Positions 1 to 64,000 of a DNA stretch of 64,000 bases are shown here, one piece after another. The position numbers were made by a program, and so were the translations under genes. Source of the stretch: Nymphaea colorata (taxonomy: Eukaryota; Streptophyta; Magnoliopsida; Nymphaeales; Nymphaeaceae); contig NC_045138.2 of assembly GCF_008831285.2 (NCBI RefSeq), positions 35,703,115-35,767,114 on the forward strand, in the 5' to 3' direction. Under the pieces are notes generated by a model that saw only the letters and a list, made by a program, of their open reading frames with translations, searched no databases and was not told where the DNA came from. Numbering within the stretch: the first letter of the stretch is position 1; the number at the start of each line of letters is the position of its first letter.

Positions 1-1760
1 GGACCTTCAGCAACGGTTAATTGATCATGAGATTTGTATGGTGTCTGTAATCTCAAGGCTTCTTTACTTCACCTTTTAGTTTGCGGGTAAGTACTAAAAA
101 GTAAAACTACTAAATTGCATCAGGGCTTGTCCTGAATTTAGGGGTTGCGAGGAAGCCAGAAGTCAGCCCGAATTTCGACCTTCAGTTTCAGGAATAGATT
201 GAATAGAAAATCTTAGAAAATTGTCATTGTTGTTTGATTGAATTTTCAGAACTATCCTTAAAACTTTGGACAAGATGAATGCTCGGTGATATCCTCTAAT
301 TAAAAAACAGCTTAATCTTGAACATCAGAGATGAATATGTTCTCTTCCTACTTTCTCCTTACGTTTATCTTGCTCTATTGTGATATAATAAGCTGGCTCA
401 GCAAACACTAGTGAGGGGATTTAGGTGATATTGCCTTCCAAGAGGGGATTTAAGATCTCTGGTCATTTAGAGCATATAATCAGAAATACGTGAGGCTAGA
501 GAGTGTAGGCGTATAATCAACTAAGGAACGAGCTGATATTCGTACATTCGTTTGACTGATTGCAGTAGATGAAATGCAATAAAGGTGTCTAAGTTGGTGC
601 AATGCGGTTCTTAGATTAAAAAATTTGTGCTTGCTGGTTGTCATCTAGCATTCTCACTTTTGAGCAACATTGAAATTGCAGGAAGGAGGAGCCTCTATGA
701 AACCAGTGAGGACAACTTCTTTTCAGCAGTCATGCCAAACTTCAGCATGTCTCAGTAATTTTCTTTCTCTTATACCTGATTGTTTAAGAATACTTATCGA
801 CACTCCCACCCAAATGACAGGCTGAAAAATGATTTTCCATTTTCAGAACCTATTGTCAAACATGCGTTTGCTTTTTATTATTACAGTCACTATTTTCTTC
901 TTGTGTTTTTGTCGTTGTCTTCTCTATGCAAAATTTGGTCATGATATGAGGAATTTTTTTAGGGGTGAAAATATTTTGAGCAATCTTGCAACTCGTGCTT
1001 GTGGTTGGTGCTCACTTTTATTTTGGTGGACTATTCTTTAGCATTGTCACACCCTCACTTCTAAGGGCTCTTTTCTTTCCAAACTTACAGTTGCTTTTGA
1101 AGTATATGTTCCTACCTTGCTGTTATCTTTTTTTGTCAACTGATTAGGCCAACTACTCCAAAGCTTACTTTTGGGGAAAAAAAACCTTTTCGTTCCAACT
1201 ATTTGTGGAACCCTTGTTCACTAAGAAGCCCATATGTACCAAGGACTTGTAGCCTCTAGGCTTTTCCTTTTTTGTAGAGGACCTTATAGGAGAGTGTGAT
1301 GGAGCCTACTCTTTTACATCCCTCCAAAACCCATTACACGGGTCACTCCAGTTTCACAAACACCCTATCTATGGGGAAAAGAGAGACTCCTTATCTGGAC
1401 AATGTATCATTTGATGTCGGCAGTTTTCCAAAAGTTTTTAGCCCTATATTTGTTCAAAAGGACTTTCGTGCACAATGGTATACCTTCTTTTTTTCTTAAG
1501 TATTTTTTTAAGGAGAAGGATGAAGTTTGAAGCTTTTGTTGTCAGTCAACGAGAGGTAAAACTGGAAAGATCCTCGATATGAGCAGTGTGGGAGAATCTG
1601 ATGACACTGAGGAAGTCAAAGATTAGAAAAAGCTATTAGCCTTAGCAATCAAACATCTGCAAGGGTTTAGCAGGAGAATGCTATGAGAATGAAGCCCTAG
1701 CGTCCTGTAAAATCTTGGCAGGTAGCAAAATGAGAGTTGAGGGTGAGCTCGGGGCAAGTG
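1..1760. other. No gene recognised; AT-rich sequence left of the duplicated block
   Basis: Open frames here are short (about 70 codons at most) and show no family motif. A stretch near 682-760 follows a TTGCAG-type acceptor and reads openly for a few dozen codons, so a terminal exon of a gene lying to the left is possible, but I cannot name it. This segment has no second copy elsewhere in the window, unlike the DNA that follows it. Confidence 0.4.
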
Positions 1761-4177
1761 TAGTCGTTCCTCTGGGTCAATACGTGAGAGTACTGAGAAG
1801 GCGCATAGCTGATTTGCGTCTCTCTTGCGAAATCATGTGACCTATGAACTTTTGTCTAGTCGTGGCCTGAAGCCTTCTGAACTCGAGCAAGTAAGTCCGA
1901 GGGGTGTTCTACACCTGGTACCCTAAGGCCAACTGGTCTGGGAGCTGCCGGCCCAAAGCTCGCTACACGGGTTCAGTAGAAAGCCCAATAGGCACGATAT
2001 TGCACAAGACAAAACTACACAACCACCAAAATGGTGGAGCTTCGTAGTAGCCTTTGGGGTGGTGAGGTATTTCCCTCAAAGGTGAAGGGTGGCTCAGTTA
2101 GAAAAAGAAAAAGAAAAAGAAAAAGAGCAAAATCAAAAGAAAAATCTAAAATCAAAAGCAGAAAGAAAAAAAAAAAAGTGCCTGCCAAGAGATGAAAGAC
2201 ATGAAGGCCGAACTCTGAAGTATTGAATGAAAAAATCTTTTTCAGATGGATGATTCTAGGCTAATATTTGTTCCTCTTCTATGACTTTCTATGAAATTGA
2301 GGACGATTCCTCTATGCTCATGTTTTGGAAATGGAAAGAAATCCCTTGAAGAGACTGGACAACATTGGTGCGAGATGAATCCAGACACTTAATGAATACT
2401 TCTGGTAAATGAAGGCCATATCTCCTGCACACTACGAGCACTCAAAGCCTATAGGGCAAAGAATTGAAAATTTTTTGAGCTATTTTAAAGACAAATCTTT
2501 GCAAAGGAAAACTTGACATCTTTTGCTACATTTGTGGCTCCTGGTTATTGGAGAAATCTAGTTCCCTTAGGACTTGATGGATGCAGCCCTTTCATTTCCT
2601 TCTATGCTAGTCCATTCACAGAATGGATGAAACATCTCAAAATTAGTCTACTCATGCTAAGTGTGATGTCTTCCCCCGCTGTTCCCTAGATTTACCTCTT
2701 GCGCTTTCCCTCTAAATTTGATCTCCAACTCTATTTTCAGCTAAGCTTCAACTTCTTCCCTCCTGCTGTATGTTGGAATCCCAGCCATGGAGTTGTCCCC
2801 TTAGGTCCTGTTTTTAGTGTCGCCCATCTTTAAACCCTAATTTTACTAGTTGTTTTCTAAACTAGGTTAACTCATGTTTTAATCTTATTTAAAATCTAGC
2901 CTTCGGCCTTTGTTTTCAAATTTCATGCGTCATGTAGATCTGGCCATCTAGGCTCCACGCATGCATGGATCCAATAATGTAAAGGTTTTTAAAGTATATT
3001 TTACATATTCTTAAAACACTAAGGTGGGTTTGTGGTACTTGCCAGGTCTTGTGATCTATTTTGTTATATAAGGTTAATAACTACATATGGTGTTGTTTGA
3101 TGAATTTGTGGAGATTGATGAATTTGTTTAAGTGCTACTTGAGCATTTAGTGAAACAGCAGAGCACTCGCTGTCTTTTTTGTGCATGTACTTTGCAAAAA
3201 TATACTTCTCAGTCTTATGAAGCAACAAGGCCCAAGTATCATGTACAACTAAAGCTGTTATGCACATTTAGTTGCTTTTCAACTCGCATCGGTTACTTCT
3301 TTCATTTTGTTTTCAGGATTGTTTTTCCTGCCATGAAGTTTCATCAAATCTTGGAATATCAATTATTTATTCTTCAAGATAGCGGAAAATGTAGCATGAA
3401 GTCCTTGAGTTGGTTGGAATTTTTCTAAACATGGTTGTTGTATTTCATCCGTTGATTGTTCATAATAGCAGTTATGAGTCACGTGTTTCCTCATTTTTTA
3501 CTTTTAACATCTAAAAGTGGTGAGATCTTTTTTGCAAATGCCACAGGGTATCATAAGTCATCATCGTTCTTCAGTTTCGTTTTTAATTTGTCTCTATTTT
3601 TCCTTAAGATCGAATGGCACTACTCTATTTTATTGTCTTAAATTTTCCACTCTCATTGCATGGCCTTGTGAGGTGCCTGCTTTAAGTGGAATAACAAGTT
3701 CTTCTTCAATACGAGAAGCTCAAAACGGAGTTACCATTCCAATGAATCTTTAGTTGCAGGCAATGTGATTTTTTAGTGGCTTGAACTTGACATTTGAAAT
3801 AGGTGGCATTCTTGTCTTGAGGGCTGAAGGTCGTGGGAGGGCCTCATGTACCTGCCATATTCCATTGCTGTTGAAAGCTATGAATTTGGGCCTATAGGTG
3901 ATTGTGATTAGTATTTTCAATTTAGGTTATCATGTATCTTTTAGGGACCTAGTATGAGGGAGCTAACCAAAAGACCTCTGAAACATTCTGATTGAATCTC
4001 CACAAATTGAAAGCACGTTCCTTTTCACAATCTAGTTTTTAACTAAAGAGGCACAAACGTGTTCAAATTTTTTGAATGGATCCTGGATAATTGAACAAAC
4101 ACAGGTCCTTATGCTGCTGTAAAACTGTGGGTGCTAACTAAACAAAATGCTGGTTTCTTTGGCAATATTTTCTGTAG

Positions 4178-6634
4178 ATTCTGTATTATAAATTTTTGCT
4201 GCACAACTTATTGTTGGAAAGTGTCAATGTCCAAGGATGTCATGCACGATCTACTGTCAACACCATCTATTTCTACTAGCACACCTGACATAGAAATTTC
4301 AAGTCTTGTGGAGTGTTGTAGCACCATTCAGAAAGCAGAAGTGTATAAGATGTAAGTGCTTAAGATATCTCATGGATCTTGCCTTTCTCATGTCTTCTGC
4401 ACACTAATTGTTGGTTAACCAAGTTATTGCTGCTAACGTAAAATTCTCATTTTGTTGTTTCCACTTTCTTTTACAAATCCATTGCATTTATTTGATATCC
4501 TTAGTGTCATTTCTTGTACTTTGAGCTCCCATGCTGGTCCTAATGTCCCTTCTTGTACTTTGAGCTATCATGTTGGTCCCGTTGTCGCCTACTGTACCTG
4601 GAAAGAGGAGAGTACCACTTCCACCTTTTATGGCAGGAGTAAGAAAGTTACTCTGAAAATAACTCCATGAGGACTGCATTTTTAGCCAAATTCTCTCTTT
4701 CTTTCTTGTTACATCTCTTCTCTATCCAGGTAAAGAAAATATCTGTACAAACTTCAAATTGTCTGAGATAAGCCTATGATGCTGATCCAAATTCTGCCCA
4801 TAGCTGCAGTTTGCACTTTACACTCTAAAAGTCTATGAAACTAGGACTGCTACTAGTGTGAACAAGCGGATCTCAAGGAAGTGCACATCCATTTTAAACA
4901 TTGCATTTAGTTCCCCTTTTGCTGATTTAGTTTCACAATAGGATCAATAGAATGCCTTTTCTCCTTGATATGCTAGGTCCTCTCAATGTACTTTTTTGGT
5001 TGTTCACTTGAATGTTGAAAAACGAGGCCATTACTGTGCTCATATGAAATTCTCAAAATTTTGGAAATTTTTGAACTTCGGTGGTGGGTTAAGGTAGCAT
5101 GTTGATAATTGTTTCTAGATTTGTGTATCATTCTTTAGGTAAACAGTGGCTCGCCTATTAATATTGTTTTTATCTTCAGTGTTCTCCCTAATTAAAATTC
5201 AAATGTATTAGTAACGCTCGTTGTATCTGGTTTTCTTGATGTATCAAACTCATAAACTGATTTTGTAATCAACCATTCTCTCATAAGTCTCCTTTTGCTA
5301 GGTTGAATTTCCTATTCAGGATGCTGTTAAATTATACTCAGAGAAACTAAAATTGATCAGCCTTGGTGAATCTCTCATTCTTTTGGCTTTATTTTCAAAT
5401 TTTGTGTTTGTTGGTAGCATGTCAGCTTGGCCAGGTGACTTGTATGCTTGCTCTGCCGAAGGCATGCTGAGTTTAGCTCTTCAAACTCCGGTGAAGTTTA
5501 TTGCTTTCAATAATTAAAGGAAAAGGAAAAATGCCAATATTGCTAATACGAAGTCTTGCATGTCTCATCTAGATTTTGGCTGGTGTCCTAATTATCTAAA
5601 TGCCCTGGCTGTGGTGAAGTCCAGATGAAGAAGCATGGTGATCCAGACGTCAATTACCATACCTAGAGCTATGGATTGTTTTTAGTTAGGGGCATATGTA
5701 TTGTTCACATTTTTTGAATGCCAAATGCCCTTTGATTTATTGGTTATATTTGGTCATATTTAAGGATATGCTCACATTTGTTGTTAAAAGGGCTCGTCTT
5801 TCTTTCTGGCACAAGTTTGAACGAAAATCGAAGCCTGGATCTTCCTAGGAGCAGTGACGAAACCCTTTACAGTGCACACCTATAAAATCTGCTTGTGCAA
5901 GAAACGACATCCATGGAGCTTCAAATGTGGTGTTATGCTGGATAGCCAAGGCCCACTCCCGTTTCCACTGTAACAACCGCCCTGGGTCTAAACGTTGCTG
6001 GGCTTTGCTAAGTGATACAACTAAAAACAGGCCAAAAGCAAACAACAAATTAAGTTAAATAATTGATCTGCTTATGAAATTAAAATTACATACTTCAATG
6101 TCTAAAGCTTTGAGGGCAAAAAGAAAGAGCCTGAGGTTACTGCTGTTGAAGTTGTTTTCTTGTGTAGAAAGGGAAAAAAAATCAGCCTATATGTGGCGGT
6201 GGATGGGCATGATAAGAAACATTGCATTTTCTATCCTTCATCGCCAACGAATTCCTATATTCATCGATAGCCCCTCCATGTGAGTGTCATTGAAGTTAGA
6301 ACTCTAGTTACTTTTCTTGTGAATATCTTGTGGATAATAAAATTAAATATTTGAATCAGTATATTTCCAGTTCACACACAACCACACGTGCAGTCATGCA
6401 CGTTGCTCTAATTATCTTCTCCAATGCTTCTTTCCAAGACTTCAAATGAGGAGAGGTTTCAGGATGCCAGGTTTTTTGCATGCTTTCTACTTCTTCATGA
6501 ACTTAAAAAAATTGCTTTTTGCAGGGAGTTGAGCGTTATTGATCATCTTGAGGAGGTCTTATCATTTATTAGTTTATCATTGACCAGCCATCCTGAAGTC
6601 AGCCGATCCCCTCCTGGGATTGCACCTTTTTCAG
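4178..6634 (+). pseudogene. Exon-like fragments of an unrecognised gene (copy A)
   Basis: Three stretches look like exons. The first, 4178-4351, follows a TTTTCTGTAG acceptor, is open and ends at a GTAAGT donor; its best part contains the string LLSTPSISTSTPDIEIS. The second, 5302-5365, lies between TTTTGCTAG and a GTGAAT donor and reads EFPIQDAVKLYSEKLK. The third, 6525-6634, lies between TTTTTGCAG and GTAAAT and contains SLTSHPEVSRSPPGIAPFS. A preceding stretch ending at 6468 joins the third in phase. No complete gene can be assembled and I do not recognise the protein. Copy A also carries single-base losses relative to copy B that break frames nearby. It could be a decayed gene or an unannotated one with poor sequence. 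Confidence 0.4.
4511..4588. repeat. Short tandem duplication, ~40-bp unit x2
   Basis: The string CTTGTACTTTGAGCT, followed by a similar 20 bp containing TGGTCC, occurs twice about 40 bp apart. The same pair is present in copy B near 12431-12508. Confidence 0.6.
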
Positions 6635-6660
6635 GTAAATATTCTATCCAAAACAGATAC
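5150..6660 (+). repeat. Internal sub-repeat A1, paralogous to 7486-9540
   Basis: From the words CGCCTATTAATATTG onward this segment matches 7486-9540 along its length with perhaps 10% divergence, well above the A/B difference, so this internal duplication is older than the A/B pair. Relative to the later copy, A1 lacks two blocks, one before CTGGCTGTGGTG (near 5605) and one just after GATGAAGAAGCA (near 5633). The second missing block is flanked by the microhomology GCA. The corresponding pair in copy B is about 13070-14590 and 15415-17440. Confidence 0.75.
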
Positions 6661-8144
6661 ATATTGGATAATACTCACTTGTGTGGTTTCCACTTCTGAG
6701 TTCAGTTATTATAGGACTTAATGGACATGTATGTGCTTGTCGTGTAACTATTGTCTTTTTGCTGCTTGGGACTAATAATGCTCATCTTACTGTACTTCCC
6801 ACTCGTTTTTCTTCATTTAATTTGAATGAAAAGCATGGTAATGCTATAAATCAATTATTTGATGCTACATAAGAGTCTGTACGTAAACACATCATATGTA
6901 GTAAACTAATTATTAGGTATTGATGCCAAATAAAAGCAAAAACCTTCAACACTTCAAGACAGAAAACAAAAAGCAACAACTGAATCAAATAAGCCCCGAT
7001 GCAAACTGCTGGGAGAGTCAGCAACAAAAATGAAAAGCAAAGAAAAAAAAAAGATAAAACAACAAAGCAAAAAGAGGAGGAGGGACAACATAGGCTGGAT
7101 GAGAGAAGTATAATGCAGGTTGCAAGTGGATTCGCTACAATCCAATATTGTTGTCACGCCATAGAATAGGAGGTGTGGATGACAAAACCCCATGATCTTT
7201 GAGATGTGATTCCAACAGTTGTTGCACAGTCTTCGTCTTCTTGTTTCTTCTCTCTCCAAAATAAGCGAATAAAGGGGAAGAAGAAAAAGAAGAGGAGGAG
7301 GAAATATACTCCCCTCACGTAAAAACCAATTAGTAATGCTTTCTATGGTGATACTTGTGCTTTCTTAATGCACCAAATGGTCCTCACTGCTGGTGTTAAT
7401 AATTTTGATTGTTGCTTGTGGTTTAAATTTAAGGCACATTTGCAACATGGAAATCTTGTGTCCAATGCTTTCATATCTGCATTTGTATCGCCTATTAATA
7501 TTGTCTTATCTTCCGGTGTTCTCCGAAATTTAAAATTCAAATGTATTAGTAATGCTCTTTGTATCTGGTTTCCGTGATGTATCAACTATCAAGTATCAAC
7601 TCAGAAACTGATTTGTAATCGACATTCCTCTCATAAGTCTCCTTTTGCTAGGTGAATTTCTTATTGGGGATGCTGTTAAATTATACTCAGAGAATCTAAA
7701 ATTGATCAGCCTAGGTGAATCTCTCATTCTTTTGGCTTTATTTCAAATTTTGTGTTCATAGGTAGCATGCTCTGAATACATAGTAGTGTTCAGGCTTGGC
7801 CATGTGACTTATATGCTTGCTCTGCCGAAGGCATGCTTGAATTAGCTCATCAAACTCCGGTGAAGTTTTCTTGCTTTCATAATTAAAGGAAAAGGAAAAT
7901 ATTCCATATTTCTAATCTAGCATGTCTCGTCTAGTTTTGGCTAGTGTCCTAATTATCTAAATGCCCCTCATATTCTATCTCAGGGTGATGTACTTTAATC
8001 TGTCCATGTAATTTTTAACTCATGATCAACCGATGCCAATCAGAACCAGCTTATTGAATTGCGCAACAGAGATCCAGTTTAACTTCTTGATAAGGTTAAT
8101 TTCTCTCCAGTTTCTTTGCAGATATAAATAATTATGTTTCTTGC

Positions 8145-8341
8145 CATTCTTAATCTCGTTGATTTTTTTTCTTATTAAAGTAACCTGTTTCTTTCTGTTC
8201 TATTTTAAATTCTTCATTCATTTTCTTTCCCCCACCTGTGTCATTCTTAATCTCGTTGATTTTTTTTTCTTATTAAAGTGACCTTGTTTCTTTCTGGTCT
8301 ATTTTAAATTCTTCATTCATTTTCTTTCCCCCTCCTGTGGC
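8145..8341. repeat. 97-bp tandem duplication
   Basis: A unit beginning CATTCTTAATCTCGTTGATT and ending in a CCCCC-CTGTG stretch occurs twice in tandem with only a few differences. Copy B carries the same pair at about 16088-16280. Confidence 0.85.
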
Positions 8342-8689
8342 GGGTTGCTGCTGATTTGCTTGGGAGCACATCAGGAAACTTATTGAAGAAAAAGTTGCAG
8401 CTGCGCTGGCTGTGGTGAAGTCCAGATGAAGAAGCAAGTAGGTTCATTGTGCTTGCTGCATGTAACTTAGTTCCTTAGTATATGAAGGCACCCTTTATTA
8501 TTCCACATGGCATATGTATATGTGCATAACTGCATATGTGAATCTGATAGCTGTTCCAGCTTGTATGGATGAGTACATGCCGAGATTATTGTTTATTGCA
8601 TAGTGTTCATGCTTATTATATAAATCTTTTTCTGCTTTCATAAATAATAGGAAGGAGGTCCAAAACTTTGCATCTCTTAAGAAGAAAGA

Positions 8690-8790
8690 AGATGGCAGCA
8701 GTTGATAGCTAGGCATAATTCATGTGTCTTTATGATGAAGATGGCAGCAGTTGATAGCTAGACATAATTCATGTGTCTTTCTGATGCAGT
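8690..8790. repeat. ~50-bp tandem duplication
   Basis: The unit GATGGCAGCAGTTGATAGCT plus about 30 further bases occurs twice in direct succession. The same duplication is present in copy B at about 16627-16725. Confidence 0.85.
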
Positions 8791-9563
8791 GAGTCTGAAG
8801 TATTTACGATATTAACAAGTTTATCATGTCCTTTTAAAGTGGCAAATTTTAAAACGGCATGGTGGTCCAGACGTCAATTACAATACCTAGAGCTATGGAT
8901 TGTTTTTAGTTAAGGACATATGTATTGGTCTATTTTTTGAATACCAGATGCCATTTGATTTATTTATATTTTGGTCACATTTAAAGATATTCTCACATTT
9001 GAAGCCTGGGATCTTTCTAGGAGCAGTGACAAAACCCTTTACAGTGCACACCTATAAAATCTGCTTGTGCAAGAAACGACATCCATGGAGTTTCAAATGT
9101 GGTGTTCTGCTGATAGCCAAGGCCCACTCCCGTTTCCACTGTGACAACCGCCTTGGGTATAAATGTTGCTGGGTTTTGCTAAGTGATACACCTAAAAACA
9201 GGCCAAAAGCGAACAACAAATTAAGTTAAATAATTGATCTGCTTATGAAATTCCAGTTCACACACAACCACACGTGCAGTCATGCACATTGCTCTAATTA
9301 CCTTCTCCATGCTTCTTTCCAAGACTTCAAATGAAGAAGAGAGGTTTCCAGGATACCAGGTTTTTTGCATGCTTTCTGCTTCTTAATGATCCTAAAAAAA
9401 TTGCTTTTGCAGGGATTGAGCTTTATTGATCATCTTGAGGAGGTCTTATGATTTGTTAGTTTATCATTGACCAGCCATACTGAAGTCAGCCGATTCCCTT
9501 TGGGATTGCACCTTTTAGGTAAATATTCTATCAAAAACACATATATATTTGATATGGGTGTTT

Positions 9564-9592
9564 ACATGTGTGTGTGTGTGTGTGTTTGTGTT
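9564..9592. repeat. (TG)n microsatellite next to the gap
   Basis: An imperfect TG repeat interrupted by TTTG ends about 13 bp before the N run. It may have contributed to the assembly break. Confidence 0.85.
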
Positions 9593-9605
9593 TGTGCCTT
9601 GGTCA

Positions 9606-9705
9606 NNNNNNNNNNNNNNNNNNNNNNNNNNNNNNNNNNNNNNNNNNNNNNNNNNNNNNNNNNNNNNNNNNNNNNNNNNNNNNNNNNNNNNNNNNNNNNN
9701 NNNNN
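9606..9705. other. Assembly gap, exactly 100 N
   Basis: The run of N is exactly 100 bases, the conventional placeholder for a gap of unknown size. Open reading frames drawn across it are meaningless. Confidence 0.99.
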
Positions 9706-12700
9706 TAGTCGTTCCTCTGGGTCAATACGTAGAGATTACTGAAAGGCGCATAGCTGATTTGCGTCTCTCTTGCGAATCATGACCTATGAACTTTTGTCTA
9801 GTCGTGGCCTGAAAGCCTTCTGAACTCGAGCAAGTAAGTCCGAGGGGTGTTCTACACCTGGTACCCTAAGGCCAACTGGTCTGGGAGCTGCCGGCCCAAA
9901 GCTCGCTACACGGGTTCAGTAGAAAGCCCAATAGGCACGATATTGCACAAGACAAAACTACACAACCACCAAAATGGTGGAGCTTCGTAGTAGCCTTGGG
10001 GTGGTGAGGTATTTCCTCAAAGGTGAAGGGTGGCTCAGTTAGAAAAGAAAAAGAAAAAGAAAGAGCAAAATCAAAAGAAAATCTAAAATCAAAGCAGAAA
10101 GAAAAAAAAAAAGTGCCTGCAAGAATGAAAGACATGAAGGCCGAACTCTGAAGTATTGAATGAAAAATCTTTTTCAGATGGATGATTCTAGGCTAATATT
10201 TGTTCCTCTTCTATGACTTTCTATGAAATTGAGGACGATTCCTCTATGCTCATGTTTTGGAAATGGAAAGAAATCCCTTGAAGAGACTGGACAACATTGG
10301 TGCGAGATGAATCCAGACACTTAATGAATACTTCTGGTAAATGAAGGCCATATCTCCTGCACACTACGAGCACTCAAAGCCTATAGGGCAAAGAATTGAA
10401 AATTTTTTGAGCTATTTTAAAGACAAATCTTTGCAAAGGAAAACTTGACATCTTTTGCTACATTTGTGGCTCCTGGTTATTGGAGAAATCTAGTTCCCTT
10501 AGGACTTGATGGATGCAGCCCTTTCATTTCCTTCTATGCTAGTCCATTCACAGAATGGATGAAACATCTCAAAATTAGTCTACTCATGCTAAGTGTGATG
10601 TCTTCCCCCGCTGTTCCCTAGATTTACCTCTTGCGCTTTCCCTCTAAATTTGATCTCCAACTCTATTTTCAGCTAAGCTTCAACTTCTTCCCTCCTGCTG
10701 TATGTTGGAATCCCAGCCATGGAGTTGTCCCTTAGGTCCTGTTTTTAGTGTCGCCCATCTTTAACCCTAATTTTACTAGTTGTTTTCTAAACTAGGTTAA
10801 CTCATGTTTAATCTTATTTAAAATCTAGCCTCGGCCTTTGTTTTCAAATTTCATGCGTCATGTAGATCTGGCCATCTAGGCTCCACGCATGCATGGATCC
10901 AATAATGTAAAGGTTTTTAAAGTATATTTTACATATTCTTAAAACACTAAGGTGGGTTTGTGGTACTTGCCAGGTCTTGTGATCTATTTTGTTATATAAG
11001 GTTAATAACTACATATGGTGTTGTTTGATGAATTTGTGGAGATTGATGAATTTGTTTAAGTGCTACTTGAGCATTTAGTGAAACAGCAGAGCACTCGCTG
11101 TCTTTTTTGTGCATGTACTTTGCAAAAATATACTTCTCAGTCTTATGAAGCAACAAGGCCCAAGTATCATGTACAACTAAAGCTGTTATGCACATTTAGT
11201 TGCTTTTCAACTCGCATCGGTTACTTCTTTCATTTTGTTTTCAGGATTGTTTTTCCTGCATGAAGTTTCATCAAATCTTGGAATATCAATTATTTATTCT
11301 TCAAGATAGCGGAAATGTAGCATGAAGTCCTTGAGTTGGTTGGAATTTTTCTAAACATGGTTGTTGTATTTCATCCGTTGATTGTTCATAATAGCAGTTA
11401 TGAGTCACGTGTTTCCTCATTTTTTACTTTTAACATCTAAAAGTGGTGAGATCTTTTTTGCAAATGCCACAGGGTATCATAAGTCATCATCGTTCTTCAG
11501 TTTCGTTTTTAATTTGTCTCTATTTTCCTTAAGATCGAATGGCACTACTCTATTTTATTGTCTTAATTTTCACTCTCATTGCATGGCCTTGTGAGGTGCC
11601 TGCTTTAAGTGGAATAACAAGTTCTTCTTCAATACGAGAAGCTCAAAACGGAGTTACCATTCCAATGAATCTTTAGTTGCAGGCAATGTGATTTTTTAGT
11701 GGCTTGAACTTGACATTGAAATAGGTGGCATTCTTGTCTTGAGGGCTGAAGGTCGTGGGAGGGCCTCATGTACCTGCCATATTCCATTGCTGTTGAAAGC
11801 TATGAATTTGGGCCTATAGGTGATTGTGATTAGTATTTTCAATTTAGGTTATCATGTATCTTTTAGGGACCTAGTATGAGGAGCTAACCAAAAGACCTCT
11901 GAAACATTCTGATTGAATCTCCACAAATTGAAAGCACGTTCCTTTTCACAATCTAGTTTTAACTAAAGAGGCACAAACGTGTTCAAATTTTTTGAATGGA
12001 TCCTGGATAATTGAACAAACACAGGTCCTTATGCTGCTGTAAAACTGTGGGTGCTAACTAAACAAAATGCTGGTTTCTTTGGCAATATTTTCTGTAGATT
12101 CTGTATTATAAATTTTTGCTGCACAACTTATTGTTGGAAAGTGTCAATGTCCAAGGATGTCATGCACGATCTACTGTCAACACCATCTATTTCTACTAGC
12201 ACACCTGACATAGAAATTTCAAGTCTTGTGGAGTGTTGTAGCACCATTCAGAAAGCAGAAGTGTATAAGATGTAAGTGCTTAAGATATCTCATGGATCTT
12301 GCCTTTCTCATGTCTTCTGCACACTAATTGTTGGTTAACCAAGTTATTGCTGCTAACGTAAAATTCTCATTTTGTTGTTTCCACTTTCTTTTACAAATCC
12401 ATTGCATTTATTTGATATCCTTAGTGTCATTTCTTGTACTTTGAGCTCCCATGCTGGTCCTAATGTCCCTTCTTGTACTTTGAGCTATCATGTTGGTCCC
12501 GTTGTCGCCTACTGTACCTGGAAAGAGGAGAGTACCACTTCCACCTTTTATGGCAGGAGTAAGAAAGTTACTCTGAAATAACTCCATGAGGACTGCATTT
12601 TTAGCCAAATTCTCTCTTTCTTTCTTGTTACATCTCTTCTCTATCCAGGTAAAGAAAATATCTGTACAAACTTCAAATTGTCTGAGATAAGCCTATGATG

Positions 12701-15700
12701 CTGATCCAAATTCTGCCCATAGCTGCAGTTTGCACTTTACACTCTAAAAGTCTATGAAACTAGGACTGCTACTAGTGTGAACAAGCGGATCTCAAGGAAG
12801 TGCACATCCATTTTAAACATTGCATTTAGTTCCCCTTTTGCTGATTTAGTTTCACAATAGGATCAATAGAATGCCTTTTCTCCTTGATATGCTAGGTCCT
12901 CTCAATGTACTTTTTTGGTTGTTCACTTGAATGTTGAAAAACGAGGCCATTACTGTGCTCATATGAAATTCTCAAAATTTTGGAAATTTTTGAACTTCGG
13001 TGGTGGGTTAAGGTAGCATGTTGATAATTGTTTCTAGATTTGTGTATCATTCTTTAGGTAAACAGTGGCTCGCCTATTAATATTGTTTTTATCTTCAGTG
13101 TTCTCCCTAATTTAAAATTCAAATGTATTAGTAACGCTCGTTGTATCTGGTTTTCTTGATGTATCAAACTCATAAACTGATTTTGTAATCAACCATTCTC
13201 TCATAAGTCTCCTTTTTGCTAGGTTGAATTTCCTATTCAGGATGCTGTTAAATTATACTCAGAGAAACTAAAATTGATCAGCCTTGGTGAATCTCTCATT
13301 CTTTTGGCTTTATTTTCAAATTTTGTGTTTGTTGGTAGCATGTCAGGCTTGGCCAGGTGACTTGTATGCTTGCTCTGCCGAAGGCATGCTTGAGTTTAGC
13401 TCTTCAAACTCCGGTGAAGTTTTATTGCTTTCAATAATTAAAGGAAAAGGAAAATGCCAATATTGCTAATACGAAGTCTTGCATGTCTCATCTAGATTTT
13501 GGCTGGTGTCCTAATTATCTAAATGCCCTGGCTGTGGTGAAGTCCAGATGAAGAAGCATGGTGATCCAGACGTCAATTACCATACCTAGAGCTATGGATT
13601 GTTTTTAGTTAGGGGCATATGTATTGTTCACATTTTTTGAATGCCAAATGCCCTTTGATTTATTGGTTATATTTTGGTCATATTTAAGGATATGCTCACA
13701 TTTGTTGTTAAAAGGGCTCGTCCTTTCTTTCTGGCACAAGTTTGAACGAAAATCGAAGCCTGGATCTTCCTAGGAGCAGTGACGAAACCCTTTACAGTGC
13801 ACACCTATAAAATCTGCTTGTGCAAGAAACGACATCCATGGAGCTTCAAATGTGGTGTTATGCTGGATAGCCAAGGCCCACTCCTGTTTCCACTGTAACA
13901 ACCGCCCTGGGTCTAAACGTTGCTGGGCTTTGCTAAGTGATACAACTAAAAACAGGCCAAAAGCAAACAACAAATTAAGTTAAATAATTGATCTGCTTAT
14001 GAAATTAAAATTACATACTTCAATGTCTAAAGCTTTGAGGGCAAAAAAGAAAGAGCCTGAGGTTACTGCTGTTGAAGTTGTTTTCTTGTGTAGAAAGGGG
14101 AAAAAAAATCAGCCTATATGTGGCGGTGGATGGGCATGATAAGAAACATTGCATTTTCTATCCTTCATCGCCAACGAATTCCTATATTCATCGATAGCCC
14201 CTCCATGTGAGTGTCATTGAAGTTAGAACTCTAGTTACTTTTCTTGTGAATATCTTGTGGATAATAAAAATTAAATATTTGAATCAGTATATTTCCAGTT
14301 CACACACAACCACACGTGCAGCCATGCACGTTGCTCTAATTATCTTCTCCAATGCTTCTTTCCAAGACTTCAAATGAGGAGAGGTTTCAGGATGCCAGGT
14401 TTTTTGCATGCTTTCTACTTCTTCATGAACTTAAAAAAATTGCTTTTTGCAGGGAGTTGAGCGTTATTGATCATCTTGAGGAGGTCTTATCATTTATTAG
14501 TTTATCATTGACCAGCCATCCTGAAGTCAGCCGATCCCCTCCTGGGATTGCACCTTTTTCAGGTAAATATTCTATCCAAAACAGGTACATATTGGATAAT
14601 ACTCACTTGTGTGGTTTCCACTTCTGAGTTCAGTTATTATAGGACTTAATGGACATGTATGTGCTTGTCGTGTAACTATTGTCTGCTTGGGACTAATAAT
14701 GCTCATCTTACTGTACTTCCCACTCGTTTTTCTTCATTTAATTTGAATGAAAAGCATGGTAATGCTATAAATCAATTATTTGATGCTACATAAGAGTCTG
14801 TACGTAAACACATCATATGTAGTAAACTAATTATTAGGTATTTGATGCCAAATAAAAGCAAAAACCTTCAACACTTCAAGACAGAAAACAAAAAGCAACA
14901 ACTGAATCAAATAAGCCCCCGATGCAAACTGCTGGGAGAGTCAGCAACAAAAAATGAAAAGCAAAGAAAAAAAAAGATTAAAACAACAAAGCAAAAAGAG
15001 GAGGAGGGACAACATAGGCTGGATGAGAGAAGTATAACGCAGGTTGCAAGTGGATTCGCTACAATCCAATATTGTTGTCACGCCATAGAATAGGAGGTGT
15101 GGATGACAAAACCCCATGATCTTTGAGATGTGATTCCAACAGTTGTTGCACAGTCTTCGTCTTCTTGTTTCTTCTCTCTCCAAAATAAGCGAATAAAGGG
15201 GAAGAAGAAAAAGAAGAGGAGGAGGAAATATACTCCCCCTCACGTAAAAACCAATTAGTAATGCTTTCTATGGTGATACTTGTGCTTTCTTAATGCACCA
15301 AATGGTCCTCACTGCTGGTGTTAATAATTTTGATTTGTTGCTTGTGGTTTTAAATTTAAGGCACATTTGCAACATGGAAATCTTGTGTCCAATGCTTTCA
15401 TATCTGCATTTGTATCGCCTATTAATATTGTCTTATCTTCCGGTGTTCTCCGAAATTTAAAATTCAAATGTATTAGTAATGCTCTTTGTATCTGGTTTCC
15501 GTGATGTATCAACTATCAAGTATCAACTCAGAAACTGATTTTGTAATCGACATTCCTCTCATAAGTCTCCTTTTGCTAGGTTGAATTTCTTATTGGGGAT
15601 GCTGTTAAATTATACTCAGAGAATCTAAAATTGATCAGCCTAGGTGAATCTCTCATTCTTTTGGCTTTATTTTCAAATTTTGTGTTCATAGGTAGCATGC

Positions 15701-17440
15701 TCTGAATACATAGTAGTGTTCAGGCTTGGCCATGTGACTTATATGCTTGCTCTGCCGAAGGCATGCTTGAATTTAGCTCATCAAACTCCGGTGAAGTTTT
15801 CTTGCTTTCAATAATTAAAGGAAAAGGAAAATATTCCAATATTTCTAATCTAGCATGTCTCGTCTAGATTTTGGCTAGTGTCCTAATTATCTAAATGCCC
15901 CTCATATTCTATCTCAGGGTGATGTACTTTGAATCTGTCCATGTAATTTTTTAACTCATCTGATCAACCGATGCCAATCAGAACCAGCTTATTGAATTGC
16001 GAACAACAGAGATCCAGTGTTAACTTCTTGATAAGGTTAATTTCTTCTCCAGTTTCTTTGCAGATATAAATAATTATGTTTCTTGCCATTCTTAATCTCG
16101 TTGATTTTTTTTTCTTATTAAAGTAACCTGTTTCTTTATGTTCTAGTTTAAATTCTTCATTCATTTTCTTTCCCCCACCTGTGTCATTCTTAATCTCGTT
16201 GATTTTTTTTCTTATTAAAGTGACCTGTTTCTTTCTGGTCTATTTTAAATTCTTCATTCATTTTCTTTCCCCCTCCTGTGGCGGGTTGCTGCTGATTTGC
16301 TTCGGGAGCACATCAGGAAACTTATTGAAGAAAAAGTTGCAGCTGCGCTGGCTGTGGTGAAGTCCAGATGAAGAAGCAAGTAGGTTCATTGTGCTTGCTG
16401 CATGTAACTTAGTTCCTTAGTATATGAAGGCACCCTTTATTATTCCACATGGCATATGTGCATAACTGCATATGTGAATCTGATAGCTGTTCCAGCTTGT
16501 ATGGATGAGTACATGCCGAGATTATTGTTTATTGCATAGTGTTCATGCTTATTATATAAATCTTTTTCTGCTTTCATAAATAATAGGAAGGAGGTCCAAA
16601 ACTTTGCATCTCTTAAGAAGAAAGAAGATGGCAGCAGTTGATAGCTAGGCATAATTCATGTGTCTTTATGATGAAGATGGCAGCAGTTGATAGCTAGACA
16701 TAATTCATGTGTCTTTCTGATGCAGGTCTGAAGTATTTACGATATTAACAAGTTTATCATGTCCTTTTAAAGTGGCAAATTTTAAAACGGCATGGTGGTC
16801 CAGACGTCAATTACAATACCTAGAGCTATGGATTGTTTTTAGTTAAGGACATATGTATTGGTCATATTTTTTGAATACCAGATGCCATTTGATTTATTGG
16901 TTATATTTTGGTCACATTTAAAGATATTCTCACATTTGAAGCCGGGATCTTTCTAGGAGCAGTGACAAAACCCTTTACAGTGCACACCTATAAAATCTGC
17001 TTGTGCAAGAAACGACATCCATGGAGTTTCAAATGTGGTGTTCTGCTGCTTAACCAAGGCCCACTCCCATTTCCACTGTGACAACCGCCTTGGGTATAAA
17101 TGTTGCTGGGTTTTGCTAAGTGATACACCTAAAAACAGGCCAAAAGCGAACAACAAATTAAGTTAAATAATTGATCTGCTTATGAAATTCCAGTTCACAC
17201 ACAACCACACGTGCAGTCATGCACATTGCTCTAATTACCTTCTCCAATGCTTCTTTCCAAGACTTCAAATGAGAAGAGAGGTTTCCAGGATACCAGGTTT
17301 TTTGCATGCTTTCTGCTTCTTAATGATCCTAAAAAAATTGCTTTTTGCAGGGAGCTGAGCTTTATTGATCATCTTGAGGAGGTCTTATGATTTGTTAGTT
17401 TATCATTGACCAGCCATACTGAAGTCAGCCGATTCCCTTT
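9706..17440 (+). repeat. Copy B of the ~7.75-kb direct repeat (right contig start)
   Basis: This copy begins immediately after the N run with sequence equal to position 1761 and continues in register to about 17440, where the shared text ends after CCGATTCCCTTT and the two sides diverge. Its first 2-3 kb are short of single bases compared with copy A, for example in the A-rich tract near 10041-10110. Its last 4 kb are the cleaner version. It also carries substitutions absent from copy A, for example a C/T change near 13884, so the two copies are not simply one sequence read twice. Confidence 0.9.
12098..14562 (+). pseudogene. Exon-like fragments of an unrecognised gene (copy B)
   Basis: These match the copy A fragments. 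Exon-like segments lie at 12098-12271, 13223-13286 and 14453-14562, each bounded by good acceptor and donor sequences. The last is in phase with an upstream stretch ending at 14396 that contains SKTSNEERFQDAR. A further open stretch near 14022-14108 begins MSKALRAKKKEPEV; copy A has lost one A in the same place and is out of frame, so copy B is the better template. No family assignment is possible from reading alone. The pieces are most likely remnants of, or widely spaced exons from, one plant gene. Confidence 0.4.
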
Positions 17441-18830
17441 TCATTGCTTCCTCTTCAAATACTTCTATATAATTAATTAGATATCTTAATTTTGTCACGA
17501 CTACATTATGATAATATTTTTTATTATTTACCTGCTTCCTTTGTACCCATGGACTCCTAAGAGAATTTCATATTATATTGATATTCTTCATCAATTATAT
17601 AGTTAGTTGCCATAATGTGTAACATATTCTTCTTATCTTGTGTCCCTATACTAAAAACTAATATAAGGATGTCAACATTGACTTTAGAGTGAAATTTGTG
17701 TTGGCGAGCTTTTTTCTGCTTATTTCAAGAGCTAGCTGTATTTGCTGGCATGACACAAATGTTTAATTATAAAATCTATTATTTCACATAAAGGCTTCTC
17801 ATGATTAAAATATTTTACCCATTTTGAAACCTTTATTTTAATTATTCTAATACTTGCAATACTTTCTTCAAGGCTTACAATTATACTGCACTTGTAATAC
17901 CATTAAAAGGGGCCTGTGAAAGGGGCCTGTGATGCATCTGAATCGTAAATTGTATCTGAAGCAAATGACTGAAACATGGATCCATCACTCCAAAATTTGG
18001 GAATGTTATTAGTGTTAAAGTCACATAAGTTAGATATTCATTTTTACAGTGCTTTTGCTTAACTACTTATTTTTTAACATTGAAGGGAGTCATGGATATT
18101 ATTTAATGGAAATTCCAAATTTTGTAGTGAACTTGTAAACAACAATCAAGGAGCGGTAATCCCTGGAACAATCAGTGAGTTGTGGAATATATATTTTCTT
18201 TTACAAGTATTCACACCATAATTGCAAATTTTTCTTTTACTCCATGTTAATTGATTTCACCTATATTTCGTGCAGACTTCATGTTCCTTATGTTAGTTGC
18301 TCTATTGGATTTGTGGCCTTCATGTTTTTGTGCATAATATTTATTAATGATGTTTATAGTTGTTGTTTGGTGAGTAATGCTTCAGTTCATGCATTCCTAT
18401 ATCATGTGAAACACTGGTTATCAATGATGCACTTCCTACATCATTGAAACACTAGCATGATTTCTGTTGGCATGCTTTATGATGCAGCAACTCCATCACA
18501 TATAACATTTAGTGATGCATTCTATGCATAATAAAAGTTTGTTTTCATGCAGTGACAATCTTAGATTCTATGTTTTCTTTTAATTTTGGATGGTGTAGAT
18601 CTTTTCCTTGTTTTTGAAAGTATTTGTTTAATCATGTGAATTCGATGTGTTTGTGTAACGTTTAGTATATTTTTTTTCTTGTTTCAAACTATAACACAAG
18701 CTAACTTTAGGTATAATTTCTAGAGGGAAATAAGTTATCACATGTTTATGTAAATTTTTATTTGAGGAGCGAAATGCAGTCCAAGTCACAACACAAAAGT
18801 TGCTAAATGCTCACAACAGGTAGATGCTCA
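17441..18830. other. AT-rich intergenic DNA, no feature seen
   Basis: Open frames are short and hydrophobic by composition. I see no coding family, RNA gene or terminal repeat. The sequence after 17440 is unique in the window. Confidence 0.5.
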
Positions 18831-19030
18831 TTAGGGAGATGAACATGAGACTCGATGCTGGAAATACTAAATTTTATTAGATGAATAATAGAAAGTACAA
18901 AAAAGAAGAATAGTTTTCAAGAGGGGAACAATCTCCCACATATATAGAAGACACCTTAAGTGCTAGCTGTCGAAGGTCCAAAAGCTAGTTGATTTTGGTG
19001 AAAAAAAAAGAAAAAGGAAAATAAATACAA
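18830..19030 (-). other. Possible LTR relic (weak)
   Basis: Read on the minus strand, this stretch has a TATATGTGGGAGATTGTTCC-like word followed by CCTCTTGAAAAC. A similar arrangement (TATAGGGGATTTCTCCCCTC) occurs on the minus strand near 34595-34630. Both resemble the TATA and leader region of a plant LTR. No ends or target duplication can be defined. Confidence 0.2.
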
Positions 19031-19079
19031 AAAATAGAAGTAGAAAATACAAAAATATTTATACTAAAACCTACATAAT

Positions 19080-20290
19080 AAGTACACTTAGTTCATGTGT
19101 TTGAGATTAGATCATGAACATCTAAATATGATCAGATTAGACCACTTATCGAGATTGCAAGTTTGTTGCTCAAATTCAACATATTAATGAGATTTGATCT
19201 TTGATCCAGATCATGGGTTCCTAAGTCAAATTCAACATCAAAACATCATTAGATTAGACATTCAATTCAAATCGTAGGTCTTAAATATAAATACAACACC
19301 TAAACTGGATTGGAATGACCTCTGATCCAAATTTGATATTTTGAATCCAAGTTCATCATCATTCCTAGGTCAAAACCAACCTAAGATCATATTAGACCTA
19401 TGATCCTGACCCTGTATCCAAAATCCAATTTCAACGCCTAAAGCTGATCAGGTAAACCATAGATCTAAAATTGTAATCAAACATTTGTATTAGATTAAGA
19501 TTATACCATTGATCTAGACATGAGATGTAAATACAATTGCAACATCTAATAGGATAAATTTAGACACCTTGATCAATATCCTTAGTGTAATGTTTAAATT
19601 CGACATCTAAACCAGTTCCGATGAGACTTCTGATCTACATTACATGATCAAAATCCAAGTTCAACCTTTAAAGCAGATCAATTTTCGCCTCTAATCTAAA
19701 CCAGAGGTTCTAAACCAAATTCAACACTTAAACCAGGTCAGGTTAGACCTCTGATCCAAATTTGAGATTTTAAATTCGAGTTGAACATCGTATCTGAGGT
19801 ACCTATGAACAACATTTTGTCCGGCTCAAATTAGACCCCTGATCATCACCCTCTATCTGAAATCCAAATTCATCTAGTACAACTGATGAGATGAGACATT
19901 TGATTCAAACCCTGAATCCAAAATCTAAATCCAACATCTGAATTTGATTATATTAGACCTCTGATCTAGAACAAAGATCTAAAATTCAAATCCAACATCT
20001 AAATTTGGTCAGATTAGACCGCTGATTGACGATTAGATTAGACCTCTAATCGAAACTATAGTTCTAAAATTGAAATCCAACATTTGAATTAGATTAAGAT
20101 TAGGCATTTGATCTAGACATGAGATGTAAATTCAAATGCAACATCTAAATATGTTAAGATTAGAACCATTGATCCATATTCTTGGTGTAATGTTCAAATT
20201 CAACATCTTAACCGGATCAGATGAGACATCTGATCTACATTGTAAGATCAAAATCCAAGTTCAACCTCTAACACGATCCAACTGACCATA
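19080..20290. repeat. Diverged minisatellite, ~60-bp monomer with higher-order structure
   Basis: Words of the type ATTAGACCTCTGATCCAAA followed by AAATCCAAATTCAACATCTA recur through this segment, mostly 60 bp apart (for example near 19560, 19621, 19681 and 19741, then 19891, 19951, 20011, 20101, 20161 and 20221). Monomers are well diverged. Longer blocks match better at a distance: 19463-19690 against about 20043-20285 (offset near 600), and 19310-19440 against 19740-19870 (offset near 430). This indicates later block duplications on an older array. No coding potential is seen. Confidence 0.8.
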
Positions 20291-21560
20291 AGATGATCCC
20301 CTTTGGACAGTACGCAATTAAAACAAAGAAGTCATCACAACTTTCCTAGTCTACTAAGCACATGGTCTCGACAAAAGCAAATTTGAACAATTTTGTTCTT
20401 AATGCACAAAATGGAAAAGGTGCCACCATCGATTTACCTCGTTTACTTTCAGTTTCGTATTCAACTTCTTATACTTGAAGTCTCGATTTCAAGTAACTCC
20501 GTAAGAATAGAAACTGCCTGACCCTGTTAGTGTTGAGTGACTCCCGGTAACAGGAGCTGGTCATGGCCAGCAAAAATGAAGGAGATCCAGGCTAACATGG
20601 CAACATAATCTCCATAAAAGTCAACAAACACATGACTCTGAACTGTATAACATGCAAGAAAGCCTACCTGCAAACCATGCAATATCTCAGGCATAGGGAG
20701 CTCAAGACACCAACTTTGCCCTGAACTGCATCAGGTTTTATACTTGGAAGGGCCAGTATTTTATCCTTTGTTGAAGAACATCTAGCATAAATTGACAACC
20801 AGCCGTACTTGCTCTGAACAGATGACGGCTTTGTACAAAAGTCTCTCCTCTTTCGGTTGGAGGACAGAAAAATGACATCTTATTTGGAGAGGTTAAGAAA
20901 GGCTAAGAGATGGATAATTTTCTCCCTGAGCTGTGATTCTAAAAGGGGCATAGTTTTTACCATGCGTGTTTAGAAAAGCTCGCCCGCTCTGTTTCCATCA
21001 AAGCCACCAAAGAAGTTTGAGGTTTTTGGATTCTGGCCCCTTTCTTGTCTTCATCATCTGTAGCAAAATTAAGAGCACACAGGCAAGATATCGAATGAGG
21101 CTTTTCAAGAGAAGAAAAAAATGACTTGGCTTCTTCCACAATTACCATGGAAGAGGAAGCCACAAGTTGGAAAAAGCCACTTACTATGACATCTATCACA
21201 GCCAAAGAGAGGTCACATTATTCTGCAGTTACAACAGCACTCCAGAGAACAGGCAACAATTCAAACTCACCATTGGTGTTTCACCTAAAGCATAACCAGC
21301 AAGCAAAATCAGTGCGAGCAGATATCTGACTTTTCTTTTGTGCACAACAGAGACTGACTTCACATCAGCTAAAGCTTTGAGGTTTGAGCCAGCAGACTTG
21401 ATGACCAATAAGCGTACTATAGAACATGTTTGCTATCATTTGATGGCGAAACGTCTTTCCTCTCTCTTTTCACCTCTTTTTTTATTGTGCATTGTATTGA
21501 CTGTTTTTGTATTTGTCTTCAAATTTTATTATATATATTTTCATTTTATCGACTTAAGAA
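20291..21560. other. Intergenic; one unassigned minus-strand open stretch
   Basis: A minus-strand frame at 20957-21205 is open and contains VEEAKSFFSSLEKPHSISCL. It has no ATG at its upstream end and its sequence is not a family I know. It could be a lone exon or chance. Nothing else is supported here. Confidence 0.25.
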
Positions 21561-21669
21561 CATAACGCATATTATATTAGAGGTCTGTAGAGATGACGGT
21601 CATTCATCTCAAACAGTAGGAATGAACCTATCGCACATCCAAACCGTCCTAACGATATTTTGTTGACAA

Positions 21670-21860
21670 ATTCAAAAGCTCGTATTCGAGTGAAAACGTT
21701 TCACCGTTAGGTCGCGTTTGATTGCTTGGAGAAATTCTATTCAAGGGCGACGTCAAAAGAATCGAAGGTCGAACGAGGTTGGAAGACGCGACAAGTTAAA
21801 AAGCTCTTGTTCGAGTGAAAATTTCATTGTCTGCTTGGAGAAATATTGTTGAGAAGGGGC
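21670..21860. repeat. Spaced direct repeat upstream of UTP23
   Basis: AAAAGCTCGTATTCGAGTGA near 21674 recurs as AAAAGCTCTTGTTCGAGTGA near 21799. Each is followed by TGCTTGGAGAAAT-type sequence, at about 125-bp spacing with divergence. It lies within 400 bp of the inferred UTP23 transcript start. Confidence 0.5.
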
Positions 21861-22056
21861 AACTGTTATACGAAATGTACGCGTTCCCTCCGTCGTCAAA
21901 CACAGATATATTTTTCGGCGGTAAGCTATTGAGAAGGTGGTTAATTTGCCTCCATGCAACCGTCAGAAGATCGCAGCGTCGGCCTTCCTCCTCCACGCCA
22001 ACAGTTCAACTGACCCTCTTCCTCTGTGCGTCTCCGTCCACCGGTGAGAGGTAAGG

Positions 22057-22083
22057 GGGATCTCTCTCTCTCTCTCTCCCTCT
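22057..22083. repeat. (TC)n tract at the 5' end of the UTP23 leader intron
   Basis: A run of CT dinucleotides directly follows the inferred leader donor GAGAG|GTAAGG at 22051. CT-rich tracts near plant transcription starts are common. Confidence 0.7.
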
Positions 22084-22980
22084 TTATCGCCGGTTGCGAG
22101 TTAAAAGTTAAAACCCTAATCTCTCTCTGTCCCGCGGCGAGGTTACCGGGTAGTTTTCTCATGGATTTGCTGAGGTAAAAGTCACAATAACCTTGAACAA
22201 AGAATTTTATTTAATGGATTTCATATGGAAATAACTATAAAGTTATTGGTCTAAGAAGCAAACTATTTAATGGCTGTTTGAAGCGGGAAAGCCATGCAAG
22301 GAGGCACTGCTTCAGCTTGAGCGTCCTTTTAGCTTCTAGTTTTCTTCTCTTTTCTCTCGACACTCCTGTCACTTTGTAGTTTTTGAAAATTCTGAACCCA
22401 GGCGTAGAGAAGAGGAAACGGTTGGCTGGTATCTGGTGGAACACCATCAGATTTAGGTTTTTCTCACTCTCCCGCCATCTAGCTTATGTTATGGTTTCTA
22501 TCCATGAACAACATCTTTTGATCTTCTCTGTCGCTTTGGGATGGAAGAGAGTTTGGTGATTTATTAGGTTTTCTTTGTTTTCGATGTCCTGTATGGCCAT
22601 GTGATTGGGTTTTGCTGATCTAGACTCTAGAAACTAACCCTTGCACAGAAAGTGCTTGCGGAAATTCCTCAAAGAGGCGTTTGATTTATGTGATTGTTAT
22701 TGGGATTCACAAGCAATCCGAACAAACTATGTTTTTACTGAACTTTATAGTTTCCTTTTTTTTTTTCTGTTTCTTTGTCCATTTTGCGTGTTCTGCATAA
22801 CAATTGGTTTTGATACTTGTGCCCTTGAAGTACGTGATGCTTGTTTCAATGCTTCTACCAACCCTGTTTGATTAAGTTTTGCTTGTTATGCACCATTAAT
22901 TTGACTCAGTTACTGTTTCTTTGTTCTTGATTTGGTTCGTGTTTATGCAGGGCAGAGAAAGAAGTGGAAAGAGAGGCAAG

Positions 22981-25047
22981 ATGCGGTTGAAGAAGCACAA
23001 GCGAAACCGGAAGGTGGTGCGATTTTACTCAACTCGCTATGGCTTCAGGGAGCCGTTCAAGGTACTGTGCGATGGCACCTTCCTTCATCACCTCGTGCTT
23101 AACAAGCTCGGTTCTCCTCAGGAAGTACTGTCATCCCTTCTTTCTGCTCGGACTATTCTCTTTACTACGAGGTAGCTACTGTCTTTTCCCATTCTTCTAT
23201 TTTCTTTAATTCTTTTGGGTTTTTACCAATCTATCACTAAACATTTTGTGACTAGTGCATCGTCTTAAAACCGGTATTCTTGTTCTTGTTCAGGTGTATT
23301 ATTTCAGAGCTTAAGCGACTTGGAGAATCCTTTTCTGAATCGCTAAAGGGCGCACTTAGCCTCACAATAACGAAGTTTGTCGCTCTTCATTGTCTTCTCT
23401 TTTATCTTGTTTCTTATGTTTTCCCCTTCCCCTTATTGAAGTAAATGATGGTATATGTTTTTAATACAGATGTGAGCATCCGGATAGAGTATCTGCTTCC
23501 AGCTGCATTGAGGCAATTGTAAAGGACAAAAATTCGGACCACTTCTTTGTTGCAAGCCAAGATGCAGATCTCCGCAAGAAGTTTCGGGAGGTTTTCTCTC
23601 TCTTCCTTCCTTTCCTTCTTTATAGAAACTAGTGCTCGTATATTTATTTTGGTTGGCATTTATCTTAAGATGATGATGGTGGTTGTAGTCTACTTGAGCA
23701 AAGGAACTTAATAGATACAGACTGTGAGATGCCTTCCTATGGTAATACATTTAGCAAACAAGTGTAGACCATGGGTCTAACCATAATGCATATGCCCAAC
23801 ATCTGTTGTTCTTCCCTCAGTGGTCCTACTAGTAGTGGGTTTCTAACTTTCTCCTTACATTATGTTTCCATGAGGTAAACATTACCGTCATTGAATTGTG
23901 ACTGTGCTTCATACGTGAAAATTATCTTCGTTTTTTATCTTCTTTGGAAGTTTATGCTGTATTAGCCTTCACTTAAAAGTGAGTTGCTTGCTGATTTCCT
24001 GTTGCCATGCAGATACCAGGTGTTCCTGCAATATATGCAATTAGAAATTCTATGTTCCTTGATCAACCTTCAGCTTGTCATCTCCAGTTTGTGAAAACAG
24101 CTGAAGAGGAGCGCCTACACATGAAGGAATTGGAAGTAGATATGATAAAGGAAAGGGAAAAGAAGAGACTTGCTGACCAAGCTGCAGCAGATGGTACTGA
24201 AAGTTTAGGAGATGTCACAAAAGGAAGGGGTGTACGCAGCATGCATACAAGTTGGACATTTAATCAAAAAGATAAATCTATGTTCAAAAGAAAAAGAGCA
24301 AAGGTTAGTAGTTTGGTTGCATGTTCTTCTTGCCTGGTTCTGTTTCTGATACATATTTCATTAAAGCAGCAACTTCCTTTCTATCCTAAATTTTTCTAAA
24401 TATGTGGACTTCAAATTATTAAGGGCCTTTATTGTAATCAGCAATTCCATCCAAGCATTTCTTCTGTGTATACTCCGTTTGAGGACTACAGTATTTAATA
24501 GGTTCTGAATGAAACTCAAAGGACAAGTTTTGGTTAGTCATGAAGTTGCTTTTTCTAAAGCACTTATGGTGGAACGGTCCAAGAGAATGTTGCAAATGAG
24601 CATTCCACAGACTAGGATGTCCTTTATAGACCCATCATATAATTAAAATTACAAAATATCCGTTCATTATTAGGTGGTTGATTTTTTATGAACCAAAGCA
24701 GGTGCTTATTTTTCAATCAGCAAGTCAGGCTTGCTGTTGGTACTTTCTCACATGGGATTGGCCAATTGTGTTTCTTTCAATGAAAGCAACTTTTTTGGTG
24801 TTTATTCTGGTAATTTGACAGTTTATGTACTTGAGTACAGTTTGTTGGTTCCTAACTTCCTATTATGTCTCAGGTTGATGTAGAGTCGCAAAGATTGCTT
24901 TACCAGTTATATCTTAACTGGCATTGAATTTTGCTCTGCAATGTTCCTTTAGAATTTTATGTGTATAATTTATACTTATTCTTGTAGGGCCCAAACCCAT
25001 TATCATGCAAAAAGAAGAAGAATTCAAAAGGTCCTGTTGCTGCTTGA
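22981..25047 (+). CDS. UTP23: rRNA-processing protein UTP23 homologue (five exons)
   Basis: Inferred function is that of UTP23, a nucleolar PIN-domain factor of the small-subunit processome that helps early pre-rRNA processing. Coding exons are 22981-23171, 23294-23374, 23470-23590, 24013-24303 and 24988-25047. All junctions are GT-AG, phases agree, and the sum is 744 nt (247 residues). Family signatures are the basic N-terminus MRLKKHKRNRKVVRFY, then FREPFKVLCDGTF, RLGESF across exons 1-2, FFVASQDADLRKKF in exon 3 and VKTAEEERLHM in exon 4. The C-terminus GPNPLSCKKKK is also typical. The PIN region occupies roughly residues 20-165 and the tail is lysine-rich. The start follows an acceptor at 22950, so a leader intron (about 22051-22950) is likely. 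The tandem duplication at 25029 copies the stop codon. Length fits plant UTP23 proteins (about 240-280 residues as I recall). Confidence 0.93.
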
Positions 25048-25485
25048 TCAACTGGTGAGTGAATTCATGTGTAACGGTTCTTCTGAAGTAGTATTTTTGG
25101 ATAATTGAATTCTTGAAGGCTTTTTGAAGTCAGTAGAAATGATCACTTTTCGTGTATGATTCATAATTCATGTCTCTTGGTGTATATTTTTTAAGTTATA
25201 TACAAGTCTGACCCAAGTGCTCAAAACTGGAAATAAGCAATATCAAAATTCATATTTAGGTCCTGTTGCTGCTTGATCAACTGGAGTGAATTCATGTGTA
25301 ACGGTTCTTCTGAAGTAGTATTTTTGGATAATTGAATTCTTGAAGGCTTTTTGAAGTCGGTAGAAATGATCACTTTTCGTGTATGATTCATAATTCATGT
25401 CTCTTGGTGTATATTTTTTAAGTTATATACAAGTTTGACCCAAGTGCTCAAAACTGGAAATAAGCAATATCAAAATTCATATTTA
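25029..25485 (+). repeat. 229-bp tandem duplication covering the UTP23 stop codon and 3' flank
   Basis: 25029-25257 and 25258-25485 are near-identical; I see a 2-bp deletion (GT) and two or three substitutions. The unit begins AGGTCCTGTTGCTGCTTGAT, so the last codons and the stop of UTP23 are repeated downstream. A third, partial and more diverged piece (ACAAGTTTGATCC to GAGCAAT) lies near 25556-25603. The new junction creates a TTTAG|GTCC string that could act as a cryptic splice acceptor. Confidence 0.93.
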
Positions 25486-28140
25486 TTGGTGTAGGTTTGT
25501 GAAGCAATACCAAATTTCATATTTGTTGGTATGGATTTTGTGAAGCTATAACTGTACAAGTTTGATCCAACTTCCAAGTGCTCAAAACTGGAAATGAGCA
25601 ATGCATCTTGCCTTTCTGATTCATGTACTGGAATAAGTAAGCCACTGTTTTAGACCTTTGATTGTTAGATCCATATAAATCTCAGTCCATGTCTGAAAAG
25701 CATGATACCTGTACAGATGTTCTTGAGAATGGAGACAACTCCTGTATGGTCAGTTTGTTGAGCAACCACTCATATGTAAGAGTTTCAGCTAATTCTTGGA
25801 GCCTGCAGGAATATCTGATTTATTTATATATAAAGCATCCATAGTAGCTTAATTAGCCAAGGCCCTTATGTTAAGGAGCCAATCCAAAATTCTTCTTAAC
25901 TTTGAACTTGAAAGGAAAAGCCAAAAAGTGCCCTAGTCGCACACACAGGCATGCTGTCTGTCTCACAAGAACTCCTTATATACAGACTCAAAAACTTGCT
26001 TCTAGAAACTGATTTTAAAATCTCACCAATAAAATCTTCTTGAATGTCCTTTTTCTGACACCTCATTTGGCTAACAAACTTATCGTATATAGTCAAGTTC
26101 AGAATTTAACTACATGAAAATAACTTTAGGTTAATTATTTATGTGAAACATGTACAGATACTGTACATTATCTGCATGTGTTTTGGATATATAGAACATA
26201 GATTTAATGCTCCATCTGTTGTTGGTTTGATGCAAGTGTGCAACCACGTTATTGTTCAGGTGAATGAAGTTTGATAAACAAGTGGAGGTGCTTTGCGAAG
26301 TTATGAGCAGCTAAGTGTTAGAACGCCAGCCCTTATCTTTGTTTTGGCCTTGAAGATGTGACGAACTAAGTTTGCTACAAGTGAAATACATTGACTACCT
26401 TTCTTTTAAGCCTCACATTCCTGGAATTGTTCCCAGAGGAGCTTTTTTAGTTGCGTCACCATTTTGACATGTAAAAAGCCTGGTTTTATCTCTTAAATCT
26501 TGATGACTGCATTGAGTTCCAGTAAGTCCTTTTAAATTGGTCGGACTGGTCGAATAAATAAAGCTACAGTAGCCGTCTTAGTTTTTTATTTGATTATTTT
26601 TTTTTTCTTGGGGACAAGGTGATGTTGAATTAGGTATTCGATAGCTATCCAGTTTGTCAGAGGATAAATAATCTGTTATTCCTAATACTAATAGCAACCA
26701 AAAATTTGCAAGCTGCAATATCCCTGATAGTGTTTCAGTAATTTAGTTTAATTAACGTGCTAACTGAAAGGAAATTATGTTGTCAATGTTCCTGAGTAAA
26801 GATATCAGTGGCTGTATCTTTCCACCACCTCTGACCAAAACGTAACTTGGATGCCGGGAGTCTGCTTTGAAACTGTCTATAAGACAAACGGCCTACCTGT
26901 ATCGGGCTATATTATGTAACTTGTGCATGTGATCTTGGTTTTTATGATCCTTTCACATTCATGTATCTACAGGTGCATTGGTTGCCGTAAGTGAGAAATG
27001 GACAAAAGCCAATATTACGGAAGCAGCCATCAGTAATCGGCATCGTACTTTGGCGTCAACAGTATTAGCCAACAGAGTAGGATTTCACTGTCACATTTAT
27101 TAAAACAATTACATGGAAAACGATGTTATTAATTAGTTTTTTTGACTCCTGGGGGAGAAAATAACCATGTACCTTCAAACTTGGGCAATTTATCTGCGGG
27201 ATCTCAACCTACCAGTTTTGTTTTAACGGCTAAGTTATGCATGTTTATTATAAACGCCTGTCTTTACAAAAAAATTGCTTATATAGACGCCTACGTTGCC
27301 TTTATGCATGTTTCAAATTCTATCGGACATCCATGTCGAGACCTCAATCACAAGCATCAGAAACATCACATTCTGCGATCCAAAGAAGGTCTTTTGAGGT
27401 CACAAAAGTCTTCAATATTTTTTTTCAGAAAAAAAAAACTCAAGTGAAATGATGACTATGAATTCGTGATACTTGAATACGAGATAGATGAGGCCAAATA
27501 GAATAGGAAAGGAGAGAGTGAAGGCGTAGCGGGAAGTATCGCCCAGCCCTGCAAAGAAAGATGGAGAAAAAGGAACGTTTAGATTGGATTTTTAATCATT
27601 ATCTCGAGATGTTCTTGAGGTCCAGATAACTTCTGATTATACTTATGCTAATTTAATCCACACTGCCACTAAACATTTGAGCCTGATTCCTTCAGATCCC
27701 CACTTGCTTTATCTCGCCAGTCAGACCAGGAAAACTGGCAAAGAAAACTAGTATTAATAAATATTCCTAGTAACTCTTATTCAATTGGCGGTAGCCTCGC
27801 ACGTTTTCCAAGACCACCAAAGGATCGGCTTCTTAGTCGAACCAGGAAACCCGCCACACGAAACTAGTATAATGAACCTTCCTTCTTATACAATTGGCTG
27901 TAACTAATCTCGTTTCCAATGCCACAACCCACGTCTATCTGTCAATAATTGGAAATGAACATCCTTGAAATTCCAAAAATTAGAACGAGAGAAAACGAGT
28001 AACATCTTGCAGAAAAACAGAAAGCACAATGAACAGAAAAGTTTGTTCATATTGTTGTATTGGAATGTAAGCTAGAACTGAAAGCCCCACGTCGAATTAT
28101 TCACGTTAATATGATGAACCGCATTCTAAACCCCCATAAA
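25486..28140. other. UTP23 3' flank and intergenic DNA
   Basis: No convincing coding exon is seen. The longest open frame (27142-27447, about 100 codons) has no recognisable motif and ends in a poly-A-derived lysine tail. The segment includes the 27714-27920 duplication listed separately. Confidence 0.5.
27714..27920. repeat. Diverged ~118-bp direct duplication
   Basis: The order CCAGGAAA, AAACTAGTATAAT or AAACTAGTATTAAT, CAATTGGC and GTTTCCA occurs twice, starting near 27722 and 27840. Many substitutions show that it is old. Confidence 0.55.
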
Positions 28141-28167
28141 TCATACGACACAAATAACAGACAAAGG

Positions 28168-28902
28168 TTAGAGCTTTGCTCCTTTGGGCAACAGGTAGGG
28201 GTCCCTATGTGCCTCTAACTCTTCGATCACGCCGGGAAAGGCTGCTGCCTTCACATTAGCATAGATATCCCGCTTCCAGTTCCTGCTTGCCAACTTTTCG
28301 GCTTCGTCAATGGCAGCATCGATCGTCTTTTCCGAGCTGTCGAAGATGCGGTCGACCAAGCCGAGCTTGAGACCTTCCGGAGAGCGAAACTTCCTGGCCT
28401 TCAGCATAGTCTCCACTAACGGGCCAGGGAGAAGCTTGCTCTTGATCACGGTCATCAGGCTTCTCGGCATGAACATCCCGTGATCAAGCTCGCTCATGTA
28501 GAGCACCTCCTTGCCGGATTTCATGAACCTGTAGTCGTGGGCCAGGGCGAGCATGAATCCGCCGCCGGCAGCGTGACCGCATATGGCGGCGACGGTGGGG
28601 ATGCCAAGCTTCATCACTGAGGCCAGAAGACCCTCGAACTTGAGCTGGATGATACGAAGGCTGCCAGAGGCGAGGTTCTGAAAGATCCATGGGAGGTCGA
28701 GGCCGTTGGAGAAGAAGCGCCCCTCGTTGGTGGTGACCAGGCATCCGGCGTCCTCCGAGAGCCGGACGGCGTCTAGGGAGGCGGCGATGTCACCGATCGT
28801 GGAGGGATTGAAACGATGGTCGCTGGGGCCGGTGAGGGTGAGGACGTAGACCCGGCCCTTCCTTTCAAGCTTACAGGCCGCCCAACTCTGGACCTGGTCC
28901 AT
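28168..28902 (-). CDS. ECI: Peroxisomal enoyl-CoA delta-isomerase (crotonase family), intronless
   Basis: Predicted function is isomerisation of 3-enoyl-CoA to trans-2-enoyl-CoA so that unsaturated fatty acids can enter peroxisomal beta-oxidation. The single exon gives 244 residues, the usual size of plant ECI proteins. Visible features are RFFSNGLDLPW (first oxyanion-hole region, about residues 62-72), AAICGHAAGGGFMLALAHDYR (second oxyanion-hole region, about residues 105-125) and VLYMSELDHGMFMP. The Glu of this last motif is the likely catalytic acid-base by analogy with the family, which is an inference. The C-terminus AKL is a type 1 peroxisomal targeting signal. Base composition is much more GC-rich than the flanks, and several GC-rich overlapping frames on the same strand are shadows. 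It is convergent with UTP23. Other crotonase enzymes are possible, but length and targeting favour ECI. Confidence 0.9.
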   Translation of the reverse strand: MDQVQSWAACKLERKGRVYVLTLTGPSDHRFNPSTIGDIAASLDAVRLSEDAGCLVTTNEGRFFSNGLDLPWIFQNLASGSLRIIQLKFEGLLASVMKLGIPTVAAICGHAAGGGFMLALAHDYRFMKSGKEVLYMSELDHGMFMPRSLMTVIKSKLLPGPLVETMLKARKFRSPEGLKLGLVDRIFDSSEKTIDAAIDEAEKLASRNWKRDIYANVKAAAFPGVIEELEAHRDPYLLPKGAKL

Positions 28903-28959
28903 TCTTCCGCTTCCGGTTGGCTTTCGCCAGTGTGGTCAGGAAATGGATAGCGAGTCGGC

Positions 28960-31300
28960 CCCAAGATAGGATGGGAGTGGAATTTGCCGAAATTGGAAAA
29001 GAGCTTAAAAGGAAGAGGTAATCTGTTCTATATACCTGTATAATAAAACTTATGTGGACATTGTATTTTTTTTTGTAGGTATAACTTTGTTATTGTTATA
29101 AATTTTATTTCGACAATTATATTGCACGGTTGGATGTGATGATTTTAACTGTATTTTTTTTTAACATAAATCTGTTGTCGGTATCCTGTGCATCTTGTTG
29201 TTTTCTGGATGGTAGAAAAATACTCTCTCAACATTTTGTTCTTGTTGTTTTTTAGATTGTAGAAAAGACACTCTAAACATTTTGTTTTTTCGAAAAATCA
29301 TATGCCAATTTCTTTCCACCTTAGATTTGGAGAGAAGAAGACACAAAAAAAAACAACATTTACCACGTTAAATTATTCTTGTGCATCAAACATGGTTAAA
29401 TTTATTATGTTTAATTCTTCATGTGCATCAAACATGATTAAATTTATCAATAAATTTTTCATGTGCATTAAATAAGACCTTAGATTGGAAGAGGGAGAAA
29501 TTTCATCTTGTAAATTTTTTCAGAAAAATTTAGCATGGTAAATTTATCGTGTTAAATTTCACTCGCCCATCAAACGAGCCCTCAATTATCGAAATCTACG
29601 TATACAAAAAAATTTCTTTTTCCTATTCAAAAAAATAATTTTCATCATAATTATATTGACCTACGAAAATTTCATGCTGGCATATATAATCCGCTTCACT
29701 TCACGTAAGATTCTATTGCATAACACGACAATTTAAAATTTGGTGATTGAGAAGTGTGTTTGTTTTGCTTAAACACAGGTTTTGTTTTCCTAAAACTCGA
29801 TTAGTGGTAGGGAAGCCGAATTCACCCCTAGTTAGAGAATTTTAATCTATCTGGTACACCTGATTAATCGATTCCGAATCCATTTAGCTGGATTAGTGAG
29901 AAAAAGTTTGTTTCAACTGTTAATTGGATTTGAATTTGCTAAAAAATGAATTCAAGTCAATATACAATTAAAATCCCATAAAAAGTCTTATTTGACTACG
30001 TTTAAATGTCACATTTTATGGTAACCGACTTTTTTAAAATCGGGAACAAGTTGTTACCTTACTTTGTTTTTATGCTTCTTTCCCTTCGATTGGTTGGCTT
30101 TGAACTCGATATGTGAATCTGTCGACGAAGGGTTGATCTGACCCTTTTGTTATAAAAAATAACCCGAATTAAAGGGTGGTTCTTGTAAATCGTTAAGATC
30201 TAATCAAACTTTACAAAGAACATTGAAACCTGAATGATGTTTATTATCTATACATAACACTTCCATGTTTTCTCTCTCACTAAATAAATATACTTAGTCT
30301 TGGGCATACATAAACGTAGCCTTTAAGTGTCTCAAGGATATTGGAACGTGTGGCGAGCTGAGTTTTTTTTTTTTTTTTTTTCTGTCGGTGATGTGCAATT
30401 CGAGCTCCATGAGCATCAACTATCTATACAAGCTAAGACGTATGTAGACTTGATGCTAGAGTACTAGTTGTTAAGTTTTATCATTTTGAGAAAGTGGGGT
30501 ATATGCCCTTTTTTAGGCCTTAGGAACGAGTTCCGTTTTGAATATGAATGCCGTAATTAAAAGATATTGGACTTATAATGATGATAAGAAAACCAACCAA
30601 ACAAATGAAATATGAATTGGGTAGTATCTTATCTACCGAAAACGAAGAAGGTCCTTTCATGTTGAATCATTTTCACAAAATTGGATCCCTTACATATCTG
30701 GTTCATGTCGTGTATGATGATATTTTGACACCCTATTTTTAACAAGTTAGAAGCTTTTTTCATATATAAGTATATTAATGTTCATATTCAATAATACTTA
30801 AAGGTACATTTTCTTGTATACTATACCTTTTTCTAATTTAAATTGGGGTTTTAAACAGGTATCGGATCCATACCCATATCTGTTTCCACTTGATTGCAAG
30901 CTCTCACCGTTGAAGCCGAACTCGAATTCAGGTATATGGAATGGGTATACAGCACATTTCATGCGGACCCATTGCCGCTCTTACAGGTTCAGCCGTTTGG
31001 GTCGCCGCTGGCGTCAAGATTAGTCTCTCTCTCTCTTTCGTCCGCACGACGGAACGGGTCTTCCTTTCTCTCTCTTAATTCCTCTTTCTCTCCCTCTCTT
31101 TTCTTCTACTATCACCTGTCATCTGTTTGGTTGGAATCTCCAATCTCATATGCTATGTTATCATAATTGCTCCTGATCGTCAAGGAGAAGACGAGCCGAG
31201 TCTTGTTTCGCACCTTCTATTAACGGAAGGTGTGGGGGGAAGCGGACCGAGAAGAAACCCCAAACTCCTCTTCCCCCCCCCATTTCCGTCCGGCGATACC
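28960..31300. other. Intergenic, AT-rich, MITE-like debris
   Basis: No gene is seen. Near 29380-29480 a unit containing TGTGCATCAAACATG plus TTAAATTTAT occurs about three times with divergence. Near 29567 CATCAAACGAGCCCT resembles the conserved end of plant hAT-like MITEs, but I could not pair a second end. A poly-T run lies at about 30363-30381. CT-rich sequence at 31023-31110 probably marks the promoter or leader of the next gene. Confidence 0.45.
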
Positions 31301-31520
31301 CTGCTGAGCGGTCCTCTTTCCCGAAGGTATGGCATCTCCTCCTTCTCTCTGATTTCTTCGTCTTCTGGTGCTCTCTCCAAGGGTTAAGGTTTCCGGGTAG
31401 TGTTTTCTCTGTTTAAGGGGCAACTCTTTATCCGTATGTGGGCCAACAATCGGACAAGGTTTGGCGCTGTCGTGACCAGCGTCTTCTAGCCATTCGTAAC
31501 CCATCATGGTGATTGGTGTC

Positions 31521-31523
<3 letters not shown>

Positions 31524-31553
<30 letters not shown>
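31524..31553. repeat. (AG)n microsatellite in the CID gene leader region
   Basis: Fifteen AG units lie between the putative leader donor near 31327 and the acceptor at 32004, upstream of the CID start codon. Confidence 0.95.
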
Positions 31554-31556
<3 letters not shown>

Positions 31557-32036
31557 CCTCCACTTTGCTTCAGGTCAGTCCGTTGATAACCACCTCCATT
31601 TCCTTCAGGTTAATCCGTTGAACACGTAGCGTATTCAAATGCAATTATGCAGTAGTATATAAAGTTGCGAATCTTTGGTCGGATCTTTGATTATATGCAG
31701 AACTGCAAGTTAGAGATTCGAATGGTCATCTGGTCTATCTTGACACTGGTCCTCTGTTGCCTTTCCTTTTCGTTGACAACTATAAGATGTCGCTGTTTTG
31801 TTGTTGGTGCCGGACAAATATTTGAATGGGAGTAGGGTCAATGCAATGAAAACATTATGCATATGTACCGTCCGTGCAAATAAGCTTCACTGGCTTTCTT
31901 TGGCTTTTCCTTTGTGTGGGCGCTTGGGATTTCTTTAGAATTCGTGATAATTTGTCTTGCTCTTGCGTGCCCGTTAGTCTTGACTAGTTCTGCCATTTGA
32001 TGCAGCACCTGTTCGTATACATGAACGGATGACAAG

Positions 32037-34955
32037 ATGAACAACGTCTTCAGTAGCCAAATATTAGCTGAGAAGCTTTCCAAACTCAACAACTCTCAGC
32101 AAAGCATTGAAAGTATCCTGATCTTAAAAGGCTGAAATATCTGTTATCTAGCATGCTATTATAGCAAGAAATATGCCGTAAGTCGTAAAATGCTACTCCG
32201 AGAGGACTTCTTCTGACCGGTTTCAAGTCATGCACCATTTGCGTGCATAAACTTCTAAAATATTGAGTGGTGTGGATTTACTCCTTTTTGTTAATTTTCT
32301 TCTGGTGGCACTGCTAGGTGTATGGTTCTTGTATTTGTATTTGTTTCGGTTTCTGTTGTTACTGTTCATTCTGTACGCACTTCAAAGGTTAAGGTTGGAG
32401 CAGTTGCTTTCAGTTGTGGACTTGGTTCTCTTTCTTCGATGAGTTTGTAACAGTTACTGTTTCCTGCATAGCATGGAGAAGAGGAATCTGGATGTCTTTT
32501 CACGGTGCATTTCCAATTGCAGAGTCTGGTGTGCTGTTGCAGTTTCAAATTTCAATTGTCTTTTGTCATGTTTAATTCAAAGAATTATAGGGCATGAAGG
32601 TTGTTTTAAAGCATTTTCTAAGCTTTGAATTAGTTTTTCAGTTGCATTGAACAAAATCAGACGAAGAAAATGTGGATGAACTTCTTTTGGTCAAGAGACA
32701 ATGATGGCTGAACCGAGATTCTATGATGCTACTAGGTTCCTACTTCATTTATTAAGAGTGGTCTTCATGTCTGTCTATGAGAGGCAACAACCTATATTTG
32801 TCGTGGAAGTGGTGATTCTCTGTCCACATACAGTATCATCCATTAAAGAATTATGGAGGGACAACAATCCATATCCATTAGAAGATTGCAAAAGTACAAC
32901 TAAATTTGGTGGGTGGTCATGAAAACACATACTTTTTTGATTTATTTGTAAATGTAGTGTGCCTCTTGATGAGAGCAAGTGAATGCCATCTGTTGGATAA
33001 AAAATTGTAGATGGTTGAAGAACTTGAAGTGTGGTAGTTCTCCAGAGGTTGTTTTCATTAAACATATCATGAAGTTATAATTATGAATTTTATCGAAAAT
33101 GCAGGCTAATCTTGTATATAGAGCTGTTGAATTTGTGCACTAATCTTTTGCTTTTGTTTCATGTGTCGTTATCAATAGCCAGGTTACTTGAGTTCTCTTT
33201 GTGCTCTTAACTTCAATTAGCATTATCACATTGGTGCATTTTTCACCGGAAAAAAGCAAAACAGGTGGTTGAAACATGGGAAAAATTGTTTAGCAGCTCA
33301 CAGAAAGACCAATGCATCTCTTTTCTATACCTGGCTAATGACATCCTGCAGAACAGTAGAAGGAAAGGGAGTGAATTTGTGAATGAGTTTTGGAAGGTTC
33401 TGCCTGGTGCACTCAACAAGGTAGTGAAAAATGATGATGAACATGGGAAGCGCGTTGTCCTAAGATTGGTATGTTGTCTTTTACCATCTCATGCTGAGAT
33501 TGTATGTATGTGTATCATAGGCTGAAAAAGTGCATTTCTTTTAATGCATCAAAACAAAGAAAATAAGTCAACTGAATAAAACGGAAAAAATGCCATTTTT
33601 TTATTGGAAATGCCAAATTGCTTATTTCCATTTTCTAGTTTTTATTTGTTTCTTATCTACTTATTTTTTGATGTTGTCTTATTATTTGAGAAACGGTTCA
33701 TGAGGGTTTTAGCAGTGTGTTTAAATATTTAACCATCCGATAACATCCGGCTGCTGTTTTTTTTTAATTTTCCTATATATATATATTATATAAAGTAAAA
33801 TAAATGAACAAGATGAAAAGCACCATTGCAAGGCAAATCTCCGTCCAATTGAGTCAACTGCTTCAGCTCTACAATAACCATTCAAAAGCTTTTAGGCAGG
33901 GCTCTTGGTTCTGGCTCTTTTCAACTTGATAATCTTTTACAAAACCTGCAGGGCACATTTCTGTGCTCATTCTTTAATACAGAAAATTTGTCTGAGAATA
34001 CGAGCTACTGGATTTTTATTCAAAAATCCCTTGCATTTCTGAGGGTGAAAATTTTGGATTAACCAAGTCTAGTGAGATCTCACCTTGGACATCCTATGAT
34101 GATATGTTTGGCACAGGCAATCGGGCCAGGCAAGTGAGCCTTTGGACATGATTTGTGGACTCATGGATGTTCAACATCACTTATTGAAATTCTCATGCTT
34201 ACCTTCTTATGGAGGTTAAGAACAGATTTTAGGCAATATTAAAGAGGAGATGCCAGATCTTTTAATGGCTAAAACTGTTGAATAAGATATTTGAACATGT
34301 ACTTTTTAATCCAACAGCTGCTTCTATTTAGTTGTTCTAGTTTGCTGTTTGTGCTTAGGCAGTTCCATGTTCTTGGATTGATTTTTTTTCCCTTTGTTCA
34401 ACTTCTAAGCTGTGAAAGTGTCCTTCAACCATACAAATCAAGTCTAAAATGAACTGATAAAGCCCTTCACAGTTCACGGAACAGCTCACAATGATGAAAA
34501 ATCAAGAGAGATCACTCACAAGCTGAAAAGGGCACTAAGGCACATAAAAACTTAATATTATCAAGAACAAATTAATGCAAATCCACCAAGGGACAACTTA
34601 CAAGAGGGGAGAAATCCCCTATATGTACAGTAAGGCAGAGAGAGAGAGTTCTAGCTGTTTGGACAGTTCCAACAGCTCCAGATACAGCCGTTGGAACTGT
34701 CCAACAGCTAGAAGAGTCTGGTGAAAGATCAGATTTGACCGGACTACAGACCCTTTCAAAGATAAATAATAAAATTCAGGAAAAAAATACAAAATAGAAG
34801 TAAACAGAAATACAATAATGTAGATGTAGGATATGAATATGATCTTAACAATATGTTGATGCAAAATATATCTTAAGTTGATTAAAGGGTCTGGTTTTTG
34901 TCCCTGACCTAAGCTTCTGCTTTGTACCAATTTCTCTCTCTCTCTCTTTCTCTCC

Positions 34956-34996
<41 letters not shown>

Positions 34997-37900
34997 TGGT
35001 TTTTCTAACATAAGCTTCCACAAGATTAGAACTTCTGTTTTCTTTCTTTACATTTTCGCCATGTTCTAATGTTATATGAAAATAATATGATCCATTCTTA
35101 CAAGCTGCAATTTTCTAGATAGATATATGGGAGGAAAGGAAGGTCTTTGGATCCCGTGGAAGTGGTCTTAAAGATGAAATGCTTGCAAAGGAACCTCCAC
35201 CTTCATTGGAGAACAATGGCAAGAGTTCACACTCCATCAAAATAGCGCGGAAGGATGCTCATTCAATCAGAGTAGTAAGGATTCTTCTTCTTTTTTCCTT
35301 TCATTTTTTTAATGTGCTCTTGATAATCTAAAGATTTGAAACTAACTTTATTAGTCCTTGGGTTTGCACAATTTTGACTTCTACTTTGATCTGTCATCTG
35401 TATTCATCTAACTGATTTTCATTCTAATTTTAGAAATTAGCAATTGGAGGCATGCCAGAAAGAATAGTATCGGCATTCCAATCTGTACATGATGATCATT
35501 TCAATGAAGATACTGCCTTAAATAAATGTAAGGCTGCTATCCGTCGCGTTGGAAAGATGGAGAAGGATGTGGATGATGCCCGTTCACATGGTAAGGGAAC
35601 AGATTCTTCTGTGGTAAGTGGAAACTGAATTTTGGATGTTTCTGGTCTGCTATCTTGGTCATAATTTTAGCGAAAGACTACAAATTATGTTGAGCAAACC
35701 AGTGAAAGAAATTTCTGTTATAGTCAAAGATAGAGCAAGGGACTGGATGTATTCTGTGGTTTTGATAAAGCATGGTATGATTTTAGAATGAAAGAACCTG
35801 GGCCTAAGTGGAAAGTTGTGGGTAAAATACCTCATTTCTTTTATGGTTGCATTTGTGAAACTCGAGAGCAATTCTTTCCTTATGCTAAGAAGAACAAACC
35901 TCAAAGAGTAGTTTTATTTTCTTAGACAACAAAGGAGTTGCTTAATCATTAATGTGCTTTTCAATTTGCTTTTGTTTTTTTGCCTGTTTGTGTCAACACT
36001 TCTATTGAAATATAAAATAGGATAGGGGATGTATTGTTCATAATGCTTCTTTTATGTATGCAAAGAAAATTCCATTCTCTAGTGATTATGGATGCAAATG
36101 AGTTGGACTACAATCAGAGTTAGCTTTGTGAATTTTGACTTAATTGGCTCCCAATGGGCTTGTTGTGTTTCAATTTGTTGGCACAGCCATTGTTATAAAT
36201 TTAGAAAAAATTGTCTCTCAGACCAAATCTGAGTGGTTTAAGCAAGAAGGCTGGTTCCAAAGTTCTCTGAGTTGAAATGTGAATCTTGAAGCATCAAGGG
36301 AGACCTTTCTTCAATCATGCGGTATCTTAGATACCTCATGGATACTATGTCACATGGGTGCGGGTACGGTACGAGTTCGGGTATGGCGGTATGGGTTCAG
36401 ACACATCAATTTTGAGAATTGTGGTTACGTGGGTGCGGCAAATTTTATATTCTCAAAAATGATAAATGAAAAAAAGCATTAATAATCTTATAATACACAA
36501 AAATTTTCAAAATTAAAGAAAAATGGGAGGAAATATAGAATCTTAGTGGAAGGGAAATATAAAAGAAGGAAAAAAATCAAAATTAGAAAAAACATTAAGT
36601 TTGAAAAGATAATTTTAAATATTTTAAAATGCAGCCGTACCGCATACCCGTGTCGTTGTACCCACGTACTGACATGGGTACCTGGGCAACAGTGATGCCT
36701 TTTATATTTATGCTTTCATTGGATGAGTTGGTCATAAAACTGGATTTCTTGGTATTGGAAATAATGTCATCTCTCTAAATAGAGAAATTTACAGAAACTG
36801 GTTGATACTTGATGTCCTTAGAAACAGCCACCTAATATTTAAAATTTACAAAATTATTTTGTAAGTTCATAAAATAGTTCACACTTCATGGATGGAAACA
36901 AATAAAATATATTACGAGACCATTCTACGCTTAATAAAGACTGTACCATTAAGTAAAGTGTTTTTACAAACTAAATTTTTTAGCCCTGGGTATTCATGAC
37001 TTTCCTTTCATTTTGGGCAACTGTGATGGAATCAGTTATTCATGGTACAAAAATCCTGGATAAGCGGTTCAGGGTGTTGGTTGTTTAGAGGCACTTTATC
37101 TTTGGCAGACCATCCATCCGTTGTTTGATTGCATGTATAATATTATTCATGATTTCTTCCTTAATGTTTGATTTTGAAGGATTCACCTTTCTAAAACATA
37201 AAAAAATTACTCTTTTATTTAACCAAAAACTACTTCATCCTGGTGCTTGATTAACGCAGTTAAACAATAAGCTTCTTGCTACCAACTACAACAATAGAAA
37301 GGTCAGACTTCTAGTACAACCTCTTAACACACGGATCAATTTACTTGTTAAAGCCCATAATGCATCACATCCATTTTGTGCATATGGATGAAAAAGCAAG
37401 GCAAATTCAAGCCAAGTTAAGTATAATAACTTGTTATGCTGAACACAAGTTACCAAACTAAATAAATTGGAGAGCAATTGCCTGTAATGTCGGAGCATAT
37501 TTAACAAATTGATTTTATAATATCGTGATTATCATAATGTATTTATAATCTTTCATATAAGTTCACAACAAAACAACATATTTACATCTTAAATATCATT
37601 CCTGGTGATGGGATCTCCATCCTTCCTCACGGTGATGGCATCTGCATGCATCCTCTCCTCCACTACTGTTAGAATCTCATGTGACGGTTGTTCCTTTTAC
37701 TGGGAAATGAATTGTAGCAATGGAATTAAGAGGTTGTGAAATGCAATTGTTGTGGATTGTGGGAGTGTCTCCTCAAGAGGTGAATTTGAATATGAAAAAA
37801 GCAAAAAGGGTAGATTGTGATATTTTGAAAAAAAAATGCCAAAATGAAAATATCTTGCTTTTGGTGTGCTTTTTAGAAAAAATGTTTCTATTATATTTTA

Positions 37901-40900
37901 ACGTTTTAATGTTTTTAATGTTTTAGTAAGTCTTTTGGATTTTGATGAATGTTTCTATTATTGAAAACTCAAATTTTCGTGATTTTTTTATGTTTTTTAA
38001 TTTTTTGCACTCCAGAAACTTTCCTGATAAAAGCAAATTTTCTGTCTAGTATCTGTGAAACGCCTTGCCAACAGGAACCCAAGAACATACTTATGAATGG
38101 GTATTTGTAATTTCTCAAACATTTGGAATTCACGTTTAAGTACATACAAGTTGGGTGGTTGGTAGATGTCTCAATATTATATGTGTGATAATATTTGAGT
38201 ATCTAGTTTGGGATGCATCCTGGAAAGCAATCCGTTGCTTGTTTCAGAGGGACATGGCATGCTGTATGACATGTTGATCTCAATAGAAACTAGAAAGTGT
38301 GGCTGCTGTGACTCATCTTTTCCTTATACTTTCAGGAAATCAACAGGAGTCAACCTTGGCAAATGAACTGCAGGAGCAGGAAAACATTTTGAGGCAATGT
38401 ATTGCACAGCTTCAAAATACTGAAGCGACAAGGACTGCTCTAGTTGCTCAGTTGAAGGAAGCATTACAGGACCAGGTTAACTTAGACAATTATTTTTGCA
38501 TACCTGAGAAATTTTGAAGTTGCGTTGATTAATTTTATGAGGTCCTGTACAAACTATTCTAATACGTTGTATGTAAAATTGTAAATTTTCCTTTTCTCAG
38601 GAGTCAAAACTGGAGCTTATTAGAACTCAGTTGCAAGTAAGTGAAGTTTCTTATTTTTCTTTTTTCTTTTATGGAAAATTGGAGGTTGTGCAAGAATTGG
38701 TTGGCCAACAGAGATATGCATTCATCCCAAATGTAACATATGTGGAAATAACTTGGAAGTAGCCTCATATTTAATAAATTTGAAGAGAATTTAGTGCATG
38801 TATGCCTGTCTCTAGTTTCTGCTTACTACTTTTATCTTGGTCTATAACCTGAGAGCTGCCAAACCTGGTGCTTGGGTCAGTTTTGTCTGGGCCAGTTTGA
38901 GTATATTCATCATGCTAAGAAGAATCTGTGGGTGTACTTGCAAATGTTGTTTATGGAAGTAATCTCATATCCAAAAATCTCGAGAATTGTGTCCATATAT
39001 GCCTGGCCCTACTTACTACCTTCAGCTTGATCCATGACCCTTTTAAATGTTAAATTTAAGCCTATTATGGGACAGGTTTTGTAATCTGCCGGAGCTGGTC
39101 TGCTTAAGTCAGTTTTGGCTGGGTCAAATTTCAAGTTTGCATATGTTTTACTTTATGCTAAGCAGAAGTTGTGGTTATATTTCTGAATGTTGTTTACCAA
39201 AAAATATGATCTATCTAAAAACATCTTGCATTGTCCCAAATATCATTCTTAAATTTTTATCAGCAAGGTTTTCATGAGTATTTTCTCGAGAAACCTGAAA
39301 AAAATCAAATAATATATAAAATATATAAAATCAATTTGGAATCATCAGTTTTTGCTAATTTTTTTACAATATTTTCATGATATTTTTTGTCTTCGTGATA
39401 TTTTCAAGATGTCATTTTTTTGTTTTCCCTTGTTTTTCCATTTTTTTATTTTTACCATGAAAAAACTTTGATTTGTGATAGTGTGCATCATCACCAATAT
39501 TATCACATTTACATTGAGAATGCAGATGTTTGCAGATCTTTCTTCGCATGCTAATTGTATCTAATCATTCTAGAGATTTGATCGTGACATATCTAATCCT
39601 CTCTAATGAATGCATTTTCTTATAAGAAGACAAGTTTGATAGTGATTATGGGAAAATCATATGTAGGTTTAGATCCTTCCTCTCACTTGATGCGGGCTGC
39701 AGAAAAAAGAACCATGATGTGTGCAAGGCTGGCCCAGACATAGGTTGAACTTTTTCTCATATCTTGTGCGCATGTGGTATAGTAGTACAACAATGAGAGA
39801 TATTAATTCAGATTAGTGACTTTATTTTTGTAATACCCCATAAGTTGAGTCTCGTATTGAAGATTGTAAGGGATCTTCAAGAGCTTATAAAGGAAAGGGG
39901 GGGGGGGGGTCATTAATGAAATGTTTGTCTTGGTTCCTAGCATTTTTAAGGTTTGAGCCAAAACTGCTAGGAGGCAGGTTGGGATCCACCAAACCAGGGG
40001 CCCGAGCCCAGGAGTGGGTCGGGTTGTTACAGTGGTATCAGAGCCGGTTCAATACACGGACATAAGGTCCCACACGCGCTGACGCGTGTGTCTTAAGGGA
40101 GGTAGATTGTAACACCCCATAAGTTTAGTCATGTATTGTAGATTGTGAGGGATCTTCAAGGGCTTATAAAGAGGGGCCATTAATGAGATGATTGTCCTGA
40201 TTCCTAGCCTTTTTCAAGCTGAAGCCGAAACTGCTATGGGGGCGGGTTGGGATCCGCCGAACCAGGGGCCCGAGCCCAATAGTGGGTCGGGTTGTTACAG
40301 TGGTATCAGAGCCGGTTCAACACTCGGACCAGGGGTCCCACACGCGCTGACGCATGTGCCTTAAAAGGGGTGGATTGTAACACCCTGTTGACATATGTTG
40401 TATTTGGGTCACCTATTCAGGTCTGGATTTGGACCCGATCCAGTGTGTTACTGTTATGACCTTACTTAATCTGTGTAAACCCTAATTTCGGTGTGTTAAT
40501 GAAATTCTAAGAGAGAGAGTGTTTGGCTGTTAGTGGGCACCAGTCCTCCTCATGGTTTTTTCCCTCTTGTTGAGGGGTTTTCCACGTTACATCGTGTTCA
40601 TCTCTTTGTCTTTATTTTTACATGGTATCAAAGCCAGGTTGGTTCTGATTTCTCTATTGAGCTCGTGTTGGAAGAAAGTTCGTGTTCTCACTGTGCAGAT
40701 TGGATTGGATATCCCTTCTCACTGTTTGGGTGAGTATTTCCTGTCGCCCGGCCTTGCTTGCTGCCGTGAAGTTCCGGCGTCCTCCTGCTGCTTGCATCGC
40801 TCTCACGACTGACATCGCTCGACGCGTTTATGCCTTGATATCACCTGACGCTCTCACGCCCGATGCTCTTTGTCTAACGTCGCCCGCTCCTTAGTCCTGT

Positions 40901-43900
40901 TGCTTCTTCTCCCGACGGTTTCAGTGCTCTCACGCCTACTGCATCTTCTGGCTGTCGTCCCCAACGTCTGCAGCTTCTCACGTTCTGGTCAGCGTCGTCT
41001 AGCATCGCCGGTCTGAGGTGCCCATTCTGTTCCTGTTTTTCCTGCACCATCCAACGCCGTCTACTTTATCCAGTGCCACCAACGTCGCTGGTTTCTTCCA
41101 GAGCTGCCCGTTCTCTCTGCCCAGTGCCGTCAGTGCTACTGTCTGCTCTGCCCAGTGTCGCCTGCCCTCCTAGCACTGTCTGCTCTGCTTTCTTGTGTTG
41201 CCATCGACTGAACAATCTTGCCGTTAACACCACAGAAGTTTGCTCGCCGCCTCCTTCGTCGTGTCTCTGCCGTTGCCAGGTTTCTCCACCGTGTACCCTG
41301 TTTTCTTTGTGTCTGCCACCTCTTTACAGTTGCTCTCTTGTTTTGTCGTGTGCATTCGTTCTCTTGTTGCTGTGTTGAACCTTGATAATGGCAGAGTCAA
41401 CTTCATCTACTGTCAATATGGGCCAGGCTGATGTTGTGGCCTCTAGAACTGAAAATGTCCCAATTCAAGTCACTACCATTCGCCTCACCAAGGAAAATTA
41501 CCTTCAATGGTCTCCTGCCATCACTATGGGGATCGTTAGTCGGGGCCGAATCGCCTATGTAAATGGGAGGAAGGTTGAACCTGTTGAGACTAGTGCTTCC
41601 TGGGGCACTTGGTTTCTTGAGGACAACCAAGTTAAAACTTGGATTGTCAATTATGTATCCTTCGATATTCAAATCCTCATCCTTCGTAAGAGGACCACGA
41701 GAGATATGTGGGTTATCTTAGAACACATGTATGGCCAGAAGAAGAAAATTGTTCGAGTGTATCAACTGATGAAAGATGTCTATGCACTTCGGCAAGGGGA
41801 TCTCTTTGTGGCAGACTTTTATGCAGCGTTGAAGTTCAAATGGGAGGAACTTGACTACTATTCTGATGGTACTTGGAATTGCCCCCAAGACCAAGTACGT
41901 CTTGTAGCCAAAGAATGGAAAAATAGGGTATTCTTATTCTTAGCGGGATTGAATGATGACTTTGAAGGTATAAGGAGTCAAATCCTTAATTCAGAAGAAT
42001 TGGTTAGTATTGAAGATGTCCACTCCCGTGTTGAAGCTGAAGAGCCAAGGCGTCTAATTATAAATGGGAGAAAGGGGGATCATACCTCACATAACGATCA
42101 TACCTCACATAACGAAAGGTCTGCTTTGGTTAGCTGTGCTCCTATGGGAGTTGCTTGACCTACTCGAAAATGTACGCACTACAAGAAAACAGGTCATACC
42201 ATGGAGTTTTGTTAGGACCTGCATCCTGAAAAGAAGAATAGTAGGGGGAGGTCTTCTAGTGGGAAGAAACTTGCTTCTGATGTTGCCAACTCTAGTGGAG
42301 AGAAAGCTTATATCTCTGCTGAACAGATTTGTGAGCTTCGTGCTTATCTGAGTTGGATTGATGTTGGTCAGGTCGAAGCGGTAGATGATGTGAAAGTTAA
42401 CCATGCTCTTGTGATTTCTGGAGAAAAAGGTAATTCTTGTATGGGAGAATGGATTGTTGACAGTGGTGCCATCCACCACATGACTGACAATCCTAAGCTC
42501 TTCCATGAGTATAAGTTCTCATCAAGAAAGGAACGTATTTCTCTTGCCGATGGTTCCTTTATCTATGTAGCGGGAAAAGGGAGTCTTTCTTTGTTAAACA
42601 AATTTTTAGTGCATGGTGCCTTACATGTTCCTCATCTTCCTTTGAATCTTTTGTCTGTCAGCAAGATTACAAAGGAGTTGAATTGTGAACTCATATTTTC
42701 TGCAAATCGTTGTGTTTTGCAGGACTTGGTGACAGGGAAGAGGATTGGGATTGGTTTGGTGTCTGAAGGCTTATATCGACTTCCCATCCGTGTGGCCACA
42801 ATTCTTATGACAGCAGTTAGCAGGATAAAGAAGAAGAGAAAAGATTGTCTTCAGTTACTTTTGTATTGGCATGAACGCATTGGGCATCTCCCTTTTGGGA
42901 TTTTGAAACAGTTATTTCCTGATTTATGTTCTAGTTTGGACATATCTATGTTATCTTGTGATGTTTGTCAGTTTGCTAAACATGTTAGGGCTTCATACCT
43001 TGTTTCTAACAGTCGTGCTAATGAAGTTTTTTTCTTGATTCATTGTGATGTGTGGGGGCCTTCAGGAATTAATATTCGTTGTGGTTTTTAGTATTTTATA
43101 ACCTTTATGGATGATTACTCAAGGAGTACCTTTGTTTACCTGTTAAAAGACTGTAGTGAAGTGCCTCATGTCATAGAGACCTTCATTCTTCTTGTGGAGA
43201 CCTAATATGGTAGTTCTGTTAAGACCTTTCGGTCTGATAAGGCTCGTGAGTATGTATGTCAAGCTGTTGAAGATTTCTTTCGAAAAAGGGGGATTGTTTA
43301 TGAAACATCCTGTAGTTATACCCCTCCACAAAATGGGGTAACTGAGAGGAAAAATCGTCAGTTACTCAATGTCACCAGGGCCCTCTTGTTTCAAAGGAAT
43401 CTTCCAAAACAATATTGGGGTGATGCGGTTCTCACTAGTGCATATCTGATTAATCGTATGCCTAGTCGTGTATTAAATGGGCAGACTCCCCACTCTATAC
43501 TTCCAGGGAGTCGTCAACCCTTTTTCCTTCCACCTCGTGTCTTTGGATGTGTTTGCTTTATTCATGATCACAGTCCTCATGTTAAAAAACTTGATCCGAG
43601 GTCAATTAAGGGTGTTTTTGTTGGATATTCTCCTACTCAAAAGGGGTATAAGTGTTTTGATCCTACCACTGGTCGAGTTTATGTTACCAAGGATGTCACT
43701 TTCTTGGAACATGTCTCTTACTTTTGTGAGAATCCTCTTCAGTTGGAGAGGTCTATGTCAAGGGAAGAGTATTCTTTGGGTCAAGAAATTCAATTTACAT
43801 ATTTCTTGGAGTACAGGCGAGAAGAGAGTCCACCAATTGTTGAGGTGCTTGAACATGAGAGTTCGTACTCTAGGCGAAGAGTTCGTACAGTAAGGTGACT

Positions 43901-46900
43901 GATGGTGACAATTCTACTCCTAATCCCAATTCTACTTCTTCCCTGAATGACCCAAGTCGTGCTCAGAAGAAATCTGTTGAGGAAAACATTCAGACAGAAA
44001 CTGTTCAGACAGAAACTGAAAAAAAGGAGCTTCCCATTGCCTTGAGAAAGGGTGTCAGGTCATATACTCAACACCCTATTGGTAACTTTGTGTCATATTC
44101 TAGATTGAGCACCGATTACAAATGTTTTGTATCATCTCTTTCTTTGGCTATGATTCCCAGGACTGTTGTAGAGGCTCAAGGTGATCCCCAAGTCGACTCA
44201 TGCTATGCAAGAAGAGATGGAAACCTTGAGCAGAAACCAGACATGAAAGTGGTAGAGATCCCTGAAGCGGCTCATCTGGTTGGATCTAAGTGGGTCTACA
44301 CCATTAAGTACAAACCAAATGAGAATATTGAGAGGTACAAAGCTCGCCTGGTTGCCAAGGGGTTTAGTTAGAAATATGGGATTGACTACTTGGAGACGTT
44401 TGCTCTTGTTGCGAAGATGAAGACTGTTAGAGTTATTATTTCTCTAGCAGTGTTGAAGGAGTGGAAGATGTGCCAACTTGACATTAAGAATGCTTTTCTC
44501 AACGGAGATCTTGAACAAGAAGTGTATATGTGTATGCCCCCAGGATATGAGAAACCAAGAAAATGTTGAAATCGGGAAGTGTATATGTATATGGGCTCAA
44601 GCAGTCTCCCCGAGCATGGTTTGAACGTCTTAGACTTGTAATGAAAAAACATGGCTACAACCATACTCTGTTTGTAAAGAGGAAGGAGGGTAAGGTTTCT
44701 CTTTTGTTAGTCTATGTTGATGATATGATTGTTACAGGTAATGATGAAGATGAGATAACAAGATTAAAGGGTTTATTGGCTGCTGAATTTGATCTCAAGG
44801 ACGTTGGCAAACTAAGATATTTTCTTGGTATTGAAATTTCTAGATTAGGTACGATCCTTGTTCTAAATCAAAGGAAGTATACCCTGGCTTTACTGAAGGA
44901 GACAGAAAAACTAGGGTGTAGACCGGCTTCTACTTCTCTAGATGTTGGACACAAACTCAGTATTAAGGATGGATAAACCTCTTTGTGAAGAAGCTAACGG
45001 GAGGCATCAACGTCTGGTTGGAAGATTGATCTACCTCACTCTGACTAGACCTGATATCACCTTTGTCGTAAATGTGACGAGTCAGTTCATGCACGCGCCT
45101 ACAGATACTCACTTGAAGGTTGTCGACAGAATCTTGTGTTACTTGAAGAGGAATCCTGGCAAGGGGCTTCTATATGTGAAACAAGGGTCGATTGAGATTG
45201 AAGGGTATTCAGATGCAGACTGGGTAGACTGTATTGATATTAGAAGATCTACTTCAGGGTACTGCGTCTACTTGGGGGGAAATCTTATTGTTTGGAGGAG
45301 CAAGAGACAAGATGTTTGTTCCCGCTCAAGTGCAGAGGCTGAATATAAGGTTGGAGTGTCAGAATTACTATGGCTGAAAGTATTACTGATTGATATTGGG
45401 ATAGAGACTGAAGGACCTATAAAGTTGTACTGTGATAACAAGTCTGCAATCAATCCGGCCAACAACCCTGTGTTACATGGCCAAATAAAGCATGTCGAGA
45501 TTGACTGTCACTTCATCCGGGAGAGAATTGATGCCAGAGAGTTGATTCTACCATATATGAAATCTGAAGACTAAACTACTGATGTTCTGATTAAAGCCTT
45601 ACCTATGACTCAGTTTGAGAGAAATGTATCAAGTTGAACATGTTTGATATGTATGCCCAACTTGAGGGGGATTGTTGACATATGTTGTATTTGGGTCACC
45701 TATTCGGGTCTAGATCTAGACCCGTTCCAGTGTGTTACTGTTATGGCCCTACTTAACCTGTGTAAAGCGTAATTTTGGTGTGTTAATGGAATTCTAAGAA
45801 AGAGAGTGTCTAGCTGCTAGTGGGCACCAGTCCTCCTCACCTGTGGTTTTTTCCCTCTCGTTGAGGGGTTTTCCACGTTACATCGTGTTCATCTATTTGT
45901 CTTTATTTCTACACACCCCATAAGTTTAGTCCCTTATTGAAGATTGTAAGGGATCTTCAAGGACTTATAAAGGCGGGGGTCATTGATGAGATGATTGTCC
46001 TGGTTCCTAGCCTTTTTGAGGCCGGAGCCGAAACTGCTAGGGGGCGGGTTGGGATCCGCCAAACCAGGGCCCGAGCCCACGAGTGGGTTGTGTTGTTACA
46101 ATTTTTTCGTTTTTTGAGAAACAAAAGCCAGCATGGAGATTTGAAGTTGGATTAAAGTTATTGAGAATGGAAGTTTGTCAAACTCGTACCAGATCTTCAA
46201 AAGAGGATCAAGAGAGGATATTATGTGTCCTTGTTTCTTTTTCTTGCATCTGAACCTCTTTCAGTTAGAGGCCCTATCTGACACCAATATGCTTGTTATA
46301 GTTATATGAAGCATCATCTTTTTGTACCAGTCAACGTTAGTTTGATGGTCTCAATATATGATAGTTTAGCAAAGGAATTGTTCTGGTCAATAGGTTATTT
46401 CATGTAGTATAGAATCTATAGATCAGTATATACTGAATATCATAGTCACAAATATTGTTTTCACATTTTAAATGGTGAAGTTTTCCTCGGCAAACTTTAA
46501 AAAAAGGGAAAAATACAAAATAATTTAAAAATTAAAAAATCTTACACATTAGGAAAAAATAAAATAGATGAGAAACTAACAAGACAACATCAAAAAATAA
46601 GTAGATAAGGAAAAAATAAAAATTAGAAAATGGAAACAAGCAATTGGCATTAGAAAACATGACAAAATGCCTAAAATGAAAAAAGGAAAGAATGTGACAA
46701 AAAAGCGATTTTTTCGATTTGGTGCTTTTTCCAAAAAGAAAAGATGGCATTTTTTTGCCTTTTTTAGACTGATTTATTTTTTGCGTTTTTTTTTAAATGT
46801 GTTTTTTGTGACTATGCTGAATATTAAAGAACATGAGGTGAGATGAAAGCTGAGTAACATTTGTCACACCTGAGTTGGTAATGGACAAATGACAATTTGC

Positions 46901-48693
46901 TTTCTTTCTTGTTGAATCATTGTTAGAATTATATCCTATGTCGCATGGGTGCTTCTAAATGAATGCCGCACCCTTGTCGCACGTGCTGGTGCTTGTCCAA
47001 CACAGCACATTCGGTTCGGTCAAGCCGAACCGGGTCGAAATTGACCATTTTAAATGTGCTTATAGCTAAATTATCTTTAATACAAAAAATTATATGTAAA
47101 TATAAATAAATAAGGCTACTAAACAGTTAAATAACTATGTAATAAATGATGTATATACATACACACATATATATACAACCTCGCCGCACCCGCACCTAAT
47201 TCTTTTGAAAGATTGGCCTGTCCGCACCCCCACCCGCACCCTGCACTCAGGTGACATATATTACAGCTTATTGATTGTTGATTATTGGTTTGTTTTTGGG
47301 CTATATATATATTTTACATCCTTCACCAGCATCCACACCCATACCTCGCACTGTGTGATATAGGAGGAATCATCAACAAAAATTAAATTTTCACCCCGTT
47401 TATGATTCTTTCCTTTTTATGAGTACTTGATGGAACTATGTGGAGATTATATGGTGATCCTGAAAGAAGGTAATCATTTGGATTCTGTTTCCTAGATGAT
47501 AGCTGCTGATGTTTTGTCTGGATGGCTATGTGAGAGTCTTTGGCTTGTAGTATGCCTGTTCTAATTTCCTCTTCCTGGAACTGAAGTTGCTGTGTGTTTA
47601 CTTTGGTCGTTTGCTGCTATAATAGAATCCTAATATGTATATTAGGTGGGATTAGAATGTTAAACCTTTATCTTAATACGTTCTTTACTCGTGAAAACTT
47701 CCTAGGTAGGGGACATAAGCATGGCAATTTTCTCCATTTCCTCAGGTTGAGGTCTTCAGCTGCAGTCTGTCAAAATGTTCACATCTTTATGTGCTTGACT
47801 TGAAACCCAACGAGTATTGCCATCACTGACATGTGCTTTCTGTCGTTATTTGGCAGGTCGCACAAGCCCAAGCTGAACAAGCAAAAGCTATGCAGCAACA
47901 GTTGCTTGCTGGACCCGCTTGTGGTCCGCCTGAATTACCTTCTACTGTTGAACCTAAACAAGCTCAAGCACAGATTGCAACAACCACAGCCATCTCCAGT
48001 GCTACCCATCCACATCAGCCAGTGCCATCTCAACCACTCACTTCTTCAGTGGACATGAAAATGACTTCTGAAGAACAAAAGAAAACTGCTGCTGCTGTTG
48101 CGGCAGAAGTTGCTGCCAAGTTAGCAGCGTCAACATCCTCAGCTCAGATGCTCACATCTGTTTTCTCCTCTCTTGCTGCTGAAGAAGCCGCATCCATGAA
48201 CTTTGGTTTGAAAACCAGCAGCTTTGGTCCAAGCAGCTTCCCAGCTGATAAAAGACCAAAATTGGAGAAGCCCATGATGGTTACCGACACAACTAGTTCT
48301 TATGTTTCTCACTACCAGCAGCAACAGGGTGGTTCTCTTGCACAAGTCCCAGGCCAGGTGTCAACAAGTAGTTTGCAGCCTTCGCCTTTTCCACCACTTC
48401 CACCGTTGCCACCACCTGCTATACAGCAACAGTATGTGCAAGCAAGTGGTATGATGGTGGGGATGCCGTATATGTATAGTGGCAACAGTTTACCCCCCCA
48501 ACCGCCATTGCCTCCACAAATGGCGGTGGCAAAATCTGGTTCCACACAGATGCAACAACCAGCCCCACAGCAGCAGCAGCAGCAACAACAACAACAACAA
48601 CAACATGGTGTTATTCCTGGTTATTACCAGGCACCAAATGCTAGTTTCTATACGCAAGGTGGTACACAACCAACTCAAGCCGTGCCTCGGTAG
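32037..48693 (+). CDS. CID domain protein, RPRD1-like regulator of RNA polymerase II CTD (seven exons)
   Basis: Members bind the phosphorylated C-terminal domain of RNA polymerase II and act in termination and mRNA 3'-end processing; plant versions are often annotated as ENTH/VHS or 'regulation of nuclear pre-mRNA' proteins. Coding exons are 32037-32112, 33221-33468, 35119-35274, 35434-35590, 38336-38475, 38601-38636 and 47857-48693. Phases agree and the sum is 1650 nt (549 residues). The CID domain spans about residues 1-130: [51 protein letters not shown] and [22 protein letters not shown] starts exon 3. A helical coiled-coil region (about 215-271) contains [15 protein letters not shown]. 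The C-terminal part is Ala-, Pro- and Gln-rich with a run of 12 Gln. A leader intron to the acceptor at 32004 is likely. Intron 6 (38637-47856) is swollen by retroelements. Confidence 0.9.
34430..34930 (-). other. Possible LTR/retroelement relic in intron 2 of the CID gene
   Basis: On the minus strand a word close to a tRNA-Met primer-binding site (TTGGTACAAAGCAGAAG) lies near 34914-34930, and a TATAGGGGATTTCTCCCCTC block lies near 34600-34622. The composition resembles an LTR plus leader, but no paired terminus or target duplication is seen. The TC/TA/CA microsatellite at 34933 abuts it. Confidence 0.25.
34650..34712. repeat. Near-perfect inverted repeat (hairpin), 27-28-bp arms
   Basis: The left arm 34650-34677 and right arm 34686-34712 are reverse complements apart from one bulged T and one mismatch, around an 8-base loop (CCAGATAC). 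The arm core is GGACAGTTCCAAC. It lies in intron 2 of the CID gene, inside the possible retroelement relic. Confidence 0.9.
34932..34996. repeat. Compound microsatellite (TC)n(TA)n(CA)n
   Basis: Three consecutive dinucleotide tracts lie in intron 2 of the CID gene and end at ACACATGG. Confidence 0.97.
36344..36677. mobile_element. MITE-like element with GGGT-rich terminal inverted repeats (intron 4)
   Basis: The left end CTATGTCACATGGGTGCGGG and the right end, read in reverse complement as CCATGTCAGTACGTGGGT, are imperfect inverted repeats. Both continue into GGGTATGCGGTA-type words about 45 bp in. The centre is AT-rich. The total of about 334 bp with no coding capacity fits a non-autonomous DNA transposon. 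It shares its left end with the element at 46935. Confidence 0.5.
38730..39190. repeat. Diverged tandem duplication in CID intron 6
   Basis: Two blocks of about 215-240 bp (38730-38945 and 38950-39190) share an ordered series of words: GGAAGTA-TCTCATAT, GTATGCCTG or ATATGCCTG, CTTACTACTT or CTTACTACCT, CAGTTTTG-CTGGG, ATGCTAAG-AGAA and AATGTTGTTTA. Similarity is modest. Confidence 0.5.
39829..40031 (+). repeat. TRIM LTR1 (203 bp)
   Basis: It runs TGTAATACCCC to GTTGTTACA. It contains a 13-G run at 39897-39909, which accounts for much of its extra length over LTR2. Confidence 0.92.
40032..40107 (+). promoter_or_regulatory. TRIM internal domain 1 (PBS and PPT)
   Basis: These 76 bp begin with the primer-binding site TGGTATCAGAGCCGGTTC (from 40033), complementary to the 3' end of initiator tRNA-Met. 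They end with the purine-rich AAGGGAGGTAGAT before LTR2. Confidence 0.88.
40108..40299 (+). repeat. TRIM LTR2 (192 bp)
   Basis: It runs TGTAACACCCC to GTTGTTACA and is shared by both units of the array. It is the same length as the reconstructed LTR3 footprint. Confidence 0.92.
40300..40375 (+). promoter_or_regulatory. TRIM internal domain 2 (PBS and PPT)
   Basis: Also 76 bp. The same primer-binding site starts at 40301 and the purine tract AAAAGGGGTGGAT precedes LTR3. Its middle differs from internal domain 1 at several sites. Confidence 0.88.
40386..40622 (+). repeat. Copia 5' LTR
   Basis: 237 bp, TG...CA ends, about 8% different from the 3' LTR by hand count. Confidence 0.95.
40623..40640 (+). 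promoter_or_regulatory. Copia primer-binding site (tRNA-Met type)
   Basis: TGGTATCAAAGCCAGGTT directly abuts the 5' LTR. It is one base away from the usual TGGTATCAGAGC. Confidence 0.88.
41388..45605 (+). pseudogene. Copia gag-pol polyprotein, broken by stops and frameshifts
   Basis: The Gag region is open from ATG 41388 to a TGA at 42156. A zinc-knuckle remnant follows, in which the second Cys position is Tyr and a TAG (42213) comes just after its last Cys. The protease motif VDSGA lies near 42450. The GAG-pre-integrase and integrase region has stops at 43089 and 43203; DYSRSTF and [11 protein letters not shown] mark the catalytic core. A frameshift near 43890 leads into reverse transcriptase ([31 protein letters not shown]), with a stop at 44369 and further frame changes near 44560 and 44960. 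RNase H ([20 protein letters not shown]) ends near 45574. With at least five in-frame stops and three frame changes it cannot encode a working polyprotein. Confidence 0.93.
45673..45913 (+). repeat. Copia 3' LTR
   Basis: 241 bp. It has a 4-bp insertion relative to the 5' LTR near 45840. Confidence 0.95.
45914..46100 (+). repeat. TRIM LTR3, 3' portion (5' portion at 40376-40385)
   Basis: LTR3 starts at 40376 (TGTAACACCC), is interrupted by the Copia element, and resumes at 45914 with the duplicated CACCC. It ends GTTGTTACA at 46100, followed by the array target duplication ATTTT. Confidence 0.92.
46101..46934. other. AT-rich intron 6 sequence, no feature seen
   Basis: Low-complexity A- and T-rich DNA (for example 46500-46800) with no open frame of interest. 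Confidence 0.5.
46935..47364. mobile_element. Second MITE-like element of the family at 36344 (intron 6)
   Basis: The left end CCTATGTCGCATGGGTGC is nearly the same as the left end at 36344. The right end in reverse complement reads CCTATATCACACAG, giving short imperfect terminal inverted repeats. Internally it has several CCGCACCC-type words on both strands. It is about 430 bp and non-coding. Confidence 0.45.
48568..48604 (+). repeat. CAG/CAA repeat encoding poly-Gln in the CID protein
   Basis: A run of CAG then CAA codons encodes 12 consecutive Gln near residues 509-520. It follows a Pro-rich segment and precedes HGVIPGYY. Mixed codons suggest a tract less prone to slippage than pure CAG. 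Confidence 0.93.
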
Positions 48694-51570
48694 TTGTCTT
48701 TCCAGTACTGTTCCATCAATTTGTCGTGCTGAGGTCTGATGCTTGGGTTGTCCACTTTATGTGTAAGTCCATCCTTATGTACATTTTGCATGTAAACTGC
48801 ATGTGAATGCTACTATGCTGGATCTTGTTGAAGCTTGCCTGTAGTATGTCGTAAGAATCCGGAGGGAGAGAAAGAATAATAGTAATGTTATGCACCGATG
48901 ATTTTGAACTGTAATTTAATGCATATTATGTAGCGATCTGCTTTTAGATGTAAGTTACCATAATTTAAATTTCTGTACATTTCATCCTTCTATCTTTTAT
49001 TTGTCAAGATTTTGATTCTTCATGCATTCAGAGTTGATCCTACTGTCTTTTAGCTTTTTTTTTTTTTTTTTTTGGTGTGTTTATGCCCCTCGTCCTCCTT
49101 TTCTGCTTTAGTTTGTCCCAATTCTGGGAAATGTTTTGCCTCTCCTGACGTATTTGACCCAGGTAGTGGCAGTCCTCTTGCTGATGATAGTCACTTGTGA
49201 AATGTGAAAGCCTGAGCGTCTACGGGCAGTGTTATGCATGAAATGCATGTGTGAGAACCTTTGGAATCGTTCAAATGGGAGGCGATGACAAATGGCAGGC
49301 TAAACCAGCACACCCTGGAAATGGGTTTCTTTCATCTCAGGTGTCGGTGGGACCAGTGTCTTACATATTATTCTTCGAAAGTTAAAAAGTCTGACTTTAA
49401 TTCATTCATTTTTTATTTTTTTTTTCTTAGGATGACACCATCCTCTAATCCAGCTTTGTAAAAACTAGGCTTCATAAAAATGAAGTTTTTTAATGAGTTT
49501 TTGAAACTTTTTTTTTTCAGGCGACACATCTAAAACAGTTTTTGAAGAACTTAAAGAGGACCCGGTTTTTCACTTCTTTTTACAAAACCAGATTTTGTGG
49601 GTTTTCTTCAAACCAGTTTTGATGCCCCCCAAACACTTCAACAACATAGTTTTGAAGTGTCAGCCAAACACCCCTTGTATTTGCCAAGATTATCTCCACC
49701 AAATGGAAGAAACTTGAAAACTTTCAATGCGTCATAGTAAGTACGTTCATGAAATGATAAACTGCCATTTTTTATCTTTGTGGTCATTGAATGCCGTATT
49801 TGCCATGTAACTTTCACCCTTAATGTGATTCGAATTGGAACATCCTTCCAAGCTTCATAAATATGACGATCTCAGATCGAAGAAAAGAATTTCATATCGG
49901 TAATAAGATTGGATAGAAAGAAATCATGCCTAACTAGATTCCATGAAACATATGCATGACAGCACGTAAACCACCAACCAAAACGAAACGTCGTCCCCGT
50001 CGCCTTCCCGCAGGACTTGGTAGCCGCTGCTGACCTTCACCTAAGGCATGCGGCAGGGGAAAAAATGCACGGTATGGGGTTCGACTTTTTTGGAGGGTAA
50101 AATTACTCTTCACCAGGGTAATCTTTTTTGTGCTTTACATGAAAGTGAAAAGCCGTACAAAAACGGCAAGTTTCTCCCGATGCATATGCACACAGTAAAA
50201 TCCAAACGAGGCCTAAAGGACAAAAAAAACTTCTGCAAACATCCTTACACTTTGCATTCTGTCATAGTAAGTTTCAATTTTTGTTTTTTCCATCGTTTGA
50301 TTAGTAAGTTTTTCTGAAAAGTACATTCCAGTAAAAGGTTTCTGGCTATCAAACTTGGTGAGAAAGAAGCAGACGAGGAAAAACTGAATATCGTTTCCGA
50401 CTTAGCCTATCAACCTGGGGGGATCATATGAGAAACTTCAAAACGAGCTTGTTCTCGATGTAAACTTGTATATCGAGCAGGTTTTTGTATAGTCTTTTCG
50501 ATCGTGCGCCTTGCAAGTACCCATTGTGAAGCAATGACAAGTGATCTTCTGCTTTCTTTTGTTTTTTAAGTCTGCCCAACAGAAGACGATGGTACAGTCC
50601 AGAATTATTTTATTTGCTAGTGCGCACATAATGAACTGTATTTAGCTGATAAATGTCGAAACTGTACTTTGCAGAAAATTAATGCCAGGGAATCGCAACC
50701 TCGGGGATTGATCATAGTCATACGGCCAGCCAAAGGTGGAATTTTACAAACTTGTTCACGTGAACTAGTTGCTTCGTAAGCATGATTTAAAACTTTGCAG
50801 CCAGAAAGAAAAATACAACTTACAAAGCCAGAATAGTACTGTACATTTGACATGGGTTTACAAATTTTCTTTTGAAAAATGGGGGACAGATTTATTTTCT
50901 CTTATAAATTTGTATTTTTCATGATATATTGATAAGATTTACGTTTTCCAAATTGTTTAAATTAAAAGAGTATGACAACACATTGTGGTCATATCGTAGC
51001 ATGTCTGTTTCCATCCATGTGGCACTGGTTACCACATGAAGTAACCAGTGAAGTAAATAAAGAAAATAGATGCATGACATTACGTTTACGTCCATATATA
51101 TCACGTCTCTACCTTGTACAGCCATGAAGTAAATAAAGAACAACCATTCTTTTTCTTGGCAATTTAATGCACAGAATAAAGAAAAGCAAGTGACCAGCAT
51201 TTTCCAATGTTCCACAGAGTTCATTTATTTTGGTTGGGGGCTAATTCTCAGATATATAGTTGCTTGCTTTTGAGTTTTAACTCAATCCCTATGCGTATTC
51301 TAAAAAAAAATTGCTCAATGATTAGCTATCACGTTGTGCAATGGGGGAAAACTATATCTTCCTCCCATGTGGGTAAATAACTATATGACAAGCAGCAACG
51401 TGGTGGCACCTGTGCCATCGGGGAAGTTCTCACAGTGGGACCCAAAAGAAAAAGCAGCGTCGATCCCACCTTCATCAGCCTAACAACAAAATCACTAGAC
51501 TGTTAGTGAGAAGTTAGAAATTTTCACGTTCTTTAGCATTTTTGTTGGGAAAATACAGATTTTTGTAAGG
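48694..51570. other. CID gene 3' UTR and intergenic DNA
   Basis: The CID 3' UTR probably runs to about 48960, with AATAATAG-type signals near 48865. A poly-T run lies near 49056-49074. At 49500-49680 there is a MITE-like scrap with GGCGACACATC at one side and GCCAAACACCCC at the other; the ends could not be paired. No gene is seen. Confidence 0.45.
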
Positions 51571-51759
51571 AATATGTTGACAGATTTAAGTTTTCAAGGG
51601 GAAAGAAAACTTGTTGGTGTTCTCCTCTTGACCACATATCTCAGTTGTCTAAGTCATGTCAAAGATAATCATGGGTTCCACAAAGCCCCCATGGACACAT
51701 CAGTCAATGTCAAGCAACAGTTGAAAGGAAAAGCTGGCTATGATCTTATCACTGCTCAA

Positions 51760-52034
51760 AGTTTCTTTCAAATCGAGTTGCTGGAGAAACTCACATCCAA
51801 AACTGCTCATTGGGTTACCAAGATTCGAAGTACTTCACTAGTTATATTTTGAGTTTCTTTCAAATCGCGTTGTTGGAGAAACTCACACGCAAAACTACTA
51901 AATGGGTTATCAAGATTCGAAGTACTTCAATAGATATATTTTGAGTTTCTTTCAAATGGAGTTGCTGGAGAAACTCACATCCAAGACTGCTCATTGGGGT
52001 GTCAAGATTCGAAGTACTTCACTAGATATATTTT
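51760..52034. repeat. 92-bp tandem repeat, three copies
   Basis: The units start at 51760, 51852 and 51944 with AGTTTCTTTCAAAT. Each includes TTGGAGAAACTCACA or TGGAGAAACTCACA, AAGATTCGAAGTACTTCA and TATATTTTG. Each pair differs at roughly 10% of sites. The 92-bp period is not a multiple of three, and a frame open in one copy closes in the next, so it is not a protein repeat. It lies 3' of the small peptide gene. Confidence 0.92.
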
Positions 52035-52457
52035 GCACATATATTTTCTCTGTACATCAATTAGCCAGGTTTGCCTCTTGGGCAGTGGATCTCGGAGGCA
52101 ACTAATAACAGAGGAAAAAGCAAATGGAAAAGGGGAAATATAGAATAGCAGAAGCGCAGTAGCTTTCCTAGTTTCTGCTAGAAGCCTAAAAAACATAAAG
52201 AGTGAAAAAAACAGAAACCTGCTACAAAAAGGGAAAAAGAGGAAAAGTTCATCCTCTTTGAAGTATAGTTACATCTGCCCCTGTGCCGCCGCTGCTATCA
52301 ATGCCTGTTAGAGAAAGAAAGTCGATCGAACTTCCACTTCGACCTGCTAAAAGAAAAACCCATATCATTTTTTTCCTTCCTTCTGCAGTGGATCCAAGAT
52401 TTGGTTATAGAGAACAACTGAGAAGCAGAAGAAGAAGATGTCGAAAGCATCAGAAGC

Positions 52458-52727
52458 TTACATATTCTGAGTAGGATTTGGTCTGCTCGGCGGGATCCTC
52501 CTCAAGCTCTCATTTGGCTCAGAGATGGGTTTGCCGGCATCCTTCTGCAGGCCGTTGAGAGTCTGATAAGACGAAACTGATGGAGGTGGTGCTGCGGGCT
52601 TTCTTGGTGCATTAACAGCTCCATGTCTTAGACTCCTAGCGTGGCAGAGAGAGAAGGGAGACATGAAGAGATGGACGCACAGGAGCAATAATAAGAGACA
52701 ATATGAGCTTTTGCTGATGCTTCTCAT
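52458..52727 (-). CDS. Small secreted peptide precursor, CLE/IDA-like
   Basis: Inferred role is an apoplastic signalling peptide perceived by a leucine-rich-repeat receptor kinase. Starting at the ATG at 52727 the product has 89 residues; an ATG at 52754 would add nine (MLHRSHPEA). I prefer the inner start because the hydrophobic core LLLLLLCVHLFM then sits close to the N-terminus as a classical signal peptide, with likely cleavage after LCHA. A variable Pro-rich middle follows. The extreme C-terminus is LRRIPPSRPNPTQNM. The 12-mer RIPPSRPNPTQN matches the CLE pattern with Pro at positions 4, 7 and 9 and Asn at 12, while IPPS-P-----N also resembles IDA-type peptides. There is no intron. It could be either family, and receptor and function are unknown. 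Confidence 0.75.
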   Translation of the reverse strand: MRSISKSSYCLLLLLLCVHLFMSPFSLCHARSLRHGAVNAPRKPAAPPPSVSSYQTLNGLQKDAGKPISEPNESLRRIPPSRPNPTQNM

Positions 52728-52804
52728 GGCTTCCGGATGGCTTCTGTGAAGCATTGTAGTTGGCGAAAGGGAGAAGAGAGACAGTATGAAGATGATGCAT
52801 TCGA

Positions 52805-52812
52805 TTTTATAT
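52805..52812 (-). promoter_or_regulatory. TATA box of the small peptide gene
   Basis: On the minus strand ATATAAAA lies about 80 bp upstream of the preferred start codon and about 50 bp upstream of the first ATG. This is consistent with a short leader. Confidence 0.5.
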
Positions 52813-55800
52813 GGGAGTGTGGGACTTTTCTAATAGGAAGGAAGCAGGCAGTCATGTGATGCAACTTTGACTGTTCCAACTTTGATTCACGTTTTTTGGG
52901 GAGTAAATCAAATTTTTCGAGGCTAAGTTGTATATGGAAGTCATGTGAGGAGGCACGTGACACTCAGTGGTGAACTTAGTTTAATCCTTTTAGTTTTAGA
53001 CTTAACCAGCTCTCTTTTCTCCCTTCTGTAACTGCAGAAGTACTGAACAGTTTATACTTTCTACCTTTAGTTTTCTGGGATAGTAGTGTACATGAGTTCA
53101 TAAACCAAAAATCTGCCAATCTCTTTCCAAGGATAATCACTAATACGAAGGCACTGCTTCTTCACATCTAGCAGATTAATATATCATATTTTGCAAACAT
53201 CCACGGGAGAAGAGATGTACACACAATGTGCAGGAAACTTCCGAGCAAGTGGTCACCAAGGGAACCCTAAGGGCCAGTTACATAAGAATTTTGCAAAGTT
53301 GTGTTACCATGTAATGTAGTCTCTCTCTCTCACGGCTTCCTTTTTCTTTTATAAGGTTGTCCTCATGCTTCACCTTTTCACAGTTCAAATTTACCGAAAG
53401 TTTCTCAGCATGTGATTCCTTTGTTTTTTGGGGGATAAAACTGAACTGCAAGCTCAACAGGCTAACTCAACGTATTAAAAGATAAGGACCCAACTGGTGC
53501 AGTTCTATGATCATTGGATCTTATGGGTCGAAACCCAATTTGATTTATGTCTGCGTCAGTCCAACTGGGGTCTGATCTCAGTTGGATCCACATGCTTCCT
53601 TCTGCCCAAGACTGGACTTTGGCTGCTTTATTCTAGTCAACCGAGACCCAGCCCGCATTTAATTCTTGATGCTTAAACTTCAACCTGTACCATGTATGGA
53701 CACTGACCCATTTCATAAATAACCCATTTTCTTTCCGAGTCTTTCATTTTCTTTTCTTTATTTCCACTTTGTTTATAGAAAATGAAGTCCGAATTGCCTG
53801 CAGTTTAAGAGCAGAAATTTCATGTAACTACGTACCAGAAACTTTACTGCCCTTTTCTGAAATTCAATCATACACATAATCGTTATGTTGGGAGCCCCAA
53901 CATCTACTTTTGTGGTCTTCCTCGTCGACGTATAAATAAAGATCTTATGAGTTATTAGTCGCACAAACTAATAAGATGAGTAAAAGACCTTACCTTTAAG
54001 ATTGCAGACAGTCAAGATCAAGTTCACACAGTTCGAATTTTAAGCAACTTTAAAATTTGATTTTCTGTGTGCCTTTCCAGGATCCATCTGAAGAGGGCAT
54101 CTAAAAAGTGACAGTATCTAGCAAGCACTTTTTCTTAGCCTTTTTACGCCTCGGATTCCTCTTTAACTAAAATTCTCCTTCAAAAGAACCCATTGCTTCT
54201 GACCAAAATTCAACCATGCAATTAAATAAGGACATGCTTTCTAGTACAAGCACATACACTCACAGAAGGTCCACTGGGCTTTCCTACCCTCATTGCTGGC
54301 ACTCTGCAATTTCATCAGAACCCACCTTCCCTAGCGTAGCGACGCCTGTTTTTGGGGGCAGAATATAGAATACTTGTTGTGATACCAAAAAGTATCTTTT
54401 TTTTCCTTTTAAGTTATAAAATTTTATTAAAGAACACATCCCTAGGAGAGTAGGAAATCTTGGTACCATCTCTCTCTCTCCCCCTCTCCCATCCATTTGG
54501 GTTTTTTTATACATCCCCCATTTTTCATAGACTTGAAGTGAGTTGAAACCAACGTTGATAATTAGAATAAGTCTCTTCTTCGCTTTTTTATTTTTTGTTT
54601 TTTGAGTTTAAGAGTGATGGCATGAATTTCAATTGGGCTGTCTTCTTGTTGTGTTCACTTGGAGATGATTCTTTCGGGGATGGTCTCATTGGGCTGTGAA
54701 GAAAGCTGGCTGATTGGACTTGAGTAACTTTTGGTGTCTTTTTCTTCTGTCTCTTTTGGTTAGCACATGGAGAAATAGCGTCATGTAATTATATTAATCC
54801 TTGTGTAATCGGCGATTCAGTAGTATGGTTGCATCATCTGACCTTGCCAGTGTCGTTGTTCAACATAGCTACAGTTGCAGTACATGAATGCCCACGGAAA
54901 ACTGTGGGCCTTCTACACACACGCACACACACAGACCTATTATTTTAAAGCATAGAAAACCATTGGTTATGCTTCAAATCAGCTTAGGCAACCATGTGAT
55001 GAATTGTTACTTTTCAGCTTCTACCAAAAAAGGATTAATCTATAGATCAGGCCATCATTATGCAGGAGGTTCAGAGTGAAGCAATTGATATATGTTCTAG
55101 CACGCTCTTCATGCTATCTATGATGCCTTAGACTTCAACTAGAGGAACTGACTAAATTTCGATCTGTAATTCTATCAATTCCTACCATTTAAAAGAGTTC
55201 TGAGAGTTCATACGACCTTAGGTTTCACTTCATACAAGCTTTTCAAAAAAGTTTCATAGGTACAGCAACGGCGTTCATGTTTATGAGCTGGATTTTTCAC
55301 ATAATGCCAAGTTAACCCTTCTTTTTTCTCCCTTTCGGTTACGCCAATTTGCCTCCGTCTGTGTGTTTCATTAGTCTCAATAAAGTGCAACTAGCAACTT
55401 GTTTTCCAACTGCAAGTACCCCGTTTCTAGGCGCAGGACCTCACGTATTTCATGACGTTGAAGCTGGTTGGATCGCTCATCAAAATGTTTAGGTATAGAC
55501 CACATTATTATTAAATTTATGAGGAAGATAGACAGTGATATGGGGAAGCAGAATATGAAATGACGATAGCCAGGGATGTATCTATGATTCTATATATTAC
55601 AGTTGGTGATCTTCAACGCAACATTATTCTATGTGCTACTTTCTCACCGAAAAACGCGGGGATAAATTGTTTATGTTGACAGTCCTCAAGCGTTATTTGA
55701 CTGTTGATGGTCCCAATCTTCGGAAACGGAAAAAGAGGACTCTTTGTCTATTCTACGCGTTCAAGCAAGAAGGATGTAATTGGATTCATGTACCATCTAC

Positions 55801-57864
55801 TTCCCAGATTTTAAAAATGAAGAAGATATTGCATGATCATATCCAATTCTAAGAAATGTAATTTATTTGCAACTTCACCCAAACCATGTTGGTTTGGTTG
55901 ACTACCATTCGGTATCTTCCATTCAACAAGTTGGTATTTTGAAATTCGACTGCATTAGCTGTATGGGTCAAGTTTCCTGTTAAAGGAAAACTAGCAAAAC
56001 AGAAAAAGCCATGACTTTGATGTGTTGGAAAGAATCGGTAGATTGCATGAATTTAATACCCGAAATGACAGAACAGGGCAATGTGAATGGAGGAATAGCT
56101 TTCCTGCCAATATGATGAATTCTTTAGGCAACAGAAGAAAAAGAGGTTTTGCATTCAGTCGAACTGGTGTAAATCGAGGAGACATTTTGACCAAGTTCTA
56201 GAACCCAGGAACTGAAAGCAAGTGTGCAGAAATTTTCGGGTTTTTGCATACATGAACACCCAGCTCAAGCTTTGATGCTTATGAGAACAACATTAACACC
56301 CAGATGAATCAAGAATCAGGAGCTTCAATAAATTCATTGTTTCTTGTTTCATGTAATAGTCCCTCACGACTTGGCCCCAAAATCGCACAGATCTTTCAAT
56401 GTTTGAAATGTAATTTGCAACCAAAAGCTGCAGAATCAAGAGTCTGATGTGCCACGATACGTTGAGCTCCAAATGATTATTCCCCGGAGATTCTGGGTTG
56501 AAATTTTGAATTCATACAAGCTCGAAAGCGGATTCCCTTTCTCATAATTCAAGAGCGGTTGGGTTCCAATATACTGGTCAAATTTTGTGGTTTATTCTAA
56601 TCCCTGCCTTCCCTCTTTCCCCTGTCTCTTGCTGGGAGATTCCAATTATGCTTTCTTCATCAGGTTCTTTCTTCAAAATAAACAGAATTCTGCTTCTTGG
56701 TGGTCTACTGCAAGTGTAAGCAAGCACCTAGTCGTCACACATAGCCTTCAGCTATGTACACTTTAAGTTACTGAGCAGGCTGCAGCTAGCAGTTGAACAT
56801 GCCTCTTCTCCTTGAGACTCTATTTGAGTGCCTAGAGATGGATTAGATTAGCTAGACAATAGCACATCGTGGGTCATCTGTCTTTTCTCCATTGAAAAAT
56901 CTGTGGTCGATCTAAGGGCTTGCATGGTGGCTAAAAGTTGCTGGAGATCTATTATGTGGATGTCATATATAGCATAGGTTATACTGACCCTGCATCTCTA
57001 GGTGGGTGGGTAATGAGAATCAATGGTTATAATGTATCAGCTTGTTATCTATTGCAAAATAAAGTTGGTTTAATCCCTGAGATTTTGAAATTTGACGTGA
57101 ACAACTTATTTGTTGGAGAAAATGACAGAATAGTGCCATTGCATTTGCATTCGCAACTTTATGATGTGATAATTCGCTCCAATTTTATCTTGTGTCCAAA
57201 CAGCTGCCTATAAGGTGAGGAACCTGCAGTGCTGGACGACGCAGAGTGGCAGCAGAAGCCACAGAGGCGTCCTCTTCCTGCAGAAAGGTGAAGTAGGAAA
57301 CTATGCCATCAGTTTAAATGGATATATGTGCGTTCAGTTTCTTGAGACTGAAAGTCCATCATTGCCTAGTAATCAGTCATCCTTTGAGGTGAGTTTTTCT
57401 CGTAGAAACCTGCAATATGGCTCCATGAACTAATCTCTGTTTCTATTGCTCGTGGCCATGATGAACTGTAATTCGGTAGCGGAAGAGGAAGTAGGGTCAC
57501 GTAATCAAGCATGCCCGATGCGTGCAGAAGCAAATCCTGCATACCTACCACATGCTTAAAAATATCGCAGGATATTCGATCCTTTCCTCTTGTCAATCAA
57601 ATATATTATAGAGGACAAACACGTAGCCTACCAGTACTTAATCATGCAGACCCATATCAGCCACATGGCCACTGGCTTTTCTTTCTCCTATTTCCAAAAA
57701 GGTGTAGGCGCGACTCCCGACTCCTTTTACTTGTTTACATCATTTGACGCATGATTCTAGCTAAACTATTCTCTTCAAAGACAAACATTAGGTACTCATG
57801 AATGCGTGAGAGGTTAGGCAGGTACCAGCACATTTTTAAGTAATTAAAGTTTCAACTAGGGGAG

Positions 57865-57866
<2 letters not shown>

Positions 57867-57944
<78 letters not shown>
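57867..57944. repeat. Compound microsatellite (TA)n(GA)n
   Basis: About 14 TA units are followed by about 24 GA units with one interruption (GAAAGA). Confidence 0.97.
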
Positions 57945-58652
57945 TGGATTGATAGAATGTTTTTTGGGTCTTATTTTAAATGGTTTGAGCTAAAAACATA
58001 ATCTTTTTATGCTTCTTCAAGCAAGGATCCAATCTCGAGCACCGATCTTGCCTCATGTTTATTAAGCTTTTTCGTGATATTAATTTCTTAAAACAAAGTG
58101 GTTGCAGGTCACTCGAGTTTTAGCCTTCCACGCACCATCCCATTTATTAAAATGGGTTTCTGCCCGTAAACTAAAGCAACGACGTCAAAATTGTATGCAG
58201 GTAACATTTTTAATTGTTCAAGAAAAAGATATGCGAGTATGAAATTCTTAATTTCATATTCAAGAATAAATACAGAAACGTCAAACAGAGAGTGAAGATA
58301 TAAGAACATGCCTCGTGCCTTCACTAACCATTCTTCGCCTTCATAATCTATCTTGAAAAAGATTTAGGATCTCATTAGATGGATTATCATGTTTTTCAAA
58401 GTAGTGTTGAAATGATTTATCGTTTATTTGGTCAGTAGGTTGGACCAAGTCCATCAATCAATAGGTTGAATATGTAGCCACACTCATCATTTACCAAGGC
58501 CGTGAAAGGCAAAGATAGTTAAATATACATGCCAACCACTTATATGAGTTGAGAAGTACACAATCGCAAACGAACTTGAACATTTTATCCATGCGCAGAT
58601 TAGGGCAAATTATAGTGAATGATCATGTCTCACATAAAAATTATTAAAATTT

Positions 58653-58785
58653 GCCAGTTAGTTATTGCAGTGACTTTTTATTATAGCAAACAATATGTGC
58701 AGTATTAGTCAAACCATGTCAATTAAATTTTTACAAAGGCTGCTAGTTATTGCAGTGAATTTCTATTATAGCAAACATCTAGTTA
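58653..58785. repeat. Short spaced direct repeat
   Basis: TAGTTATTGCAGTGA followed by TATTATAGCAAACA occurs at about 58660 and again at about 58745. Confidence 0.6.
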
Positions 58786-59581
58786 GGTTGCGTTTGTTTA
58801 TGCAACTTTGCTAACCGGATGTTAAATTCATGTCAGGAATGGAATGGTTTGTCACTCTCTTCGAAAGACGGAGCACCAACCGATGGGCCTCAACGCGAGT
58901 TGGACCATGACATCCTGTCATCAATTACTGGTATTATACTCATGGAGGCATTAGCAGGATGAAGGAGCAAATGGGACATCAGGATTTGCTGTATCATTTT
59001 TGTTGGTCTCTACATCAGAATGGTCATCCTTGCACGGGGACAGGATCTTCGTCGTGGATTACTTTTGCAACACTGTAGCTCTGTTCTATTTCTTAACAAA
59101 AAAGTCATACCCCGAATATATCAGGACGAGCTAGCCTTATGCCGCACACAAAAAACCATGACACAGTCGAGCAAGGAAAGAAATATGAGATGATGCAACA
59201 TCTAATAAAATTGGTAGCAACACCATATTGATGCCAAAAAAAAGTTTACAGGATTGCCACGGTTCTGCAAAAGGCAATACAATGGCTGTAAACATACTCA
59301 AATTCAGCTTGATTTAATTCACTCCAGTGAATGAAGGAGAGAACTTTATCGACTCTGGAAACAATATACAAATATACGACAAATATGACTTCCTAAATTC
59401 ATCTGACTGACTTATTATGAAAAGAATCACGGATATTTACATAGTTCCTTTCAAGAACAATTCCAAAGACTCCAAAAGGGAAGAAGCAAACCAGGAAAAG
59501 AACACTCCCAAGACTCAAAAAAAGAAGAGCAAATGACAAATCTGCACAGAAGAAGGCTACTTGGGGTTGGTCACTACAAGA

Positions 59582-62500
59582 TCATAATCCCGATAATTCA
59601 CCTATTGAGAAATCATGGCTTGACTTTGGACTGTAGAGTATCTCACACGGCCTATCATTAAGGCTATCCTTTAATATTGTAATCTGGCCCTCCTTGAGTA
59701 ATATTTCTTCATCAAGCGCTTCAATCTTTTTGCGCAAAGTATCCAACTCATAATTTTGTAACATATTCTTTTCACTGTATTCTTTCACTTGTTCCCACAT
59801 TAGATCTCTCTCTTTTGATACCTGACTCAGTATTCCCTTCAACGCTGCAAGCTCTTTCTGGCAATTTTGTGCTTCCATTTCAAGCTTGTTTACTGTTTCA
59901 TTCTTTCTGCCAACCTGCCCATGATTTGTAGCTCAGAAATGAAATGAATGACATTTTTTTGGATGTAACATGAAGACATAATTTGAGAGAAAAAGGAGTA
60001 AAGACAATGGTCACAGAAAAGGATTATGAGACAGCAATTTTACACTTCATGTGATGCTAAAATGGTGACCCATTTCCCTTCTGCTACTGAAAACAAATGA
60101 GCATCCATCCAAATAAATATGGATAAATTTAATGGTCAAGATGAAACATGTACCTCAAGTTCAAGGTCCTTTACTTTATGGGTTAGGCAGGACAAGGAAT
60201 CCTGAGTTCTCTGAATCTCTGACTTCAGTATGTCATGAAGTCTCACTGATGAAGCAAGCTCTGTTTGAAGATGTTCTAACTCGACCTCCTTTGACCACAA
60301 CTTTTCTCTCAGTACTCTGGCCACTAGAACTTCTGCTTCTAGCTCAAAGCAGGTATTCACCTAAATAACCAAGGAAAACAATATTAACAAAGTTAAGGGG
60401 AAAAAGTAACTCCCATCAACTTAAAAGCCCTTATACATGGTTGATGAAAGCAAGAATGAGCAATTAAGCCCTTATACATAGTTGACACGGACATGGTTGG
60501 GATTCATATATGGATAGGCCCTAAATTCAGTAGCTTATATTCCATACAGTCCTGTAGAACCACACATCATTTACATGGATGTTGACAACAGTCCACATGG
60601 TTTATGTAATAAAGGAAAGAAAAAAATAAGAAAAAGATGCTTAACATTTGGCCAAAATAACAAATCATGCTTTGAAAAATAACAAAAAGGCGCTCAACTT
60701 TTGAAATAAATTCTCAAATAGCAGCCTACTAAAAGAAAACGTTAATTTTTTATATTAAAATAATAAAAAATGCACCTCGTAAAACCACTCTTCTTTGGTT
60801 GAAGAAAGATATTTTTGTTCACAAGAGGGTATTTTTGTCATTTTATGCCCAAAATTAATTTTTTCTTTTAATAGGCAGCTCTCTGAGAATTTCTCTCAAG
60901 AGTTGGACATCTATTTCTTAACTTTCAAAAGTTGGGCGATGATCCATTATTTGTCCAAAGGTTAAGCGCTTTTTTAAACTTTTTTTCTAAACCAAATTAT
61001 GTCAATACATTTAAGTTGTTGAGCATGTTTACTTTGTTGCTATTATAATGCTGTGGTCCACAGAAGTTCCTTCATTTCAAGAGTTCTTATTATATGCACA
61101 TCTGGTCACATCGGCGGATGGACTTTAGAGAAAGGACAGAAGTTATGAGCAGCACCAATTGATGTAGGCATGTCAAGCACATCCTCATATGGCAAGGGAA
61201 ATATACAGTGTTATTCATTATGCATACAGTGAAAAATAGGAAATAACATCTTAATGGTGCTTGCGTGATCTCATCATCAGAGATAGTTCTACTGAATATT
61301 TTCTATGTTCCATCCTTTTTTGCCATTTCCCTGTATGATATAACCTATGCTAATCATTACACATTTGAAAAAAGGATGCAACTACCAACTTCACACACAT
61401 TGCTACTCAAAAAATTCAGTTAGCAAATGGACTAACAAAGCCAAAACAAACAAAAGAATTGAAAAAAGGAACTTCCGTTACCTGCAACTTGTGCAGCTTG
61501 AGCCCTCGTTTGGGTTCATTTTCATCAACATTTGACAATTGACTTTGACAATCTCCAGTTACAAGGTTGAACCTCTCATGCAAAAATCCAGATGTTATCT
61601 GCAGGCTCCTTTTGAAACTCTCGATTTCTTGCTTCAATCTCTGGAGTTTCAGGTCAATTTCAAGGAAAGAATAGCTTGCTAATTGATGATTACCATCTCC
61701 TAAAGGTCTGTCTTGCTCGGAATATGAATCGTGTAGCTTTATTTTAATATAATCCAATAATTCATCACACATCGAACAGCTCTGATCAAGTAGAAACAGC
61801 CCTTGGTCCTGCAAGCTCTCAGTCCGAGCATGAAGTTCTTGATCAAGCTTGACAGTTGCAGATCCACCACCATTTCCAGTAGTTTGTAATCTCTCCAGGA
61901 GGCCTATGTTCTCCTTTCTGAGCATCTCTATTTCAACTCTTGAGGAGTCCAACTCCTTCCTTAATGTTTGCTCTAGACCTGTCAGTCTCAGTTCTTCCAT
62001 CTGTAATTTGCACGCATAGTCATCTTTATCAAATGCTGCCTTCCCAATCTCAATGTTCAAATTAAGCCTTAACCCATTTATTGTCTTCTCTTGGTCATTG
62101 CAAGTCTTTTGTAGTCTAACCACCACTCTCTGTAGGTCCTTACTCTCAATTTCCTTTTTGTTATAGTTTCTTCCAATCAAGTCTCTTTCAGCTTCTGTTT
62201 CTTTGCATTGTTCCTCCATCTCAATTAGGGATTGCCGAACAGTAGAAACTTCCAGCATTGATTCTTCCAATTTCTTCTTTAAATCACCCAGCTGCAGCTC
62301 CTTATTTTCTAGCCTTGCATGGTTGTCTATTTCTTTGCTACTCAAGGAAACAACTTCTCTCTGAAGAGAGACATTTTGCTCTGCCAAATCCCTTACACGC
62401 TCTCGAAGTCTCTTCTCTTCTTGTTTAAATTTTTCATGCTTAGACGACCAGTCTCCTGATCTCCTGTCCAATTCCCTTTCCAAGCATGATTGAATTTCAT

Positions 62501-63921
62501 TTTTCTCCTTCTCAATCTTCCTCACCAGTGCTTCATGCTCTATTTTTGCCATTTCAATTGTATTCTTCATATATTCCCTCTCCATCATCCGCCTCTGCAT
62601 CTGCTCAACAACTTCAGCAGTCAATTTTCTTCTTTCACTGTTAAGGACCTTTACCATATGGATCAGTTCACCTGACCCCAGTTCTCTACTCTGAACATGT
62701 TGCTCAAATTCATCTGAGACATGCGCAAGCCTCTCCTCCGCTGCCTTACACTCTTCCAGCAACTGTTCATCTCTATCATGGAAATTCTCCAATTTTGTTG
62801 CTTCAGTTTCCTCCTCTTGTCCTTGGTACACGGGATATGTTTGTTTAGGGCCAACAAGATCATTGGAAGGATAGGACATATGCTCAGAACTGGAGTTGTT
62901 CATGTTTGTTCGTGAAATTTGAGAATGATCAAATGACTGCTCATGTCCAGGAACATAAGAGTAAGGTCCTACAAGAGGGTGCTTCTTTAGGCAATTATCA
63001 CCATCTTCATCCAATGTAGAGGATGTTTCAGCATCAACTTCCTGTAGCTTCAGTCTAGATTTTCTAGGCAACACATTCCATAGCCTCCCATCAACATTCT
63101 GTACTAGGTCATGATTAGGGGAACTGCTGGGAAGACTTTCCACTCCGTCTCTGCTTGAAAACGGGAAACCAACATCCCTAAATTCCCGAAACGAATGAGA
63201 CCTGGAAACCTTTTTGTTATTTCCTGATGAATCTAGGCCTGAAGAAACCTGGCATCTTGGTGGACGTCCCACATTCCTAAAAGGCCTATTCTCTACCAAG
63301 ACACCATCTTCCCCAGCGCAAGATGTATACTCAAAAGAATCTTGTTTGGGCCTGATATCCCTGTCGTATTGCTCCCCATCGATGTACAGGTCTAGAGTTC
63401 CAGTTGACGCATGTGTAAAGCGTGCAGATCTACATCTTACAGGCATAGGAGATGAATAAGGCGAGCTTCCAGCAGATCCAGAATAACTTCTTGATGATGG
63501 GTGTCCAGAATCCCTTGCTTCTTGTCCCTGAGAATTTTGTTTCAATTTACTGGATGTCTTGATTTTCAATTGCCTCTCAGGGGTGACTTCGCTGCAAAAT
63601 GAACAAGGAATGAGTACAACATCACAAACTACACTACCACATGAGAATAGAGAGCACTTGCCAGTTGGATCGATCATCATGGTGGTTTCTGCCAGCAGGA
63701 GACTTGATAGTATCTCTGGACCAATTGGACTCGCCTGAATCAAAGCTGTTAAAGTATTGTTTCTCTTGCCTAGGTGCATTGTCTTTCATGAACTGTGACC
63801 CTTTGACCTCGCTTATGTCATCGATAACTCCACCAACATGCTTGAGAGGCTCCTTATGCACCTTCCCATTTGTGGCTGTTGAAGAATCTTGTGAAGACCG
63901 AAAGAAGAACAACTTCCTCAT
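59582..63921 (-). CDS. Long coiled-coil protein, plant USO1/sporulation-specific-like family (four exons)
   Basis: Exons on the minus strand are 63921 to about 63638 or 63658, then 63591 or 63575 to 61482, 60360-60154 and 59914-59582. Either form of the first junction keeps frame (977 residues with the first pair, fewer with the second). The N-terminus MRKLFFFRSSQDSS, a Ser-rich segment and the short motif LDLYIDGEQ are hallmarks, as I recall, of a plant family usually annotated as USO1-, restin- or sporulation-specific-like, with suspected cytoskeletal or trafficking roles. From about residue 300 to the end it is charged coiled coil, for example VVEQMQRRMMEREYMKNTIE and KEVELEHLQTEL. There is no motor or transmembrane segment. 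The function is inferred from family resemblance only. The foldback element at 60631 lies in intron 2. Confidence 0.85.
60631..60976. mobile_element. Foldback MITE-like element with ~120-bp inverted arms (intron 2 of the coiled-coil gene)
   Basis: The left arm from 60631 contains ATGCTTAACATTTGGCCAAA, GGCGCTCAACTTTTGAAA, AAATTCTCA and GCAGCCTACTAAAAGAAAA. The right arm, read in reverse complement from 60976, has the same order: GCGCTTAACCTTTGGACAAA, GCCCAACTTTTGAAAG, AAATTCTCAGAG and GCTGCCTATTAAAAGAAAA. The whole of about 346 bp can fold into one long imperfect hairpin. Non-coding. Confidence 0.85.
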
Positions 63922-64000
63922 CTATGCTGCACAAACCAAAAGGAACAAACCATCAGCAACTTCACTATAGAGGACTAATTTGATGAACCTAATTTATTTT

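Follow-up and report, generated by a model that had tools for sequence, protein, structure and literature searches.

The question raised by this locus of Nymphaea colorata is what is represented by two nearly identical blocks standing on either side of an assembly gap: a short tandem duplication, a single stretch of DNA left unmerged at two contig ends, or the ends of different units of a larger repeat. We analysed a window of 64,000 nucleotides (C1:35703115-35767114) and searched the assembly to which it belongs (407.8 Mb, 783 contigs). According to the BLAST alignment, the left block (copy A, 1761-9501) and the right one (copy B, 9706-17440) share 98.651% identity over 7,785 columns, with 11 mismatches, 75 gap openings and 94 gap columns, and in this respect the original prediction of near-identical blocks around a 100-N gap was correct. 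The features are as follows, in window positions unless a C1 coordinate is given:

1..9605, plus strand: the right end of contig K (9,605 bases), in the second copy of the tandem repeat of 33.9 kb (K matched to itself)
1761..9501, plus strand: copy A, the end of P in contig K, with single-base losses toward the contig end (alignments)
9502..9605, plus strand: the tail of A, equal to the opening 104 bases of segment t, by which the repeat continues in the interior (104/104 identity)
9606..9705, no strand: scaffold gap of 100 N at the repeat fork (N run in the window)
9706..17440, plus strand: copy B, the start of the right-hand contig, putatively the end of P in the terminal unit, with single-base losses near its start (alignments)
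17441..18600, plus strand: the start of RF, the right flank, whose edge is the edge of a dispersed repeat (genome matches)
Repeat unit, 33.9 kb: Q with a bZIP gene, P with an SQD1 gene and a module that is also arrayed on C12, and t (1.7 kb)
C1:35680428: the t-Q junction

Elsewhere in the window we noticed two 227-bp tandem copies of 98% identity (25029-25485), a Copia-type gag frame (Retrotran_gag_2, 41382-42158) and, on the minus strand, a frame of 787 amino acids with DUF7653 (61416-63779).

The larger structure is visible in contig K (C1:35657586-35712719), which comprises 55,134 bases without N, reads P-t-Q-P', and is separated by a second 100-N gap (C1:35657486-35657585) from the piece on its left, J. 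Within K, BLAST aligns C1:35657586-35678834 with 35691481-35712719 at 99.573% identity (21,287 columns, 5 mismatches, 86 of the columns gapped). Compared pairwise in 22 one-kb bins, P and P' are free of substitutions up to bin 19, and 14 raw substitutions fall in the remaining three bins. J ends in 9.2 kb of Q, which is 99.88% identical to the interior Q of K. The upstream twin of A, here called U (C1:35670960-35678834), lies 33.9 kb upstream of A in K, and copy B is 99.254% identical to it over C1:35670960-35678730. Given about 19 kb without a substitution, the tandem repeat of K would reflect either a very recent duplication or a loop made by the assembly, and a misassembly of contig K is possible.

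By placing A and B as it does, the scaffold draws a genuine tandem duplication of 7.75 kb, its copies separated by about 0.2 kb, but the repeat found here is 33.9 kb long, A's own continuation is t and not B, and B starts at the first base after an assembly gap. We consider this reading extremely unlikely, and the original prediction, too, had favoured two unmerged contig ends over it; probably the short duplication as drawn is not real, and the larger repeat probably is.

What follows P is central to the interpretation. The tail of A (9502-9605) is identical in 104 of 104 positions to C1:35678731-35678834, the continuation of U, and this match rules out our earlier candidate explanation of the tail as haplotype noise. 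The observation that about 105 bp at the end of A do not match the DNA after 17440 thus stands (for 104 bp), but it was left unexplained, and these bases are accounted for as the start of t. The last 226 bases of A have 8 other full-length matches in the genome at 89-99%, namely one on C1 33.9 kb upstream, one at C1:12.99 Mb, one on C163 and five in tandem on C12, while the shorter matches, including those of C595 and B, end at one shared point. The t continuation also follows the copies on C12 and C163 (17,000 of the 52,444 bases of C163 were compared, and the copies at C1:12.99-13.01 Mb are known from genome-search matches only). The same P-RF junction is present in two contigs, that of B and C595, and four matches to the RF edge (C3:21067898, C9:24981147, C12:16840552, C10:2957158) start at query position 141, which is window position 17440. 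P has two exits, t in the interior (A, U) and RF as the terminal flank (B, C595), and the gap at 9606-9705 sits at this fork, since K stops 104 bases past it and the contig of B starts 7.7 kb before it. At a repeat boundary a contig characteristically breaks just past the point where two repeat copies diverge; the end of K 104 bases past the divergence resembles such a break, from which the present case differs in that the gap is written as 100 N and the ends are left overlapping by 7.7 kb.

As a separate observation, the opening 2.1 kb of the window has four copies at C1:12997968-13014983, spaced about 5 kb apart, and these form a separate short-period array of the module found in P.

We propose, with a probability of roughly one half, that A and B are overlapping ends of different repeat units and that the gap lies at a fork of the larger tandem repeat. 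In such an array the assembly would fork at P, which exits either to t and the next unit or to RF. K, reading P-t-Q-P', would have halted 104 bases into t, and the next contig would open 7.7 kb before the RF exit. A would then close an interior unit, which exits to t, and B the terminal unit, which exits to RF; both would be error-prone because consensus quality drops at contig ends, and the look of a short duplication would arise from two units of one repeat set side by side. With one more unit boundary between A and B, the gap of 100 N would stand for about 26 kb or more.

The differences between the copies are mostly losses. In the MAFFT pairwise alignment of A with B there are 64 gap events, 52 of them of one base; bases are missing in A in 36 events (32 of one base) and in B in 28 (20 of one base). 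Before window position 5060 fall 1 of the 36 A-losses and 20 of the 28 B-losses (Fisher p = 2.8e-9 for a cut picked after viewing the data; Mann-Whitney p = 1.7e-4). The polarity that had been described, with B short near its start and A near its end, is confirmed by these counts, and the crossover expected near 4.7-5.2 kb was located between 4656 and 5192. The placement of the losses in homopolymers applies to many of them, which fall in runs of 2-5, but some lie in no run. Three of the eight late apparent B-losses (8512, 8790, 9334) are in fact gains in A, as the other copies side with B.

To assign the losses, A, B, U, C595 and four C12 units were aligned in eight rows, and a missing base was counted as private if at least 6 of the 7 other rows carry it. 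Per kilobase, A has 0, 0, 0, 6, 2, 9, 11 and 6 private missing bases, B has 12, 9, 4, 1, 6, 2, 0 and 3, and U has 0 throughout. As private losses rise toward the contig ends, and U is free of them, the single-base losses of A and B are consensus errors rather than mutations, and the original view of the blocks as two contig ends with end-of-contig errors holds. A similar pattern appears in the larger comparison, where P is short of 26 bases in its first 6 kb, at the start of K, and P' of 42 in its last ~5 kb, at the end of K; another 12 bases are missing from P in bins 20-21, opposite surplus or misaligned bases of A.

The SQD1 gene gives an independent sign that the losses are errors. This sulfolipid gene lies in P, and in P' a frame of 367 codons gives a match to the solved structure of SQD1 (E = 2.4e-157). 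The stretch has three DNA matches in the assembly, in P, P' and C595; the frame is open over 367 codons in each of the latter two and is broken by single-base losses in the P beside the start of K, where the longest frame has 152 codons. Q contains an exon resembling bZIP (Pfam bZIP_1: 21.6 bits, short of the curated cut-off of 27.6; E = 2.4e-4), which might be labelled ABI5-like. Its stretch has 17 DNA matches, of which two are long (J, K) and 15 cover the first 131 bases only, at the end of t; a search of the assembly with the SQD1 and bZIP stretches found no further long DNA match beyond P, P', C595, J and K.

From the polarity of the losses it had been concluded that the blocks are the same DNA left unmerged, and this step is not supported. 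The right end of J (C1:35657485) lacks 10 bases, 9 of them in the last ~3.2 kb, where the interior copy in K lacks 0, and our search found no match of this end to another contig end but only to the interior of K. Since an end that matches no contig end decays likewise, polarity cannot show that A equals B. Decay was found at five of the six contig ends of the locus (J right, K left, K right, that is A, B left, and the RF end of C595), and the Q end of C595 shows none, with 0 bases missing relative to P' in the first 6 kb. C595 also has interior losses 10-12 kb from its Q end (23 in two bins), where the multi-copy module begins, so that losses follow repeated sequence too and not contig ends alone. 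Lower quality tracks contig ends and repeats, whatever lies beyond.

Alleles are more informative for the choice between the readings. We left out substitutions adjoining gaps, positions 8195 and 8203, at which A, B and C595 have three states inside a 99-bp tandem repeat, and the alignment-dependent positions 9415-9416. Four events in the cleaner part of the overlap (6394, 6657, 7 bases at 6755, and 7114) have A agreeing with U and B differing, which favours different units, although three are B-private, with C595 and the C12 copies agreeing with A, and could be B errors. At 7114 and 9132 B agrees with C595, and at 9132, where A agrees with U, this again points to different units. Clean substitutions count in the same direction: over 1761-6360 there are 0 between A and U and 6 between A and B, and over 6361-9501 there are 4 and 7. 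The argument is weakened in two ways, as the first 6 fall mainly in the error-rich start of B, and as A is equally close to C12b (4) and to U (4) in the second interval. In its last kilobase A does not carry the alleles private to U (9125, 9184, 9351); at 9113-9116 its states resemble those of C12, as they do in part at 8514, and this kilobase may come from a third real copy or from a mix of reads.

The strongest competitor, which we regard as quite possible but somewhat less probable than our preferred reading, is a two-unit array, LF-Q-P-t-Q-P'-RF, in which A and B represent one and the same part of the second P, with reads of another copy used for no more than the final part of A. It corresponds to the original view, with the tail of A accounted for. 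It needs the fewest copies, fits the scaffold order J-K-B and the polarised errors, and agrees with the mixed alleles in A's last kilobase and with positions 4141, 4317, 4968, 5040 and 5364, where A, U and B share one state and C595 and C12b another. Against it stand the four events in which A sides with U (albeit three are B-private) and the tail of A, which takes the t exit over its full 104 bases. The assignment to different units in its turn needs at least three copies of P, or a t exit read from another copy or haplotype at the end of K, and a two-unit array is simpler. We nevertheless lean towards A and B being different physical units, as the repeat lies inside a gap-free contig, nearly free of substitutions, the tail and the alleles join A to U, and the RF exit is present in two contigs; this reading takes K to be correctly assembled.

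A mixture of haplotypes, with A and B coming from homologous chromosomes that carry differing arrays and were placed in series, would find some support in C595, an unplaced contig (C595:1-22619) that reads Q-end, P, RF, has its own alleles within the module and would be a further version of P-RF. Its SQD1 is intact within about 3.3 kb of the Q end of the contig. Yet in one-kb bins 1-10 C595 has no substitution relative to P or P', and it is identical to P' over 2,801 bases of SQD1, and little heterozygosity is seen outside the module. Judging from these comparisons, C595 is probably a redundant or haplotype contig, and we find a mixture as the source of A and B improbable.

The array on C12 (C12:14890001-14980000) repeats in tandem the module common to P and includes two 100-N gaps. 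At one of them (14961235-14961334) the flanking contig ends overlap by ~3.65 kb, with 12 differences between the two and 7 and 9 to other units; that these overlapping ends are not mutual nearest copies is a further point in favour of different units at our gap. No clear end decay was seen at the two ends of this gap; in one bin 25 bases are missing, and for 22 of them the count of another unit shows a counterpart, which may be read as a shared deletion. The spacing at this overlap was rejected as evidence of false duplication, as merging any homologous overlap in a periodic array restores the period; nor do substitutions pair the two ends. In the assembly, direct repeats 33.9 kb long lie within one gap-free contig of C1, and C12 has others of about 13.4-18.5 kb that share a module with them. 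In this the system is like a segmental tandem array; it is unlike one in that some C12 spacings hold gaps and one holds an overlap.

Contig-boundary duplications that are false and differ in consensus quality are termed homotype false duplications by the Vertebrate Genomes Project (PMC8081667, PMC9516828). Our case is alike in that two nearly identical blocks meet at a contig boundary, are parted by a gap (100 N, 9606-9705) and are unequal in consensus quality; errors toward the contig ends lower this quality, and single-base losses near the start of K also break SQD1 there. It differs in that a larger repeat, with two exits, contains both A and B, and the observations lean to different units and not to one under-collapsed sequence: the continuations differ and four events set B apart (three of them B-private), with the end of A being noisy.

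The A/B gap reflects nothing more unusual than the difficulty of assembling a repeat array. Polarised losses of single bases indicate a contig end, and alone they are no proof that two ends are the same DNA. We may suggest, tentatively and with some doubt, that the array is a very young tandem amplification of at least three 33.9-kb units, partly hidden by the gap, which would have multiplied SQD1 and the bZIP stretch. Gene counts here may mislead: a repeat unit might be lost if A and B were merged, a false short duplication is counted if they are left as they stand, and of the two SQD1 copies on C1 one has its frame broken by apparent end-of-contig errors.
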